Source of the DNA: Anadara kagoshimensis | Lineage: Eukaryota; Mollusca; Bivalvia; Arcoida; Arcidae | Assembly: GCA_021292105.1 (NCBI GenBank) | Contig: CM037866.1 | Location: forward strand, 1,659,256-1,723,255 | DNA: 64,000 bases | Reading direction: 5' to 3' | In this document: positions 1 through 64,000 of the stretch, piece after piece | Numbering within the stretch: the stretch's first letter is position 1 | Layout: every line of letters starts with the position of its first letter | Program-made: the position numbers and the translations under genes | Notes under the pieces: generated by a model | Database searches by the model: none | What the model was told of the DNA's origin: nothing | The model's input: the letters and a program-made list of their open reading frames with translations, nothing else

Positions 1-830
1 CTATATTCTTTATTTCAAATAGATACCTTTAATTCAAAAACAGATATCTCTATTTGTGTCACAGAAATGCTGAAACAGAGATATCTTTATTTCAAAAACA
101 GTTATCATTATTTTTGTTTCATATTTTATTATTGATTAATAACCGCTCCCATGTGGTAGTGCTACCCGGGGAGCAAGTTATAAAGTGTAGTGGCTACTGC
201 GCGATAGAAAAATGCGGACTCTGTTGACGGAAACTGCCAGACTGTTGCACCATTAATTTTTTTCAAAAACAAATACTCTACAAAAGCACATTCAGTTATT
301 TTAGTTATTAAAGGAAAAAAACTCCAAAAAAAATAACACAAGGTGCCCAACTTTACAGAGTGCAGATATCTACCTTGCCTTGGTTTTTAGTCCAAATATT
401 TTTTTCCCCAATGAATTATCAACCAAACTTTAAAATGTTCAAAAAGTAAACATTTTTCCTTGTCTAACAACATACTACATGCCTATGCAAATTTTCAATC
501 AATGGAGATATACAGTAGCACTACAACCTTCAACACAATTAAATGATTTTCCCACACTACTTGTGAGGGAGTGGTTGTTAAAGAAATAATTATAAGTGCA
601 CATAAATACAGATATCTGTATTTGAATTGGAGATATCTTTATTTCACATATACATAAACACAAAACATACATGTAGATATCTCTATTTCAAATAGAAATA
701 TCTATTTCAAATAGAGATATCTTTATTTCAAATAGAATTATCTGTAATTGAAATAGATATCTCTATTCAAACTAGAGATATCTTTAATTTTGATACAGAT
801 ATCTACAATAAAAAATTAAATTTCAATAAA
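1..830. repeat. Degenerate GATATC-word repeat inside an intron
   Basis: Two clusters (about 1-112 and 597-830) repeat the words CAAATAGAGATATCTTTATTT and variants with loose spacing of roughly 25-35 bases. The core GATATC is its own reverse complement and the flanks ATAGA and TCTAT also mirror each other, so each word is a small palindrome. Between the clusters the DNA is AT-rich with no coding signal. The whole stretch lies upstream of the exon at 1033, so it is probably intronic. Confidence 0.7.
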
Positions 831-1032
831 GATTTCTGAATAAAAACCCATTTGGCTTGCCATATGTGGTGCCTTGTTATAGTTTTAACATCAGGTATTC
901 TTTACCTTTAAGCATATTTTACATATTTTAGTTGGAATAATATTACATTAATCTGTAAAATCAAAAGTCTGTCTTCTATTTTCTAATTAATCATCCAGTT
1001 ATTATGCATTTTAGTTTTTGTGAATGTTTTAG

Positions 1033-1115
1033 GAACTTATGGGAATGCACCACTGATGACACTACCCCTTGGAACACCCAGAGCCACACCTCCTGTAACT
1101 GATGAATTGGATAAG
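1033..1115 (+). CDS. Internal coding exon of an unrecognised gene (penultimate)
   Basis: An open frame sits between a TTTTAG acceptor and an AAG|GTAAGG donor. It enters with two bases of a split codon and leaves at phase 0, encoding a proline/threonine-rich piece beginning TYGNAPLMTLPLGTPRATPP and ending ELDK. It joins in frame to the exon at 3075, where the protein ends. The composition suggests a disordered C-terminal tail. I do not recognise the protein family. Earlier exons lie outside the window. The call rests on matching splice phases and codon-like composition, not on homology. Confidence 0.6.
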
Positions 1116-1189
1116 GTAAGGAAAAACATTACTTTTCAATAAAACACTCAAGATAATTAATCAATGTTGTTAAAATCTTAATTTTGTAT

Positions 1190-1437
1190 TAAATGTTTAA
1201 GTTAGAGTATGTCCCAAGCCATTTGGCTCATCAGGCCAGTGCCTGGTGTCAGCAACATGAAGTGACTGAGATTTCACTACTCCCAGCTTATTTGCAGGTA
1301 CCCATTCATTTGGTAGCAGAGTTGACTGGAGTAATGTGGAATGAAATGTTCAGTTTGCAAAGATACCACACAGCCCTGCTCAGGCTCGAATCCACAACCC
1401 TTGAATCAAGAATCTGTGACTTTAACCACTTACCTTA
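1190..1437 (-). mobile_element. tRNA-derived SINE, minus orientation
   Basis: On the minus strand the element begins with a tRNA-like head: an A-box-like GGTAAGTGGTTAAAGTC, and a B-box GGATTCGAGCC at about 1384-1394. The body that follows includes a segment around 1300-1380 resembling the widely conserved SINE domain that reads 'tggactggagtaatgtgg' on the plus strand. Intronic. Target duplication not identified. Confidence 0.6.
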
Positions 1438-2013
1438 AAAAGGTTAACACATTTCCAGACTATTATAATTTTTAACATCATTGCAATGAGGACTGTATTT
1501 TTCAGTTGTTATCAGAATACCAAAGCATTAATATCCATGTACATGGAAATGTAGGAATTAAGGTTAATATATACATGTAAAATTTAACTTGTAAAGACTC
1601 AATTTTGTCTAAAAGGGTACATGTAATGATTTTTCATTTTCACATATTTTATTTAACTTATTTATTTTACTTTAATATGGCTTGAGCGAAAATTTCATGA
1701 AATTTGTGAAATAAAGAAGTTATGAGGCAATTTCTAATACTTTAAGTTAATCTAAATCGAAAAGCCCGGTTTCGGACCCCATGCCGTGATGTCATAGAAG
1801 TACTTAGCCCCACAGAATGTTCTTTACTTATATACTAAACAAGGAAGATCCAAACTCACACTTAAATATTCTTTTCATTATTTCATGATAAATTTATTTG
1901 ATGAAGTGGAATTTACATCCAATTGATACCTACCAATAAAATTGTTTATTTGACACATTCCTTTGATTGAGACCCACACCTGTAATTAACAGGATGTGAC
2001 CTTACAATAAACA

Positions 2014-2159
2014 CAAGAGAGGTGTCAATGCCACCAAAGCTCACCGGACTTACCATTCATTTTTTATACTTGCACCCAAAACTTTAACATTTACGTATGG
2101 GACGGACGGGACGCCGGGGTGACAGCAATAGCTCTCCAGACTTTCGTCCGGTGAGCTAA
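2014..2159 (+). mobile_element. Short pearl/Helitron-like non-autonomous element
   Basis: The left end is CAAGAG followed by the small stem GGTG..CCACC. The right half carries the GC-rich family signature GGACGGACGGGACGCCGGGG, and the end is a stem-loop (CCAGAC/GTCCGG area) followed by GTGAGCTAA and an A run. The same end structure recurs at 10643-10781 and 36206-37130. It lacks the tandem core found in the long copy, so it is a deletion derivative of about 146 bp. Confidence 0.65.
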
Positions 2160-2314
2160 AAATTGATTGACAGGTGTTAATTGAGTGATTTTATGATACT
2201 TGGTTATTTACCACCTCCAAATTTAGTGATTTTGTTATTAATTAAGGATTTTAGAAACTTAACAGATAGTCATTTAACATGTAAAATGGGATTTGGTGTC
2301 AAATTTTTTGTTAA

Positions 2315-2497
2315 TTTCGTTTAAATCGGTACAGTAGTTTCAGAGAAGATTTTCAAATTAATATAAGCCTTAAAGTGCATCTAATTTACATGTTATGCTA
2401 ATATTGTCTTTAGTTACATGTAGATAAGATGCGCTTTAAGGCTTATATTTCTTTGAAAATCTTCTCTGAAACTACTGTACCAATTTAAACAAAATTT
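2315..2497. repeat. Imperfect inverted repeat (about 80-base arms)
   Basis: The left arm (2315-2393) and right arm (2416-2497) are reverse complements with a few mismatches; both contain ACAGTAGTTTCAGAGAAGAT in opposite orientation. The loop is about 22 bases. It sits within an intron and could be a foldback MITE or two head-to-head fragments of the 'cagagaagat' repeat core common in this window. Confidence 0.75.
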
Positions 2498-2784
2498 AGT
2501 GTGATAGGTCCCTACTGGGTAAGGATAAACATTGCTTCTGGCTTTTTTGGTCCAATATGGGAACTATATCTAGCATGGAAGGTCTTTAGGTAAAAGTGAT
2601 TAAAAGTTGTATATCCATTCTAAATCCAAGTTGGTGGTTATTGATATAAATACAAAAAACAGAAAATGACCATTTGTAGATTTATCTTCCAACCAATTTT
2701 ATTCCAACTGGAAATAAAGAAAGGAGGTGTAATATTTAATAATATTTGCATGTTATTTATGAAATTTGTAAATTAACTGCCAGT

Positions 2785-2818
2785 TGAGCCACACAGGCCC
2801 TTTTGGGCCTTTTGTTTC
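2785..2818 (-). mobile_element. Isolated left end of a pearl-like element, reversed
   Basis: The stem AGGCCCTTTTGGGCCT is the reverse-strand form of the left-terminal hairpin seen at 11757-11776. No matching right end was found nearby. Confidence 0.4.
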
Positions 2819-3074
2819 AAAGTAATTCTTATGTAATGCATTGCATTGAAATTTAATTTGATCCATGCCTGAAGTTCATGCACTTGCTTTAAGTTAATAA
2901 AGTAAGCTTATAAGGTGGAATTTGGATTTATGAAATTTTTATCCTATTGTGGTTTTTATTTCAATTTAAAAAAAAAACCCAGATAATTATTATTATTATT
3001 ATTATTATTTTTATTTATTTTTTTTTTTTTGATAAAATTAAGTGAAGGCATGTTTCTTTTAACCTTATTGGCAG

Positions 3075-3191
3075 TTACGCCCCCGCTTCCTGTCCGACAG
3101 TCAGCAGCTTGGTGACTTTGTTTTGATTCCATTACAGAAACTAAGTCCGAGACATTCCAAAAAAGCTAGTCAGAGTGCTGATGCCATTTAA
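3075..3191 (+). CDS. Terminal coding exon of the same unrecognised gene
   Basis: A pyrimidine-rich tract ending TTGGCAG precedes this exon, which continues the frame of the exon at 1033-1115 at phase 0. It encodes 38 residues starting LRPRFLSDSQQLGDFVLIPL, then a basic, serine-rich stretch (KLSPRHSKKA), and stops at TAA 3189-3191. The intron (1116-3074) holds a SINE, a small pearl-like element and an inverted repeat. An AATAAA at 3438-3443 is a plausible polyadenylation signal about 250 bases downstream. Function unknown; the tail would be a phosphorylatable basic C-terminus at most. Confidence 0.6.
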   Translation, partial: LRPRFLSDSQQLGDFVLIPLQKLSPRHSKKASQSADAI

Positions 3192-3890
3192 GAGGAAGAG
3201 AAACACTTGAAAGTAGTGGGATCTGTTACCACTGAGAAGAAAGAATGCTTTGTGTAATCAGTCAACAGAAGTTGTGGGTTCATTTCCAGTAGATACACTC
3301 CCAAAGTCAGTAGAAGGTCTAGGTCTGGTAAAAAAGAACTCTTTCACTCACATGAGCCAAAAAAATCTGTTTCATTGCTCTTCAGTCTAACCCACAGGAA
3401 AAGGAAAACTACACATGCTACTATGATGTAATATTTTAATAAATCAATTTTTAGCCTGCCTAGAACAACTTTTAGGTGAAAAGAAATTTACAAATAGATT
3501 GAGGTCACGGTCATGTCCTGAAAATGCCAAAATTAGTATTGCCAGAAATTGAAGAAGAGCATGAACCATTGTCTCAATCTATCTCGTCAACATTTAAAGG
3601 AACATTTCACCCTACCGAAGAAAATTTGGAAGAAGAACCAGAAACTGAAAGTGTGATGATGACATTCACAAAGGAGGAAACTCTGCTTCAAAAACCAAAA
3701 CCATTGGTAGTGGTACAGCTGTGTTAAAAAACAAAAAGAAATGTTGCTCGGTCATGTTTTGTTTATCCATCTGTCTCAGCTGAAGATGAATTTGAAAATT
3801 CTGAGAGTTACCAAGTCTTAGGTTTGCTCAAAACATTAATGTTGTCCAATTTAAATCATGTATGCCAAAAATGAAGAAATTAAATACAGT
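3192..3890 (+). other. 3' untranslated region with unusually open frames
   Basis: After the TAA at 3191 the same frame stays open for 22 codons, meets a second TAA, then stays open for about 57 more codons rich in Ser/Lys/Arg. An acidic 67-codon frame (3524-3727, starting MPKLVLPEIEEEHE) and a further open stretch (about 3739-3873) follow in other frames. This looks like either a long 3' UTR or formerly coding C-terminal sequence. AATAAA occurs at 3438-3443. No family was recognised. Confidence 0.35.
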
Positions 3891-3891
3891 C

Positions 3892-4600
3892 TGATAAACC
3901 AGGAAAAGATCACTTAACAGGTTTGTTATTTATGTATTTAGATCACTTGTATAAACTACGAAGTTTATGTCTTGCATAAGGCTGAGTACACTGTCGACAT
4001 TTTACATTTGTAATCAGGCAGTTTTCACAATTTTTGCAATGTTTACAATTCAAGCTTGTAGAAATCATGTTGAATTAAGGAACATAGACATGATCAGGCA
4101 TAAAATCTGCAGTTGTCTAGCAGACAGTTATTACTGTAGTTAGTAATTATTAAAAAAATTACTTTCAGTTAACTGTTCGAGTACTGTTTTAACCTGTTAG
4201 TAGTTCCAATCAGCAGATTTTCATCATTTTAATAGAGTGAAATTTTGCAAATGATTTGTAAACAAGAAAGTTATTTATGTAGTACAGAAAATGCGAGAGT
4301 ATCAATATGTAAACAAACACACATGGAGTAAATGAATAGAAGTTCAGAATCTGTTAATATCCGGGTTATGGAATAGATGTACCCAATGCCATGAAAAAGA
4401 CTTTTTTTTAAAAAAATAAAAGAAAATTTATATTAATATATTTTTAAATATTATTTAATCAGTCCTGAGTTATGATAAACTGTCCATACTACATGCACAT
4501 GTACTGCATGATCAGTCAAAATATTTGTCGATTATAATGGGTTTCACAATTATGTAATAAACCAGAGACACCACAAATGGATTTATTAATTATGTCTCTA
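3892..4600. other. AT-rich intergenic DNA, nothing recognised
   Basis: No open frame with splice signals, RNA gene or paired element end was seen. The stretch leads into the right-end fragment of a pearl-like repeat. Confidence 0.5.
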
Positions 4601-4734
4601 TGTCATAATGAAGTATTAGCAACTACAGTTTCAATTGGTCCAGTAGTTTTAGAGAAGAAGATTCAAGTTTACTGACGCACTGACACACGCTTTGCCATGC
4701 CATAAGCTCACATGGCCTTAGCCAGGTGAGCTAA
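4600..4734 (+). mobile_element. Right end of a pearl-like element
   Basis: It contains the recurring core 'ggtccagtagttttagagaag', then the short stem TGGCC/GGCCA and the terminus GGTGAGCTAA at 4734 followed by an A run. The left end was not located. Confidence 0.5.
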
Positions 4735-4763
4735 AAATGTCAAAATCTTTACATATATATATA

Positions 4764-5991
4764 CAGTGCAACTTCCGAAAACCGGCTTAGTGTGGGACCG
4801 AGCAATTTGGCCGGTTTTCAGAGGGGTCGGTATTAAGAGGGTCTTATGAATCCGGAAGTCCGATCCTATCCGACTCTTTTCCGTTTCAGACTTTTTTTAT
4901 ATAAGGTATAGACAAAAGAAATATAAACCTCGTTACATTCACTGAAGCGTTGATCGTACATGTAATGTGAAAATCTGTTCTTGATCCTGACAAGTACATT
5001 ACGTATAAATCCAAAGTTTACAAGCTGACAGAATAATATATAACAGCTTTACAGTAACTAAAATGGATTGCTGCTTGTGTTGATATAGGTACACGAGGTA
5101 CAGTTTTCGGATCGTGGTGACAAGAATGTTTTGATCTTAAAAAGGAAAAATAAAACATGAAGAAAATTTTGTTAAGTTTAATGATTTTTTAAAGAAAAAA
5201 CATTTCTTAACATATACACACTGCTGGAGTGGGATAAACATAATTGTTTATAAAACGTTCCGATCACCAGTACCAGAAAACCAATGTCAATGACCTTGTG
5301 TCATGTGAGGGGTACTCTGTGGGTTTAGCTGGTGGCATTTTGCACTTAATAGAACAATCTGACCGTAATAATGAATATTAACCTTTTATGGTAACTGAAA
5401 TGAAACCATTTTTAATCATATCGGCAACTCATTTTTTAAAAAGAATATTTGTTTTTATTTTATTTTTTGTGACAATGCCTTAAAATCTGAAGTTTAAAAA
5501 AACTCGGTAAAGATCAGTATACAAAATGTAAATAAATTAAATCGGTTTACAAGCACTTAATGAAAATTCGGGTACTAAAGAAAATCAGGTGTTAATCGTT
5601 TGTTTGTTCTACAATCGAAAAAGACAATAGCTGTATTAATTTCATAATCGATCAAATAAAAGAAACAATTAAGATCGATTTTGTTATTTATACATGTACA
5701 CTTGCACGGAACCATGTGTTACGACACATTGTTATTTCAGTAATCGGATTAATCACTTGTCTGTTACGGTTCAATGATATAATGTGACTCCGACGACCGG
5801 TTTTTGGAGGTAAATTCTAAGATGTAACATGATTTCGGTACTTAAAAAAGGCCGGTATTTGGAATTCAGAGGGGCCGGTTTATGGAAGTTTATTTTAGTA
5901 TAAACAAAGAAGGATAAATTTGGGACTGGTCTCGTGTGTTCGGTATGTAGAGGTGATCTGTTTTTAGAAGGGCCGGTATTCGGAAGTTGCA

Positions 5992-5994
<3 letters not shown>
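4764..5994. mobile_element. TA-flanked non-autonomous DNA transposon (pogo/Tigger-like)
   Basis: The terminal inverted repeat CAGTGCAACTTCCGAAAACC at the left is matched at the right by the complement of CGGAAGTTGCACTG, and both ends abut TA in a TA-rich target. The terminal bases and the TA duplication are typical of the Tc1/mariner-pogo superfamily. Repeated subterminal words (GGCCGGT, GGAAGT) occur at both ends. No transposase frame is left inside the 1.23 kb, so it is an internally deleted or MITE-like copy. Confidence 0.8.

Positions 5995-6070
<76 letters not shown>
5995..6070. repeat. (TA)n microsatellite
   Basis: A pure TA run begins exactly at the right end of the TA-flanked transposon. 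Open frames across it are translation artefacts. Confidence 0.95.
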
Positions 6071-6074
<4 letters not shown>

Positions 6075-6076
<2 letters not shown>

Positions 6077-6230
6077 CCAAGTTTCATTGAAATCCATCCA
6101 ATAGTTTCAGAGGAGAAGTTGAAAGTACCCCACACCCACATGTGCAAAAGTGCGGAAAACTTATGACTGATGGATAGATTGACATTATACCCTCCACACC
6201 ATAGTTTGGGGTATAGTTATGCAGTGTGAC
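6075..6230 (+). repeat. Pearl-like core fragment
   Basis: It contains 'catccaatagtttcagagga', the same core word as at 4640 and 9230, followed by an acaccc-rich microsatellite remnant. No terminus is preserved. Confidence 0.4.
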
Positions 6231-6599
6231 TCACAACTATGGGAACAAAAAATGACAGGACTTGCTAGATGTGTGAAGTCAGTATGACAATTGAGTTAAC
6301 AGAGTTTTACATCAGTCCAGATATATCAAGACATCACACTTTTAGGTTAAGTGGCCGAAATATATACCTTTGCAGTGCACTTGGAGCAATGGACAGTTTG
6401 GATTCTTCAGTGTGCCATGCCTACTGTAACACAGCTCATCATAAGGAACTTTGCAATCAGAGATATGCATTTAAGTGCAGTAAGCAATACTTGAAGACAC
6501 ATTGTTTCTAGCAGATGTTTAATTAAAAGTTAAAACAATTAAAAATATGAAGAAAAATGGGTCAAAGACTCAATAAACCAGGTTGTTTTTTTTAATTTT

Positions 6600-6960
6600 T
6601 ATTGAATGGCTGTAAAGTCAGGTGTACAACTAAAATATATATAGAAACATTCTGTGAAGTTTCAAGGTTACTGATTGAAAATTGTAGGAGGAGTTGATTT
6701 CACAAAGTAGATAGATACCCCCAGTTTAAAAACTTGCTATAAAGTGACAAAAAGTTTCAAAGTCTGGAAAAATGGGAAAAAATCCCAAAATATTTCCATA
6801 AAGTCAGGTGCACATCTTCAATATACATGTATATAGAAACATTCTGTGAAGTTTCAAGGTTCTTGGTTGAAAACTGTAGCAGGAGTTGAGTTTACAAAGT
6901 AGGTACAGTATCTTTCCCAACTGCCCACCCATCCCGACATTCACCATACTATAAACCAGA
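6600..6960 (+). repeat. Two tandem copies of a ~180-bp repeat
   Basis: Words such as GAAACATTCTGTGAAGTTTC at about 6645 and 6837 and GTCAGGTG at 6618 and 6797 give a period near 180-190 bases. Related units recur at 8840-8900 and 9385-9660. They resemble the tandem cores of bivalve pearl-like elements; the family call is inference. Confidence 0.6.
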
Positions 6961-7311
6961 TTTGTACTTCATGCAACCCAGTCAAAAACTTTACAAGCAA
7001 TATTATAACAATTAAACAATAGACCCAATGGGCCTGAACAGTCACCTGAGGACCTTTCTGTCCTTGACAAGATGTCTGAAGGTTTTGCTACTCTAGCTTA
7101 TATCAAGAAAATGATTTAATGTTTTAAAACTTTAAATGTTATGTTGCATTAACAATTCTTCAGATTGTTGTGATGACGGGAAGTTTATTTATCTAAGAAC
7201 AAGTCATGTATACGCAAGATATAAAGATATTATTGCTGAAAAGAATCTAAGTAGATAAGAAAATTTTGTAAAACATGTCTACATGTCACCATTTCCTTTG
7301 TACCTAATAAG

Positions 7312-7731
7312 TAGGGGTGAAACAATATACCGCGGTATAAGTTGAATTGCGTTTTTTTATGCTTCGGTTCGGTTTTCGGTTTTGATTTTACTAAAACCGT
7401 TATTCAGTTTGTTATTAGAGTTATTTCCCTTGACATTTGAGACACCTCCTCTGATAGGTCTATAATACTTATTTATGGTAAATACTCCCAATCAATAACG
7501 GCGACATATGCAATGATGCAAGTACTTGCAATGGTATCACACGCAAAGCATGGAAATGGCATCCGATTTGCCAGAATTGAAAGATGGCCAGCCGACTTCG
7601 GCTAAAAGTTTGTTTTTGGCTACTTTTGGTAATTTTCCCCAGTTAACCTATTGTTTGACGATACAAACCGAACCGAGGCTAGCATACCGCAATACAAACC
7701 AAACCGTAACACTTGTATTGTTTCACCCCTA
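7312..7731. mobile_element. hAT-type MITE with 8-bp target duplication
   Basis: The inverted termini TAGGGGTGAAACAATA and TATTGTTTCACCCCTA are flanked by CTAATAAG (7304-7311) and CTGATAAG (7732-7739), an 8-base duplication with one mismatch, as hAT elements make. A short open frame (7526-7735) probably derives from the N-terminus of the parent transposase; no dimerisation or catalytic region remains. The internal GGTTCGGTT words recur in the hAT element at 15513. Confidence 0.8.
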
Positions 7732-7740
7732 CTGATAAGG

Positions 7741-8121
7741 TTGGTTGGTTGGTTGTAATGTTGTTTTATGTCGCATCAGCAATTTTTCAGCTATTCGCAA
7801 CGAGAGCAGGTTTATTAATCTCTAAAGATTAATCTACGAACAATTCATGTATGCATGAGATGTGCGAGTGTGTTTTTGGTCTGTCTTGTACTAGCACGCA
7901 CTCAGGGCGACTTTACCATGCTAGCTCACAGAGTCAGTACGCCACAGACAAGCATACCACTCCCCCAGTAACATTATCCTGGCACCAAGTGAACCAGTCA
8001 ATACTCTATCCTCTTAATGCCGAGCGCCAGGTGAGGAAGCAGTATCTCAAATTTTTAAGTCTTATGTATGACCCGGCCGGGGTTCGAACCCGCGACCTCC
8101 CACTCTCGAGGTGGACACTCT
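7741..8121 (-). mobile_element. tRNA-derived SINE between 55-bp direct repeats
   Basis: Read on the minus strand, the head carries the B-box GGTTCGAACCC (about 8080-8090). The body contains the shared 'attgctgatgcgacataaaa' segment, and the tail is (CCAA)n at 7741-7756. The SINE is flanked by nearly identical 55-base copies (7686-7740 and 8122-8176) of the right end of the neighbouring hAT MITE. The first two dozen bases of the tRNA head are missing compared with the copy at 57264. Confidence 0.8.
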
Positions 8122-8176
8122 ACCGCAATACAAACTGAACCGTAACACTTGTATTGTTTCACCCCTACTGATAAGG

Positions 8177-9255
8177 AAACAATCGGTATTTTCACTAACC
8201 AGAGAACATGTCAAATTTCTGTTGCATTTCAGATTAAAAAAACTGTTTAGAAATTTTTGCCGTTCCCCATTTTTAGCCCAAAAGCTACAATCTATTGAAA
8301 TAAGAAACAGCAAGCACCAAGAATTTTAAATTTAAAATATCTTAAGCACAATTCATTAACACTCTTAGAGAAGATTTTCATACTCTCCAACTGTTATTGG
8401 GGACCAAAAGCATGCAACTCCTTCAATTATGCTAACAAAAAAGCCCTTAAATATTACAGTAATTTTGGAGAGGATTCAAATGAAAAAAAATAAGATGACA
8501 TGACAAATGGTAAACCATCACAATATATCATGATCCAAAATTGGACATATTTTCAAGTATATGTATCAATACAGTCCCTTGGCCTCTGGTTTTAATGCAA
8601 TGCAATGATAACTAGACTTGTTTCTGAAGGAGACTAATACTCTTGCTCCCAATGTTGGTCTTGGGACAAATTATATGTACGGCCAAATAGTAATGTGAAA
8701 AATTCAAAGTCTGCCAATGGCAAAAATTCTGCTATATATATATATGATCAAACTGATAATGACATGTGCACACATTCTTATGATGCTTAATATCTGTATA
8801 TATAATAGTTTCAGAAAAACTGGATCAAAATACAGCCAAAATAGGAGGTGCACATGTTCAATGTATATAGAAACATCCTGCAAAATTTCAGACTTGTTGG
8901 TTTAAACTTGTAAACTGAAAACCCCATGTCATTATCTGTTCAAATAATCATGTTATAACAATTTGAAGCCATTTTACGAAATTTTCAAAATTTAACTCAA
9001 AAACGCTTTACCCATTTTTTGTCCAAATTTCATGAAATGAACAAACTTAAGGCTTCAGACCCCAGAGAATCTTAATATCACATCAGATTTTTTCTCCCAT
9101 CATTGGTTTTGGAGAAGATTTTTAAAGATTTTTGCACCCCTATGTCACCTTGACCTAGTTTTGATAGCCATGGCAACAAATCTGAATTGCACCAGCCCAT
9201 ACATGCTTCTGACCAAGTATCATTGAAATCTGTCCAGTAGTCTCAGAGGAGAAGT

Positions 9256-9258
<3 letters not shown>
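8177..9258. other. AT-rich repeat-derived DNA without genes
   Basis: No coding or RNA gene was recognised. Scattered pearl-like core words occur near 8840-8900 and 9200-9250 ('ccagtagtctcagaggagaag'). Confidence 0.5.

Positions 9259-9259
<1 letters not shown>

Positions 9260-9302
<43 letters not shown>
9260..9302. repeat. (CA)n microsatellite near a pearl-like right end
   Basis: An AC run lies between the core word 'cagaggagaag' and the terminal stem, the position in which pearl-like elements carry a microsatellite. Confidence 0.9.
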
Positions 9303-9304
<2 letters not shown>

Positions 9305-9347
9305 TGCTATGCCATAAGCTCACATGACCTATGGTCAGATGAGCTAA

Positions 9348-9720
9348 AAATCACCAAATTCAATTCTCCATAAAATTTGAAAATATTTAATACAACAATA
9401 TTTGAGGTGCACATGTTCAATGTATATACATATAAAAGCACACTGCATTATGCCATAAGCTCACATGACCTATTGTCAGGTGAGCTAAAAATCACCAAAT
9501 TCAATTCTCCATAAAATCTGAAAATATTCAATACAACCAATATGAGAGGTGCACATGATCAATGTATACACATACACACTGTAAAACACACTGTAAAGTT
9601 TCAGACTCAGTGGTTGAAAAGTGTAAAAGAATTGATTACACAAAATAGGTACCCTTCAAGTGGACAAACAGAAAGACAAACAGAAAGACAGACAGGCTAA
9701 AACCTATGTACCCCTTAACT
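9348..9720 (+). repeat. Two tandem pearl-like units, the first with a second terminus
   Basis: The word 'atcaccaaattcaattctcc' occurs at 9350 and 9491, period about 141. The first unit ends at 9488 with a second stem plus GGTGAGCTAA terminus, so two complete right termini lie 141 bases apart. A short GACAAACAGAAA repeat follows. Confidence 0.65.
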
Positions 9721-9879
9721 TCATTTGTCATGGTATAATTATAAAAATAAATGCTAATTAAGGCACGGAATCTTAAGACAAGAAATTTTATGAATTTCTC
9801 TTAAAAAGTGCATTGTTTATCTGAAATTTATTTATTTATTTGAATTGTTTTCTCTTTTTGATGATTTAGTTCATATACC

Positions 9880-10510
9880 TTAAATTCATATTTAATGCAA
9901 AATAACTTATTTTGTATAAATTCATATTTAATTATTTTGAAAGCATACCTTATTAAATATTTAATTTCATTAAAATTTTTATTTAATTAAAAATTCATAT
10001 TCCTTTTCATTTTGGAATCCATATTTAATTGAAAATTTCAATTTTGAAAAATTTGAAACTCAATTTAATAAAATTCGCATTTAATTTTTTAAATCCGTAT
10101 TTCATATTTATATCTAATTTCATTAAACTTTCCTAATTTTTTTAATTATTTTGAAATCATAATTTTTTTTTCAATTCTTATTAAATTAAAATTCATCTTC
10201 CTTTTTTTATTTTGTAATCCATAGTTAATAAAAACTTTTAAAAAAATATTTAGTTAATATTATTAAAATTCACATTTAATTTTTTAAATTCATATTTTAT
10301 CTTTACAATGTATATCTCATTTCATTTAACTTTACTAAAATTCATATATAATTCAATTTAAATTCATATTTAATTCAATAAAATTCATAATAATTGATTT
10401 TAAATTCAGATTTTATTTCATATAAGTTCATATGCAATTTTATTTAAATTCTTATTTAATTTCAAAAAGTTCATAATATATTCTACATTTAATTTCATTT
10501 TGTAATAAAA
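9880..10510. repeat. Degenerate ATTCATATTTAAT word repeat
   Basis: Dozens of variants of AAATTCATATTTAATTT occur with irregular spacing over about 630 bases. There is no clean period, so it is a cryptic low-complexity repeat rather than a satellite. Confidence 0.7.
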
Positions 10511-10642
10511 CCATGTTTACCGCATAAAATTAGCTAACTATATAATCAACAGATATTTTAGAACCATACTGTGTAGCTACTGGAAGAAAAAAAAAAATTT
10601 AACTTGTATTAATGTAGCAAAAAAAAAAAAAAAAAAAAAAAA

Positions 10643-10781
10643 CAAGAGGTGTCAGAAGAACAGCATAGTAGCACATTTAGGTCATTAAACAGGCAAAAAA
10701 CTTTAACCAAAATCTTAAACAATGGACGCTGATGCTGGTGCTGACACATGCTGGGGGTAGAACAATAGCCCGGCAGGCTAA
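10643..10781 (+). mobile_element. Short pearl/Helitron-like element, 139 bp
   Basis: The left end CAAGAGGTGTCAGAAGAACA closely matches that of the 925-bp copy at 36206. The right part (GGACGCTGATGC ... GGGGGTAGAACAATAGCCC, then GGCAGGCTAA) matches its right end. The tandem core is absent. It sits directly after a run of about 22 A, consistent with the A-rich target preference of the long copy. Confidence 0.75.
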
Positions 10782-10905
10782 AAATAACTTAATAATGTGT
10801 TATTACACTTAAATATCAATCAAAATAATTAGTTTATAAAATGTCAATATCTTTGCACCATTCCCCCAATGGCATATAAGTTGCACTACTCCTAACCATT
10901 TCATA

Positions 10906-11597
10906 CTACAGTTTGTCTACTTTTGAGTAGTAATCTGTTAAGAAAGTTTGAGTCTTTTTGTGCTTCTCGATATTCAATTTAGCATATGAAAATGACTTCT
11001 TTGACACAGTACCAAGTGGCTCCAAAGGCCTAGTCACCTTCTCCAGGTAAACTGAATAAACATCACGGACAACATTTTTGAACTGTGATGATGGCATGTC
11101 TTCATAAATAAAGCCAGGTGCAAGAACTTCAAACTTCTCAAAATTAAGAAACAGCCAAACTTGTAGCAAAGTTCTGGTATCCAGTTCTGCTTCTTTCCAA
11201 ATTGGTAATTCTTCACTGAGAAGAAGAATATCTGATGAACAATTATAAAGAATGATTCTTATATATTCCTCTGTGGCTAAGAATGATGGTATAAATTTGT
11301 CAAATAAAGTTTTATCTCTCTTTGCTTCACAAAATGCATTCACAATACACTGTGATAAAGCCTGTGATTTTGATTTCTTATTCTTTGATTTCTGAAGTTT
11401 AACCTCTACTATGCTTGTCAAACTGTCCTCTTCACTCTCACTACCACTTGTCTTTCTCTGCTTTGGAGGTGATGCACATGAAAGATCGACTGTACTATCA
11501 GAGTCATTCTCAGAATCATCATTATCTTCTGTGGAAATTTTTACCACACTTTTAAGCAAAACAATATCTGCAATACCATGCCATACACGTTTATGTC
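10906..11597 (-). CDS. Exon 3 of a PD-(D/E)XK nuclease-like gene (C-terminal 229 residues)
   Basis: This is the last exon of a three-exon gene (19078-19402, 14721-14906, 10906-11597; 400 residues, all junctions GT-AG and phase 1). It opens after TTTTAG with a split Gly codon and contains WHGIADIVLL (Asp181), an acidic serine-rich linker (about 192-230), IVEVK (Glu235, Lys237) and a helix with SQALSQ (Gln249/Gln253). That D...ExK...Q order is the signature of the restriction-endonuclease-like fold used by many nucleases. The last 140 residues have hydrophobic helices and no motif I recognise, ending SKVDKL. Nuclease activity is inferred from motif order only; target and role are unknown. The acidic insertion between the metal-binding residues is longer than usual. 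A non-catalytic relative is possible. No transposon termini bracket the gene. Confidence 0.7.
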
Positions 11598-11756
11598 CTA
11601 AAAGTAAAAAAAAAAAAATAACAAAATAAAAAAAAACCATGATATGCTAATCTTTCACTTTTCCATGAAGTTCATGAAATTCTATCAAATACTTATTAGA
11701 ATTATCCCAGACAAGAATTTTTCATTGAAAATTGAAAGGGACATCAATCTATGAAA

Positions 11757-11946
11757 CAAGAGGCCCAAAAGGGCCTATATTGCTCACCTGGGCCCCCGTG
11801 ATTTATGTGTACATTTCCGAAAAAATTACCTTTAAGGCACATTAACTATCAAATGCTTCAACAGAAGAAAACATTTATAAATAATCAAAGGGAGATCATA
11901 TGAACAGTAATATATGGCTATACTGTAGAAAAATATGTCATTTGAA
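11757..11946 (+). mobile_element. Left end of a pearl-like element, interrupted
   Basis: CAAGAGGCCCAAAAGGGCCT forms the left-terminal stem and is followed by ATATTGCTCACCTGGGCCCC. No right end follows; a SINE begins at 11947. It lies in intron 2 of the nuclease-like gene. Confidence 0.55.
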
Positions 11947-12149
11947 AGGTTGGTTGGTTGGTTGTAATGTTGTTTTACGTCGCATCAGCAATTTTTCAGC
12001 TATTCGCGATGAGAACAGGTTTATTAATCTCTAAGGATTAATCTAAGAACAATTCATGTATGCGTGAGATGTGCGAGTGTGTTATTGGTCTGTCTTGTAC
12101 TAGCGCGCACTCAGGGCAACTTTACCATGCTAGCTCACTGAGTCAGTAC
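11947..12149 (-). mobile_element. SINE fragment (tail and body, head missing)
   Basis: It is nearly identical to the tail half of the SINE at 7741: (CCAA)n tail, the 'cgtcgcatcagcaatttttc' segment and 'ctagctcactgagtcagtac'. It stops where a hAT-like element begins, so the tRNA head has been lost or displaced. Confidence 0.8.
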
Positions 12150-13117
12150 CAGGGATCAAAATAAGGGCGAAGTTGGGTGATATCTTCGCCCTTTTTAGAA
12201 AAACTTTGCCCTAAACTGCCTAAAAGCGAAGTTCTAGTTGCCTTAATATTTGACAAGTTTACTCAACCCCTGAGGCGCCTCTGTATATTACACACACATG
12301 CATATAACTCCCGGTATGTCCAGGTGTGTTAATCTGATAATTAGCCATACTGACAGTCACCCCTGCGTAACAGGGATCCATCTATCTGTTGATTGAAGTA
12401 ATTAGACCCAATCATGATCAAAGGTCCTCAGAAATATGCAATAAAAATGTCTTTATCAATGTTTATGTACAATGATTGAAATAGGAAGTGTCAATGTAAA
12501 CAATAATACACTTTGTTTTTTGATATGAAAATTTAATAAAATATCAGACCCTCTTAAAATGTTCTCAAGTCACAAAGGAATCCATAATTAAAAGCATTTT
12601 CCAACTGCATGATGTAAAATAAGCAAAATCATCTCTTGAAAGGGAAGCCATGACCATGTGTATGTTTAGAACAAGGGGAATAACTCTACAAGATTCTATA
12701 TGCTTCAATTTTTACCACATTTTTATTGAAATCATATCAATGTTGCTCAACCATAAATTAATTAATATAATAAAATAAATTTATAAATAATAATAAATAA
12801 ATTAATTAATAACTATAAAATAAAAAATAAAAATTTTAAAAAGTTTGAAGATGGAAACCAGTGGTGACTGGGTTGATTAACAAGAGTGCTTGGAGAAAAA
12901 AAAACAATGGCAACAATATAGAATAAAACAAGAACATCTAGTTGGAGTAAAGAATTAATACTACACTGTTTGTAAGATGCAAGTCTAATATATTAATATG
13001 ATGATTTAAAATCAAACATCTGGAAACATTGAATGTTTCAATGCAGAAAAACTTCTCCCTAATCTTGGCTGAGGGAGAAGTTCACATCATTATCCAGGTG
13101 AACAATGATGATCCCTG
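12150..13117. mobile_element. hAT-like non-autonomous element
   Basis: The termini CAGGGATCA and TGATCCCTG are inverted repeats. Each end has a subterminal hairpin (GGGCGAAG...CTTCGCCC at the left, TTCTCCCT...AGGGAGAA at the right). The ends fit hAT, but the right flank does not repeat the left flank GTCAGTAC, so the 8-base duplication cannot be shown. No transposase frame. It is inserted in or adjoining the SINE fragment. Confidence 0.6.
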
Positions 13118-13287
13118 GTTTTCAACAGATGAGCACTTCCAAGCAAAAACGTGCTGAAATGACTTGAAATATATTTGTGGCTGAAGCAGACAAGACAATC
13201 AAGGATTGTATTGCAACACATGTCAGTGGGATGAGAACATGGAATGTCCATTATACCACAATACTCTCAAATACACAATCTTACTTA

Positions 13288-14209
13288 CAGTAAAATTTCT
13301 AAAAATTCGACCAAAAAAAAATTAATTATTTTCAGCGTCGTCAAATTTTTAGAAAATTCAACTTTTAAAAAACGTGACGGTGGTCAAAATTTTAGATCGA
13401 TATTTGATTTTTTCTATTTGGACAATTTGTACCATATATCCCCGCCTAAGACGTAATTTTTTGCCTAAAAATCTTTATTTCTGAATGGGGAGGTCGTTTC
13501 AAACAGCAGGTACATAGATGAGGTAAAAAAAAAAATCCAGAGAAAAATTGGCCAACCGGTCGATCGTCATATTTGTTGCTTACAGACAATGGTTGATCTA
13601 TTTTACAGATTGTGTAAGTAAAATGCTAGTAAGCACTAACGTGAAAATTTGTATTTTTTATGCATTGTCTTGTTAATCTTTTCATAAAATTACTTAAAAT
13701 AATACAATAACAATGGTAAGTATGCCAATCATGAGGACAGCACAATGTGAATTGGTCAAATAAGTAAAAGGACCATTTCATAATATTTTCGTTTCGTTTT
13801 TACCAATCTTAAAAATATAATTTTCCTGCATGGTCTGCTTAAAATGTAAAGGGCAATAGATATACCATCCACTTATCGGGGTACCTGTCCACAACAGCTG
13901 ATCGATTAAAAGAAGACAACACTTTCTTCACGATTATTTTATTAATTCTACATAGCTACTTTCCGGAAGATTCAAACTTTAGTGATTGTTCTTACAAGCA
14001 TATATCACAAAATTTTAACATTCTAAAAACATATTCTTGCCGATCTTGGAATGAAAAATGTAAATTTAAGAGGTGGTTGAAATTTAAGAAAATTGTCTGA
14101 ATTCCAAAAATGAACATGGTTGAAATTTTAAAGCTTTAAAAAGGAAGAATTTTGCAAGAAAAACCCTTGGTCGAAATTTTAGAATGTTGAATTTTTAGAA
14201 CTTTTACTG
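13288..14209. mobile_element. TA-flanked MITE, 922 bp
   Basis: The inverted termini CAGTAAAATTTCTAAAAATT (left) and the complement of GAATTTTTAGAACTTTTACTG (right) are bounded by TA on both sides. Words of the type AAATTTTAGAA recur through both subterminal regions. The TIR start and TA duplication suggest the Tc1/mariner-pogo superfamily. No transposase frame; the 70-codon frame at 13244 is incidental. Confidence 0.8.
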
Positions 14210-14720
14210 TATATTTGAGCATAAAATTAAACTGATTCATCTGACTAAATCCATTAACATCTCTTGTGTTGGCAATTATTCAGCCACATTTTATAAATGC
14301 CATAAAACATCATGTATGACATCAATTGAATTACATCTTTTGAAGTTTTTAATTAACTGCATATTGATGACAGTAAGCATATGCAATCAATGAAACATGT
14401 TAACAGATTTGTACAATTCTGAATAATTTAACTTTATTGAAAATCATGGTTTTATAGACCTACAATTTCTCTTAATTGATATTTTATGAATAACAAATTA
14501 CAAGTATTTAAAAGTGTACCACGGTAACAAAAATTAAATGTAATCCTGTTTACAGATATATTGGTGAAACACTGCACTCCTCTAGACAGGACACAAATAA
14601 TAAACTCCCACTACCTACCCCCATCTATAGATAAGGGGGAATATATGACTAAAAACTTTATTTAAATATTGAATACCTGTATTCAATGAATTATGAAGTT
14701 ACAAACTTTTTTTCACTTAC
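14210..14720. other. Intron sequence, nothing recognised
   Basis: AT-rich DNA between the MITE and exon 2 of the nuclease-like gene, without element ends or coding signal. Confidence 0.5.
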
Positions 14721-14906
14721 CAAAAGATGTATCACCATAATTAATTTTTTCATGACATAATTCACATGTAGTAGGGCTTCCTTTATCAACAATATAGAAA
14801 CTATGAGGCATCAATGGTTGGAAATAATGAAGTGCTAAAATAGTTTTCACCTTTGCTTCGCTTGCTTTTTCTGCTAACAAGGACCTCAGACATTTCATAT
14901 GTTTAT
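14721..14906 (-). CDS. Exon 2 of the PD-(D/E)XK nuclease-like gene
   Basis: The exon encodes residues 109-171: a Lys/Ala-rich helix (KCLRSLLAEKASEAKVK), then a beta-rich stretch, then CELCHEKINYGD, a Cys-x2-Cys pair just before the nuclease-like motifs. It begins after TTTTTCCAG with a split Asp codon and ends TTTG|GTAAGT; 186 bases, phase 1 to phase 1, so it could be skipped without shifting frame. The two Cys could belong to a small metal site, but no second Cys/His pair is obvious. Confidence 0.7.
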
Positions 14907-15512
14907 CTGGAAAAATAAATGTGTAACTTAATTTTATGCATGACAAACCACAAGGAGAGAGAGAGAGAGAGAGAGAAAAGGAAGTGGTTGGAAAGAATCT
15001 TGACTCATGAATGTTTAATTAATCAAATAGATTAATCTTCATATTTCTACATGATGATTGCTTTAAGAAATGAAAACCTTTTTGCAACAATATGTCATTA
15101 TGAACTACTACTTAAGCATATGCAATCAATTTTACTTTTTTTCGTTGTTTATTAACTTTTGCCATTTTCACAGTCAAACTTTTTCTGTAAAAAATAAAAC
15201 ACTGTTCAACTAGACATTGCAATTGAGCAGGCACAATCGCTAGATAAGTCACCCGAACAAACAATATTTTGACTGCCCACAGTGCAAAAATAAGAAGCTG
15301 GGGCATTGAAGCAAAGTAAACATATTTAGTACAAGTGTTAAATGAACATTAATTCACAACTTATCTGTGCAGTGAATGTCAAAGGCGTTACAAATATGTG
15401 GCCATAAAAAATTGGCTTAACATGAGTGTCTGTGTTCAGATTATGTACTTTGATGAACATAGCATCTATTAGTTTCCCCACAAGAGTGGTGGACTCTATT
15501 CACTGTTCCTTA
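14907..15512. other. Intron sequence with a (GA)n run
   Basis: It holds a short GA microsatellite at about 14953-14977. A 64-codon minus-strand frame at 15112-15306 has no splice or family support. Confidence 0.5.
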
Positions 15513-16287
15513 TAGGACTAGAACGATTCACCGAAAATATGATTCAACACAATTTTTTTGTTTGGTTCGGTTCATTGATCACGTTTCCGGAATTTTTGAT
15601 TCGGTTCAGGTTCGATTTTGTTTTTAATGTCAACTAAAAAAACAGATGGCAGACACCAACATTGACCCGCTACACAAGCTAAAAAAAATGCTCCAGCAAC
15701 ATACCGCTCTTCAATTTGGAGATAATTTGGTTTTAAGGCCGACGATAAAAATAAATCGGTGTATAAAAATTTGTTTTACAGAAATAAGTTGTAAGTCAGG
15801 AAACAAATCAAACTTGTCAAATCGTCATCAACCAGACTTAACGAATTAGCAATCTACAGTGATCTCCTACTGAATCTACAGCGGCTGATTGACTCATAAG
15901 TTTCAGATGCACATTTAGTCTTTTCAAATCAAAAGTTTTAACAAAATAAACACAGATATATTAATTATATAATGACTGATTAGATGAACATCTCAAATCA
16001 AACTGGGGATGATAAAGGTTCGGTAATAATTTTTATGGCAGATTCAGCTGAATTCATTTTTCAAAATCTTTTTATGCATTTTTATTAAAAAGCAGTGACA
16101 TTTTCTTTTGATAAATCTGAAACAGTTTTTAGATCATGGTTCTACTCCTGTATTTCCAAATCCTTGCTATCCTGAAAGCAAAGACAGAAATATTTAAAGT
16201 AACGTATGGTATCAAAAGTAATTGTATCGTGAGTCGTGTATCGTGATAGGTATGGTATCGTAAAGGGGGTGTATCGTTCTAGCCCTA
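15513..16287. mobile_element. hAT-type MITE with perfect 8-bp target duplication
   Basis: The left terminus TAGGACTAGAACGATTCAC pairs with the complement of the right terminus GTGTATCGTTCTAGCCCTA. The flanks 15505-15512 and 16288-16295 are both GTTCCTTA. A 67-codon frame at 15646 starting MADTNIDPLHKL looks like a remnant transposase N-terminus after an internal deletion. Within intron 1 of the nuclease-like gene. Confidence 0.85.
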
Positions 16288-16419
16288 GTTCCTTATAAGC
16301 AATGGCTTAAAAACAGATTGAAAATTGGACCTCATTTGAAATGACTTTCACTGAAATCTTCTATGTAAAGATGAGATTTACTGCATTTTCAATATTGCAG
16401 AGAAGTGTAAATCTAGATG

Positions 16420-16612
16420 GCAATGGCTGCATTTTCAACCCCAGTCAAGATTATTTCACTTATGCTGAGGCCTTTAGTTCTAGAACTAAGAAAATATCCA
16501 ACCTTCAACACACAAACTGGCATAAAGATCTGTTCCAAGTGGATTCAACCTACACAATTGGGGTGCTGTGATCTGTAAGCTGCAGTTTTTGATCACTGAG
16601 CCACCAAGGCCC
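16420..16612 (-). mobile_element. tRNA-derived SINE fragment, minus orientation
   Basis: On the minus strand CCTTGGTGGCTCAGTGATCA is an A-box-bearing head, with a B-box-like GTAGGTTGAATCC. The body segment 'cagtcaagattatttcactt' is shared with the SINE at 45351, so the two are related. Confidence 0.6.
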
Positions 16613-17182
16613 TGGTTTGTTGGTGTGAATATCTATGCAACAGGGTGGAGTACAGGATTAATGCTACATACCACAGCATCAGGTGTTTTCCCTACCACCT
16701 TTGAACCAAGCCCCACCCTCACCCTGAGAAATAATTCAATGTGCATAAACAATCATGTATCCATGTACATTGTGAAAAGAATGTACAGTCAAGGTGCTAC
16801 ATACAACATTTTTTTCCACAACTCCCCAACACCAAGACCCAAAGGGAAATAATTGAATGTGCAAAAACATTCATGTATGCATGTAAATTGTAAATATATA
16901 TGGTTAATGGGTAGAAATATGAATGGTACAGGTGCTACATACCACAACATCAGGCGCTTTTCCACCCTCCTCCAAAAACTAGACCTCAGGGGAAAAATTG
17001 AATGTGCACAGGCATTTGTGTATTCAATTATTCATGTACATTGTAAACATACATGGTTTTTAGATGGAGATAGGTATGGTTTGGGAGCTACATACCACAA
17101 CATCAGGAATTTTCCCATCCCCTACCCTCCCTGAGACCCCAAGTCAGATAATTGAATGTGCATAGACATTCGTGTATTCATA
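16613..17182 (+). repeat. Four diverged tandem copies of a ~150-bp repeat
   Basis: GGTGCTACATACCACAACAT-like words occur at about 16668, 16793, 16930 and 17087. Each is followed by a C-rich stretch, AATTGAATGTGCA and CATTCATGTAT, giving a period of 125-155. The two 93-94 codon frames across it are by-products of the repeat. Confidence 0.7.
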
Positions 17183-17186
17183 TCAG

Positions 17187-17300
17187 GGATGGGGTCAATT
17201 ACTTTCAAATGTAATTAATTAAATTACAATTACATTCCCTATACCCTCAATTAAATTACAATTACAATTACACAAATTTTCCAAGGAGTCATGGTGACAT
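17187..17300 (+). mobile_element. Possible one-ended hAT remnant
   Basis: CAGGGATGGGGTCAATTACT followed by alternating AATTACAATTACA words resembles a hAT terminus, but no inverted partner was found downstream. Confidence 0.3.
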
Positions 17301-17611
17301 AAATATAGCAATTATATAATGTAATGAAAATATTTATTTCCGGCATTCAGTTGAAACATTCTGTAAATCACAAATTTTAATGCTTCAATAAATTAATGCG
17401 ATGCTGATTTTGCTGTAAACCGTGTACATGTGTTTAAATTAATTCGCTTTTTTTTTTAATTCCAAAAATTAATTTTGTCCTTTTTTAATAAAAAAAATTG
17501 TAATACAATTAATTATTGTCTTATGACTTGTTTAGTATTCCATAAACATCTAATAATCATAAACTACGTGTTCCCCGAGCACATACTCCCAAACATTTTG
17601 GTTTCATAATT

Positions 17612-17693
17612 TTGGTCCAAGCACTACTGATGAGGAATTGTATTTCGAAACGGTAAATCTAGTGCTGTTTAATAAAACCTTGTTTAATCTTTG

Positions 17694-17749
<56 letters not shown>

Positions 17750-17826
17750 TAATTTTTTGGTCCAAGCACTACTGATGAGGAATTGTATTTCGAAACGGTA
17801 AATCTAGTGTTGTTTATTGATGCGGT
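17612..17826 (+). repeat. ~70-bp direct repeats around an (AAT)n microsatellite
   Basis: Copies of 'tttggtccaagcactactga' to 'ctagtgttgttta' lie at 17617-17690 and 17756-17818 on either side of (AAT)n (17693-17750). Confidence 0.85.
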
Positions 17827-18430
17827 ATGTGCGCAGTTTTAGAGTGTTCATTTATTCATGCGGGGGAAAATTTCTCTTAATAAAATTCAATAAATAACAG
17901 CATCTTATATTGTGTACATTCTGACCAAATATTCAGTTAATATGCTATGTAGAACGGGAGATATAACCGGCTCGTGGTAAATAAAATTAACAACAGAGAA
18001 GCCATTACAGGCTCGTAGTCGAAAGATCGCGAATGACAAGAATTGAAATGGCTATAAATCCATAATTTCAATAATTACTCATGAAACAAGTTAACATATT
18101 GAAAAAAAAAACATATTGGGTACATTCTGACCAAATATTCAGTTTATATGTTATGTAGAACGGGAGATATAACGGGCTCGTAGTAAATACCGCAGGAGTG
18201 TAAGGGGATGTGTATTGATGCGGTATGTGCGCAATTATCGTATCCTTCATTAAGTTGAGTGAAGAAGTCCTTTTTACAAAAATAACTTCATAATCTTAAA
18301 ATATAGCATATTTTACACATTGTGACCAAAAATCAATCTTTTAACCCCTCTAAATCGTGAGAAAAAACGGGCTTGTATTAGCGTGTATTAGAGTGTAGAG
18401 GAGGTCGGTAAATACCGTGACCCGCTACAA
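17819..18430 (+). repeat. Three diverged ~200-bp tandem repeats
   Basis: TACATTCTGACCAAATATTC at 17915 and 18120 and a weaker 'acattgtgaccaaaaatc' at 18314 give a period near 200. Associated words GAACGGGAGATATAAC and GATGCGGTATGTGCGCA also recur. No terminal structure. Confidence 0.7.
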
Positions 18431-18534
18431 CTACAACCATTTTATGGGACACAAAGTACCCAACAATTTTACAATTGTTTGTTCACATTACTGGTTTTTT
18501 CTGAATTGTTCCTAAACAATTCTGTTAATTTTAG

Positions 18535-18625
18535 TATAGCTGTCTGGGTAGCTCAGTTGATAATGCATGCTCCTATAGTGCAGGAGGCCTCAGGTTCAGT
18601 CCCTTATCCAACCCTGTATTTTTTT
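18535..18625 (+). mobile_element. tRNA-like SINE head
   Basis: A-box TAGCTCAGTTGATAATGC and B-box GGTTCAGTCCC are spaced as in tRNA, but the acceptor stem does not pair and the sequence runs into a T/C-rich body, so this is a SINE head rather than a tRNA gene. Confidence 0.6.
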
Positions 18626-18765
18626 CTCCTTCTTGTTAGTTTAGTGGCCAGTGTGGCCCTCGGAAGTGATTGACAATGAGAAAGTCAATCCAAAGGGGGG
18701 GGCTTATGTGAGATTTCCAACATGTGGGACTGTGGGAAACTCAGGAAAATCAGGGGAAGAATGTT

Positions 18766-18870
18766 GCAGCCTGGATAGCTCAGCTGGTAGAGCACTCGCC
18801 TAAGTGCGGGAGGTCCTGTATTCCATCCCTGCATTTTTTTCTACTTCCTGTTTCCTGTTACATTAGTATT
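18766..18870 (+). mobile_element. Second tRNA-like SINE head
   Basis: GGATAGCTCAGCTGGTAGAG is a textbook A-box region; a weaker B-box (TATTCCATCCC) follows. The acceptor arms pair at about five of seven positions. The following CATTTTTTTCTACTTCCTG parallels the segment after the head at 18535, so the two heads belong to one family about 230 bases apart. Confidence 0.6.
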
Positions 18871-18989
18871 GTCCATCGTACAATTCTGGAAAATTGTAGT
18901 GGTATTTTATCCATTACTGTTCCAGTATCGGACAATAATTTTCGCCTAATATATAATTCTAACAGCTCCTATATTATGGCCGATTAAAA

Positions 18990-19077
18990 ATAAATTCAAT
19001 TTAAATGTTTCCTGTAGGCGCCAAAATATGACACAAAATCAATTGTCTCTTTAATTAAGAATTAATTCTTTACGTAC
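18990..19077. other. Start of intron 1 of the nuclease-like gene
   Basis: The sequence directly after the GTACGT donor, with no further feature. Confidence 0.5.
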
Positions 19078-19402
19078 CTTCCTTACACATGGCAGAGTCT
19101 AGCAAGCACTGTATTGCTTCTTTCTTCCGTCCTTCAAAATCGAATGTTGCTTCTGCAATTTCCATGAAAACACCCATGTAACAAAACAAGGTAGGAAATG
19201 CCGTTTCATGGTTTATGGTGTATTCAATAGTCGCATCACTGAATGGCCACGGTCCAGTACCGTTACAGTTACTTATAACTAGTGGGAGGAACAAGTGACG
19301 GTCAACTGGGTCAAACATTAGACACTCTCGGATGCTTTCTTTTGCATCTGACTTGAAAATACTCTTGAATTCATCAGAGCAAGAACGAGAAGAGGTAGCC
19401 AT
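19078..19402 (-). CDS. Exon 1 of the PD-(D/E)XK nuclease-like gene
   Basis: It starts at ATG 19402-19400 (MATSSRSCSDEF), encodes 108 residues and ends GAAG|GTACGT at phase 1. The protein text is well mixed and globular-looking (DPVDRHLFLPLV, FCYMGVFMEIAEATFDFEGR), unlike chance AT-rich frames. No signal peptide or membrane segment is seen. The ATG context (tagccATG on the coding strand reads ctaccATGGC-like) is acceptable. Splice phases to exon 2 fit exactly. Upstream DNA (19403-19480) is less AT-rich and may be the promoter. The N-terminal domain is not one I recognise. Confidence 0.65.
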
Positions 19403-19890
19403 TTTTCTTACGGCAGTTTAGAAAACATAAAACGGAAAACGGAACAGAACGCGGAGTTGAACGATAAGATGCATAGCAAGGCCCGATTCCATAAAATTGC
19501 TTAAATCTAAAATGCATTTTTTAATGTAATATTTTTCTATACATAAAAAAGGAAAATCTTTAATTTACAATGATTTTAGACTAAAGAATTTTTAACGACC
19601 AAAATACTTATCCGAAACATATTTAGTACTGTATCATCGCAAAAGTCAAAGATGAAAAGACATTCCTTAATAAGACATTGTATGCAGGAAAAAACAAAAC
19701 AAGTTGCTTGCTTTAAAAAAGAAAGCAATACGTGTGCGTCTATTATTTTGCATTTCTTTCATCAATTCATCAGGCAGGTAAATACAAAATATGTTTACGT
19801 AAATAATAATTTATTGATTATGACAACAACGACACTAAATGCATCATTGCTTTGTCTCACACTTTCCATGCTCTAGATAATTATTGAAAT
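19403..19890. other. Upstream region of the nuclease-like gene
   Basis: The first 80 bases upstream of the ATG (19403-19480) contain repeated AACGGAA words and are relatively GC-rich; no TATA box was found. A plus-strand 74-codon frame (19652) has no supporting signal. Confidence 0.3.
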
Positions 19891-20342
19891 CCATCCCTTC
19901 AAAAGCAATTGTATATGAACCTGGAAATTGCATAAATTGCTAAGTGCTCAAGAGCCGCAACTCCTCTAAAATTCAACGGATTTTGTCGACTTAGAAATTC
20001 ATATGACATAACGGCACACCAAACATAATTGAAATACATTCTTTCTTTCCAAAGTTAATGTGCGTAAATCTAGAAATTGCATTTTTTAAAAAGGACAAGG
20101 GCCACAACTCCGATAAAAATCAATGGATTTTCTTAAGTATCGAACTTGACCTAGATATTTATAAAATGTAACTGCATACAAAAACATTAATGAAATCTAT
20201 TTATCCTTTCAAATGTTAGAGTATGGAAACAAAATCCGGACTCAACGGACGCGACAGACGTGACGGACGCGACTGACAAGACGGACATGGGTAACAATAT
20301 ACCCCCCGCGCGCCATTTTCAATGGCGGGGACATAAAAATTG
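19890..20342 (+). repeat. Pearl-like tandem core with GC-rich right end
   Basis: Two ~150-bp units share 'aaattgcat', 'gccacaactcc' and 'atcaatggatttt'. They are followed by a GACGGACGCGAC microsatellite and GCCATTTTCAATGGCGGGGA with ATAAAAATTGAC, a stem-bearing right end. The terminus 'atggcggggacataaa' resembles that of the A modules in the 25-39 kb array. Confidence 0.6.
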
Positions 20343-20379
20343 ACAAGACTATAATCAGGATTTACCTATTGTTGCAATG

Positions 20380-20760
20380 AAACTGAACAATTAAAGGCTA
20401 CTATATCAACATCGGCTGTATTTGAATGAAAATTTCAATAGTTGTCTAACCAAAACGGCGATATCGCATGCCGCGTTGACTATTGAAATATTACTTCAAT
20501 AGAGTTGACGTTATTTCAATAGTAACCATAACTGAACTGAATCTGCAACCACTATTGAAGTAATTTTTTCCACAACTGAAGTAATATTTCAATAGTGACC
20601 ATTATTTCAATAGGTTTCTATAATGCTTTCCTAAAAATGATACCGGCCAATTTTCAACAATGAAAAAGGACACCTACCATATTTCAACGCTGAAAAATGA
20701 TACCGGTCATTTTTTCAACTTTGAAAAATGATACGTCATTTTGAAACGTTAAAATGAATT
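20380..20760. repeat. Degenerate TTCAATAG and GAAAAATGATAC word repeats
   Basis: About ten variants of ATTTCAATAGT lie within 20430-20625. Four copies of GAAAAATGATAC with TTTCAAC follow in 20630-20745. Spacing is irregular. Confidence 0.75.
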
Positions 20761-20951
20761 CATGGTTTTATATGATTTTCTTGATAAGAAGTAATCAGAA
20801 GGTTTTTTTTCATTATCTTCCTTCAATTTAAAGCTCCAAATCAGAATGTTTCTTGATTTTAATGTCATCAACGTATTCAAGGTTTTCACCAAATAAGGAA
20901 ACATGAAAGAATGTAATCGGTTCATTTTAATCTAAAGTGTCTCTTTTTTCC

Positions 20952-20952
<1 letters not shown>

Positions 20953-20998
<46 letters not shown>
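20953..20998. repeat. Poly(T) run of 46
   Basis: An uninterrupted T tract without adjacent polyadenylation signal or target duplication that I could see. Confidence 0.95.
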
Positions 20999-21001
<3 letters not shown>

Positions 21002-21246
21002 TTACTTTTTTTCCCTTTTTCTACCAAATACAGTATAAACATTTAAAAAATCCGAGTTAATTAGAGAATAAGCAATTGCTTACTAAATGAAAGTTTTGCC
21101 ACTTCATAACTCCATTGTATTTTACTAACATTGAACTATTATATCTCATACAGATTTTTGCATTCATTTTTATCTGCTTGAACCAAACCGGGTATTTGGC
21201 GGGTATGCAGCTGTTTGAAGTCATAAATTTTCATCTCAACTAACCC

Positions 21247-21593
21247 ATTGACCGCCCTGGTGGTCTAGTAAAAGTTTCCTTTTCACTAGCAGGAGGTCGT
21301 GAGTTTGATAGCCGGACGTTCAAATTTGCAGTTTTCTGCTTCCTCGAATGGCGCTCGGGGATAGACAAAAACGACAGACTTACCCGTTGTCATTGTAATT
21401 AGCAATTATAATGTTATGTAAGTGTGCAACTTAAATTGTTCTTAGTTTACGCTAGCACAAGACAGACCATAAAATCCAAACCAACACCAATCGCACGCAC
21501 CACCGCACAACTAGTGAATATATATATACTTTGCTCTCGTCGTGAATAACTGAAAAATTGCTGATGCAACGTAAGACTACATAACCATTTTCC
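21247..21593 (+). mobile_element. Diverged SINE, plus orientation
   Basis: The head has an A-box-like TGGTGGTCTAGTAAAAG and a decayed B-box (GAGTTTGATAGCC). The body carries AGCACAAGACAGACCA and the tail segment TGAAAAATTGCTGATGCAAC, matching in order the minus-strand SINEs at 7741, 11947 and 57264. More substitutions than those copies suggest greater age. Confidence 0.7.
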
Positions 21594-21700
21594 TATCGAC
21601 CGAATTCGGTCAAATCACTCACAAGGTGTGTCTGTTAATAAAAAATGTCTATTATGCTTGCTGTCAAACATATATATAGTTTTGTACCATTTCTATATAC

Positions 21701-21907
21701 CTGCCAAAAAATTTTTAAGGGTTGAAACAAGACGTTGCATTGAATATTCTTGTTGAAATAACTTTTCTTTGAGTAGCCTAGTTCTGTTTGAAAAATCTTG
21801 ATATATGGAACAGGCTCTTGCATAGCATGTACGAAACATAAACTCCATAATTCCTGTAATGCATAAGTTACATTCTCTTTCCTTTGGCGGTTACTGTAGC
21901 CAGCCAT
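21701..21907 (-). CDS. Candidate first exon, unrecognised
   Basis: From ATG 21907-21905 a 69-codon frame (MAGYSNRQRKENVTYALQEL...) runs to a CAG|GTATAT donor at phase 0. Upstream DNA (21930-22260) is clearly more GC-rich than the surroundings and rich in CG dinucleotides, as around a promoter. Amino-acid composition is balanced. I found no matching second exon before the next gene and do not recognise a family, so this could be a first exon of an undetected gene or a chance frame. Confidence 0.25.
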
Positions 21908-22411
21908 ACTGCGTACCAGGCACAAATGATCTTAGATGACACAGGCACGTCGCGAGAGCTTAAAATTCACAAACAGAAAACACGCGCGTCGAAAATGGCT
22001 TTCCTACCGCCCTGCATCCCTACCTGTCCATGCGCGTTGGGCTTCGGTCCGGTAACGCATGTGGTACTCCGCCATTGAGCCAACACACTCTGCTACTCGA
22101 CCAACCCGTGATTTCTACCCTTGCTATCAATACGTCATGACCAAGAGCAAATATTGCGGTCAACACGGGACTTTTTAAGCCAAATGACTCTTTCGCGGTC
22201 TCTCGTTTTCAACCCTTGAACGAGCAAGGGCCGCTTCAAGGCCACAAATCGACCTGCGACTTAAATTGCACAGCTGCTGGAAACGGATTTAGCCATTATA
22301 ATTCTTTTACGACCATTTGTAATAAATACATGAAATGTTGATTTTAAACATACCTGGAAATTTGTTTCAGTTATTTGCTGGAATTAGCCAAATGTATGTT
22401 AAAAAATGTAC

Positions 22412-22582
22412 CCTGCAGTGATGCACAATGGCTATGGCATGCAATATATCGAATGTTATTATGGCGTTAAAACCAGCTATTATGGAAGACATATAATCAA
22501 GTTGATGAGAAAAGCAGTAGTTACGAACAAATTCAAATTCCACATCACTATCAAACAGGAATATAGAACTTGGAGCAGCCAT
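22412..22582 (-). CDS. Candidate first exon, unrecognised
   Basis: ATG 22582-22580 opens a 57-codon frame (MAAPSSIFLFDSDVEFEFVR...) ending at an AGG|GTACAT donor. The ATG context is good and the text is not low-complexity. No downstream exon or family was recognised. It may be unrelated to the candidate at 21701. Confidence 0.2.
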
Positions 22583-22639
22583 TAAAACGCATTCAACTTT
22601 CCAGATTAAGTAAACACAGTGGCACACTTTTGAGTTTCA

Positions 22640-23690
22640 ATAAATGTTTTGTGGTTTGACACCAGATTACGCCTAGATACTGTTTGTCAGTGTTATTTAT
22701 AGACTGACCGCCAGCTAAATGTATTACGTGCTGTACTTCTCAATTATGTAAATATGGCATCATACTTTCAAGTTTCAATAAATGTTTTGTCTGGGACAAT
22801 AAAATAGTGAATTATAAAAAAATGTTTTGTAATTTGACAGACAAACCACGCCTAGATATTTTTCGTAACTTTACTACAAAATCAACACAAAAATAGTTAA
22901 AGGGCAAAACACAAAACTGAAAATATCTTTTATTTATATTCTCATAATCTGTAAATTCAATACATTTAACTCAAAATAAGTTCTATTTTTCTCATACTTG
23001 CAACGTTTTTCTCTCTTACGTTTTACGTCCGTCGAAAGCAATCTTGTGAATGATTGGCCTAGAAACAGAACAAATAAGTGGTAACCGAGAGGTTCTACAA
23101 AGGGTATTTATCTTCTTCAAAGGCGTTCAAAGAAACCGCAGCTTACAGCCTCAACAAAGGGTATCTATCTTCAAAGGCGCTCATAGAAGCGAAAAATTAG
23201 ATCATAACAAAGATTTTTTGAAGGCTTACCTTATAAATCGAGATGTTCACAAGATATGCTGTATCCTTAGCAATTGAAATGTTACAAATGCATAATCCGA
23301 AAATGTATTGAATATCAAGGAAAACCGTTTTATCGAATCTGAACACTCGTACTTCAAAACATAATCAATGTTACTGTCCTTACAGTATTGCTCTATTCGA
23401 GTTAAAAAAGGACCAGGAACAACCAATTGAAGCATGCTGAATACGCTATATGATATTTCCGGTAATTTGAAACTATCACGTGATATACATATTAGGGTTG
23501 GAATAACTAAATTGTGTAGTAATTGATAAAAGATATTTAAAAGAAGCAAATTAAAAAAAAATACCAATAAATCAAGTGAAATATATAAAAAAAAATTGAA
23601 ATAAAAAATTACATCATATCAATTTTTGTAACATGTGACAAAGTCAGCTTTAATTGGTGAGAATATAATTGTGAACCATAAAGAAGTTAT
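22640..23690. other. Non-coding stretch with short duplications
   Basis: AAGTTTCAATAAATGTTTTG occurs twice (about 22632 and 22771), each followed by ACAGACAAACCACGCCTAGATA-type text, and CAAAGGGTATTTATCTTC recurs near 23098 and 23156. A 106-codon minus-strand frame (23247-23567) lacks splice or family support. Confidence 0.45.
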
Positions 23691-25105
23691 CTAGCTCAAC
23701 GAATGAACTTTTGAACTAGTTTACCAATGAGTATTGTTAACCACTGAACTAGGTTTACCAATGAACTATAAACCAATGAACCAAGTTAACTTATGAACCA
23801 CTGAACAAGTTTAACCCATGAATAATGACCCACCGGGCTAGGTTTATCTATGAACAGTGAACTAATGAACTAAGGTTAACCCAAGAACCATGACAAACTG
23901 AACTTGGTTTACCTATGAACCATAAACCACTTAACAATGTTTACCCATGAACCATGAACCATGTACCACTTAACAAGATTTAACCCATTAACCATGAAAC
24001 ATTGAAAAGGTTAACCTATGAACCATTAACCACTTCACCAAATTATGTTGACCATAAACTGTGAAGATCTGAACTAAGTCAACCAATGAACCACCAAACA
24101 CTGAACTAGGTTAACCATGAACAATGACCCACTGAACTAAGTTTACCCATGAACTATAAACCACTGAGGTAGGTTTACCCATGAACCATGTTCCACTGAA
24201 GAAGGTTTACCCATGAACCATAAACCACTGAACTAGGTTTACCCATGAAACACTGAACTTGCTTAACAAAAGAACCATGAACCAATGAACTATGTTAACC
24301 CATAAACTGTAAACCACTGAACTAAGTTTACCCATTTATCATGAACCACTGATCTTGTGGAACCCATGGACTATAAACCACTTAACTAGGTTTACCCATG
24401 TACTATGAACCAATAAACTAGGTATACCCATGAACCATACACCAGTGAACTAGATTTAACCATGAACCACTCAACAAGGTTAACCCATGAACCATGAAGC
24501 ACTGAACTTACTTAACCAATGAATCATGGACCACTGAACTAGGTTAACCCATAAACTGTAAACCACTGACCTAAGTTTACCCCTTAACGATGAACAACTG
24601 ATCTAGTTTTATCCATGAACTAGGTTTGCACGTGCACTATGAACTAATAAACTAGGTATACCCATGACCCATAAACTATTGATCTAGCTTTACATATCAA
24701 CCATAAACCACTGAACTAGGTTTACCCATGAACAGTAAATCACTGAAATAGGTTTAACTATAAGGCATAAACCATTGACCTGGGTTAACCCAAGAACCAT
24801 GACCCACTGCACTAGGTTTACTTATGAACCATAAACCACTGAATTGAGTTTCCCCATGAACCACTATGTTAACCCATGAACCATGAAACATTGAAAAGGC
24901 TAACTTATGAACCATTAACCACTGAACAAGGTTTTCCAATGAACTATAAACCACTGAACTAGGTTGACCCATGAACCATAAACCATTGACCTAGGTTAAC
25001 CGAACTATGACCCACTGAACTAGGTTTACCCATGGACGACAAAGCATTGACCTAGGTTAACCCAAGAACCATGACCCAGTGAACTAGGTTTGTAACCTAA
25101 ACCGT
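23690..25105. repeat. Degenerate ~32-bp minisatellite
   Basis: About 1.4 kb is made of variants of CCACTGAACTAGGTTTACCC followed by ATGAACCATAAA, with a modal period of 32 and many 11-30 base deletions and substitutions; I estimate 40-45 copies. No copy-to-copy conservation suggests coding, and open frames across it shift with the unit. It directly precedes the long-repeat array. Confidence 0.9.
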
Positions 25106-25130
25106 TAATTATGTAACTTATGTTAATTCC

Positions 25131-25400
25131 AACGTCAAGAGTTTTAGGAATATGGGTTGCAATATATACTGTTACCATGTCTTCTACTTGTTGTTATACT
25201 TTTTTACATACAACATAATTTTCTGTTTTTCATTTTATTTAATAATTTATCATTTGCGTTGACCGTAACAGTAATGGATTGCTAATCTTGAGTTTTGTTA
25301 CATGTAATAAAGCAATTATACGTAAACTAAGATAACTTTGAATGTGTCTGTAAAAACATAGATGCCCCCGTCCCCACCTTTTATCAAAGGACAATACCTT

Positions 25401-25446
<46 letters not shown>

Positions 25447-27061
25447 AGCATTGCAGCAAAGGTCAAATTCGATATCATAACAAACCTTTGTACCAAATAT
25501 CAGATCAATGGGAAAAACCGGTAAGAAAAAAAACGGAAAAAAGATGACGGAATGACAGAAAAACGGAAGGACGGTTTGACGGATGGAAAAGGTAACACGT
25601 AACATTTCATGTCGGAGACATAGAAGTTGATCCACAACAGATGGTTACTCTTCTTTACATGTAAAATTCCGCTCGAATATGTTTTCAGAAATGTAGCACT
25701 TATATATCACATGTACCAAACGGAAAAATGCACACGACTGAAAGGTTTCTTGTCTAACATGCACAAAGGTTTAAATATAAAAAGTTTAATTTCATTTAAT
25801 TTTGCATTTTGTCCGTCGTTTGTGCAACTTCAAAGGTTTGATAATTATGGGTGGCAATAATTTTGTTATTAGGTTTTCTACTTTTTTTAATGCTTTTCAA
25901 ATACAACATTATTAAATGTTTTTCATATAATTTAATCATTTTTATTTGGATGTACCGTAACAGTAATGGATTGGTAATGCTTAGTTTTGATTCATGTAAT
26001 CAAGCATTATACAATTTGTTTCAAGGTATTTTTAAAAAAAATGCATGATTTACAAAAAAATTGACGGTGCAGTGATAGGGTTATATATATATATTATAAT
26101 CCATATAAAAAAATTCTTACATCATTTCCAATGCTATTTGTATACTTTCAAGTACCCAATGAAACACTTAAAAGCAGGATTTTACCTACACAAACTAAAA
26201 CATAGGTTAGCAAATAGAACAAAACTTAAATGATTCTCCAAATTGCCACATACTTCAATGAATGATGAGTGAATTGTCGGTCAACGTAAACCGATATTAG
26301 AAAATGAAAAATAAAGAAATATACGTCCATAAATGATGATTGCATGGACTGATTGAAACTAAACTAAAACCAAACAGATGTTAACAAATAGAAATAACAC
26401 CTGAAATACCCGTATATTTTTATAGCTAAAAGTTAGTGAATAAAATCAAATGACAAATACATGTAATTGCTTGATATCACATTATGGGGGATCCTTAAGC
26501 TTGGAATACCCAACACGGACACAAACCTCCATGTAACATGAGTAAATTGCTGGGATATGACCTACACCAACTTAAACGGAAGACAGAAAAAGAAAAGGTG
26601 AAATACCCGAAATGTCATATTCGTCAATAAATTAATGAGTTTATGGATTATAAAGCACATAAACCCCAACAGCATTTCATAGACAGAAATAACACATGGA
26701 GTACTCGTATATTTTCATATAATTAATGAATTGCCGGGATGTGAACTACGCAATCTTCACTAGAAGATAGCAAATATTATCTAACATCAACTAAATGGAA
26801 TTGTTGTACATTTTAATGTATGAAAGCTTGATATCACATAACAGGGACATCCTATTTGTTGTTTGAAAGTAGGAATTGATTTAATGCCGTTGTCATGCCC
26901 ACTGCCTTAAAACACATTAAAGTCTTATCATTATGTAGTGAAATTCTAATTCATAAACACCAGCTAAATAAAACCTCAGAATTATCTATCAGTTAACGCT
27001 AAACATTTAACTGTTCGCATTTCTTTGTAAATATTCAAACATTGTTAAACTGTTGAAATTA
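25131..27061 (+). repeat. Left flanking block of the array (B-A'-B''-E)
   Basis: B-like sequence (25131-25404) is cut by a 41-base poly(A) (25405-25445). It is followed by A' (25446-25720, with CGGAAGGACGGTTTGACGGA), B'' (25762-26040) and E (26041-27061, with GACGGTGCAGTGATAGGG). The block is repeated at 35584-38680. Position 25725/25726 is the empty site corresponding to the insertion at 36206-37130. Confidence 0.8.
25405..25445. repeat. Poly(A) run of 41 unique to one repeat copy
   Basis: The other copies read 'cttcagcaaatatgacagca' here, so the run has expanded from a short A tract and replaced the following ATATG. Confidence 0.9.
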
Positions 27062-29106
27062 AAGTTTAGATAGTTTGTTTATAATGCATATAGTATATAA
27101 ACCCATTCTGGGCAACAAAGGCAGGATCTTTATCATTCTATTGGCAATAAGGTTTTTCATTCTCTACTAAATGAAGATCTGCTTCGATATCGGGCCCTTT
27201 TATGATGGTTGGCCCTCATGTCACATTTCAGTCCCGTTATAAAAAATACTTTTTTTCAGAGTGGGCCCTTTTGAGATGATGGGCCCTTGTGCGTAATTAT
27301 CTTTTAAAGAATGACATATCTTCTCCATAATGAAAGTTTGTATAATTAAATATACAATTTGTAAAAATGTACTAAAAGAACAGTGAGACAAAGAAATTAT
27401 AAATTAAACTCTTTAAAAAACCTACTACAACGCTTTTAAAAACATAATATCGCATTTAATATTAATATTGTAATCAAACTCTGGAGATCACAATCACAAT
27501 ATAAGATGAAAATCAAACGGTGTTGCATTCGATATTTTCATTATAAATCATAATGACACTAAATGAAAATCATGCAAACTTGAAGTTAATATTTTAAATA
27601 TATAGTGTACTATGAACGGTGATGAATTCATTACAAATACATGTAAAGTTTTACTTACTTTAAGAGATTACATGTAAACTTGACACAGTTAAATCTGTAT
27701 TTGTGTTACAAATAATTATTAAAAACATATGTTTGTTATTAATTTAATTATTTTGAAAGAAATTTATTGAGGATAAACCTTCAATGTTATTTAACAGCAA
27801 AAACGTAAGTTTACCATTCACAAATAGTACTGAAAATGTCTGTAAGACTTAGCATAACAATCCTATGTACCAAATATCAGAGCAATGACAATACTGGTAA
27901 GAGAAAACTGAAAACAACAATGATGGTTGGACGAAATAACGGACGGAAAAGGGTAACATGCTCTCGAACATTTCATGGCGGGAACAAAAAAGTTCATCCC
28001 AAACAGAAAGTGACTCTTCTTTACATGTAAAATTCCGATGGAAGGTTCTCAGAAATGTAGCACTTTGTTCATATATAATGAGTGTCAATTAATTAATGTG
28101 GTCAATAAAATTAATAAATTTTCAACTACTGTAGATTAATTAAATTTCGTGAGTAGAAAATTTAGTGAAGCTTTAGAGGTTTTTTCGCAAATACATGAAA
28201 TCATTCTGTGTTAACAGTTTGCATTTAAAATATCTTGAAAATATTTGCGTGATACTTGAATTCGCGATCTTAGTTATTCGCAGAATTACGCGAATTACGC
28301 AAAATAAATCTATCACGCGAAATAAAAGTGATCTACAGTAATAAAAAGATACTTTTAAGAACCTAACAATTGTGTATTATTACAGTATCTTAAAACTCGC
28401 TGATGTGAAACAAGAACACAGTTAAAATAGGGTTATCAACATTCTCAAAAACAAGGCATTTCACAGGGTCGCAATATCTTTTCTATATATCAAAAAACTC
28501 TAACGAATTTATTATGTAAACTAATAATGTCAGGTAGCTGACATTTGCAGCTATGATGAACAATTTGTTGATTTATTGTCTGTTTTACATACTATTAAGA
28601 ATATATACTTTGGGTATATAGAAACATTGATTTTTCTATATTCAAACTAAATACCAATCAATCACGTGTACTGAATGCATCAATTCTCACGACGTTAAGA
28701 CTTCTATTTCAACAAGCAAAAGAGTTTAAAAGTTTAAATATGAAAAGTTCAGTTTCATACAATCTTCAATTTTGTCAAGCGTCAAAACGTCAAGAGTTTT
28801 ATGAATATGGGTTGCAATATATACTGTTACCGTGTCTTCTACTGTTGTTATACTTTTTTACATACAACATAATTTTCTGCTTTTCATTTTATTAAATATT
28901 ATTTCATTTGCATTGACCGTAACAATAATGTATTGCTAATGTTGAGTTTTGTTACATGTAATAAAGTTACATGTAATAAAGCAATTATACGTAAACTAAG
29001 ATGAATTTGAATGTGTCTGTAAAACAAAGATGCCCATGTCCCCACCTTTTATCAAAGGGCAATACTTCAGCAAATATGACAGCATTGCAACATTGTAAAG
29101 ATGTTA
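27062..29106 (+). repeat. Array unit 1 (C-A-D-B, full length)
   Basis: C about 27062-27795, A 27796-28097, D 28098-28740, B 28741-29106. The A module holds a 64-codon frame and the D module ends with TTTCAACAAGCAAAAGAGTT. Nearly identical to unit 2 across D and B. Confidence 0.8.
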
Positions 29107-31165
29107 GAATTAAAGTTTAGACAGTTTGTTTATAATACATATAGTATACAAACCCATTCTGGGCAACAAAGGCAGGATCTATATCATTCTATTGGCAATA
29201 AGGTTTTTCATTCTCTACAAAATGAAGATCTGTTTTTTCCATATTGGGCCCTTTTATGATGGTTGGCCCTCATGTCACATTTCTGTCCCGTTATAAAAAA
29301 TACTTTTTTTCCGAGTGGGCGCTTTTGAGATGATGGGCCCTTGTGCGTAATAATCTTTTAAAGAATGACATATCTTCTCCATAATGAAAGTTTGTATAAT
29401 TAAATATACAATTTGTCAATTGTACTAAAAGAACAGTGAGACAAAGAAATTATAAATAAAACTCCTTTAAAAACCTATTACAAAGCTTTTAAAACACATA
29501 GTATCGCATTTAATATTAATATTGTAATCAAACTCTGAAGATCACAATCACAATATAAGATGAAAATCAAACGGTGTTGCATTCGATATTTTCATTATAA
29601 AGAAACTATGAATGACACTAAATGAAAATCATGCAAACTTGCAGTTAATATTTTAAATATATAGTGTACTATGAGAGGTGATAAATTGATTACAAATACA
29701 CGAAAAGTTCTTTCACTTAGTTTTAGAGATTACATGTAAACTTGACATAGTAAAATCTGTATTTGTGCTACAAATAAGTATTAAAAACATATGTTTGTAA
29801 TCAAACATTTATTTAGAAGGAAATTTATTGAGGATAAACCTTCAATGTTATTTAACAGCAAAAACGTAAGTTTACCATTCATAAATAGTACTGGAAATGT
29901 CTGTAAGACTTAGCATAACAATCCTAGGTACCAAATATCAGAGCAATGGCAATACTGGTAAAGGAAAACTGAAAACAACAATGATGGTTGGACGAAATGA
30001 CGGACGGAAAAGGGTAACACTGCCTCGAACATTTCATGGCGGGAACAAAAAAGTTCATCCCAAACAGAAAGTGACTCTTCTTTACATGTAAAATTCCGAT
30101 GGAAGGTTCTCAGAAATGTAGCACTTTGTTCATATATAATGAGTGTCAATTAATTAATGTGGTCAATAAAATTAATAAATTTTCAACTACTGTAGATTAA
30201 TTAAATTTCGTGAGTAGAAAATTTAGTGAAGCTTTAGAGGTTTTTTCGCAAATACATGAAATCATTCTGTGTTAACAGTTTGCATTTAAAATATCTTGAA
30301 AATATTTGCGTGATACTTGAATTCGCGATCTTAGTTATTCGCAGAATTACGCGAATTACGCAAAATAAATCTATCACGCGAAATAAAAGTGATCTACAGT
30401 AATAAAAAGATACTTTTAAGAACCTAACAATTGTGTATTATTACATTATCTTAAAACTCGCTGATGTGAAAGAAACAAGAACACAGTTAGAATTGGGTTA
30501 TCAACATTCTCAAAAACAAGGCATTTCACAGGGTCGCAATAATCTTTTCTATATATCAAAAAACTCTAACGAATTTATTATGTAAACTAATAATGTCAGG
30601 TAGCTGACATTTGCAGCTATGATGAACAATTTGTTGATTTATTGTCTGTTTTACATACTATTAAGAATATATACTTTGGGTATATAGAAACATTGATTTT
30701 TCTATATTCAAACTAAATACCAATCAATCACGTGTACTGAATGCATCAATTCTCACGACGTTAAGACTTCTATTTCAACAAGCAAAAGAGTTTAAAAGTT
30801 TAAATATGAAAAGTTCAGTTTCATACAATCTTCAATTTTGTCAAGCGTCAAAACGTCAAGAGTTTTATGAATATGGGTTGCAATATATACTGTTACCGTG
30901 TCTTCTACTTGTTGTTATACTTTTTTACATACAACATAATTTTCTGCTTTTCATTTTATTAAATATTATTTCATTTGCATTGACCGTAACAATAATGTAT
31001 TGCTAATGTTGAGTTTTGTTACATGTAATAAAGTTACATGTAATAAAGCAATTATACGTAAACTAAGATGAATTTGAATGTGTCTGTAAAAACAAAGATG
31101 CCCCCGTCCCCACTTTTTATCAAAGGGCAATACCTTCAGCAAATATGAAAGCATTGTAACATTGT
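29107..31165 (+). repeat. Array unit 2 (C-A-D-B, full length)
   Basis: C about 29107-29855, A 29856-30157, D 30158-30805, B 30806-31165. It keeps a 66-codon frame in B (30806-31006). Confidence 0.8.
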
Positions 31166-32093
31166 AAAAATGCTTTCACTTAGTTTAAGAGATTACATGT
31201 AAATTTGACATAGTAAAATCTGTATTTGTTCTACAAATAATTATTAAAAACATATGTTTGTAATCAAACATTTATTTAGAAGGAAATTTATTTAGGATAA
31301 ACCTTCAATGTTATTTAACAGCAAAAACGTAAGTGTACCATTCACATATAGTACTGGAAATGTCTGTAAGACTTAGCATAACAATCGTATGTACCAAATA
31401 TCAGAGCAATGGCAATACTGGTAAAGGAAAACTGAAAACAACAATGATGGTTGGACGAAATGACGGACGGAAAAGGGTAACACTTTATACCCTCGAACAT
31501 TTCATAGCGGGAACAAAAGAGTTCATCCCAAACAGAAAGTGACTCTTCTTTACATGTAAAATTCCGATGGAAGGTTTTCAGAAATGTAGCACTTTGTTCA
31601 TATATAATGAGTGTCAATTAATTAACGTTATTTAACTAAATACTAATCGATCACGTGCACCGAAAGCATCAATTCTCACGACGTTAAGACTTCTTGTTCA
31701 AAAAGCAAAAAAGTTTAAAAGTTTAAATATGAAAAGTTCAGTTTCATACAAACTTCAATTTTGCCAAGCGTCTCTCCAACGTCAACAGTTTTATGAATAT
31801 GGGTTGCAATATATACTGTTACCATGTCTTCTACTTGTTGTAATGCTTTTTTACATACAACATAATTTTCTGTTTTTCATTTTATTTAATATTATTTCAT
31901 TTGCATTGACCGTAACAATAATGGATTGCTAATGTTGAGTTTTGTTACATGTAATAAAGTTACATGTAATAAGCAATTATACGTAAACTAAGATGAATTT
32001 GAATGTGTCTGTAAAACAAAGATGCCCATGTCCCCACCTTTTATCAAAGGGCAATACCTTCAGCAAATATGACAGCATTGCAACATTGTAAAG
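31166..32093 (+). repeat. Array unit 3 (C and D shortened)
   Basis: Only the last ~150 bases of C and about 105 bases of D remain around a complete A (31318-31622); B (31729-32093) is complete with a 67-codon frame. Confidence 0.75.
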
Positions 32094-33592
32094 ATGTTAG
32101 AATTAAAGTTTAGACAGTTTGTTTATAATACATATAGTATACAAACCCATTCTGGGCAACAAAGGCAGGATCTATATCATTCTATTGGCAATAAGGTTTT
32201 TCATTCTCTACAAAATGAAGATCTATTTTTTCCATATTGGGCCCTTTTGGCTTTTATGATGGTTGGCCCTCATGTCACATTTCTGTCCCGTTATAAAAAA
32301 TACTTTTTAGCTGACCTGAGCCAAAGGCTCAAGGTGAGCTTTTCTGATCACAATTTGTCCGTTGTCTGTCGTCGTTTGTCAATTGTACTATAATAACAGT
32401 GAGACAAAAAAATTATAAATAAAACTCCTTTAAAAACCTACTACAACGCTTTTAAAACACATAGTATCGCATTTAATATTAATATTGTAATCAAACTCTG
32501 AAGATCACAATCACAATATAAGATGAAAATCAAACGGTGTTGCATTCGATATTTTCATTATAAAAATACTATGAATGACACTAATTGAAAATCATGCAAA
32601 TTTGCAGTTAATATTTTTAATATATAGTGTACTATGGAGGGTGATGAATTGATTACAGATACACGAAAAGTTCTTTCACTTAGTTTAAGAGATTACATGT
32701 AAACTTGACATAGTAAAATCTGTATTTGTGCTACAAATAATTATTAAAAACATATGTTTGTAATCAAACATTTATTTAGAAGGAAATTTATTTAGGATAA
32801 ACCTTCATGTTATTTAACAGCAAAAACGTAAGTTTACCATTCACAAATAGTACTTGAAATGTCTGTAGGACTTAGCATAACAATCCTAGGTACCAAATAT
32901 CAGAGCAATGGCAATACTGGTAAAGGAAAACTGAAAACAACAATGATGGTTGGACGAAATAACGGACAGAAAAGGGTAACACTTTATGCCCTCGAACATT
33001 TCATGGCGGGAACAAAAAGAGTTCATCCCAAACAGAAAGTGACTCTACTTTACATGTAAAATTCCGATGGAAGGTTTTCAGAAATGTAGCACTTTGTTCA
33101 TATATAATGAGTGTCAATTACTTAACGTTATTTAACTAAATACTAATCGATCACGTGTACCGAAAGCATCAATTCTCACGACGTTAAGACTTCTTGTTCA
33201 AAAAGCAAAAAAGTTTAAAAATTTAAATATGAAAAGTTCAGTTTCATACAATCTTCAATTTTGTCAAGCGTCAAAACGTCAACAGTTTTATGAATATGGG
33301 TTGCAATATATACTGTTACCATGTCTTCTACTTGTTGTAATTCTTTTTACATACAACATAATTTTCTGTTTTTCATTTTATTTAATAATATTTCATTTGC
33401 ATTGACCGTAACAATAATGGATTGCTAATGTTGAGTTTTGTTACATGTAATAAAGTTACATGTAATAAAGCAATTATACGTAAACTAAGATGAATTTGAA
33501 TGTGTCTGTAAAAACATAGATGCCTCCGTCCCCACCTTTTATCACAGGGCAATACCTTCAGAAAATATGACAGCATTGCAACATTGTAAAGA
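32094..33592 (+). repeat. Array unit 4 (C with a foreign 73-bp patch, D shortened)
   Basis: C 32094-32816, A 32817-33124, D remnant 33125-33227, B 33228-33592. The D junction matches that of unit 3 ('aattaacgttatttaactaa' versus 'aattacttaacgttatttaa'), so the deletion preceded their separation. Confidence 0.75.
32309..32381 (-). mobile_element. Right end of a pearl-like element replacing repeat sequence
   Basis: Read on the minus strand it ends with the stem TTGAGCC/GGCTCA, then GGTCAGCTAA and A's, the terminus used by the pearl-like family. In the other C modules this position holds about 115 bases that are missing here. Confidence 0.65.
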
Positions 33593-35583
33593 TGTTAGAA
33601 TTAAAGTTTAGACAGTTTGTTTATAATACATATAGTATACAAACCCATTCTGGGCAACAAAGGCAGGATCTATATCATTCTATTGGCAATAAGGTTTTTC
33701 ATTCTCTACAAAATGAAGATCTATTTTTTCCATATTGGGCCCTTTTATGATGGTTGGCCCTCATGTCACATTTCTGTCCCGTTATAAAAAATACTTTTTT
33801 TCCGAGTGGGCGCTTTTGAGATGATGGGCCCTTGTGCGTAATTATCTTTTAAAGAATGACATATCTTCTCCTTAATGAAAGTTTGTATAATTAAATATAC
33901 AATTTGTCAATTGTACTAAAAGAACAGTGAGACAAAGAAATTATAAATAAAACTCCTTTAAAAACCTATTACAAAGCTTTTAAAACACATAGTATCGCAT
34001 TTAATATTAATATTGTAATCAAACTCTGAAGATCACAATCACAATATAAGATGAAAATCAAACGGTGTTGCATTCGATATTTTCATTATAAAGAAACTAT
34101 GAATGACACTAAATGAAAATCATGCAAACTTGCAGTTAATATTTTAAATATATAGTGTACTTTGAGAGGTGATAAATTGATTACAAATACACGAAAAGTT
34201 CTTTCACTTAGTTTTAGAGATTACATGTAAACTTGACATAGTAAAATCTGTATTTGTGCTACAAATAAGTATTAAAAACATATGTTTGTAATCAAACATT
34301 TATTTAGAAGGAAATTTATTGAGGATAAACCTTCAATGTTATTTAACAGCAAAAACGTAAGTTTACCATTCATAAATAGTACTGGAAATGTCTGTAAGAC
34401 TTAGCATAACAATCCTAGGTACCAAATATGGCAATACTGGTAAAGGAAAACTGAAAACAACAATGATGGTTGGACGAAATGACGGACGGAAAAGGGTAAC
34501 ACTTTATGCCCTCGAACATTTCATGGCGGGAACAAAAAGAGTTCATCCCAAACAGAAAGTGACTCTTCTTTACATGTAAAATTCCGATGGAAGGTTCTCA
34601 GAAATGTAGCACTTTGTGCATATATAATCAGTGTCAATTAATTACGTGGTCAATAAAATAATAAATTTTTAACTAATAAAAAGATACTTTAAAGAACCTA
34701 ACAATTGTGTATTATTACATTATCTTAAAACTCGTTGATGTGAAAGAATCGAGAACACAGTTAAAATAGGGTGTATCAACATTCTCAAAAACAAAACATT
34801 TCACAGGGTCGCAATAATCTTTTCTATATATCAAAAAACAGCAAAAACGTAAGTTTACTATTCACAAATAGTACTGGAAATGTCTGTAAGACTTAGCATA
34901 ACAATCCTAGGTACCAAATATCAGAGCAATGGCAATACTGGTAAGGGAAAAATGAAAACAACAATGATGGTTGGACGAAATGACGGACGGAAAAGGGTAA
35001 CACTTTATGCCCTCGAACATTTCATGGCGGGAACAAAAAGAGTTCATCCCAAACAGAAAGTGACTCTTCTTTACATGTAAAATTCCGATAGAAGGTTCTC
35101 AGAAATGTAGCACTTTGTTTATATATAATGAGTGTCAATTAATTAACGTGGTCAATTTAAAATAATAAATTTTCAACTAATAAAAAGATACTTTAAAGAA
35201 CCTAACAATTATGTATGATTACATTATCTTAACACTCGTTGATGTGAAAGAAACGAGAACACAGTTAAAAAGGGTGTATCAACATTCTCAAAAACAAAAC
35301 ATTTCACAGGGTCGCAATTATCTTTTCTATATATCAAAAAACTCTAACGAATTTATTATGTAAACTAATAATGTCAGGTAGCTGACATTTGCAGCTATGA
35401 TGAACAATTTGTTGATTTATTGTCTGTTTTACATACTATTAAGAATATATACTTTGGGTATATAGAAACATTGATTTTTCTATATTCAAACTAAATACCA
35501 ATCAATCACGTGTACCGAATGCATCAATTCTCACGACGTTAAGACTTCTATTTCAACAAGCAAAAAAGTTTAAAAGTTTAAAT
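33593..35583 (+). repeat. Array unit 5 with a duplicated A module
   Basis: C 33593-34345, A 34346-34640, a 200-base D remnant, a second A (34846-35150), then D (35151-35583). The two A copies are about 500 bases apart and the D remnant's start is repeated, indicating an unequal-exchange or slippage duplication inside the unit. Confidence 0.7.
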
Positions 35584-36205
35584 ATGAAAAGTTCAGTTTC
35601 ATACAATCTTCAATTTTGTCAAGCGTCAAAACGTCAAGAGTTTTATGAATATGGGTTGCAATATATACTGTTACCATGTCTTCTACTTGTTGTAATGCTT
35701 TTTTACATACAACATAATTTTCTGTTTTTCATTTTATTTAATAATTTTTCATTTGCATTGACCGTAACAGTAATGGATTGCTAATGTTGAGTTTTGTTAC
35801 ATGTAATAAAGTTACATGCAATAAAGCAATTATACTAAACGTAAAATGAATTTGAATGTGTCTGTAAAACAAAGATGCCCATGTCCCCACCTTTTATCAC
35901 AGGGCAATACCTTCAGCAAATATGACAGCATTGCAGCAAAGGTCAAATTCGATATCATCACAATCCTTTGTACTAAATATCAGAGCAATGGAAAAACTGG
36001 TAAGAAAAAACCGGAAAAAAAGATGACGGAATGACAGAAAAACGGAAGGACGGTTTGACGGATGGAAAAGGTTAACACGTAACATTTCATGTCGGAGACA
36101 TAGAAGTTGATCCACAACAGATGGTTACTCTTCTTTACATGTAAAATTCTGCTCGAATATGTTTTCAGAAATGTAGCACTTATATATCACATGTACCAAA
36201 TGGAA

Positions 36206-37130
36206 CAAGAGCTGTCAGAAGAACAGCATGCCCGCCTGCACATCTAGGTCGATACACAGTCAAAAACTTCCTTATAACAATTTATGAATTAATATGTAAC
36301 AATTATTGTATTTACAAAATCAGAGTAGGCAAAAGTTATTTCTTAATATTTGAATTCTGATGGCAATTTGGTGGATAAAAACCAAAATAATTGCTATGCA
36401 AAAATTCTAAGTAAACAACTGAATACGCGATACAGATGACTTTGACCTTGATCTCCAGCCTCTGCAACTTCATCAATGACTCCTAATGTAGTGACAAACA
36501 TATGTTGCTACTGGGATGATAATCCAAGTGATAAGACATAAAACTGCAGAAATGAAAAACTTTAACCAAAAACCTTAACATTGGATACAGATGACATTGA
36601 CCTTGATCTTCAGCTTCTGCAACTTCATCAATGACTCTTAATGTAGTGGCAAACATATGTAGCTACTTGGATGATAATCCGATTGACGAGACATGTAAAA
36701 CTGCAGTAATCAAAAACTTTAATTAAAAACTTTAACATTGGATGCAGATGACCTTGACATTGATTTTCAGACTCTGCACCTTCATCAATGACTCTTAATG
36801 TAGTGACAAACATATGTAGCTACTGGGATGATTATCCAATTAATAAGACATATAAAGCTGCAGAAATGAAAAATTTTAACCAAAAACTCAAACACTGAAA
36901 ACAAGATGACCTTGACCTTGATCTTCAGCCTCTGCAACTTCATCAATGACTCTTAATGTCGTGACAAACATATGTAGCTACTGTGATGATAATCCAATTG
37001 GTAAGACATATAAAACTGCAGAAATGAAAAACTTCAACCAAAAACTTTAACATTGGACGCTGACGCTCACGCTCACGCTCACGCCGGGGGTATGACATAA
37101 GCCCTTCTGTACTTCGTACAGGCGGGCTAA
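36206..37130 (+). mobile_element. Complete pearl/Helitron-like element with four ~157-bp core repeats
   Basis: Left end CAAGAGCTGTCAGAAGAACA contains the stem GCTGT/ACAGC. Four tandem copies of a ~157-bp core follow (GACCTTGATCTTCAGCCTCT-type words near 36445, 36600, 36757, 36914), then a GACGCTCACGCTCACGC microsatellite, CCGGGGGTATGACA, the stem CTGTAC/GTACAG and the terminus GCGGGCTAA. The paralogous empty site at 25725 (GGAA|AAATGCACACG) shows insertion into an A run with no duplication or loss. Structure fits non-autonomous Helitron-like or pearl elements; no Rep/helicase is encoded. Confidence 0.8.
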
Positions 37131-37479
37131 AAATGCACACGACTGAAAGGCTTCTTGTCTAACATGCACAGAAGTTTAAATATGAAAAGTTCAATTTCAT
37201 TTAATTTTGCATTTTGTCCGTCGTTTGTTCAACTTCAAGGGTTTTATGAATATGGGTTGCAATAATTTTGTTATTATGTCTTCTACTTGTTGATAATACT
37301 TTTTCACATACAACATTATTATCTGTTTTTCATATAATTTAATCATTTTTATTTGGATGTACCGTAACAGTAATGGATTGGTAATGCTTAGTTTTGTTTC
37401 ATGTAATCAAGCATTATACGATTTGTTTCAAGGTATTTTTTAAAAAAAATGCATGATTTACAAAAACATTGACGGTGCA

Positions 37480-37636
37480 GTGATAGGGTTATATATATAT
37501 ATATATTCCAAATAAAAATTCTTAAATCATTTCTAATACATCATCAATTTTCGTATATTTAAAGTCACCAATGAAACACTTAAATTTTTTAAAACAAATG
37601 CATGATTTAAAAAAAATTGATGGTGCAGTGATAGGG

Positions 37637-37715
<79 letters not shown>
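37480..37715. repeat. (TA)n tracts and internal duplication in the E module
   Basis: Two long TA runs (37488-37506 and 37640-37710) each follow a copy of TGCAGTGATAGGG, about 150 bases apart, where the left block has one copy and a short TA run. Confidence 0.85.
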
Positions 37716-37718
<3 letters not shown>

Positions 37719-39883
37719 CATATAAAAAAATTCTTACATCATTTCCAATGCTATTTGTATACTTTCAAGTACCCAATGAAACACTTAAAAGCAGGATTTT
37801 ACCTACACAAACTAAAACATAGGTTAGCAAATAGAACAAAACTTAAATGATTCTCCAAATTGCCACATACTTCAATGAATGATGAGTGAATTGTCGGTCA
37901 ACGTAAACCGATATTAGAAAATGAAAAATAAAGAAATATACGTCCATAAATGATGATTGCATGGACTGATTGAAACTAAACTAAAACCAAACAGATGTTA
38001 ACAAATAGAAATAACACCTGAAATACCTGCATATGTTTTCTAGCTAAAAGTTAGTAAATACAATCAAATGACAAATACATGTAATTGCTTGATAGCACAT
38101 TGCCGGGGGATCCTTAAGCTTGGAATACCCAGCACTGACACAAACCTCCATGTTACATGAGTAAATAACTTGGATATGACCTACACCAAGTTAAACGAAA
38201 GACACAAAATGAAAAACTGAAGTACCCGAAATGTCATATTCGTCAATACATCAGTGAGTTTATGGATATATAAAACACATAAACCACAACAGCATTTCAG
38301 AGACAGAAATTACACATGATGTACTCATAAATTGTCATATAATTAATGAATTGCCGGGATGTGAACTACGCAAACTACACTAGAAGTTAGCAAATACTAT
38401 CCAACATCAACTAAATGGAATTGTCGTGCATTTTAATGTATGAAAGCTTGATATCACATACATTGTAACAGGGGCATCCTTTTTGTTGTTTGAAAATAGA
38501 AATTGATTTAATGCCGTTTTCATGCCCACTGCCTTAAAACACATTAAAGTCTTATCATTATGTAGTGAAATTCTACTTCATAAACACCAGCTAAATAAAA
38601 CCTCAGGATTACCTATCAGTTAACGCTAAACTTTAAAATGTTCGCATTTCTTTGCAAATATTCAAACATTGTAAAAAAGTTTAGACAGTTTGTTTATAAT
38701 ACATATAGTATACAAACCCATTCTGGGCAACAAAGGCAGGATCTATATCATTCTATTGGCAATAAGGTTTTTTCATTTTATACAAAATGAAGATCTGTTT
38801 TCCATATTGGGCCCTTTTATGATGGTGGGCCCTCATGTCACATTTCAGTCCCCTTATGAAAAATATTTTTGGTTCAGAGTGGGCCAGTTTGAGATGATGG
38901 GCCCTTGTGCGTAATTATCTTTTCAAGAATGACATAGCTTCTCGATAATGAAAGTTTGAATAATTAAATACACAATTTGTCAAACTGTGCTGAAAGAACA
39001 GTGAGACAAAGAAATTATAAATAAAACTTCTCTAAAAACCTACTGCATTTATTATTTATGAATGCATCAATTCACACGACGTTAAGACTTCTTGTTTAAC
39101 AGGCAAAAAAGTTTAAAAGTTTAAATATGAAAAGTTCAGTTTCATACTTCAATTTTGTCACGCGTTTCTCCAATGTCAAGAATGTTAGGAATATGGTTGG
39201 CAACATTTTCTGTTAACATGCCTTCTACATGTTGTAATCCTTTTTTACATAGTACATATTTTTCTGTTTTTCATTTTATTTAATTATTTTTCATTTGTAT
39301 TGACTGTAGCAGTAATGGATTGCTAATGTTGAGTTTAAATACATGTTATAAAGCAATTATACGTTACCTTAAGATGAATTTTAATGTGTATGTATAACAA
39401 AGGGATGCCAGTCCATTTCGAATATTATTATAGAAGGGACCGTACTTGTCACGTGAAAATATTATCTTAATTAGTTGTCAGATTTTTAAATGTGTTAATC
39501 GGAACACTGACAAATTGTTTAAAATTTGGTAAGATAATGCAAATTCCGAATCAGTTTACAAAACTTAAATGTCATTCAATTATTTTAAAGCGACTGGTGT
39601 TGATGAAAGATCTCCAACGTGACAAATGCAAAAACTATGTATCTTGATTGAATTGGTGTATGTAACCATATTTGTCAATGTGTGGCATAATTCTGTGTTA
39701 TCAAAAACAGCAGAGAATAAAATTTGTATTTTCCCAAATTTTTTTATCTGATGTATCATAATAGTTAACTATTGGTTAAATCAACTAATATCGTGTCTGC
39801 AAAAGCATGCGACAGTAATACAATATAAAGTCATTTCAGTATAAAATTGACCTATATAAGGCAGACCGCCACATTATAGAATC

Positions 39884-40222
39884 ATGCTTAAGAAAGAAAG
39901 GTTACATTTGAAACTCTATGACAAACGTGATGACTTCGATTTTTCTATTGTCAATTTTCCTTTTCTGTGCAGTAATATACCCGCTTCTCCTGCTTATGGC
40001 GTATTTGTTTCCCAATTAATACGCTATGGTAGAGCGTGTTCCCACTACGGGGACTTTATACATAGAATCAGGATGCTTTCTACTAAATTACTTACTCAAG
40101 GATATTGCAAACCTAGGCTTATTAAAGCCCTTAAAAAGTTTTACGGGCGTCATCACAGTATTTTCGAAAAGTTTGATGTCTCTGTAACCAGGATTGTCCT
40201 GGATATATTTGACGTCTCATAG
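39884..40222 (+). pseudogene. Reverse-transcriptase-type C-terminal fragment (retroelement fossil)
   Basis: The 112-residue frame contains KLYDKRDDFDFSIVNFPF, then PASPAYGVFVSQLIRYGRAC and, near its end, KKFYGRHH. I recognise this as the C-terminal segment that follows the polymerase domain in a retroelement reverse-transcriptase family common in marine invertebrates. The upstream polymerase core is absent from the window, so this is a fragment. I cannot assign the clade with certainty. Confidence 0.6.
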
Positions 40223-40430
40223 TTCCATGTTCCTTTCACACAATTTTGATTGTTCACGTGACGGGTGTAGCTAGCTAAACAGGAGGTGCTTACCCTTTTG
40301 GAGCACCCGGCCTCACTTCCCTGGTGGAAGTTCACGTGACTTACCTGACTCGTCAGTTCCAAAGTTTTTACTTTGCTTTTGGATTCTGTTTTGGACATGG
40401 ATAAGTATGTTTTTTTATGATGATGATTAT
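40223..40430 (+). mobile_element. 3' tail of the same retroelement fragment
   Basis: It includes GGAGGTGCTTACCCTTTTGG and GAGCACCCGGCCTCACTTCC, a tail sequence typical of this retroelement family, and fades out near 40420. Confidence 0.5.
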
Positions 40431-41268
40431 ATATTATTGCTTATTAATACTTTAATGTCAAGACCAAAACCTTGATAACAATAACCTGTTAAATTAAGTT
40501 ACTACTAATATTCGGTCAATATTTCCCCCATGTCATTCAAAACGAATTTATTTACATAATTCATAATTATTTATTAAAAATTGTCAAGTTTATTAAAATG
40601 AAATATATTTGTAATTTTCACAAATATATTCTTCCTAGATTTAACATGATTACAATTAGTCAAAAAGAATTTCATTTCCAATACCCCGAGAAAAACATTT
40701 TAAAGAACATAAGTTAATCACGTAGAATAGGTTTAATATCTCTAGCCTACTATATCTAAGTAACTTTCATAATGAAATGAACTATAAAAAATGAATTTTA
40801 GTTCCAACACATGTGAATATTTCTATTAATATTCCATATAAGGGCCGATCACAGATAAACCATGAATATCGTGTTCTAGCACAACCATGCACCATGCTAC
40901 ATAAACAGTTTATGAACTAGAGGACTCGCAAACTAAAAAATCAAACGATATATTAAACTCATAATGTCACTTTGCTCTTAAGATGTCTTGTATTTCATTT
41001 TCATTGATATATACGTAGAAGGGATTAATAAGATTACGATGCATTTAATAGTCATTTTTACATGAAGACTTGTAAAAACCAATTAACCAAATATACTCAT
41101 AGTACAAGACAATTTCTGTTCCATTGAAATTTGCTCATCAAACTCGGGAAGAAAGATACTCTATATACCGGTACCAGATACCTGGTACATATGTTTTGAG
41201 TAATTTAATAGTCCGTAATTGCAGGTTTCTGAAATAAAAACATTCTTGATCACTTTGTTCATTTACGT
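40431..41268. other. Intergenic, nothing recognised
   Basis: AT-rich DNA without element ends, coding signal or RNA genes that I could support. Confidence 0.5.
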
Positions 41269-41628
41269 TTACTGTTTATCAAGGTATTCTTTCTTTCTGC
41301 ATCTTCTTTCTTCAGTTAAAGCGACCTTTCTGCTTGATTGTACAATTCTCCTTTTTTTTATCCCTTCTATCTTATGGATTCTAGATAGATGCGTAGGCAA
41401 TTGTTTGAAAAATCCGTGACACATCGGACAGGATAACACGCGTTTTGTTTGCGACTTTACTTTTTTCTTTTTCAGCAGATTTCCCGAAGCCACAGCTTTT
41501 CTGCCTTTTGTAATCATGTCAAGCCTTTTATCAACAGAACGGATCTTATGATACTGTATTAAATGATTTGAAAGTTTTGATTTATAGTCATAGCATATCA
41601 TACATAATCCGCTTCTATCCGAGATCAT
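41269..41628 (-). CDS. Two-C2H2 zinc-finger frame downstream of a SET domain
   Basis: The 119-residue frame has two similar fingers: CMICYDYKSKLSNHLIQYH (residues 9-27; Cys-x2-Cys-x9-His-x4-His) and CPMCHGFFKQLPTHLSRIH in its second half. Both are followed by KI, then basic tails rich in Lys/Arg. The short inter-Cys/His loop and the HL...H pattern differ from classical TFIIIA fingers and resemble fingers seen in some transposon-associated proteins. Its start lies 10 bases below the stop of the SET frame, same strand, in a different frame, and it stays open upstream of the ATG. The two may be one gene whose frames are offset by a G-run slip at about 41649-41653, or two exons. DNA or chromatin binding is inferred. 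Confidence 0.55.
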   Translation of the reverse strand: MISDRSGLCMICYDYKSKLSNHLIQYHKIRSVDKRLDMITKGRKAVASGNLLKKKKVKSQTKRVLSCPMCHGFFKQLPTHLSRIHKIEGIKKRRIVQSSRKVALTEERRCRKKEYLDKQ

Positions 41629-41638
41629 TTTCCTAGGA

Positions 41639-42208
41639 TTACAGTATGTTACCCCCTATTTTCTTCCTTCTACAAAATATCCATTGCATCTCCTTTGGCA
41701 CTTCCCTACCTGGTTGACCAATTAAGCATTTAACCGGGTTAAGAGAATCAAAGTAGTTCCAAAAGAGTTCTTCTCCCTGAGATATGTCACAGGCTGCAAA
41801 CATAGCAATTCTTGGTGTCTGTCTATCGTGTACTTGTAGCGGTTTGAACAATTTTAAGTTGGGGTTTCTTGCGTGGTTAATCAGTCGTGCGAATCCATAT
41901 TCAAATTCTCTTGTGGCGTCAATATAATATTTCACATCATTAAAATAAAATTCAAGGCAATAAGACAATTCTTCGTTCGTCTCGTATACTTTTTGTGTGT
42001 TAAGAAACTTATTTACAGAATACTTGACACAGCTACCCTTGTATTCCATTACATAATCGCCTTTTTTAAATGTTCTTTTTGTGAACACTGACCTTCCTCT
42101 TTTATTAATATTCTTGACTACAAAATTTTTGTTGAGATATTCTTTATCTTCTGTTAGCAAACCTTTGAGCATGATTTCTGTTGCTGTCAGATACTGAGAC
42201 ATTTCCAA
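41639..42208 (-). CDS. SET-domain protein, KMT5A-like lysine methyltransferase
   Basis: The 189-residue frame is almost entirely a SET domain. It has RGRSVF (37-42, cofactor-binding turn), FKKGDYVMEYKG (47-58), YYIDATRE (94-101), RLINHARNPN (108-117, the Arg-x-x-Asn-His motif) and GEELFWNYF (145-153, with Tyr152 at the catalytic tyrosine position). The DATRE and INH blocks and compact size match KMT5A/Set8, which monomethylates H4K20. A Trp replaces the usual Leu/Tyr before NYF, and the C-flank is Cys-containing (residues 160 and 179). KMT5A proteins are usually longer N-terminally; I see no upstream exon. The start MEMS is 589 bases from the divergent F-box gene. Substrate is unknown; intactness depends on whether it normally continues into the zinc-finger frame. 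Confidence 0.7.
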   Translation of the reverse strand: MEMSQYLTATEIMLKGLLTEDKEYLNKNFVVKNINKRGRSVFTKRTFKKGDYVMEYKGSCVKYSVNKFLNTQKVYETNEELSYCLEFYFNDVKYYIDATREFEYGFARLINHARNPNLKLFKPLQVHDRQTPRIAMFAACDISQGEELFWNYFDSLNPVKCLIGQPGREVPKEMQWIFCRRKKIGGNIL

Positions 42209-42797
42209 CCACAGAGACAGTCAATCACACATTTAAATATCGCAGATGTATATAAAAGATCTTGGCAAATTAAGATATAGTCTATTAGAATTTAAAACAA
42301 CGTATTTCACTGTAGCACCACTTGAACTCTCCTGTAAGGCTTTGGCATTAGATAACTTACGATTTCAGTTTATGTTACTACTTAATTTTGCTATGCCATT
42401 GGATACACTCTTTGCTTGCTACATTGTTTGAAACACAACAGTATTGCCATCAACAAGTTTAGATTAGAAAATTATTTCTGTGTGTACTTTATATAATTTC
42501 CAATTTTGTCACATACCGGTATATTGTTTGTTGCATAATATACATCCGAAATGTAGCCAGTAATAGCTAAACACGTCGTCACTTGAGAATTAGACTGTTA
42601 CAAGTCCACTTATTAAGTAAGATATTGACCTATTGTATATCGTTGGATTCATCTCATTCTCATATATATATATTGTTTGTGCAGTAACGGATAAACCTCA
42701 GTGCAATCCAAAGCATATCATAAAATGTGTGCAATACTTTCCATGTCCATAGTCAATTAGGTTCCGATATTTCTATAACATGGTGTTTGTATCGTAA
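42209..42797. promoter_or_regulatory. Possible shared upstream region between divergent genes
   Basis: The first ATGs of the SET frame (minus) and the F-box gene (plus) face away from each other across 589 bases. A bidirectional promoter is inference from layout; I found no convincing TATA box, only AT-rich runs such as the (TA)n near 42660. Confidence 0.25.
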
Positions 42798-42826
42798 ATG
42801 GACATGGAGAACTGCATTGGCAGTGG
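42798..42826 (+). CDS. First coding exon of an F-box/LRR gene
   Basis: ATGGACATGGAGAACTGC begins a 29-base coding stretch (MDMENCIGSG) ending GG|GTAAGT at phase 2. It joins exactly to the acceptor TTGATTTCAG|A at 44371, restoring a Gly codon and leading into RKEDQSS and the F-box. A short first exon is typical for such genes. Support is the phase match and the strong donor. Confidence 0.5.
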
Positions 42827-44370
42827 GTAAGTAACATTTTTTGTTTATTCAAAAAAATTTCTATTGAAATACATTGCTCCAATCTGCATAATAAGTTTTC
42901 TGAATCATGAATTTTGTTTCATAACTAAACTGCTGACATTTTTTCACCTGTAAATGGAGATGTCACATTCTTGCACTGAACATAAATTCAGCATGTGGTG
43001 CTGAGTTGAATAACATCTTATGATATAACTGTTGCTACTACTGGTTAAACAGAGGATCACCACTTGGACACTAAGTTAAAAACCTGTAGAGACTTTTTTC
43101 AAAAAAGGAAATATAATAAACTGTTATATAGAAAATAAAATTTATTTTTTTTAATTATCTCACTAAAGGCATTCCTCTTAGTTTAGTACATATAAATAAA
43201 ATTAATTGTAAAGTTAAATTTTCCTCTCCGTGTCCTCTAGGTTATTAAAATATTTAGAAGATGCTAAATTTCCCCGCCAAAGTATTATGTTACCACAGAA
43301 GAGATTTTATTATTTCAGTGAGAGGAAAGAAAGAAGATAGTGTGTTAAATTCTGTTAAAACCCTGATTTTATTATGTTTTCACATGACAAGACAATTACG
43401 TTTTGCTTATAATTATGAATCGTCATGTTACTAGTAATTTTGTAATTTGAAACATTCTTGAGTTATAAATTGGAGGAAATTGTTTTGTAGATTCCATCAC
43501 GCTCCTAGTAATTAATAAATTATTCCAACCTTGAGAATTGATGACTATGAATTGTTTTTAATGCACTAAATTTTAAGGCAGGTCAGCAGTATGTAATTTA
43601 TCAGTAATGCTAACACGTGGTTTATTATAAATTCCGCAACATTTGTGATCCAATTTATAAATAAGTCCCTCCCTTGCAGCTTTTGTAAAAACGAAGGTCA
43701 TTCCTCGACCTTTAATTTAACACATGAGTATAAATTGTGCAGTTATTAGTCCGAATAAAAAATTGTGCCTTAACATAGTTGTATCTGGGCATACAAACTT
43801 GAGAGAAAGAGCTAGGTTTCCACACATTGAAAACTATTAGTTGCCCAATTGCCACAAATTGTGAAAGAATAGTGCTTATTGAAGTATTTTTCCATAAAAT
43901 TGCTAAAAAGGGATATTTTTTAAATTAAATTCTCTGAAAGTAATAGCCAATGGCTATTTTTACAACCAAGATTGGAAACATAGAAATACAAATATACCAC
44001 TCCCAGATCAATATCATACTCGAAAAACGCAAAGCAAAACTTCGCGATAAACATGTGAACTTCCAAATGGTAACAACGACTAATATAAAAGTGAAGATAA
44101 AATGTACGGATAGATCAGGGACATAATTTTGGTCTCCAAAATACTGAGTATAGCCGTAATTTATCTTCTACAATCTTGGAAGACATTCAGTAAAATTTTG
44201 CAAACGGTGTAATAATAACATCTCAGTATTCATAATATAAGCTATAGATTTAAAGATTAGTATGGTAGGTAAATTATCAGATCTTTTCATTTCTTTTCAT
44301 CAAGATAGTTTAAAACTGAACTAATGTAAAATGTCAAAATACTAAACTGTTATGTTTATTTTGATTTCAG
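42827..44370 (+). other. Intron of the F-box/LRR gene
   Basis: The 1.5-kb intron is AT-rich, bounded by GTAAGT and TTTCAG, with no recognised element inside. Confidence 0.45.
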
Positions 44371-45907
44371 ACGCAAGGAAGATCAATCTAGTTTCAGTTT
44401 GATTAATTTACCAGACCAAATATTACTGGAAATTTTAAAATATTTCACTTTATTTGATTTGGTGCAAGTAATAAACAGAACATGTACAAAACTGAATATT
44501 TTGATTAAGAATAATACAATCCTATGGAGGCAATTTCAATTTGATTTTCCAATAACTATTAATGAAGATTCGTTGAAATACATAACAGCCCATTCAAGAC
44601 AATTTACAAACTTGGAAATAGGAAGTTCAGATTTTCAGTGTTCTGCTACTTTGTTTGACTACTATTTCAGCAATATTTATTATCAGGTAAACATCTTGTT
44701 TGGCTTAATTTGAGTAAAGCACCTCTGTCAACTCTATGTTTTCTGAAAGACCTCCCAAACTTAGAAGTATTAGATGTATCATATTGTAAAAACCTCCAGG
44801 ACTGTGATGTTTGTGTAATAAAACATTGCAAGAAAATAGAACAACTATATATATCATATTTGGACATTCAACCAGTTTCTCTTCTGGATATTATTCATTT
44901 CCTACCACACATATTTACTATTGATGCGTCTGGCATTAAATTCAACATTGTACAGATCGAGGAGCTATTATCAGTGTGTTATGATACCCTTTATTTTTTC
45001 GATTTCTCGCTACAAACGTCAGTATTACAAGAACAATTCACACATTTAATTCAGGATGTTTATATTGACTGTATGTTCAAAATTCATCCTGAGTGACCAG
45101 GATATTGACATGCTTTTGTTGTGACACTGACAAAGAAACGGTAAACGAACCTTTCTCATTTGAACCAGAAATAAATTTGAATTATGAACCTTCATTGGAA
45201 TCAGTATCTGTTAATATAGATGAACTTCCATCAACATCTATCCGGTTCAACTTCGATGATTTATTTAGTGATGTAAAAGGCTAATTCTGATGAAAATAAC
45301 AATAAAGTTAATGGCGATAGTAGTGAAACAGAAACAATGTCTGAGGGTGATTGATTGATTGAATAATTGAGTGTAACGTCCCAGTCAAGAATATTTCACT
45401 TATATAGAAAAGTCACCAGCTATTGGTGAAGGTGCAGAACTTTGCGCTTATGGCATTTTGCAGTGAGGGTTCTTTATTGTGGCACGCCTACCGTGACACT
45501 GGGCCTCGGTTTTTGAGGTGTCGTCCGAAAGACCCGTGACTTTCTTAATGTCGAGTGCTTTGCGAAAGAACAGTTACTACCCATTTTCAAGTCTTAGGTC
45601 AGACCGAGGATCGAACCTGAGACCTCCCACTTATGGAGCGAGCATTCTACCAATTGAGCTACCGAAGTGATGTCTCTGAGGTTGAGATAGATTATCTACT
45701 AAAGAAAAACATTGGTACGATGGAAGGTTATGTCGACGGCGAAGAAATCAAGGATAGAAAATCAAGAAAGAGTGTCATAAACAAGGAAAAGAAGCCAGAA
45801 TCTGATAGGTTGTACTTCGAAAATATTATTTTACATTGTGAGAAGAGTAGTAAGAAAACAGAAAAGAGAAATCAGTTTGAACCTCAAAAGCGAGGAGTTC
45901 AATTCAC
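44371..45907 (+). pseudogene. F-box/leucine-rich-repeat gene body, frame-disrupted
   Basis: An F-box opens the exon (INLPDQILLEILKYFTLFDL, then CTKLN and LWRQF), the motif that binds Skp1 in SCF ubiquitin ligases. Leucine-rich repeats follow (HLVWLNLSKAPL, LPNLEVLDVSYCKNL, KIEQLYISYL). The F-box frame passes to the LRR frame near 44670-44690, the LRR frame ends at TGA 45094-45096 while an overlapping frame (45093-45284) continues sensible acidic text, and another offset follows near 45280. A SINE then splits the coding text between SETETMSEGD and DVSEVEIDYLL; the tail is Lys/Glu-rich and ends at 45920 or a CACAG|GTAAAA donor at 45907. The simplest reading is a decayed host gene. Sequencing errors could explain some offsets, but not the SINE. 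Confidence 0.6.
45351..45669 (-). mobile_element. tRNA-derived SINE inserted in the F-box gene tail
   Basis: On the minus strand the head reads GGTAGCTCAATTGGTAGAAT (A-box) with B-box GGTTCGATCC. The body contains the 'aagtgaaatattcttgactg' segment and the tail is (CAAT)n at 45351-45362. The flanks ATGTCTGAGGGTGA (45337-45350) and ATGTCTCTGAGGTTGA (45670-45685) look like a diverged target duplication. Confidence 0.8.
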
Positions 45908-45920
45908 AGGTAAAAAGTAA

Positions 45921-47258
45921 AACGGTTAGGTCTAACTGTCAGAAATGTAGACTCTCATCAGTATTTTTATTGTGTTCAAGGTCTTTTATAGTTATAACTG
46001 TTTTCATAAAGAAACATCAGTTTTATAAAGCTAGAATGTTGGTCTTCAGAACAATTCATTTCCTGTTTATTATTTTTAAATATTCCTAGGATTAGATAAA
46101 TCCTTTTAGTATTAATGTTAATGGTTAAACTAGTTTACTACGACATATTGTTTTGTTTAGTATTCTTTGGATTAGAGGAATCCTGCAAATACATTCATGC
46201 AGGTAATTAGAAGATATTAATGTTCGCATTTTTTGCGTTCGTTACTGCAAAAAATATACAAAGTATCGTGAAATTGATCACATGCTTACAGAAGCTATTG
46301 GAAGTAACTTGAATAAGTCATTGAATTAATACATTATTTAGATTTTAAAAATTTTACCATTGCAATTAAGTTTTTTAATTAAATTGGTTTTGATGCTATT
46401 TTTTATTGAATTTGAATAATTACAAATTAGTACTTTTTTATTGTTCTCCCTGTAACGCTTTAATTCTAGTTATATTTTATGATGCAAGAATGTTGTAAAA
46501 CTCCATATTACCGAAATCTGAAAGTATTTCACACAAAAATGTTTAGTTTGCAAAAACTTCATAAAGATTAATTTTATGACAAAAGACTTTCATTTAAATT
46601 AATTTTAAAACATGCAAACTTTGACCCCCTTTTTAAAGTGACTTGTAACATTTTTATTCTCAGGCGATGATGTGTCGTAATTAATTTATTGCTCTGTTGA
46701 AATGTTGATGATATACTAGTTTAAATAATAAAAGAAAGAATACGGTTTAAATTTCAGATTGAATTCTAATTCGTTTTTGAACTCCATAAAATATCATTAC
46801 AGTATGTACGTGTCAACGCGTGTTAAATCCAGAGAAGAAAACAATATGCAGCACTTATCATTCTTAAAGGCGCCTCATTAATCGTTCCTTTCACAACGCA
46901 ATCGCCTTTATGTTACTTTTTAATATAATTGATACAATCAGAAAAAAAAATTGATCAATAATCTAAGGTAACATGTTTTGAGTACAAAGCACCGTCATAT
47001 AAACGCAGTGTTATGTCTTCAACCCCATCTGTAGTTAAAAACTATTTTAGCAAAGAACACTAATCAACATTAATTTGATCATGGTGGCCCAGATTTTAGT
47101 TTCATCACAAGTGCGGGAAAACCGAATGCATCGGCATTTAATCATAACTGGTTTTTTATTTAATGAAATATTCAAAGATTACATCGGATTTATCAATTTA
47201 CGAAGTGTAACAAAAGTTTGGTAAATTTTCTATCATTGACAGCTGTAGTCTTGTAGAT
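45921..47258. other. Intergenic, nothing recognised
   Basis: AT-rich sequence. I looked for Tc1-type inverted termini upstream of the transposase start and did not find a convincing pair. Confidence 0.5.
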
Positions 47259-48087
47259 ATGCCGCCTATTGGTCCTTTGGTTGGAACAGCAGCTCTTAAG
47301 CAAAGAATAGTTTCATGTTACAATGACATCATCAAGGAAAGGGGTTTTTTCTATGGAATATATTCGCAAATTCAGCGTGAATTACTTCGACAAAATATAT
47401 TATGTTATCGTTCTTTTATATGGAGAACTGTTCAAACGTTTAACTCATGTGGCAACATATTTCGAGAGCGAAGGGGAAGACAAAGTCAAATTTCATGCAA
47501 TGAAAATATTCTCGAAATTATAGAAAACTGTATGCAACAAAATGATGAGGCAACTGCAAAGTCAATCAAATCGCGTTTAAGAAGAAGAGGGTATAACGTA
47601 AGCGTGGCTACAATAAATAGAATGCGAACAAAGCTAGGATGGACTTTAAAAACTACACAATACTGCCAAATGATAAGACATGGAAATAAGCCCAAACGTC
47701 TTCAGTGGGCAACAGATAACCTTAACGACTCTTTTGAGAACGTAATTTGGTCAGACGAAACATCTGTCTGGTTAGAGAAACATTTAAAAAGATCATACAG
47801 AAAAAAAGGCAGTAATATTCATAGAAAGCCAAGACCAAAACATCCCCTTAAAGTCCATGTTTGGGCTGGCATAAGCAAAAGGGGTAAAACACAAGTATGT
47901 ATATTTAAAGGAACAATGGACGCAAACCTGTACATTGATATTCTAAGAAAAACATTATTGCCATTTATTAGTGAAAAGTTCCAAAATGGGCACAGATTTA
48001 TGCAGGACAATGACCCCAAGCACACCTCTAGAGTTGCTAAGTCTTTTTACGAAGCTAACAACATTAATTGGTGGAAAACACCTGCAG
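47259..48087 (+). CDS. Tc1/mariner-type transposase, exon 1 (residues 1-276)
   Basis: The first exon begins at ATG 47259 (MPPIGPLVGT) and ends CTGCAG|GTAAGT at phase 1. It holds a Tc1-type N-terminal DNA-binding region: a GRQSQIS hinge (about 73-79), the second helix-turn-helix with TAKSIKSRLRRRGYNVS (99-115) and RMRTKLGW (121-128). The DDE core follows with VIWSDETSV (Asp166) and FMQDNDPKH (Asp250). The third catalytic residue is in exon 2. Together the exons give 347 residues, the usual Tc1 transposase length, with no stop or frame break. The enzyme would cut and paste TA-flanked elements, but no inverted termini were found around the gene, so it may be a relic in mid-decay, an intron-bearing family member, or a host-retained gene. 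Confidence 0.75.
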
Positions 48088-48984
48088 GTAAGTTGGAAAT
48101 CTAATGTGTATTAATAGAATATTTGCATTTAGTTGAAGTTTCACTTGAACATGAAATTTTAACTTTTGTATTGCTTGAAAAAGCCATGGCTTGTCAAAAT
48201 TTTATGGGGTAGACTATGCTATGCTTGGCTTATCACGCCAAGGAAATGTCAATCAGGCATTTGGTGATTAGTGAGTGATTACATGCTGTCATGTGTCTGA
48301 TTTTGAAAGTGTTATAATCGTGCTTTATGTACATCTGTTCTGTCATAACCTCATTCTATACCTCGGGTCATGCATTTACCCATCCCCCCAATTGGAAGCT
48401 TTTCTCTTGGTATGAATTTCATATCATCTATTGAATTTTAGATGACTAATTGGTTATTTTGCTTTGTTTTGAAAATACAGGGATATTAAATAAGCTAATT
48501 TGGTGTATTCTAGTAATTTTCCAAAAATAGTTTTTCCTTAATGAGCAAATTTAATGGATTTTTGATAATTTATTTCTTTTTTTAATATTTCTCAATTTGA
48601 AAAAAGTTACCTATTTGGAAGATTGTCTCCGATTAAAAAATAACTATCAAAAGAAGGAGGGAAGGGGGAAGTTGGTTTTCTCTGAAACCCGATAAATTGG
48701 TCACTTTAAGAAAACTGCAAATTGGAAAATTAGGTGTTGACACTTTAGAAAAATATCCAATGGAATTAATTTTTTCGACCATTTTCTATACAAATATGCT
48801 GTAATATGGAAAAAATTGTGATGTATCGAAACTGATCTTGGTTCAAAGGTCAAGGTCACTGTTACTTTATATACAATTTAGTTTCCACACTTTTCTTACG
48901 TTGCAACCAATGGATTTTGTTCACACTTCACGCAATGACAGTACTTGATGAAAGGTAGAACCCTCATGGTTTTAATAAACTTAA

Positions 48985-49517
48985 AGTGAAAGTTCGGGTT
49001 AATTTTTTTTTTTTTTTTGATATATCTTTTATTAACATCTAATAAACAAAATTCCAAATTTCGAAATTAAAAATTTCAATTTTTAAGAAAGTTATAGACG
49101 AAAAACTTTCGCTTATGGGCGCCGCCATTTTAACTGAAAACAGGTGCTACAAAACATGCCGGGTAAGGAATCGTGACGTCACATAAACACTTCAACGTTG
49201 TTGTGCTAAGTTACATATGCATTCTAGTGATGATTATCGATTACAATGAGTACCCGTGAGAGTTCATCGGATTCAGATACTGATAATTCCGTGTTAAATG
49301 GTGATAAGGGTTATTCGTTTGAACCAGAATATACGGTAGAAGAGTTAGTAGAGCAAGAAAATAATGAAATTGAAAAATTTGGCTATTTTTCGGTGTGAGA
49401 AACTAATAGCAAAAACGGGTTAAAATGTAGCTTCGGCAAGTGCTATGACTTCGGGATCTTTCTGTTAAATTTACGAGGAGTGTAATAAAATGATAAAAGA
49501 CTTACATAATAATAATA

Positions 49518-49558
<41 letters not shown>

Positions 49559-49655
49559 TCTAGAAAAATAAAAAAAAAATTAAATTAAGAAACAAAATGA
49601 TGACACCTCGGTTTATACTTTGTCACTGAATGAGGAAACGTTCTTAAAATGTGTA

Positions 49656-49714
<59 letters not shown>

Positions 49715-50385
49715 TGATGATGATGACGGTGATGCGAAAGAAAAACTTTTTTCGGCTTTCATACATGAAAGAATTCAGTATACATGTTTCTTTTTTTGAT
49801 TAAACAAAATTACTCATATGGATGAAATCACCGTGTGGTTTATGTAACTCATCAAAACTTAATGTAAAGTCATTTTATTTTTGTTGATAAATTATTATTA
49901 ATATAATTTTTTTCTAATTCTTGAATTTGCATCCGATTCTCGCCTACCACTAATTAAGAGATTATCAATAATCTACCCGGAAACATCCTGTTTATTGGAC
50001 ACATTCCATTACCTGTGATCAACACGATTTCACATAACAATTTACAAACTTGATTGACAGGTGTGTATATAGTAAATAAAGTCTTTATGACACCGGAAAT
50101 GTTATTTGTCGTTACTTTGGGACATCAGAAAAATGTGAAGTGTAGAAAAAATGGAATTAAAAGTTACACAATTGACATGAGTGACTTGATCTTTCTTATT
50201 TCATTTTATTTTTTATTTTTCGATTTCCTACTTCACTTGAACAATTTTTAATCATTTACGTTTCCCTAAATCATTATTTAACCTTCATTTTTTTTCATGT
50301 TTTTTTTTTTGAATTTATACGAAAAAAGTAAAAATAGATAGTTTAACGCAAGCAGATATACTTTTCTGTTTGAAAAGAGTATAAA

Positions 50386-50440
<55 letters not shown>

Positions 50441-50772
50441 TATAACTATCATTCCATCAACATAAAAAAAAATTTCAGTTATAATAAACAACAAGTTTAT
50501 TAACATCATTAAATGACTAACAAATAATATAATATCGTTATTTGTTCGAATTGTTAAAGAAACAACGTGCATTTCATTCGGAGATATAAACCGAAGGTGT
50601 ATACTACGTCCTACTTCCGGCATTTCCTATTTCCGGTACGTGAGTCTCCATGAACGTGAAAATTCCAACTTCAAAAGTTCATATCTTTTAAAATATAGGG
50701 CATATAAAGCTCAAACCCGGCAAACGTAGTTATTTCGATTAAAAAAAGTTGTTCTCAACCCGAACTGTCACT
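48985..50772. mobile_element. TTAA-flanked DNA transposon (Kolobok- or piggyBac-like duplication)
   Basis: Termini AGTGAAAGTTCGGGTT and the complement AACCCGAACTGTCACT are inverted with one mismatch and lie between TTAA (48981-48984) and TTAA (50773-50776). A 50-codon frame at 49246-49398 (MSTRESSSDSD ... YSFEPEYTVEELVE) looks like the N-terminus of a longer element protein; the rest is missing, so the copy is internally deleted. It also contains AAT/ATT microsatellites. TTAA duplication suggests Kolobok or piggyBac; the terminus does not begin CCC as piggyBac often does, favouring Kolobok. Confidence 0.75.
49506..49726. repeat. (AAT)n/(ATG)n microsatellites
   Basis: (AAT)n at 49506-49558 and 49656-49711, the second passing into (ATG)n; a matching (ATT)n lies at 50386-50438 within the same transposon. 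Confidence 0.9.
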
Positions 50773-51354
50773 TTAAGGTCACCGGTACTCAAAGCATAAT
50801 TTTGGTTTCCACACTAACGTTAGTTTTATTAAAAGGGTTTTTTTTGTTGAAACTTTGCTCAGTAATTGTGTGATGTTGCGGGTAGCACTTGGCAGTTGGC
50901 CTGTTCCTCTGTCTTTGTGCCCATCAGTCTCCTTCGTTTCCATGCTCGAGCCTAAATTTTATTTTGAACCGATTTTCTTCAAAATCCACAAATTTACAGA
51001 ACTTGATGCAAATGAGAATCCTATTGATTTTAGAGATCTTGGACAAGGTCACTTTAGGATCTGGACGTTAGCTAGTAACTCGTGCGCTCAAGCTAGTAAC
51101 TCATGCGCACCGGTTATAATTTAATTTTTTCGTGGCCCGTCTTGTCTTCCGTATAAAATGATGAAATAAAGCTTATTTGAGCATTTCTATAAATAATAAT
51201 TGTTCAAAAATTTAACATAGAATTTTATGCGTGGATGTACAAAATAAGTCTTACTGATATTTTAACCTCGCAGACAAATATTTTTAACATTTATTATCAA
51301 TAATAACGACATAATAAAACTTTTCAAATAGGAGCACACAGGCAGAAACTGTAG

Positions 51355-51357
<3 letters not shown>

Positions 51358-51416
<59 letters not shown>
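51358..51416. repeat. (CA)n microsatellite
   Basis: A pure AC run within the transposase intron. Confidence 0.95.
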
Positions 51417-51417
<1 letters not shown>

Positions 51418-52492
51418 ATATCGTTCTTTTCAAGACGACGACCAGCATGTTGTAAACTTTCAACAGTTCATGTTGTAAGAAATGGTTCTGAGATTTTACG
51501 TTTTGATCTTTGGGAAAAAAACATTTTTCTTAATTTACGATTATGATGATATCTTTTTTAATAAGTAATTATTCTAATCTTTTATTTATTGTAAGTACTC
51601 CACGTCAAGAAACTAAGTTTTTTTTTTACTAAGACTCACAAACTTAACATAGTAATTGCACCAATTAGGTTTAACGCTCAGTAAATTGAACTTTTTTGAA
51701 ACTAAATGTTTTAAACTGTAACTGAACGTATAAGTTATTCTATGGTGAATAATATTACAATATTGGTATCCTTCCTCAGATTTTTTTTTTTTTAAGATCA
51801 TTTTCAACTTGAATGAAATTCATTTTCAAGTAACTATTAGTCGCGCACGTCGGGGAACATTCACTTTGTAAGTAAACACTGTAACTCGGACTCTTGGGGC
51901 ATCTTGGCAATTTTATGTTGTAGGTTAATTGAAATACATATCATTACTCAAAGAAACGTGTGCCGAACAATTCAGATGTGAATTTGTTCTGGTATCTTAT
52001 GAAAGAAATTATAAGTTACATGTACAATATATATTTTATGTTCCACGGGCAATGGAACAATTTGCCAGCATTTATGTGTCCACTACCTGAAGACGTTTCA
52101 TGAACACATATTAATTAGGTTAAACAGGTAACAGTCAGTGATATGTCAGTTAGTCTATTACCGTCTATGAACATGTAGAAATGTAGAAATTAGGATACAA
52201 TTGGTTAATTTCAATGTCGTAAGTTGGTCATTGTAAAATGTTTCGTCTTTTGACAATTCTTCTTGTTCTTCCCTTTTATTTGACATTTGAGGATAAAATA
52301 TATTTTCTATAAAATGCAAGTCTACTAAATCAAAATACTAGAACCAAACAAATTTAAAAAAAAATAAAAATAAAATAATAAAACAAGGAAACTTTTTATT
52401 TTTCTCTTTATGAAGATGATTCGAGCTTTAAGACTTCCCTTTCCTAAAAGGAAGTTTTTATTTTTAATTTTGTCACAAGTATGGTAAGATGA

Positions 52493-52532
<40 letters not shown>

Positions 52533-52564
52533 AAGTTTTATTTCATTGAACGTACTATTTGTAG

Positions 52565-52779
52565 AATCACCTGATTTAAATCCCATCGAAAACTTGTGGC
52601 ATGAAATGAAGGATTTTCTTAGAAGGACCATAAAACCATCCTGCGAAGAAGAACTTGTTCGGGGTATCCTGCAATTTTGGGACAATTTAACAACGGAAAA
52701 ATGCATTACATACATAGACCATTTAAAAAAAGTAATGCCTAAAGTCATATCTGTAAACGGAGAGGCTACTGGTTATTAG
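52565..52779 (+). CDS. Tc1/mariner-type transposase, exon 2 (residues 277-347)
   Basis: After the acceptor TTTGTAG the exon restores a Glu codon and continues ESPDLNPIENLWHEMKDFLR, the canonical C-terminal block of Tc1 transposases, with the catalytic Glu285 in PIEN. Asp250 and Glu285 are separated by 34 residues, the DD34E spacing of the Tc1 family, which is reached only when the intron is removed. The frame ends at TAG 52777-52779. That the conserved block resumes at an AG acceptor in the right phase 4.5 kb away is the strongest evidence for splicing. Confidence 0.75.
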
Positions 52780-53280
52780 TGACCTCTTGGCACCACCAAA
52801 GGCTGAATTCTTGCTTTTGAGAGATCAAGTACAGTTTTCCATCCAAGCTCAAGTACATACAAAAGGTGAACACAATAGTTACTAAGCGTCTGATTGCATG
52901 TTGAAAAAGACTAAAAATTTGACTCAATTTTTTCGATTCATTAACAAAATTACATGACTGTTATGTATAAGAAACTAGTTTTATTATGAAATAGACTATG
53001 GTGAAATATGGAATGACAATGTTAAATTAAGGTGAATCATGTTTGATTTCTGAATTGATGTTATGTTTTAAGCGTTAATATTTTTGACATCAGTCATGAT
53101 TATACCCATGCTTTTCGTAAAAGTATCTGAAAAAATATAAAAGTCATAGGAATCATAAGTTTTTGTTTCCAAGGAAATTAATTAAATTTTCTGATCAAAG
53201 AATTTATTGAAAACTTTAAAATAAAGGTAATAAATCAAAAAGGTGTAATGTTAATATTGAAGAAATTTAATTTGAAAATA

Positions 53281-53940
53281 TGAATAGTGGTGATATTGAT
53301 AATAATGTTGATAATAATATGTTTATGCACGGTAATGATGAAATACTGAATAGTGCTATTAAAAATGAAGAAGTACTAACATGTGTAAAGCAATTTAAAG
53401 AACAAGTTCGTAGACAATGTTCTAAATGAGTATTTTGTATCTATAATCCTCATTATGTTTCCAATTTATTGTAAATTATTTAACTTAATTTTTGATACAG
53501 GTATTGTACCTGAGTCATGGTTTCTTGGGATATTATTCCTATTTATAAAAACAAAGGTAGTAAGAATGATGTTTACTATAGACCAATAACTTTGCAAAGA
53601 TGTTTAAAAAAATTTTTTTACTTCAATTTTATGGGTCAGATTCAATAAATATGTTGAGGAATATGCAATTTTAAGCAAGAATCAGTTTGGTTTTAGAAAT
53701 AAATATTCATAACGGATAATATTTTTGTATTATTTAATTTAATTTAATTGAAATCCTATTTTCAAAGGGTAAGAATCTTTTATGTACTTTTATTAACTTT
53801 AAATCAGAATTTGATAAAGTTTTGAGAGGTGGTTTATGGCAAAAGCTTAATATGATATTAATGGTAAATGATTGAAATATATATTGAATACGTATAGCAA
53901 TACTAAATTAAGAGTTGATTATATTATAGTTATTAGTTAT
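53281..53940 (+). mobile_element. LINE reverse-transcriptase fragment, N-terminal part
   Basis: Broken frames carry ILNSAIKNEEVLTCVKQFK, a VPESW word, PIYKNKGSKNDVYYRPIT and INFKSEFDKV, the succession of blocks that opens the polymerase domain of non-LTR retrotransposons. Multiple frame changes and stops show an old copy. The catalytic A/DD block lies in the second fragment at 55320. Confidence 0.65.
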
Positions 53941-53942
53941 TT

Positions 53943-55075
53943 TTCTAAGTTCTAAGTTCTTTATTCACTCATTAACCACCGGAGGTGGTACACGAGGTAC
54001 AATCATCATATTTACATTATATACATGCATGTCAAGTTAAACAATACAAAATATACAGTATGCAGTTATATACAAACATTTTGTGGTTAATGTACATAAT
54101 ATTTATTCTTACTTTCGAATTAAGGCTTAAATTACTTTATTAGCAAAGTAAAATAAAAATAATGATGCATATTTGGATAATAAGCAGAGCAGTGTAGCAA
54201 GTGATTGGGTAAGGCCCCTACCTACAAGCCCAAATCTACAATGCTTATTATCCAAACCAAGCAAAGTATGATATGCGAACCAGTGTAAATATTGTAAGTA
54301 ATCCAATTGTAATTCAAGCAAGTAACCAATATAATAATAATAATAATAATAATAGCACCAAGAGTAATAACAAATTAAAATATTAGATAATATGACAATG
54401 TTTTATAATTTTTACTTTTGGACTAAGGCTTAAATTACTTTATTAGCAAAGCAAAATAATGATACTTATTTAGATAATAAGCAGAGCAGTGTAGCAAGTG
54501 ATTGGGTAAGGCCCCTACCTACAAGCCAAGATCTACAATGCTTATTATACAAACTTAGCTAAACGTACTAGTGTAAATATTGTAGGTAATCGAATTGTAA
54601 TTCAAGCAGTTACCATAATAGATTAATAATAATAATAATAGCACTGGAAATAATAACAAATTAAAATATTTGATAATAGCTAATATGCCTTCAGACCTTC
54701 CCTTATAAATTTGCATAAGTTAGATAAAGTTTCATATTTTTTACTTTTGAACAGATATTGCATTTTTATAACATTTGGGTTTATATGAAATTTTTGTGGG
54801 ATGTACATGCTTCTTATTATATCAAAATTTCTACATTCAAATAAAAAGTGAAATTCGTCTCCAATGTTGTTATGACAGAATTTACATTTTCGTTCACTCC
54901 TTTCCATCTCATACCATCTCCCTTTCTCAATAGGTAACCTATGATTACAAGTTCTGAATTTAGCCATGATAATTCTAAAATATTCTGGTAACAAGCTTAA
55001 ATAATCTTCAAAACCAAATTCTGTTTTAATCATTCTGTATGTAATAGCTTTACTTGACACTTCTATTTGAGATTA
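53943..55075 (-). mobile_element. LINE 3' end in minus orientation with C-terminal frame
   Basis: A 126-residue frame (54680-55060) contains FRTCNHRLPIEKGRWYE, then CKFCHNNIGDEFHFLFEC, the Cys/His motif at the C-terminus of several LINE ORF2 proteins. About 730 bases of 3' untranslated sequence follow, including a ~300-bp tandem duplication (about 54105-54400 and 54410-54680), then AATAAAG and an (AACTTAG)n tail at 53943. It is inserted into the plus-strand LINE. Confidence 0.65.
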
Positions 55076-55265
55076 CCATTGCTGTATATACTAATCTTTT
55101 AATTTTTCAGATTATTTTATATTAATAATGGCGTTAGAACACCTATCCCCCTTTTTATTTGCTAATGTTGCTGTTATTATTCTTTGTATTGTCATTTACT
55201 ATTTGATGTTATGATCTTTTAACCATGTCATAGGAGGAAATAAAGCAATGAATGAATGAATGAAC
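55076..55265 (+). mobile_element. Short plus-strand LINE-type 3' end
   Basis: T-rich sequence ends GGAAATAAAGCAATGAATGA, that is a polyadenylation-like AATAAA followed by an (AATG)n tail (55246-55264), as at many LINE 3' ends. Confidence 0.5.
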
Positions 55266-55319
55266 CATATCTAATGAACTATAACATGAGTGTGATATCT
55301 TTTTAAAACTGTTTTATTA

Positions 55320-55830
55320 CTTAATGCTGGTGATACTGCACTTAAGAAGATTTACAGCAGCAGCTAGATTGTTTCTCTTTGTATAGCCAACAATGGAAGC
55401 TAAATAGAAATTGTTCTAAAACAAAGGTAGATATTTTTACCAAAGGCACACTTCTTCAAAACTTAAATTTTTCATTAAATAAAGAGATTGTGAAATATTT
55501 TAAATAACTTATATATTATATTTCAGTACATATGGTTCATTTGTAACTACTAAGACATATTTATCTGATAGAGCTAATCAAGCTATGTTCTCTGTTATTA
55601 AAAAAGCACGATTGTATAATTTATCTGTAGATTGTCAACTTGATCTTTTTTGATAAAATGTCATGCCTATTTTATTGTATGGCTGGAAAGTATGGGGCTT
55701 TGACAAAGTAGACATGTTAGAAAACGAACACCTTAAATTCTGTAAATTTTTTTTACATGCAAAAAAAATCTACAACAAATATTATAGTATATGGTGAAAT
55801 GGGTAGATTTCTATGACTATCCGTTTTGCT
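55320..55830 (+). mobile_element. LINE reverse-transcriptase fragment, C-terminal part
   Basis: Broken frames contain a decayed DDTAL-like block (GDTALKK), QQWKLNRNCSKTKVDIFT, then CQLDLF and LFYCMAGKYG and VYGEMGRF, in the order seen after the catalytic Asp pair of LINE polymerases. It continues the element at 53281, from which it is separated by the two inserted LINE ends. Confidence 0.65.
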
Positions 55831-55845
55831 AGTTGGAATTTATGA

Positions 55846-56225
55846 TATAATAAAATTGAATTTGTGATATCATTAATTCGAATTTGTGATATCATTAATT
55901 AAGGTAAATTTATGATATCAATAAATCGATTTTATGATATCAAATAATCGAATATGTGATATCACTAAATGAATTTATGATATCATCAATTCGAATTTGT
56001 GATATCATAAACTCGTTTGATTTTGTGAAATCATAAAATCGAATTCGTGATATCATCAAATCATTCCCGATCGAATAGAAATATGGATTGTAGCACGTGT
56101 TTCATATTATGAAATCGACTCAGTGATATCACAAAATACGATGATTTTATGATATCACTTATTCGATTTAGTGATATCATCAATTCATTTTATGATAGCA
56201 TGAATTTGAATTCGTGATATTACAT
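55846..56225. repeat. Degenerate GATATCAT word repeat
   Basis: About fifteen copies of TGATATCA, most within AATTCGAATTTGTGATATCA, spaced 25-33 bases. Each word is palindromic. Similar in style to, but not the same consensus as, the cluster at 1-830. Confidence 0.85.
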
Positions 56226-57263
56226 TTATACACTTCTCAGAAGAAACCTATGAAGCTTTAACTTGCAGGGAGTGACTAAACTTTTTTTGTAATTTATGCA
56301 TTCAGAAATTAAAAAGTTATGTTACTGACAGATATCATGTCAAGTTATATAACACCTCTGTCTCTTTTCCAAAAGAAAAGCAAAAAAGCATTTTTTGATC
56401 GAAATGAAATCTTAAGACAATGCTGTCATGGAGTAAATTTGTTTCGCGGGCACATGTATTGATATTCAATCACCGACTCTAGTTTTGTTTATATATTATC
56501 ATAGCTATTATCTTAACTATACTGAGGCTAAAATTAACTTAGCACAATCTGCACTACTAAGGGATTGTCGTTAACATTGGTGATACGTTGGAAACAGAGA
56601 TTTGAGATGCTGTTACAATAAGCTAAGAATATTCACCGCCTAAAAATGGTAATGAATACTGTAGTTTGTAAGAGACAACAAAAAGAAGAAATGTATGTGC
56701 GAATGAATACACTATTTCAGACGGCGCACATTGTTGAGCGGAAATTGAGATGTTACCATTGTCCTAACAATAGGATGGGGAATTCAACAAATGAAATCAC
56801 CGCCACGATAGGTGATTTCAAGAATTGAATTCAACGCCTAACTAGAATTGCAGAGTATACAACTAATAATCTTCATTCTAAGTGTCACTATGACCCTTGG
56901 TCACTACTCGGGAGAAACAATTTATGAGATGTATGTTTATAAACAGATATCTTGTAACACATTGTTATATCTCTACGTTGAGTAATACTAATTTAAAAAT
57001 AATTAATTACACGTAAAAACCTATCCTTTTGGTCGTAAGAACATCCGTTTGTAGTTCTATGACACGTATCCATTTAATTTGCTGTCTGATCCAATTAAGA
57101 TTTCCTCTATTTACGACCCCTCTAGCCCAAAGGCCTAAATAAAAAAATCTAGAGTATCGATTCAAATATTACTGAAAAATAAACTTTGAGCAAAACTCAA
57201 AACTTGACTAATGAACACTATCGTATGATTTGATAAAAAATATGTCGAAACTTGATACCATGA
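56226..57263. other. Intergenic, nothing firm recognised
   Basis: A 60-codon frame at 56646 has no splice signal or family. The first 200 bases may be further LINE tail, without clear motif. Confidence 0.45.
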
Positions 57264-57416
57264 TGGGTTGGTTGGTTGGTTGTAATGTTGTTTTACGTCG
57301 CATCAGCAATTTTGCAGTATCTCAAATTTTTAAGTCTTATGTATGACCCGGCAGGGGTTCGAACCAGCAACCTCCCGCTCTTGAGGCGGACGCTCTTCCA
57401 CTGAGCCACCGAGGCG
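57264..57416 (-). mobile_element. SINE copy with intact head, middle deleted
   Basis: On the minus strand CCGCCTCGGTGGCTCAGTGG is a full A-box head and GGTTCGAACCC the B-box. The sequence then jumps to the 'aaaattgctgatgcgacgta' tail segment and (CCAA)n. Compared with 7741-8121 about 230 bases of body are missing. Confidence 0.8.
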
Positions 57417-57597
57417 GTGATATAAGATGGGCGCCATGGCAACAACTTGGTACTAGATATAAATATCATGATTTTCTTATAATTCTTCTTATTTAATAAA
57501 ACTTAACAAGGATCAAACGTTCACCTGATAATGCTGAGTTCGAAACGACACGAGTTCAGGAATGTTCCTTACCAAGATAAGAAATTGCCAATTTTCG

Positions 57598-57797
57598 TTA
57601 CATCAACGGATAATATACAATTATGACCTTCATGAAAAGTAAATATCCAAAATTATCAAATCTCGAATGGGTAATTTCCCGAGGGCTAAAATTATCAAAT
57701 CGAGAATGGGATATCGAGATCGATAATTTTTATAATTTTGGATATTTACTTTTCATGAAGGACATAATTATATATTATCCATTGATCAACATATTTT
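57598..57797. repeat. ~58-bp-arm inverted repeat (foldback MITE)
   Basis: CTTCATGAAAAGTAAATATC at 57629 is matched by its complement at about 57740; the arms extend outward with few mismatches to GATAATAT/ATATTATC and GATCAAC/CATCAAC words. The spacer repeats ATTATCAAATC(T)CGAGAATGGG-like words. No transposase. Confidence 0.8.
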
Positions 57798-59120
57798 TGG
57801 GCATTTACTATTCTTGAATCATGAAGATCATATTATATTATAGTTATAATAACAGTATTTTCAAAAGTTAATTCAATTTATTGGCATAAAACCGTGATTA
57901 AGTTTAACAATTTCAACCATAAACATAAGTTATTACTCGTCCGCGCATAAGCGCGCCAAATTCAAAAGGTTATTTTTTACCTACGCGCAGTTTCCCGCGG
58001 GAAATTGGGGTTATTGAAGCTGATGTCAATAAAATGGAAAAAAAATATCTCTGTTATTTATTTCTCAGTTTCTATAGAGAAGAATAATGATACGTAGTTA
58101 TATACGCATTGAACATTTTCAAGAATGATTTTTTAATGCATTTATGCCATCATACCTGCCGCCAAAGTCGCCCAAAATGAAAATTTTGAAAAAATATCAC
58201 ACGTGCTCACCGTAAATTCTAGCCTCAAAACAGAGAGTATGCATCTGTTTATACAAATACTTCTGTCAGTATTCCGATGCGGGACGTGCATTTATAAACT
58301 TATCAACAAACCCTACAGGTTTCATTGTAAACAAAATAGCCATTATTTATTTTGTATTTGCCCGCGAAAAAAATGCCGGTGTACCGAAAATTGAAAATGT
58401 TGCTGAGCTAGGTGCACCGAACATTAATTAAAGATGATTAATTATGCAACCTCTCTCCACTCTTAACAGTTGTCCCGTTACAACAACTGCCGGTAAGTCA
58501 CATGGGTTCTTTGTTTCTTGGTTTAATGATACTATGAAACGAATCATAACTCATCAATTTTCATTCAAATGTTATTGGAAATCTTTAAGCCAAGTTACAA
58601 GTATCATTCTATGTTAATGTTTACCTTACATTAACGATAGTGGGCCTCTACCTATTTATCGTATGATGTACGCAATTTTCACACTCAAGACCTTGTAATG
58701 ACTGACTAGATCAATATCTCCAATAAAACCGGAGATGGGCAGGTTCGGTAATACATGTATTAAGTAATTTTTCGGCTAAATTAATGTTTTGATCACTTAA
58801 TCTATCGAGGCAAAATTCCGAATTCTGATATGAAGTATGTGGAAATAAGAGTCTAAACGAAATCATGGCCTGTGACCATTTAAACGGGGCTGTTGGATGG
58901 CTCAATGCTACTGTAATTTATTTAATCGATTTAACTATTTTAGGAAGATTTCAATTTTCATAGGTTTTTTTGTTTAGTTAACTATGACTGAAAAACTAAA
59001 TGTTGTTTATATTTTAACTACGGTAGCAAAGCATAATTTTGTCTTCAGAAGTCATCATATATCAATTTGTTTCATTGATCTGAACAGTGGGTTTTATTCT
59101 AAATCTAAAATCTGAAAACA
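57798..59120. other. Intergenic, nothing recognised
   Basis: AT-rich except a modest GC rise near 57940-58010 with 'cgcgcataagcgcgcc'. No gene support. Confidence 0.45.
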
Positions 59121-59139
59121 TTACATACAAGACAGTATT

Positions 59140-59250
59140 GTCATGTGGTACTTTTGAATTTTTATGAAATAATATAATTCAAAAGTACCACATGACATGT
59201 GGTACTTTTGAATTATATTATTTCATAAAAATTCAAAAGTACCACATGAC
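59140..59250. repeat. Perfect 111-bp palindrome (55-bp arms, 1-bp centre)
   Basis: By eye the left arm from GTCATGTGGTACTTTTGAAT to the centre at 59195 is repeated exactly as its reverse complement. Each arm is itself hairpin-like, so TGTGGTACTTTTGAATT occurs four times in alternating orientation. ACAGTAT at 59132-59138 and about 59249-59255 may be a short target duplication. Confidence 0.9.
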
Positions 59251-59482
59251 AGTATGGCTACAAATTCTATGGATTACAATGAGCAAGGAGTTTCTACCAC
59301 TCTGTATCAGTTGTATTATTACAAAAGTGAAAAGTGTGTATAATGATATATTCTAGGAATGAATGATCGTGTAAATGATCGAACAAGCAATCAGAAATTC
59401 TACCATTGCCAATTGAAGTTCCGTGTTGTTTTCCTATCATTTTTCTTTTAATAAATTACAATGACACCGCACATTTGGTTTA

Positions 59483-59588
59483 TCATGTGCGAATTTTTGA
59501 ATTTTTACAAAGAAAATATTTAAAAATTCTGCATAATTCAATTTTTGAATATTTTCCTTTGTAAATTTCAAAAACTCTGCACATGACA
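59483..59588. repeat. Imperfect inverted repeat (~48-bp arms)
   Basis: TCATGTGCGAATTTTTGAAT at the left pairs with the complement of the segment ending AAAAACTCTGCACATGA, and TACAAAG(A/G)AAATATT words pair internally. Terminal TCATGTG is shared with the palindrome at 59140, suggesting related foldback elements. Confidence 0.75.
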
Positions 59589-59599
59589 ATTCTGCCCTT

Positions 59600-60450
59600 A
59601 AAAATAAATGTATTTACGATTTTTATGTATTTCCTTCTTTTCAAAATGATAGTCAACTTAACATTTTTCTATCTTAATTACGATACATTTTGGCTTCTTG
59701 CCCGGTCAGATTATAATTTACGGGAGAAGAATGATTAAACCTTCTCAGAACAGTAATTGGCACAACACCTATTCCCAACACCAAAGATGTGAAAATTCCC
59801 CTCTCGTTTTTAAAACATTTTCACAATTTTAGTCAATTTCTAGACATTTGTCACTGATACGAAAGTTGTTATACAGTACAGACATTTTATATAAACGTAA
59901 TTTTGAAGTGTCAGATTTAATTTTGTTTATTTTATCTCAAGAAATTCCAGTGAAATACGCATTGATTTCTTGCTTTATTTTTTCAATATTTATAGGAATA
60001 GTAATGAGGTGTCTTCAAATAACCTTTTATGTTTAAGTCTACGAGATTTTTTTTCAATATACACAGATTTTTCATGCATACTTCACGTTAACCTATTGTA
60101 TTTGTATCTCTGCACAGTATAATGAGTGCATTATTTGATTTTTATTTAAGAGAATTCTTTCTTGAAGCTGATGTTACTTTCACAACATCTTGATAATACA
60201 ATTCGACGTCTATAATAGGCAACACTTAAATATCTTCCTAATCATTATTCAGTAGATTTCTTGATACTAGGGACATAAAATCCATGTAAAATAATTACTA
60301 TTAAACTTGCGAACACATCACTCACTTGGCAGACGTACGCCCGCTTTGTCATCAATCATATCAGTTTTTTACATGTAATTGACTTAGTTTACCGCCTACC
60401 GCAACAAAACAAATATAATGCAAGTCCGCGTAAATGGTGGCGCGCACTTT
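59600..60450. other. Intergenic, nothing recognised
   Basis: AT-rich sequence. A 62-codon frame at 59848 is hydrophobic but without promoter, splice or family support. Confidence 0.45.
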
Positions 60451-60468
60451 TTCAGTAAAGATGGAATG

Positions 60469-60732
60469 GTATTAGTTCGATGGCGAAATAACAACACAGA
60501 ATACGATGGAAAGGAGCATTACTGCCGTTGAAAAAACTTGTTCAAAGGATGCACAAGTTGGAGACAATGTTACAGTTAAATGGATAAGGAAGGTTTGGAA
60601 TGGGATACTTGTGTCCCGAGATAATTACAAAAAGGAAAAAAATTACAACAAAGCGTTTAAAACAGAAACCAAAGAAAGACACGAAAAAGATTTAAAGTAT
60701 GTAAAAAGAAAGAAGAAACAAAAAGTGGCAAA
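60469..60732 (+). CDS. Candidate first exon, small basic protein
   Basis: A frame from ATG 60510 (MERSITAVEKTC) contains VGDNVTVKWIRKVWNGILVS, which reads like a small beta-barrel (Tudor/chromo-like) segment, then a Lys-rich tail ending GCAAA|GTAAGA, a plausible donor at 60732. An overlapping frame from ATG 60469 (MVLVRWRNNNTEYDGKEHYC) looks like the natural N-terminus but is offset by one base, stopping shortly after. GC-richer sequence just upstream (60420-60460) could be a promoter. A real but frame-shifted or mis-sequenced exon is possible; no next exon was found in the window. Confidence 0.35.
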
Positions 60733-60789
60733 GTAAGATATTATTTGTATTTCAAACACTTTAAACTATTTAATGAATTAATCCCCCCA

Positions 60790-60795
<6 letters not shown>

Positions 60796-60826
<31 letters not shown>

Positions 60827-60841
60827 CTCTCTCTCTCTCTC

Positions 60842-60900
<59 letters not shown>
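60796..60900. repeat. (CT)n microsatellite
   Basis: A CT run with few interruptions, preceded by a C-rich stretch. Confidence 0.95.
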
Positions 60901-60903
<3 letters not shown>

Positions 60904-61159
60904 TCGCATTTCTGTTACTCCATCCTTACGACTTGTAATTTTTAATATAGCACAGTTTATTGTTTTTCCACATAAAATATGTAAATGTCACGATTTTAAA
61001 AATCATAATAATGTGAAATGAGTTTTCAAAAAAGGACGATTATTTTCTATAAAGACGAGGTGAAATTATTCATAAATGTGTTAAGATATTTAAATTTACA
61101 ACAACAATGAGCCATTTTCAATTAGTTCTATAACATTTAACGTCAACTCGCTTTTTTAA

Positions 61160-61206
<47 letters not shown>

Positions 61207-62073
61207 TAACATTTTGCCGTTTATCAAACTTTTTATAGTGTGTTAATCAGAATGAGAATAAATATATTACAGGACTATATGATTTGATTAAGTCCTTCAT
61301 CGTCAGCTATAAGTTAAGTGGCAGATATTTCAAATATTTTATACATTTGCTATGTGCGAATGGCAAATGGAGTGAGGGTCCTCGGTGCTGTGAGCAAGTG
61401 TCTTTTAAATTAATTTCATACACATGCCAGTTTATACATAAAATATAACAAGGTACTGCATTATACAGTACACGTAGGTCAATCTTATCTACACTGCGTC
61501 ACTAAGTGCTCCGTGAAAAAAGATTACAACTCGTTCGATGCTACATGGCTTTTTTTTTTAAATAAAAATATAAATCAACCAATATTTGTATAAATCAGTT
61601 GAAATTTATTCATTTCAGATATGAATTAAAACAATCATTTATCACAATTTGTCCAAAATAGATTAAATGATACAATGCTGACCACAAAACCTTTTAAATG
61701 TTTGTACAGGGAGGTTCCTGTTGGTGTCAACAAATGGTAATTTTCAAAATATAAATTAAAATATTTTGTAAGTTTTGCAAATAAGTAACAAATATCATGA
61801 AAAACCGTATTTAATCTTCTTTTGATATAATAAACCTTTATTATATTAAAGAAATGGGACATAAAAAACTGCATATGCAACAAACATATTTGTGATTTAA
61901 AATGGTTATGAATTATACATAGGCACTTTTAAAACGTCATAGAATAATAAATATTAAATACAATATTGGATATTCAATATTTCAATATTTAAAAAAAATG
62001 TTGTAAACACTGTGAAACAAATATCGAAAAGTTATCATGGTACTGATTTAAAAATTATCATTATCTTCTCTTT
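60901..62073. other. Intergenic with an (ATT)n tract
   Basis: (ATT)n at 61163-61205; no gene recognised. A minus-strand 82-codon frame at 61635 is AT-rich and unsupported. Confidence 0.45.
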
Positions 62074-62319
62074 TTAATTGGAGGTATTAGGAGAAGTTTC
62101 AAAACATGAAAAGGTTTTCTTCAAAAGTTGATGATTCTCTTTTAAGACATTGCCGAATACCCGAATTTGATTAAATACTTTAAGAATTGATTCCCCACCT
62201 TGCTCTGCAAAATAGCCAAAACCAAAGTAGCAGTCAGACAACCGTTGTGTAATATGATCTTCCGATAAATGTTGTTTAAAAATTATTCTAATTTTAGGAA
62301 ATTTTCTTCGAAAATTATT
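62074..62319 (-). pseudogene. 81-codon coding fragment, probable DNA-transposon-derived C-terminus
   Basis: Between an upstream TAA and a terminal TAA at 62074-62076, the minus strand encodes FRRKFPKIRIIFKQHLSEDH, then FGFGYFAEQGGESILKVFNQ, and a coiled Lys/Leu tail. The P-K-I-x-x-x-x-K-x-H-x-x-E-D-H and G-x-F-x-E-Q-G-G-E-S-I-x-x-x-F-N blocks recur in C-termini of uncharacterised, transposon-like proteins common in cnidarians and molluscs. There is no ATG, so it is a fragment or an internal exon. A short related stretch (EDKEKQEIERL) lies just upstream (about 62330-62365) in another frame. Catalytic function cannot be judged. Confidence 0.5.
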
Positions 62320-62399
62320 TTAAATAAATGCTCACCAATCTTTCAATTTCTTGTTTTTCTTTGTCCTCTATATAGGCTAGCTGTCATTAGATATTTTTA

Positions 62400-63440
62400 G
62401 ATGAATGTAACGAAACCTTGTAAATAATTCTTGAAATTTGCATTTAATTCAAAAGGCTTTAGCAGTTATGGTACAGACAAGTATACGTTTCCACCTCTAA
62501 ATAAATACATATTGCAATGATTTCCACCATGATATGCTTGTTCGCTGATTTATACATTTGGGTCGTGATTTGACCTGACGGTCTAATATGTTATAAATAG
62601 CTTGGGAAACACCCAACATACTGATATGAGTCCTTAGTAACAAGTGTTTGCGCATGCTCAATATGACGTACAAACCAAGAGTGGTCGATTTCTTTTGTAT
62701 TCGACTGGAACTTGAGATCAGTTCCACTGCACAGATGGGCGGGGCTAAAATTTACTGTTGGAAACAATACCAGTCGAATACGCCTAATTACTGTACACAA
62801 CAATACGATTCCATATCCAATGGAAATAATAGTTCTGCACAAACGTTATGGGGTATCACGTGGTACATTAAATTATTAAATACAGAATGAAAACAAAATC
62901 ATGGTTTACAAACATTATCGGGTATCATTTTCCCGTCAAATTTTTAAATTGAGTTTTTGATACATCTCTAATGAAAACAAAATCATAGACATAGTTTAAA
63001 CATTGATGCAGTGAGAAAAACCGATCGAATATTTAACAAGGATATAGATCTAGTTACTTTCTGACTTTTTTACTCAAAATAATAAAATGTTAATGAATGA
63101 ATTTTAAAATATAACGTCTACAAATTAAAACGGCGACATTTTATGGTCACGAAAATTAATGACTATAAAGTACATTAACATTTAAAAAATAATAATTATA
63201 ATAAAAAAATAAAATAAAATACTGTTACGTCAAATATTTTTGTATATGGAAACTTTGACGATATGGTCTCAGTATCTGTGGATCAAAGCAAAGCTGCTGA
63301 ATTTCAAAAAAAGTAAATTAAACCAATGAACTAATTCACATCATGTTTTTCTAGAAAAAAAAATTGAGCTTTTTCAGACAAATTTAAATAAATAAATAAA
63401 TAAAAAAAAGGTAAATATACTATTTTTAGACTTTCATGTT
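62400..63440. other. Intergenic, nothing recognised
   Basis: Overlapping short frames around 62497-62890 on both strands have no splice or family support. Confidence 0.4.
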
Positions 63441-63456
63441 GATGCAGTTACAAATT

Positions 63457-63460
<4 letters not shown>

Positions 63461-63525
<65 letters not shown>
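63461..63525. repeat. (TA)n microsatellite
   Basis: A pure TA run; the 67-codon frame through it is an artefact. Confidence 0.95.
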
Positions 63526-63529
<4 letters not shown>

Positions 63530-63530
<1 letters not shown>

Positions 63531-64000
63531 AAATTTGTTTGTATTTTTTAAACCGCTGGATTTTTACTTGAAACAGTTTTTTACTTGTCTGTCACTCACA
63601 GAATGTGTATTATCAATGAAATGGACAACAAACAAATAAGCAAACAAAGCAAATCTCAAAACTTTAACAGATAAAGATATATCATTTTAGAGGAAAAAAG
63701 TTCTATTGATAAGAAACGTTGTCTTACAATCTCTCCATGAGACAAGGGTTGATTGCTATTGATGACAATTGTATTTTACAAGCAAATAATTTGAAAGTGA
63801 CCTTTTAAAGTTAACAGTGATCACAGATAAAGCACACATAAATTTTTCTGATAATTTTAAGTTATGAAAATCACTTAAACATATTAAATACTCTTTGAGT
63901 AATATATAGTAACTAGATTTTGCCTATGAAATCGATTCTTCTTTATCGGGTCAAAGGTCAATGCAGACTGATAGTCACTATGAGCCAATCAGCGATCATT
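63530..64000. other. AT-rich end of window, nothing recognised
   Basis: No element end or coding signal was seen up to the last base. Confidence 0.4.

What the first reader, a model, noticed from the sequence alone, without database searches (positions are those of the whole stretch)
47259..52779. Tc1 transposase completed only by splicing out a 4.5-kb intron
Exon 1 ends at CTGCAG|GTAAGT right after the second catalytic Asp region. Exon 2 resumes at TTTGTAG| with SPDLNPIEN in the matching phase, restoring exact DD34E spacing and a 347-residue length without any stop. Tc1 elements normally lack introns and must stay short to move. An intron holding its own transposons, plus the absence of visible terminal repeats, suggests a stationary copy kept open, possibly a domesticated gene.
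Basis: partly seen in the sequence, partly recalled or inferred. Interest (0 to 1): 0.8.

Follow-up and report, generated by a model that had tools for sequence, protein, structure and literature searches.

The report
Giant Tc1-type transposon with split transposase
A jumping-gene enzyme interrupted by a 4.5-kb intron, which looked like a gene stuck in place, sits inside a very large mobile-looking DNA element, one sister copy of which is 99 kb long, far bigger than its textbook relatives.

Summary
The only in-phase GT-AG pair at the junction joins 47259-48087 to 52565-52779 (intron 4,477 bp) into a 347-aa DD34E Tc1 transposase. A paralog with about 70%-identical exons keeps the same splice sites while its intron no longer aligns, so the intron is old.

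"Stationary, domesticated" is not supported. The gene lies inside a very large element whose left end, 52.3 kb upstream of the ATG, is TA|CAGTTGAAATCTTTACATC in seven of eight copies found; the eighth has one extra A. Two sister copies also have the matching inverted end: 98.8 kb on C7 and 45.5 kb on C5; their right ends match a 42-base left end with one difference. C10 (window) and C1 differ by 2 substitutions in 19,957 aligned positions.

Three of the eight copies carry this gene and the SET-domain gene beside it; C7 and C5 lack both. Not shown: a right end on any gene-bearing copy, splicing in RNA, or that this enzyme moves the element. Intron-bearing mollusc Tc1 elements are in print (TLEWI); my searches found no Tc1/mariner element this large.

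The parts
47259..48087 (+). Tc1 transposase exon 1 (N-terminal part, catalytic D166 and D250)
   Evidence: donor CAG|GTAAGT has its counterpart in the paralog
48088..52564 (+). 4,477-bp spliceosomal intron (inferred)
   Evidence: GT-AG, in phase; same position in the diverged paralog, whose intron does not align
52565..52779 (+). Tc1 transposase exon 2 (catalytic E285 in SPDLNPIEN, to stop)
41272..42220 (-). SET-domain gene with a cysteine/histidine-rich tail (zinc-finger-like, by eye), upstream of and pointing away from the transposase; near 41652 the window differs by 2 nt from the C1 and C25 copies, and in C1 the frame is open for 317 codons
   Evidence: Pfam SET E=2e-17
44330..45917 (+). 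F-box/LRR-like reading frames between the SET gene and the transposase; no match reported at the corresponding place in paralog d
   Evidence: F-box-like E=1.3e-7, LRR_4 E=1.7e-6
60401..60733 (+). third reading frame, changing frame in the window, collinear with one behind exon 2 in paralog d (C25 about 9980-10300)
   Evidence: 68.5% over 162 nt, E=2.3e-7
63461..63526 (.). (TA)n run (limits approximate) where the C1 copy leaves the shared sequence; C7 and two further C10 copies continue past it as the window copy does, so it is not the element's end
1..64000 (+). the whole window is taken to lie inside the giant element; left end at window position -5014 (C10:1654241); right end beyond the window, not found for this copy (about 36.5 kb past window 63450 if like the C7 copy)

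Best explanation
The gene is a full-length DD34E Tc1-type transposase whose mRNA needs removal of a 4.5-kb intron between catalytic D250 and E285. It is carried by a giant Tc1/mariner-type element. Family members begin, and where seen end, with inverted repeats starting CAGTTGAAATCTTTACATC next to TA, and were copied very recently. Most likely the protein binds those ends, cuts the element out and re-inserts it at TA, and also moves sister copies, such as the C7 and C5 ones, that do not carry it. SHOWN: gene structure, conserved splice sites, common left end in eight copies, inverted ends with TA on two copies, near-identity of copies. INFERRED: splicing in RNA, that the window copy has (or had) a right end, that this protein is the mover, and that the SET gene is more than a passenger.
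For: Left end: 8 of 116 matches (40 of 507 candidates scored) are about 100% identical and begin within the same few bases; read out, all eight break at the same TA|CAG, C5 with one extra A further in. The next 4,401 bases match in full in the same 8 (of 175 matches, list cut). All eight left flanks end in TA and otherwise differ, except that C5 and C7b share one flank, so 7 distinct sites. A 21-mer of the end occurs exactly 10 times in 1.115 Gb: seven left ends plus C7 27267097(-), C5 5720042(+) and C10 1139624(+), the first two lying opposite a left end. A 42-mer with up to 3 mismatches gives 9 hits against 0 for the reversed control; the C7 and C5 right ends carry the same single difference. 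The right probe lies 36,514 and 36,499 bases from the end motif in C7 and in a further C10 copy. C10 against C1: 2 substitutions in 19,957 aligned positions, otherwise indels. Window gene against paralog d over 328 codons: pN=0.22, pS=0.78, so the protein was kept under selection. No other DDE_3 or Tc1-like match was listed inside the C7 or C5 element or elsewhere in the C10 span (capped lists).
Against: No copy that carries the gene (C10, C1, C25) was shown to have a right end: C1 departs at a (TA)n run, C25 runs off its contig, and the exact 21-mer is not found near the expected C10 place. The C7 copy is not the window type minus one deletion: left end to right probe is only about 6.2 kb shorter although SET to Tc1 spans 11.5 kb, so SET and Tc1 could be cargo gained by some copies. 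The transposase searches score only part of their candidates (117 of 822; 150 of 1547), and one search did not even list the window's own gene, so another mover could have been missed. Copies differing almost only by indels could partly be assembly duplicates. With up to 2 mismatches the 21-mer is no commoner (16 hits) than its control (39); only the exact matches and the 42-mer are telling. The C10 1139624 end is not among the 42-mer hits. No expression data.
Confidence: 0.6

Rival explanations
1. The giant element is real, but the SET-Tc1 region is cargo: another enzyme, or no longer any, moves it, and this transposase gene is a passenger picked up by one lineage of copies.
For: No exon 1 match on C5, C7, C15 or C27, where five of the eight left ends lie (6 of 6 candidates scored); the C7 and C5 copies have both ends without it; the C7/window length difference needs more than one deletion.
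Against: Tc1-type ends (CAGTTG, TA) fit a Tc1 transposase; no other DDE_3 match was listed in the spans (capped); SET and Tc1 lie in the same head-to-head order in a diverged second locus and both show low pN against saturated pS.
Confidence: 0.26
2. A host gene pair (SET + domesticated Tc1) that was swept up in recent segmental duplications; the protein serves the host.
For: Low copy number, intron, low pN against saturated pS, no TIR near the gene.
Against: Common left end in eight copies at seven sites with TA outside; inverted ends on C7 and C5. Selection of this kind is also expected for a transposase kept active.
Confidence: 0.08
3. Assembly artefact: one locus written out several times, so recent movement is illusory.
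For: Copies differ almost only by small indels; two of eight left flanks are the same (C5, C7b); C25, C27 and C28 are small contigs; two C10 right-probe copies face each other.
Against: Seven different left flanks joined at the same base, each after TA; right arms of nearly equal length in two places; copies of different length and gene content.
Confidence: 0.06

Closest known systems
Tc1/mariner (ITm) DD34E transposons, e.g. Sleeping Beauty
   Same: DDE_3 domain, DD34E spacing, TA beside the ends, ends starting CAGTTGAA (the likeness to Sleeping Beauty ends is recalled, no call); the one solved relative listed is Sleeping Beauty
   Different: As a rule 1-3 kb, longer variants exist, one intronless frame (PMC10379824, passage); here 45.5 and 98.8 kb measured on sister copies, about 105 kb predicted for a window-type copy, transposase split by a 4.5-kb intron, extra genes
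TLEWI: Tc1-like elements with spliceosomal introns of molluscs (Puzakov et al. 2020, doi 10.1007/s00438-020-01645-1)
   Same: Tc1-like transposase with spliceosomal intron; low copy number (recalled abstract; paper not held)
   Different: 3-5 introns against one found here; recalled as DD36E and without TIRs, against DD34E and TIRs found here far from the gene
Teratorn (medaka, about 180 kb; PMC10175614, passages)
   Same: giant element with short inverted ends in an animal
   Different: piggyBac-type mover fused to a herpesvirus; here Tc1-type, and Pfam named no viral domain in the 18 window frames and one C25 frame scanned besides the transposase (not the whole element)
Giant KDZ, EnSpm and Sola-1 elements of Ectocarpus (PMC12477816, passages)
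   Same: nested insertions, extra genes, copies without transposase presumed to move in trans
   Different: other superfamilies, maximum 15-30 kb; the two Tc1-Mariner elements whose sizes appear in the passages are 217 bp and 4.4 kb
SETMAR (recalled)
   Same: a SET gene and a mariner-type transposase side by side
   Different: SETMAR is a fused host gene; here two separate head-to-head genes within a mobile-looking element

Membership tests
Tc1/mariner superfamily (DD34E) | DDE_3 catalytic domain with DD34E spacing | tested here: met
Tc1/mariner superfamily (DD34E) | paired-type N-terminal HTH DNA-binding region | tested here: inconclusive
   HTH_Tnp_Tc3_2 24.2 bits, below the 31.5 cut-off; single-sequence model of exon 1 useless (pLDDT 34.6)
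Tc1/mariner superfamily (DD34E) | terminal inverted repeats with TA outside, in the element family | tested here: met
   C7 and C5 copies; left TA in 8 of 8. That the TA is a duplicated target was not shown (no empty site)
Tc1/mariner superfamily (DD34E) | both terminal repeats on a copy that carries this gene | tested here: inconclusive
   left end on C10, C1, C25; right end not found
Tc1/mariner superfamily (DD34E) | short element with intronless frame (the rule, not absolute) | tested here: not met
   rule quoted
TLEWI | several (3-5) spliceosomal introns | tested here: not met
   one intron found; further 5' exons not excluded; number
TLEWI | DD36E signature, no TIRs (recalled from the abstract) | tested here: not met
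   DD34E; TIRs in the family
TLEWI | sequence relationship to published TLEWI transposases | not testable with these tools
   paper not held, no eukaryote protein collection
domesticated transposase gene | immobile, no element ends around it | tested here: not met
domesticated transposase gene | orthologue at the same place in related species | not testable with these tools
   the tool states that this genome has no relatives held

The most novel reading that the evidence does not exclude
A family of autonomous Tc1/mariner transposons about 100 kb long, the window copy's transposase being made only after removal of an intron between its second and third catalytic residues, keeping a SET-domain gene as a long-term partner, and moving sister copies that lack the gene (C7, C5) in trans.
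Probability: 0.4. Interest if true: 0.9.

Novelty: new variant of a known kind. Interest (0 to 1): 0.78.

Why it matters
Tc1/mariner elements are taken as small, and transposition is thought to fall off with length (recalled). A recently copied 45-100 kb family with Tc1-type ends would suggest that this machinery can move, in an animal genome, DNA the size of a small gene cluster, intron and passenger genes included. It also warns that 'no TIR near the gene, has an intron' does not show domestication: other intron-bearing Tc1 genes read as host genes could be re-examined with searches tens of kb away.

Tried and rejected
Local TIR search within 3 kb: nothing above shuffles. Search of the left end against the right side up to window 73000: no TTCAACTGTA and at best 6 mismatches in 21; a gapped local alignment scored 21 against a shuffled mean of 15.9 and maximum of 20 in 30 shuffles, slightly above chance and not followed up. 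Window 63526, the (TA)n run, was first taken as the right end and dropped when C7 and two other C10 copies ran past it. Relatives in viral contigs and bacterial/archaeal genomes: none confirmed; plasmids: 50 records, all under 60% identity, the 5 listed at 21.0-23.5%, four annotated as IS630 family. Exon 1 structure model: too poor to use. A right end of the C25/C28 paralog block looked plain at C28 about 35190, but C25 starts a different sequence there that could be an insertion, so I draw no conclusion. The long-query search scored 37 of 25,824 candidates, mostly dispersed repeats, and does not show which copies hold what. One search repeated by mistake and spent a search. A strict dN/dS between the two loci could not be given: synonymous sites are saturated.
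Full report
OBSERVATION. The junction is as described. Exon 1 is 47259-48087 and exon 2 is 52565-52779; the intron is 48088-52564, 4,477 bp. Of 17 stop-free in-phase joins tried around the junction one, 48087/52565, uses GT-AG. The product is 347 aa, with 34 residues between D250 and E285, DDE_3 at E=1.4e-21, and Sleeping Beauty as the one PDB match up to E=0.1.

THE INTRON IS OLD. Contig C25 of the same genome holds a second, diverged locus ('d'), exon 1 near 4512-5296 and exon 2 at 9676-9899. Exons are about 70% identical in DNA where blastn aligns them (70.6% over 574 nt, 69.0% over 226 nt). Donor and acceptor sit at the same codon and phase; no intron alignment was reported. Over 328 aligned codons pN is 0.22 and pS 0.78, so the protein was under selection while the two loci drifted apart. 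Exon 1 of d has frame breaks. A C16 copy, 91% identical to d over 1,822 aligned positions, stops at the donor site and has frame breaks and deletions.

NOT A LONE GENE. 5 kb upstream and pointing away lies a SET-domain gene. In d and in the C16 copy the SET gene also lies head to head with the transposase. A third short reading frame follows exon 2 in the window and in d. The SET family is small: 21 matches in all (79 of 79 candidates scored), of which C10, C1 and C25 are the same sequence, pieces of d and C16 are 55-62% identical, decayed pieces lie at two places on C13, and the rest are 31-36% identical.

A GIANT ELEMENT. The C10 (window), C1 and C25 copies share far more than the gene. Over 19,957 aligned positions of C10 and C1, in eight stretches, there are 2 substitutions, both in one stretch beside a simple repeat; the rest are indels. 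All three share the left end, and their left flanks differ. A search with this left end gave 116 matches (40 of 507 candidates scored), 8 of them about 100% identical and beginning within the same few bases (C10 itself, C1, C25, C27, C15, C5, and two on C7); the following 4,401 bases match in full in the same 8 (175 matches, list cut). The other matches are partial, at about 70-88% identity. All 8 break at TA|CAG; C5 has one extra A within the motif, and C5 and C7b share one flank, so there are 7 distinct sites.

THE OTHER END. A probe from window 62950-63450 has 5 matches at about 100% (5 of 5 candidates): C10 window, C1, C7, and two more on C10 in reverse. The 21-base end motif occurs exactly 10 times in the genome: seven of the eight left ends (C5's has the extra A), and three more: C7 27267097 and C5 5720042, each opposite in orientation to a left end on the same contig, and C10 1139624. 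C7 thus holds a 98.8-kb unit and C5 a 45.5-kb unit with inverted ends. The distance from the right probe to the motif is 36,514 in C7 and 36,499 in the C10 1.14-1.18 Mb copy. With 42 bases and up to 3 mismatches 9 places match against 0 for the control; the two right ends (C7, C5) share one difference, and the C10 1139624 end is not among the 9. Allowing 2 mismatches the 21-mer has 16 hits against 39 for its control, so only exact matches count there.

WHO CARRIES THE GENE. Exon 1 DNA is found in three near-identical places (C10, C1, C25; the C25 copy has one in-frame stop through an indel) and three weaker ones (6 of 6 candidates scored). The C7 and C5 elements with both ends have neither Tc1 nor SET. 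No gene-bearing copy has a demonstrated right end: C1 departs at a (TA)n run, C25 ends, and none was found for the window copy. This is the main gap in the argument.

HOW IT PROBABLY WORKS. I take the split gene to be the transposase of this family: Tc1-type ends and TA go with a Tc1 enzyme, no other such gene was listed within the spans, and the gene and its SET neighbour have stayed together and under selection in two diverged loci. Copies without the gene would move in trans. The rival that it is cargo remains open, since the C7 copy is not the window type with one simple deletion.

LITERATURE. Intron-bearing Tc1-like elements of molluscs are in print: Puzakov et al. 2020, known to me from reference lists, one sentence and recall; the paper is not held. 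PMC10379824 gives 1-3 kb as the rule for Tc1/mariner, with longer variants (passage). Giant elements I read passages about include piggyBac-herpesvirus, Starship, KDZ, EnSpm and Sola-1 elements. A word search of the giant-transposon review PMC6431247 found no 'mariner' and no 'Tc1' (not otherwise read). Searches for a giant Tc1/mariner element (20, 2 and 10 titles with starts of abstracts seen) showed none; most subscription papers are not held.

HOST.

Noticed in passing
C25:8179-42760 and C28:595-35190: The diverged SET/Tc1 locus 'd' lies in a block shared by two contigs: five of nine probe pairs and a 389-nt stretch match without substitutions in their main alignments, the four probes further on do not match; perhaps a second giant element of the same family.
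   Followed up: partly
window 26082-26381 and 37699-37998: 300-nt direct repeat, 100% identical, 11.6 kb apart (91% over a further 1.1 kb), enclosing several repeated units that each encode a similar frame of about 90-113 aa (28599, 30665, 31636, 33136, 35443).
   Followed up: no
C10:1722705 and C10:1802457: Two right-probe copies face each other 80 kb apart on the same chromosome; inverted pair or assembly fold-back.
   Followed up: no
C10:1181806-1203385 (-): A further C10 copy has about 19 kb extra at the place matching window 57260.
   Followed up: no
L014, L015, L023, L035 (C17 and C9): Closest contiguous (intronless) relatives of the transposase, 42-48% identical over the matched part, in at least four places; offsets of 117 nt in the comparisons of L014, L015 and L023 suggest a tandem unit upstream. 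Perhaps an ordinary Tc1 family.
   Followed up: partly
window 54683-55072 (-) and about window -1960 to -1590 (-): Reading frames that look by eye like LINE reverse-transcriptase remnants nested in the giant element; Pfam gave no hit for the first, the second was not scanned.
   Followed up: no
window 23739-25091: Long minisatellite with a 32-nt unit.
   Followed up: no
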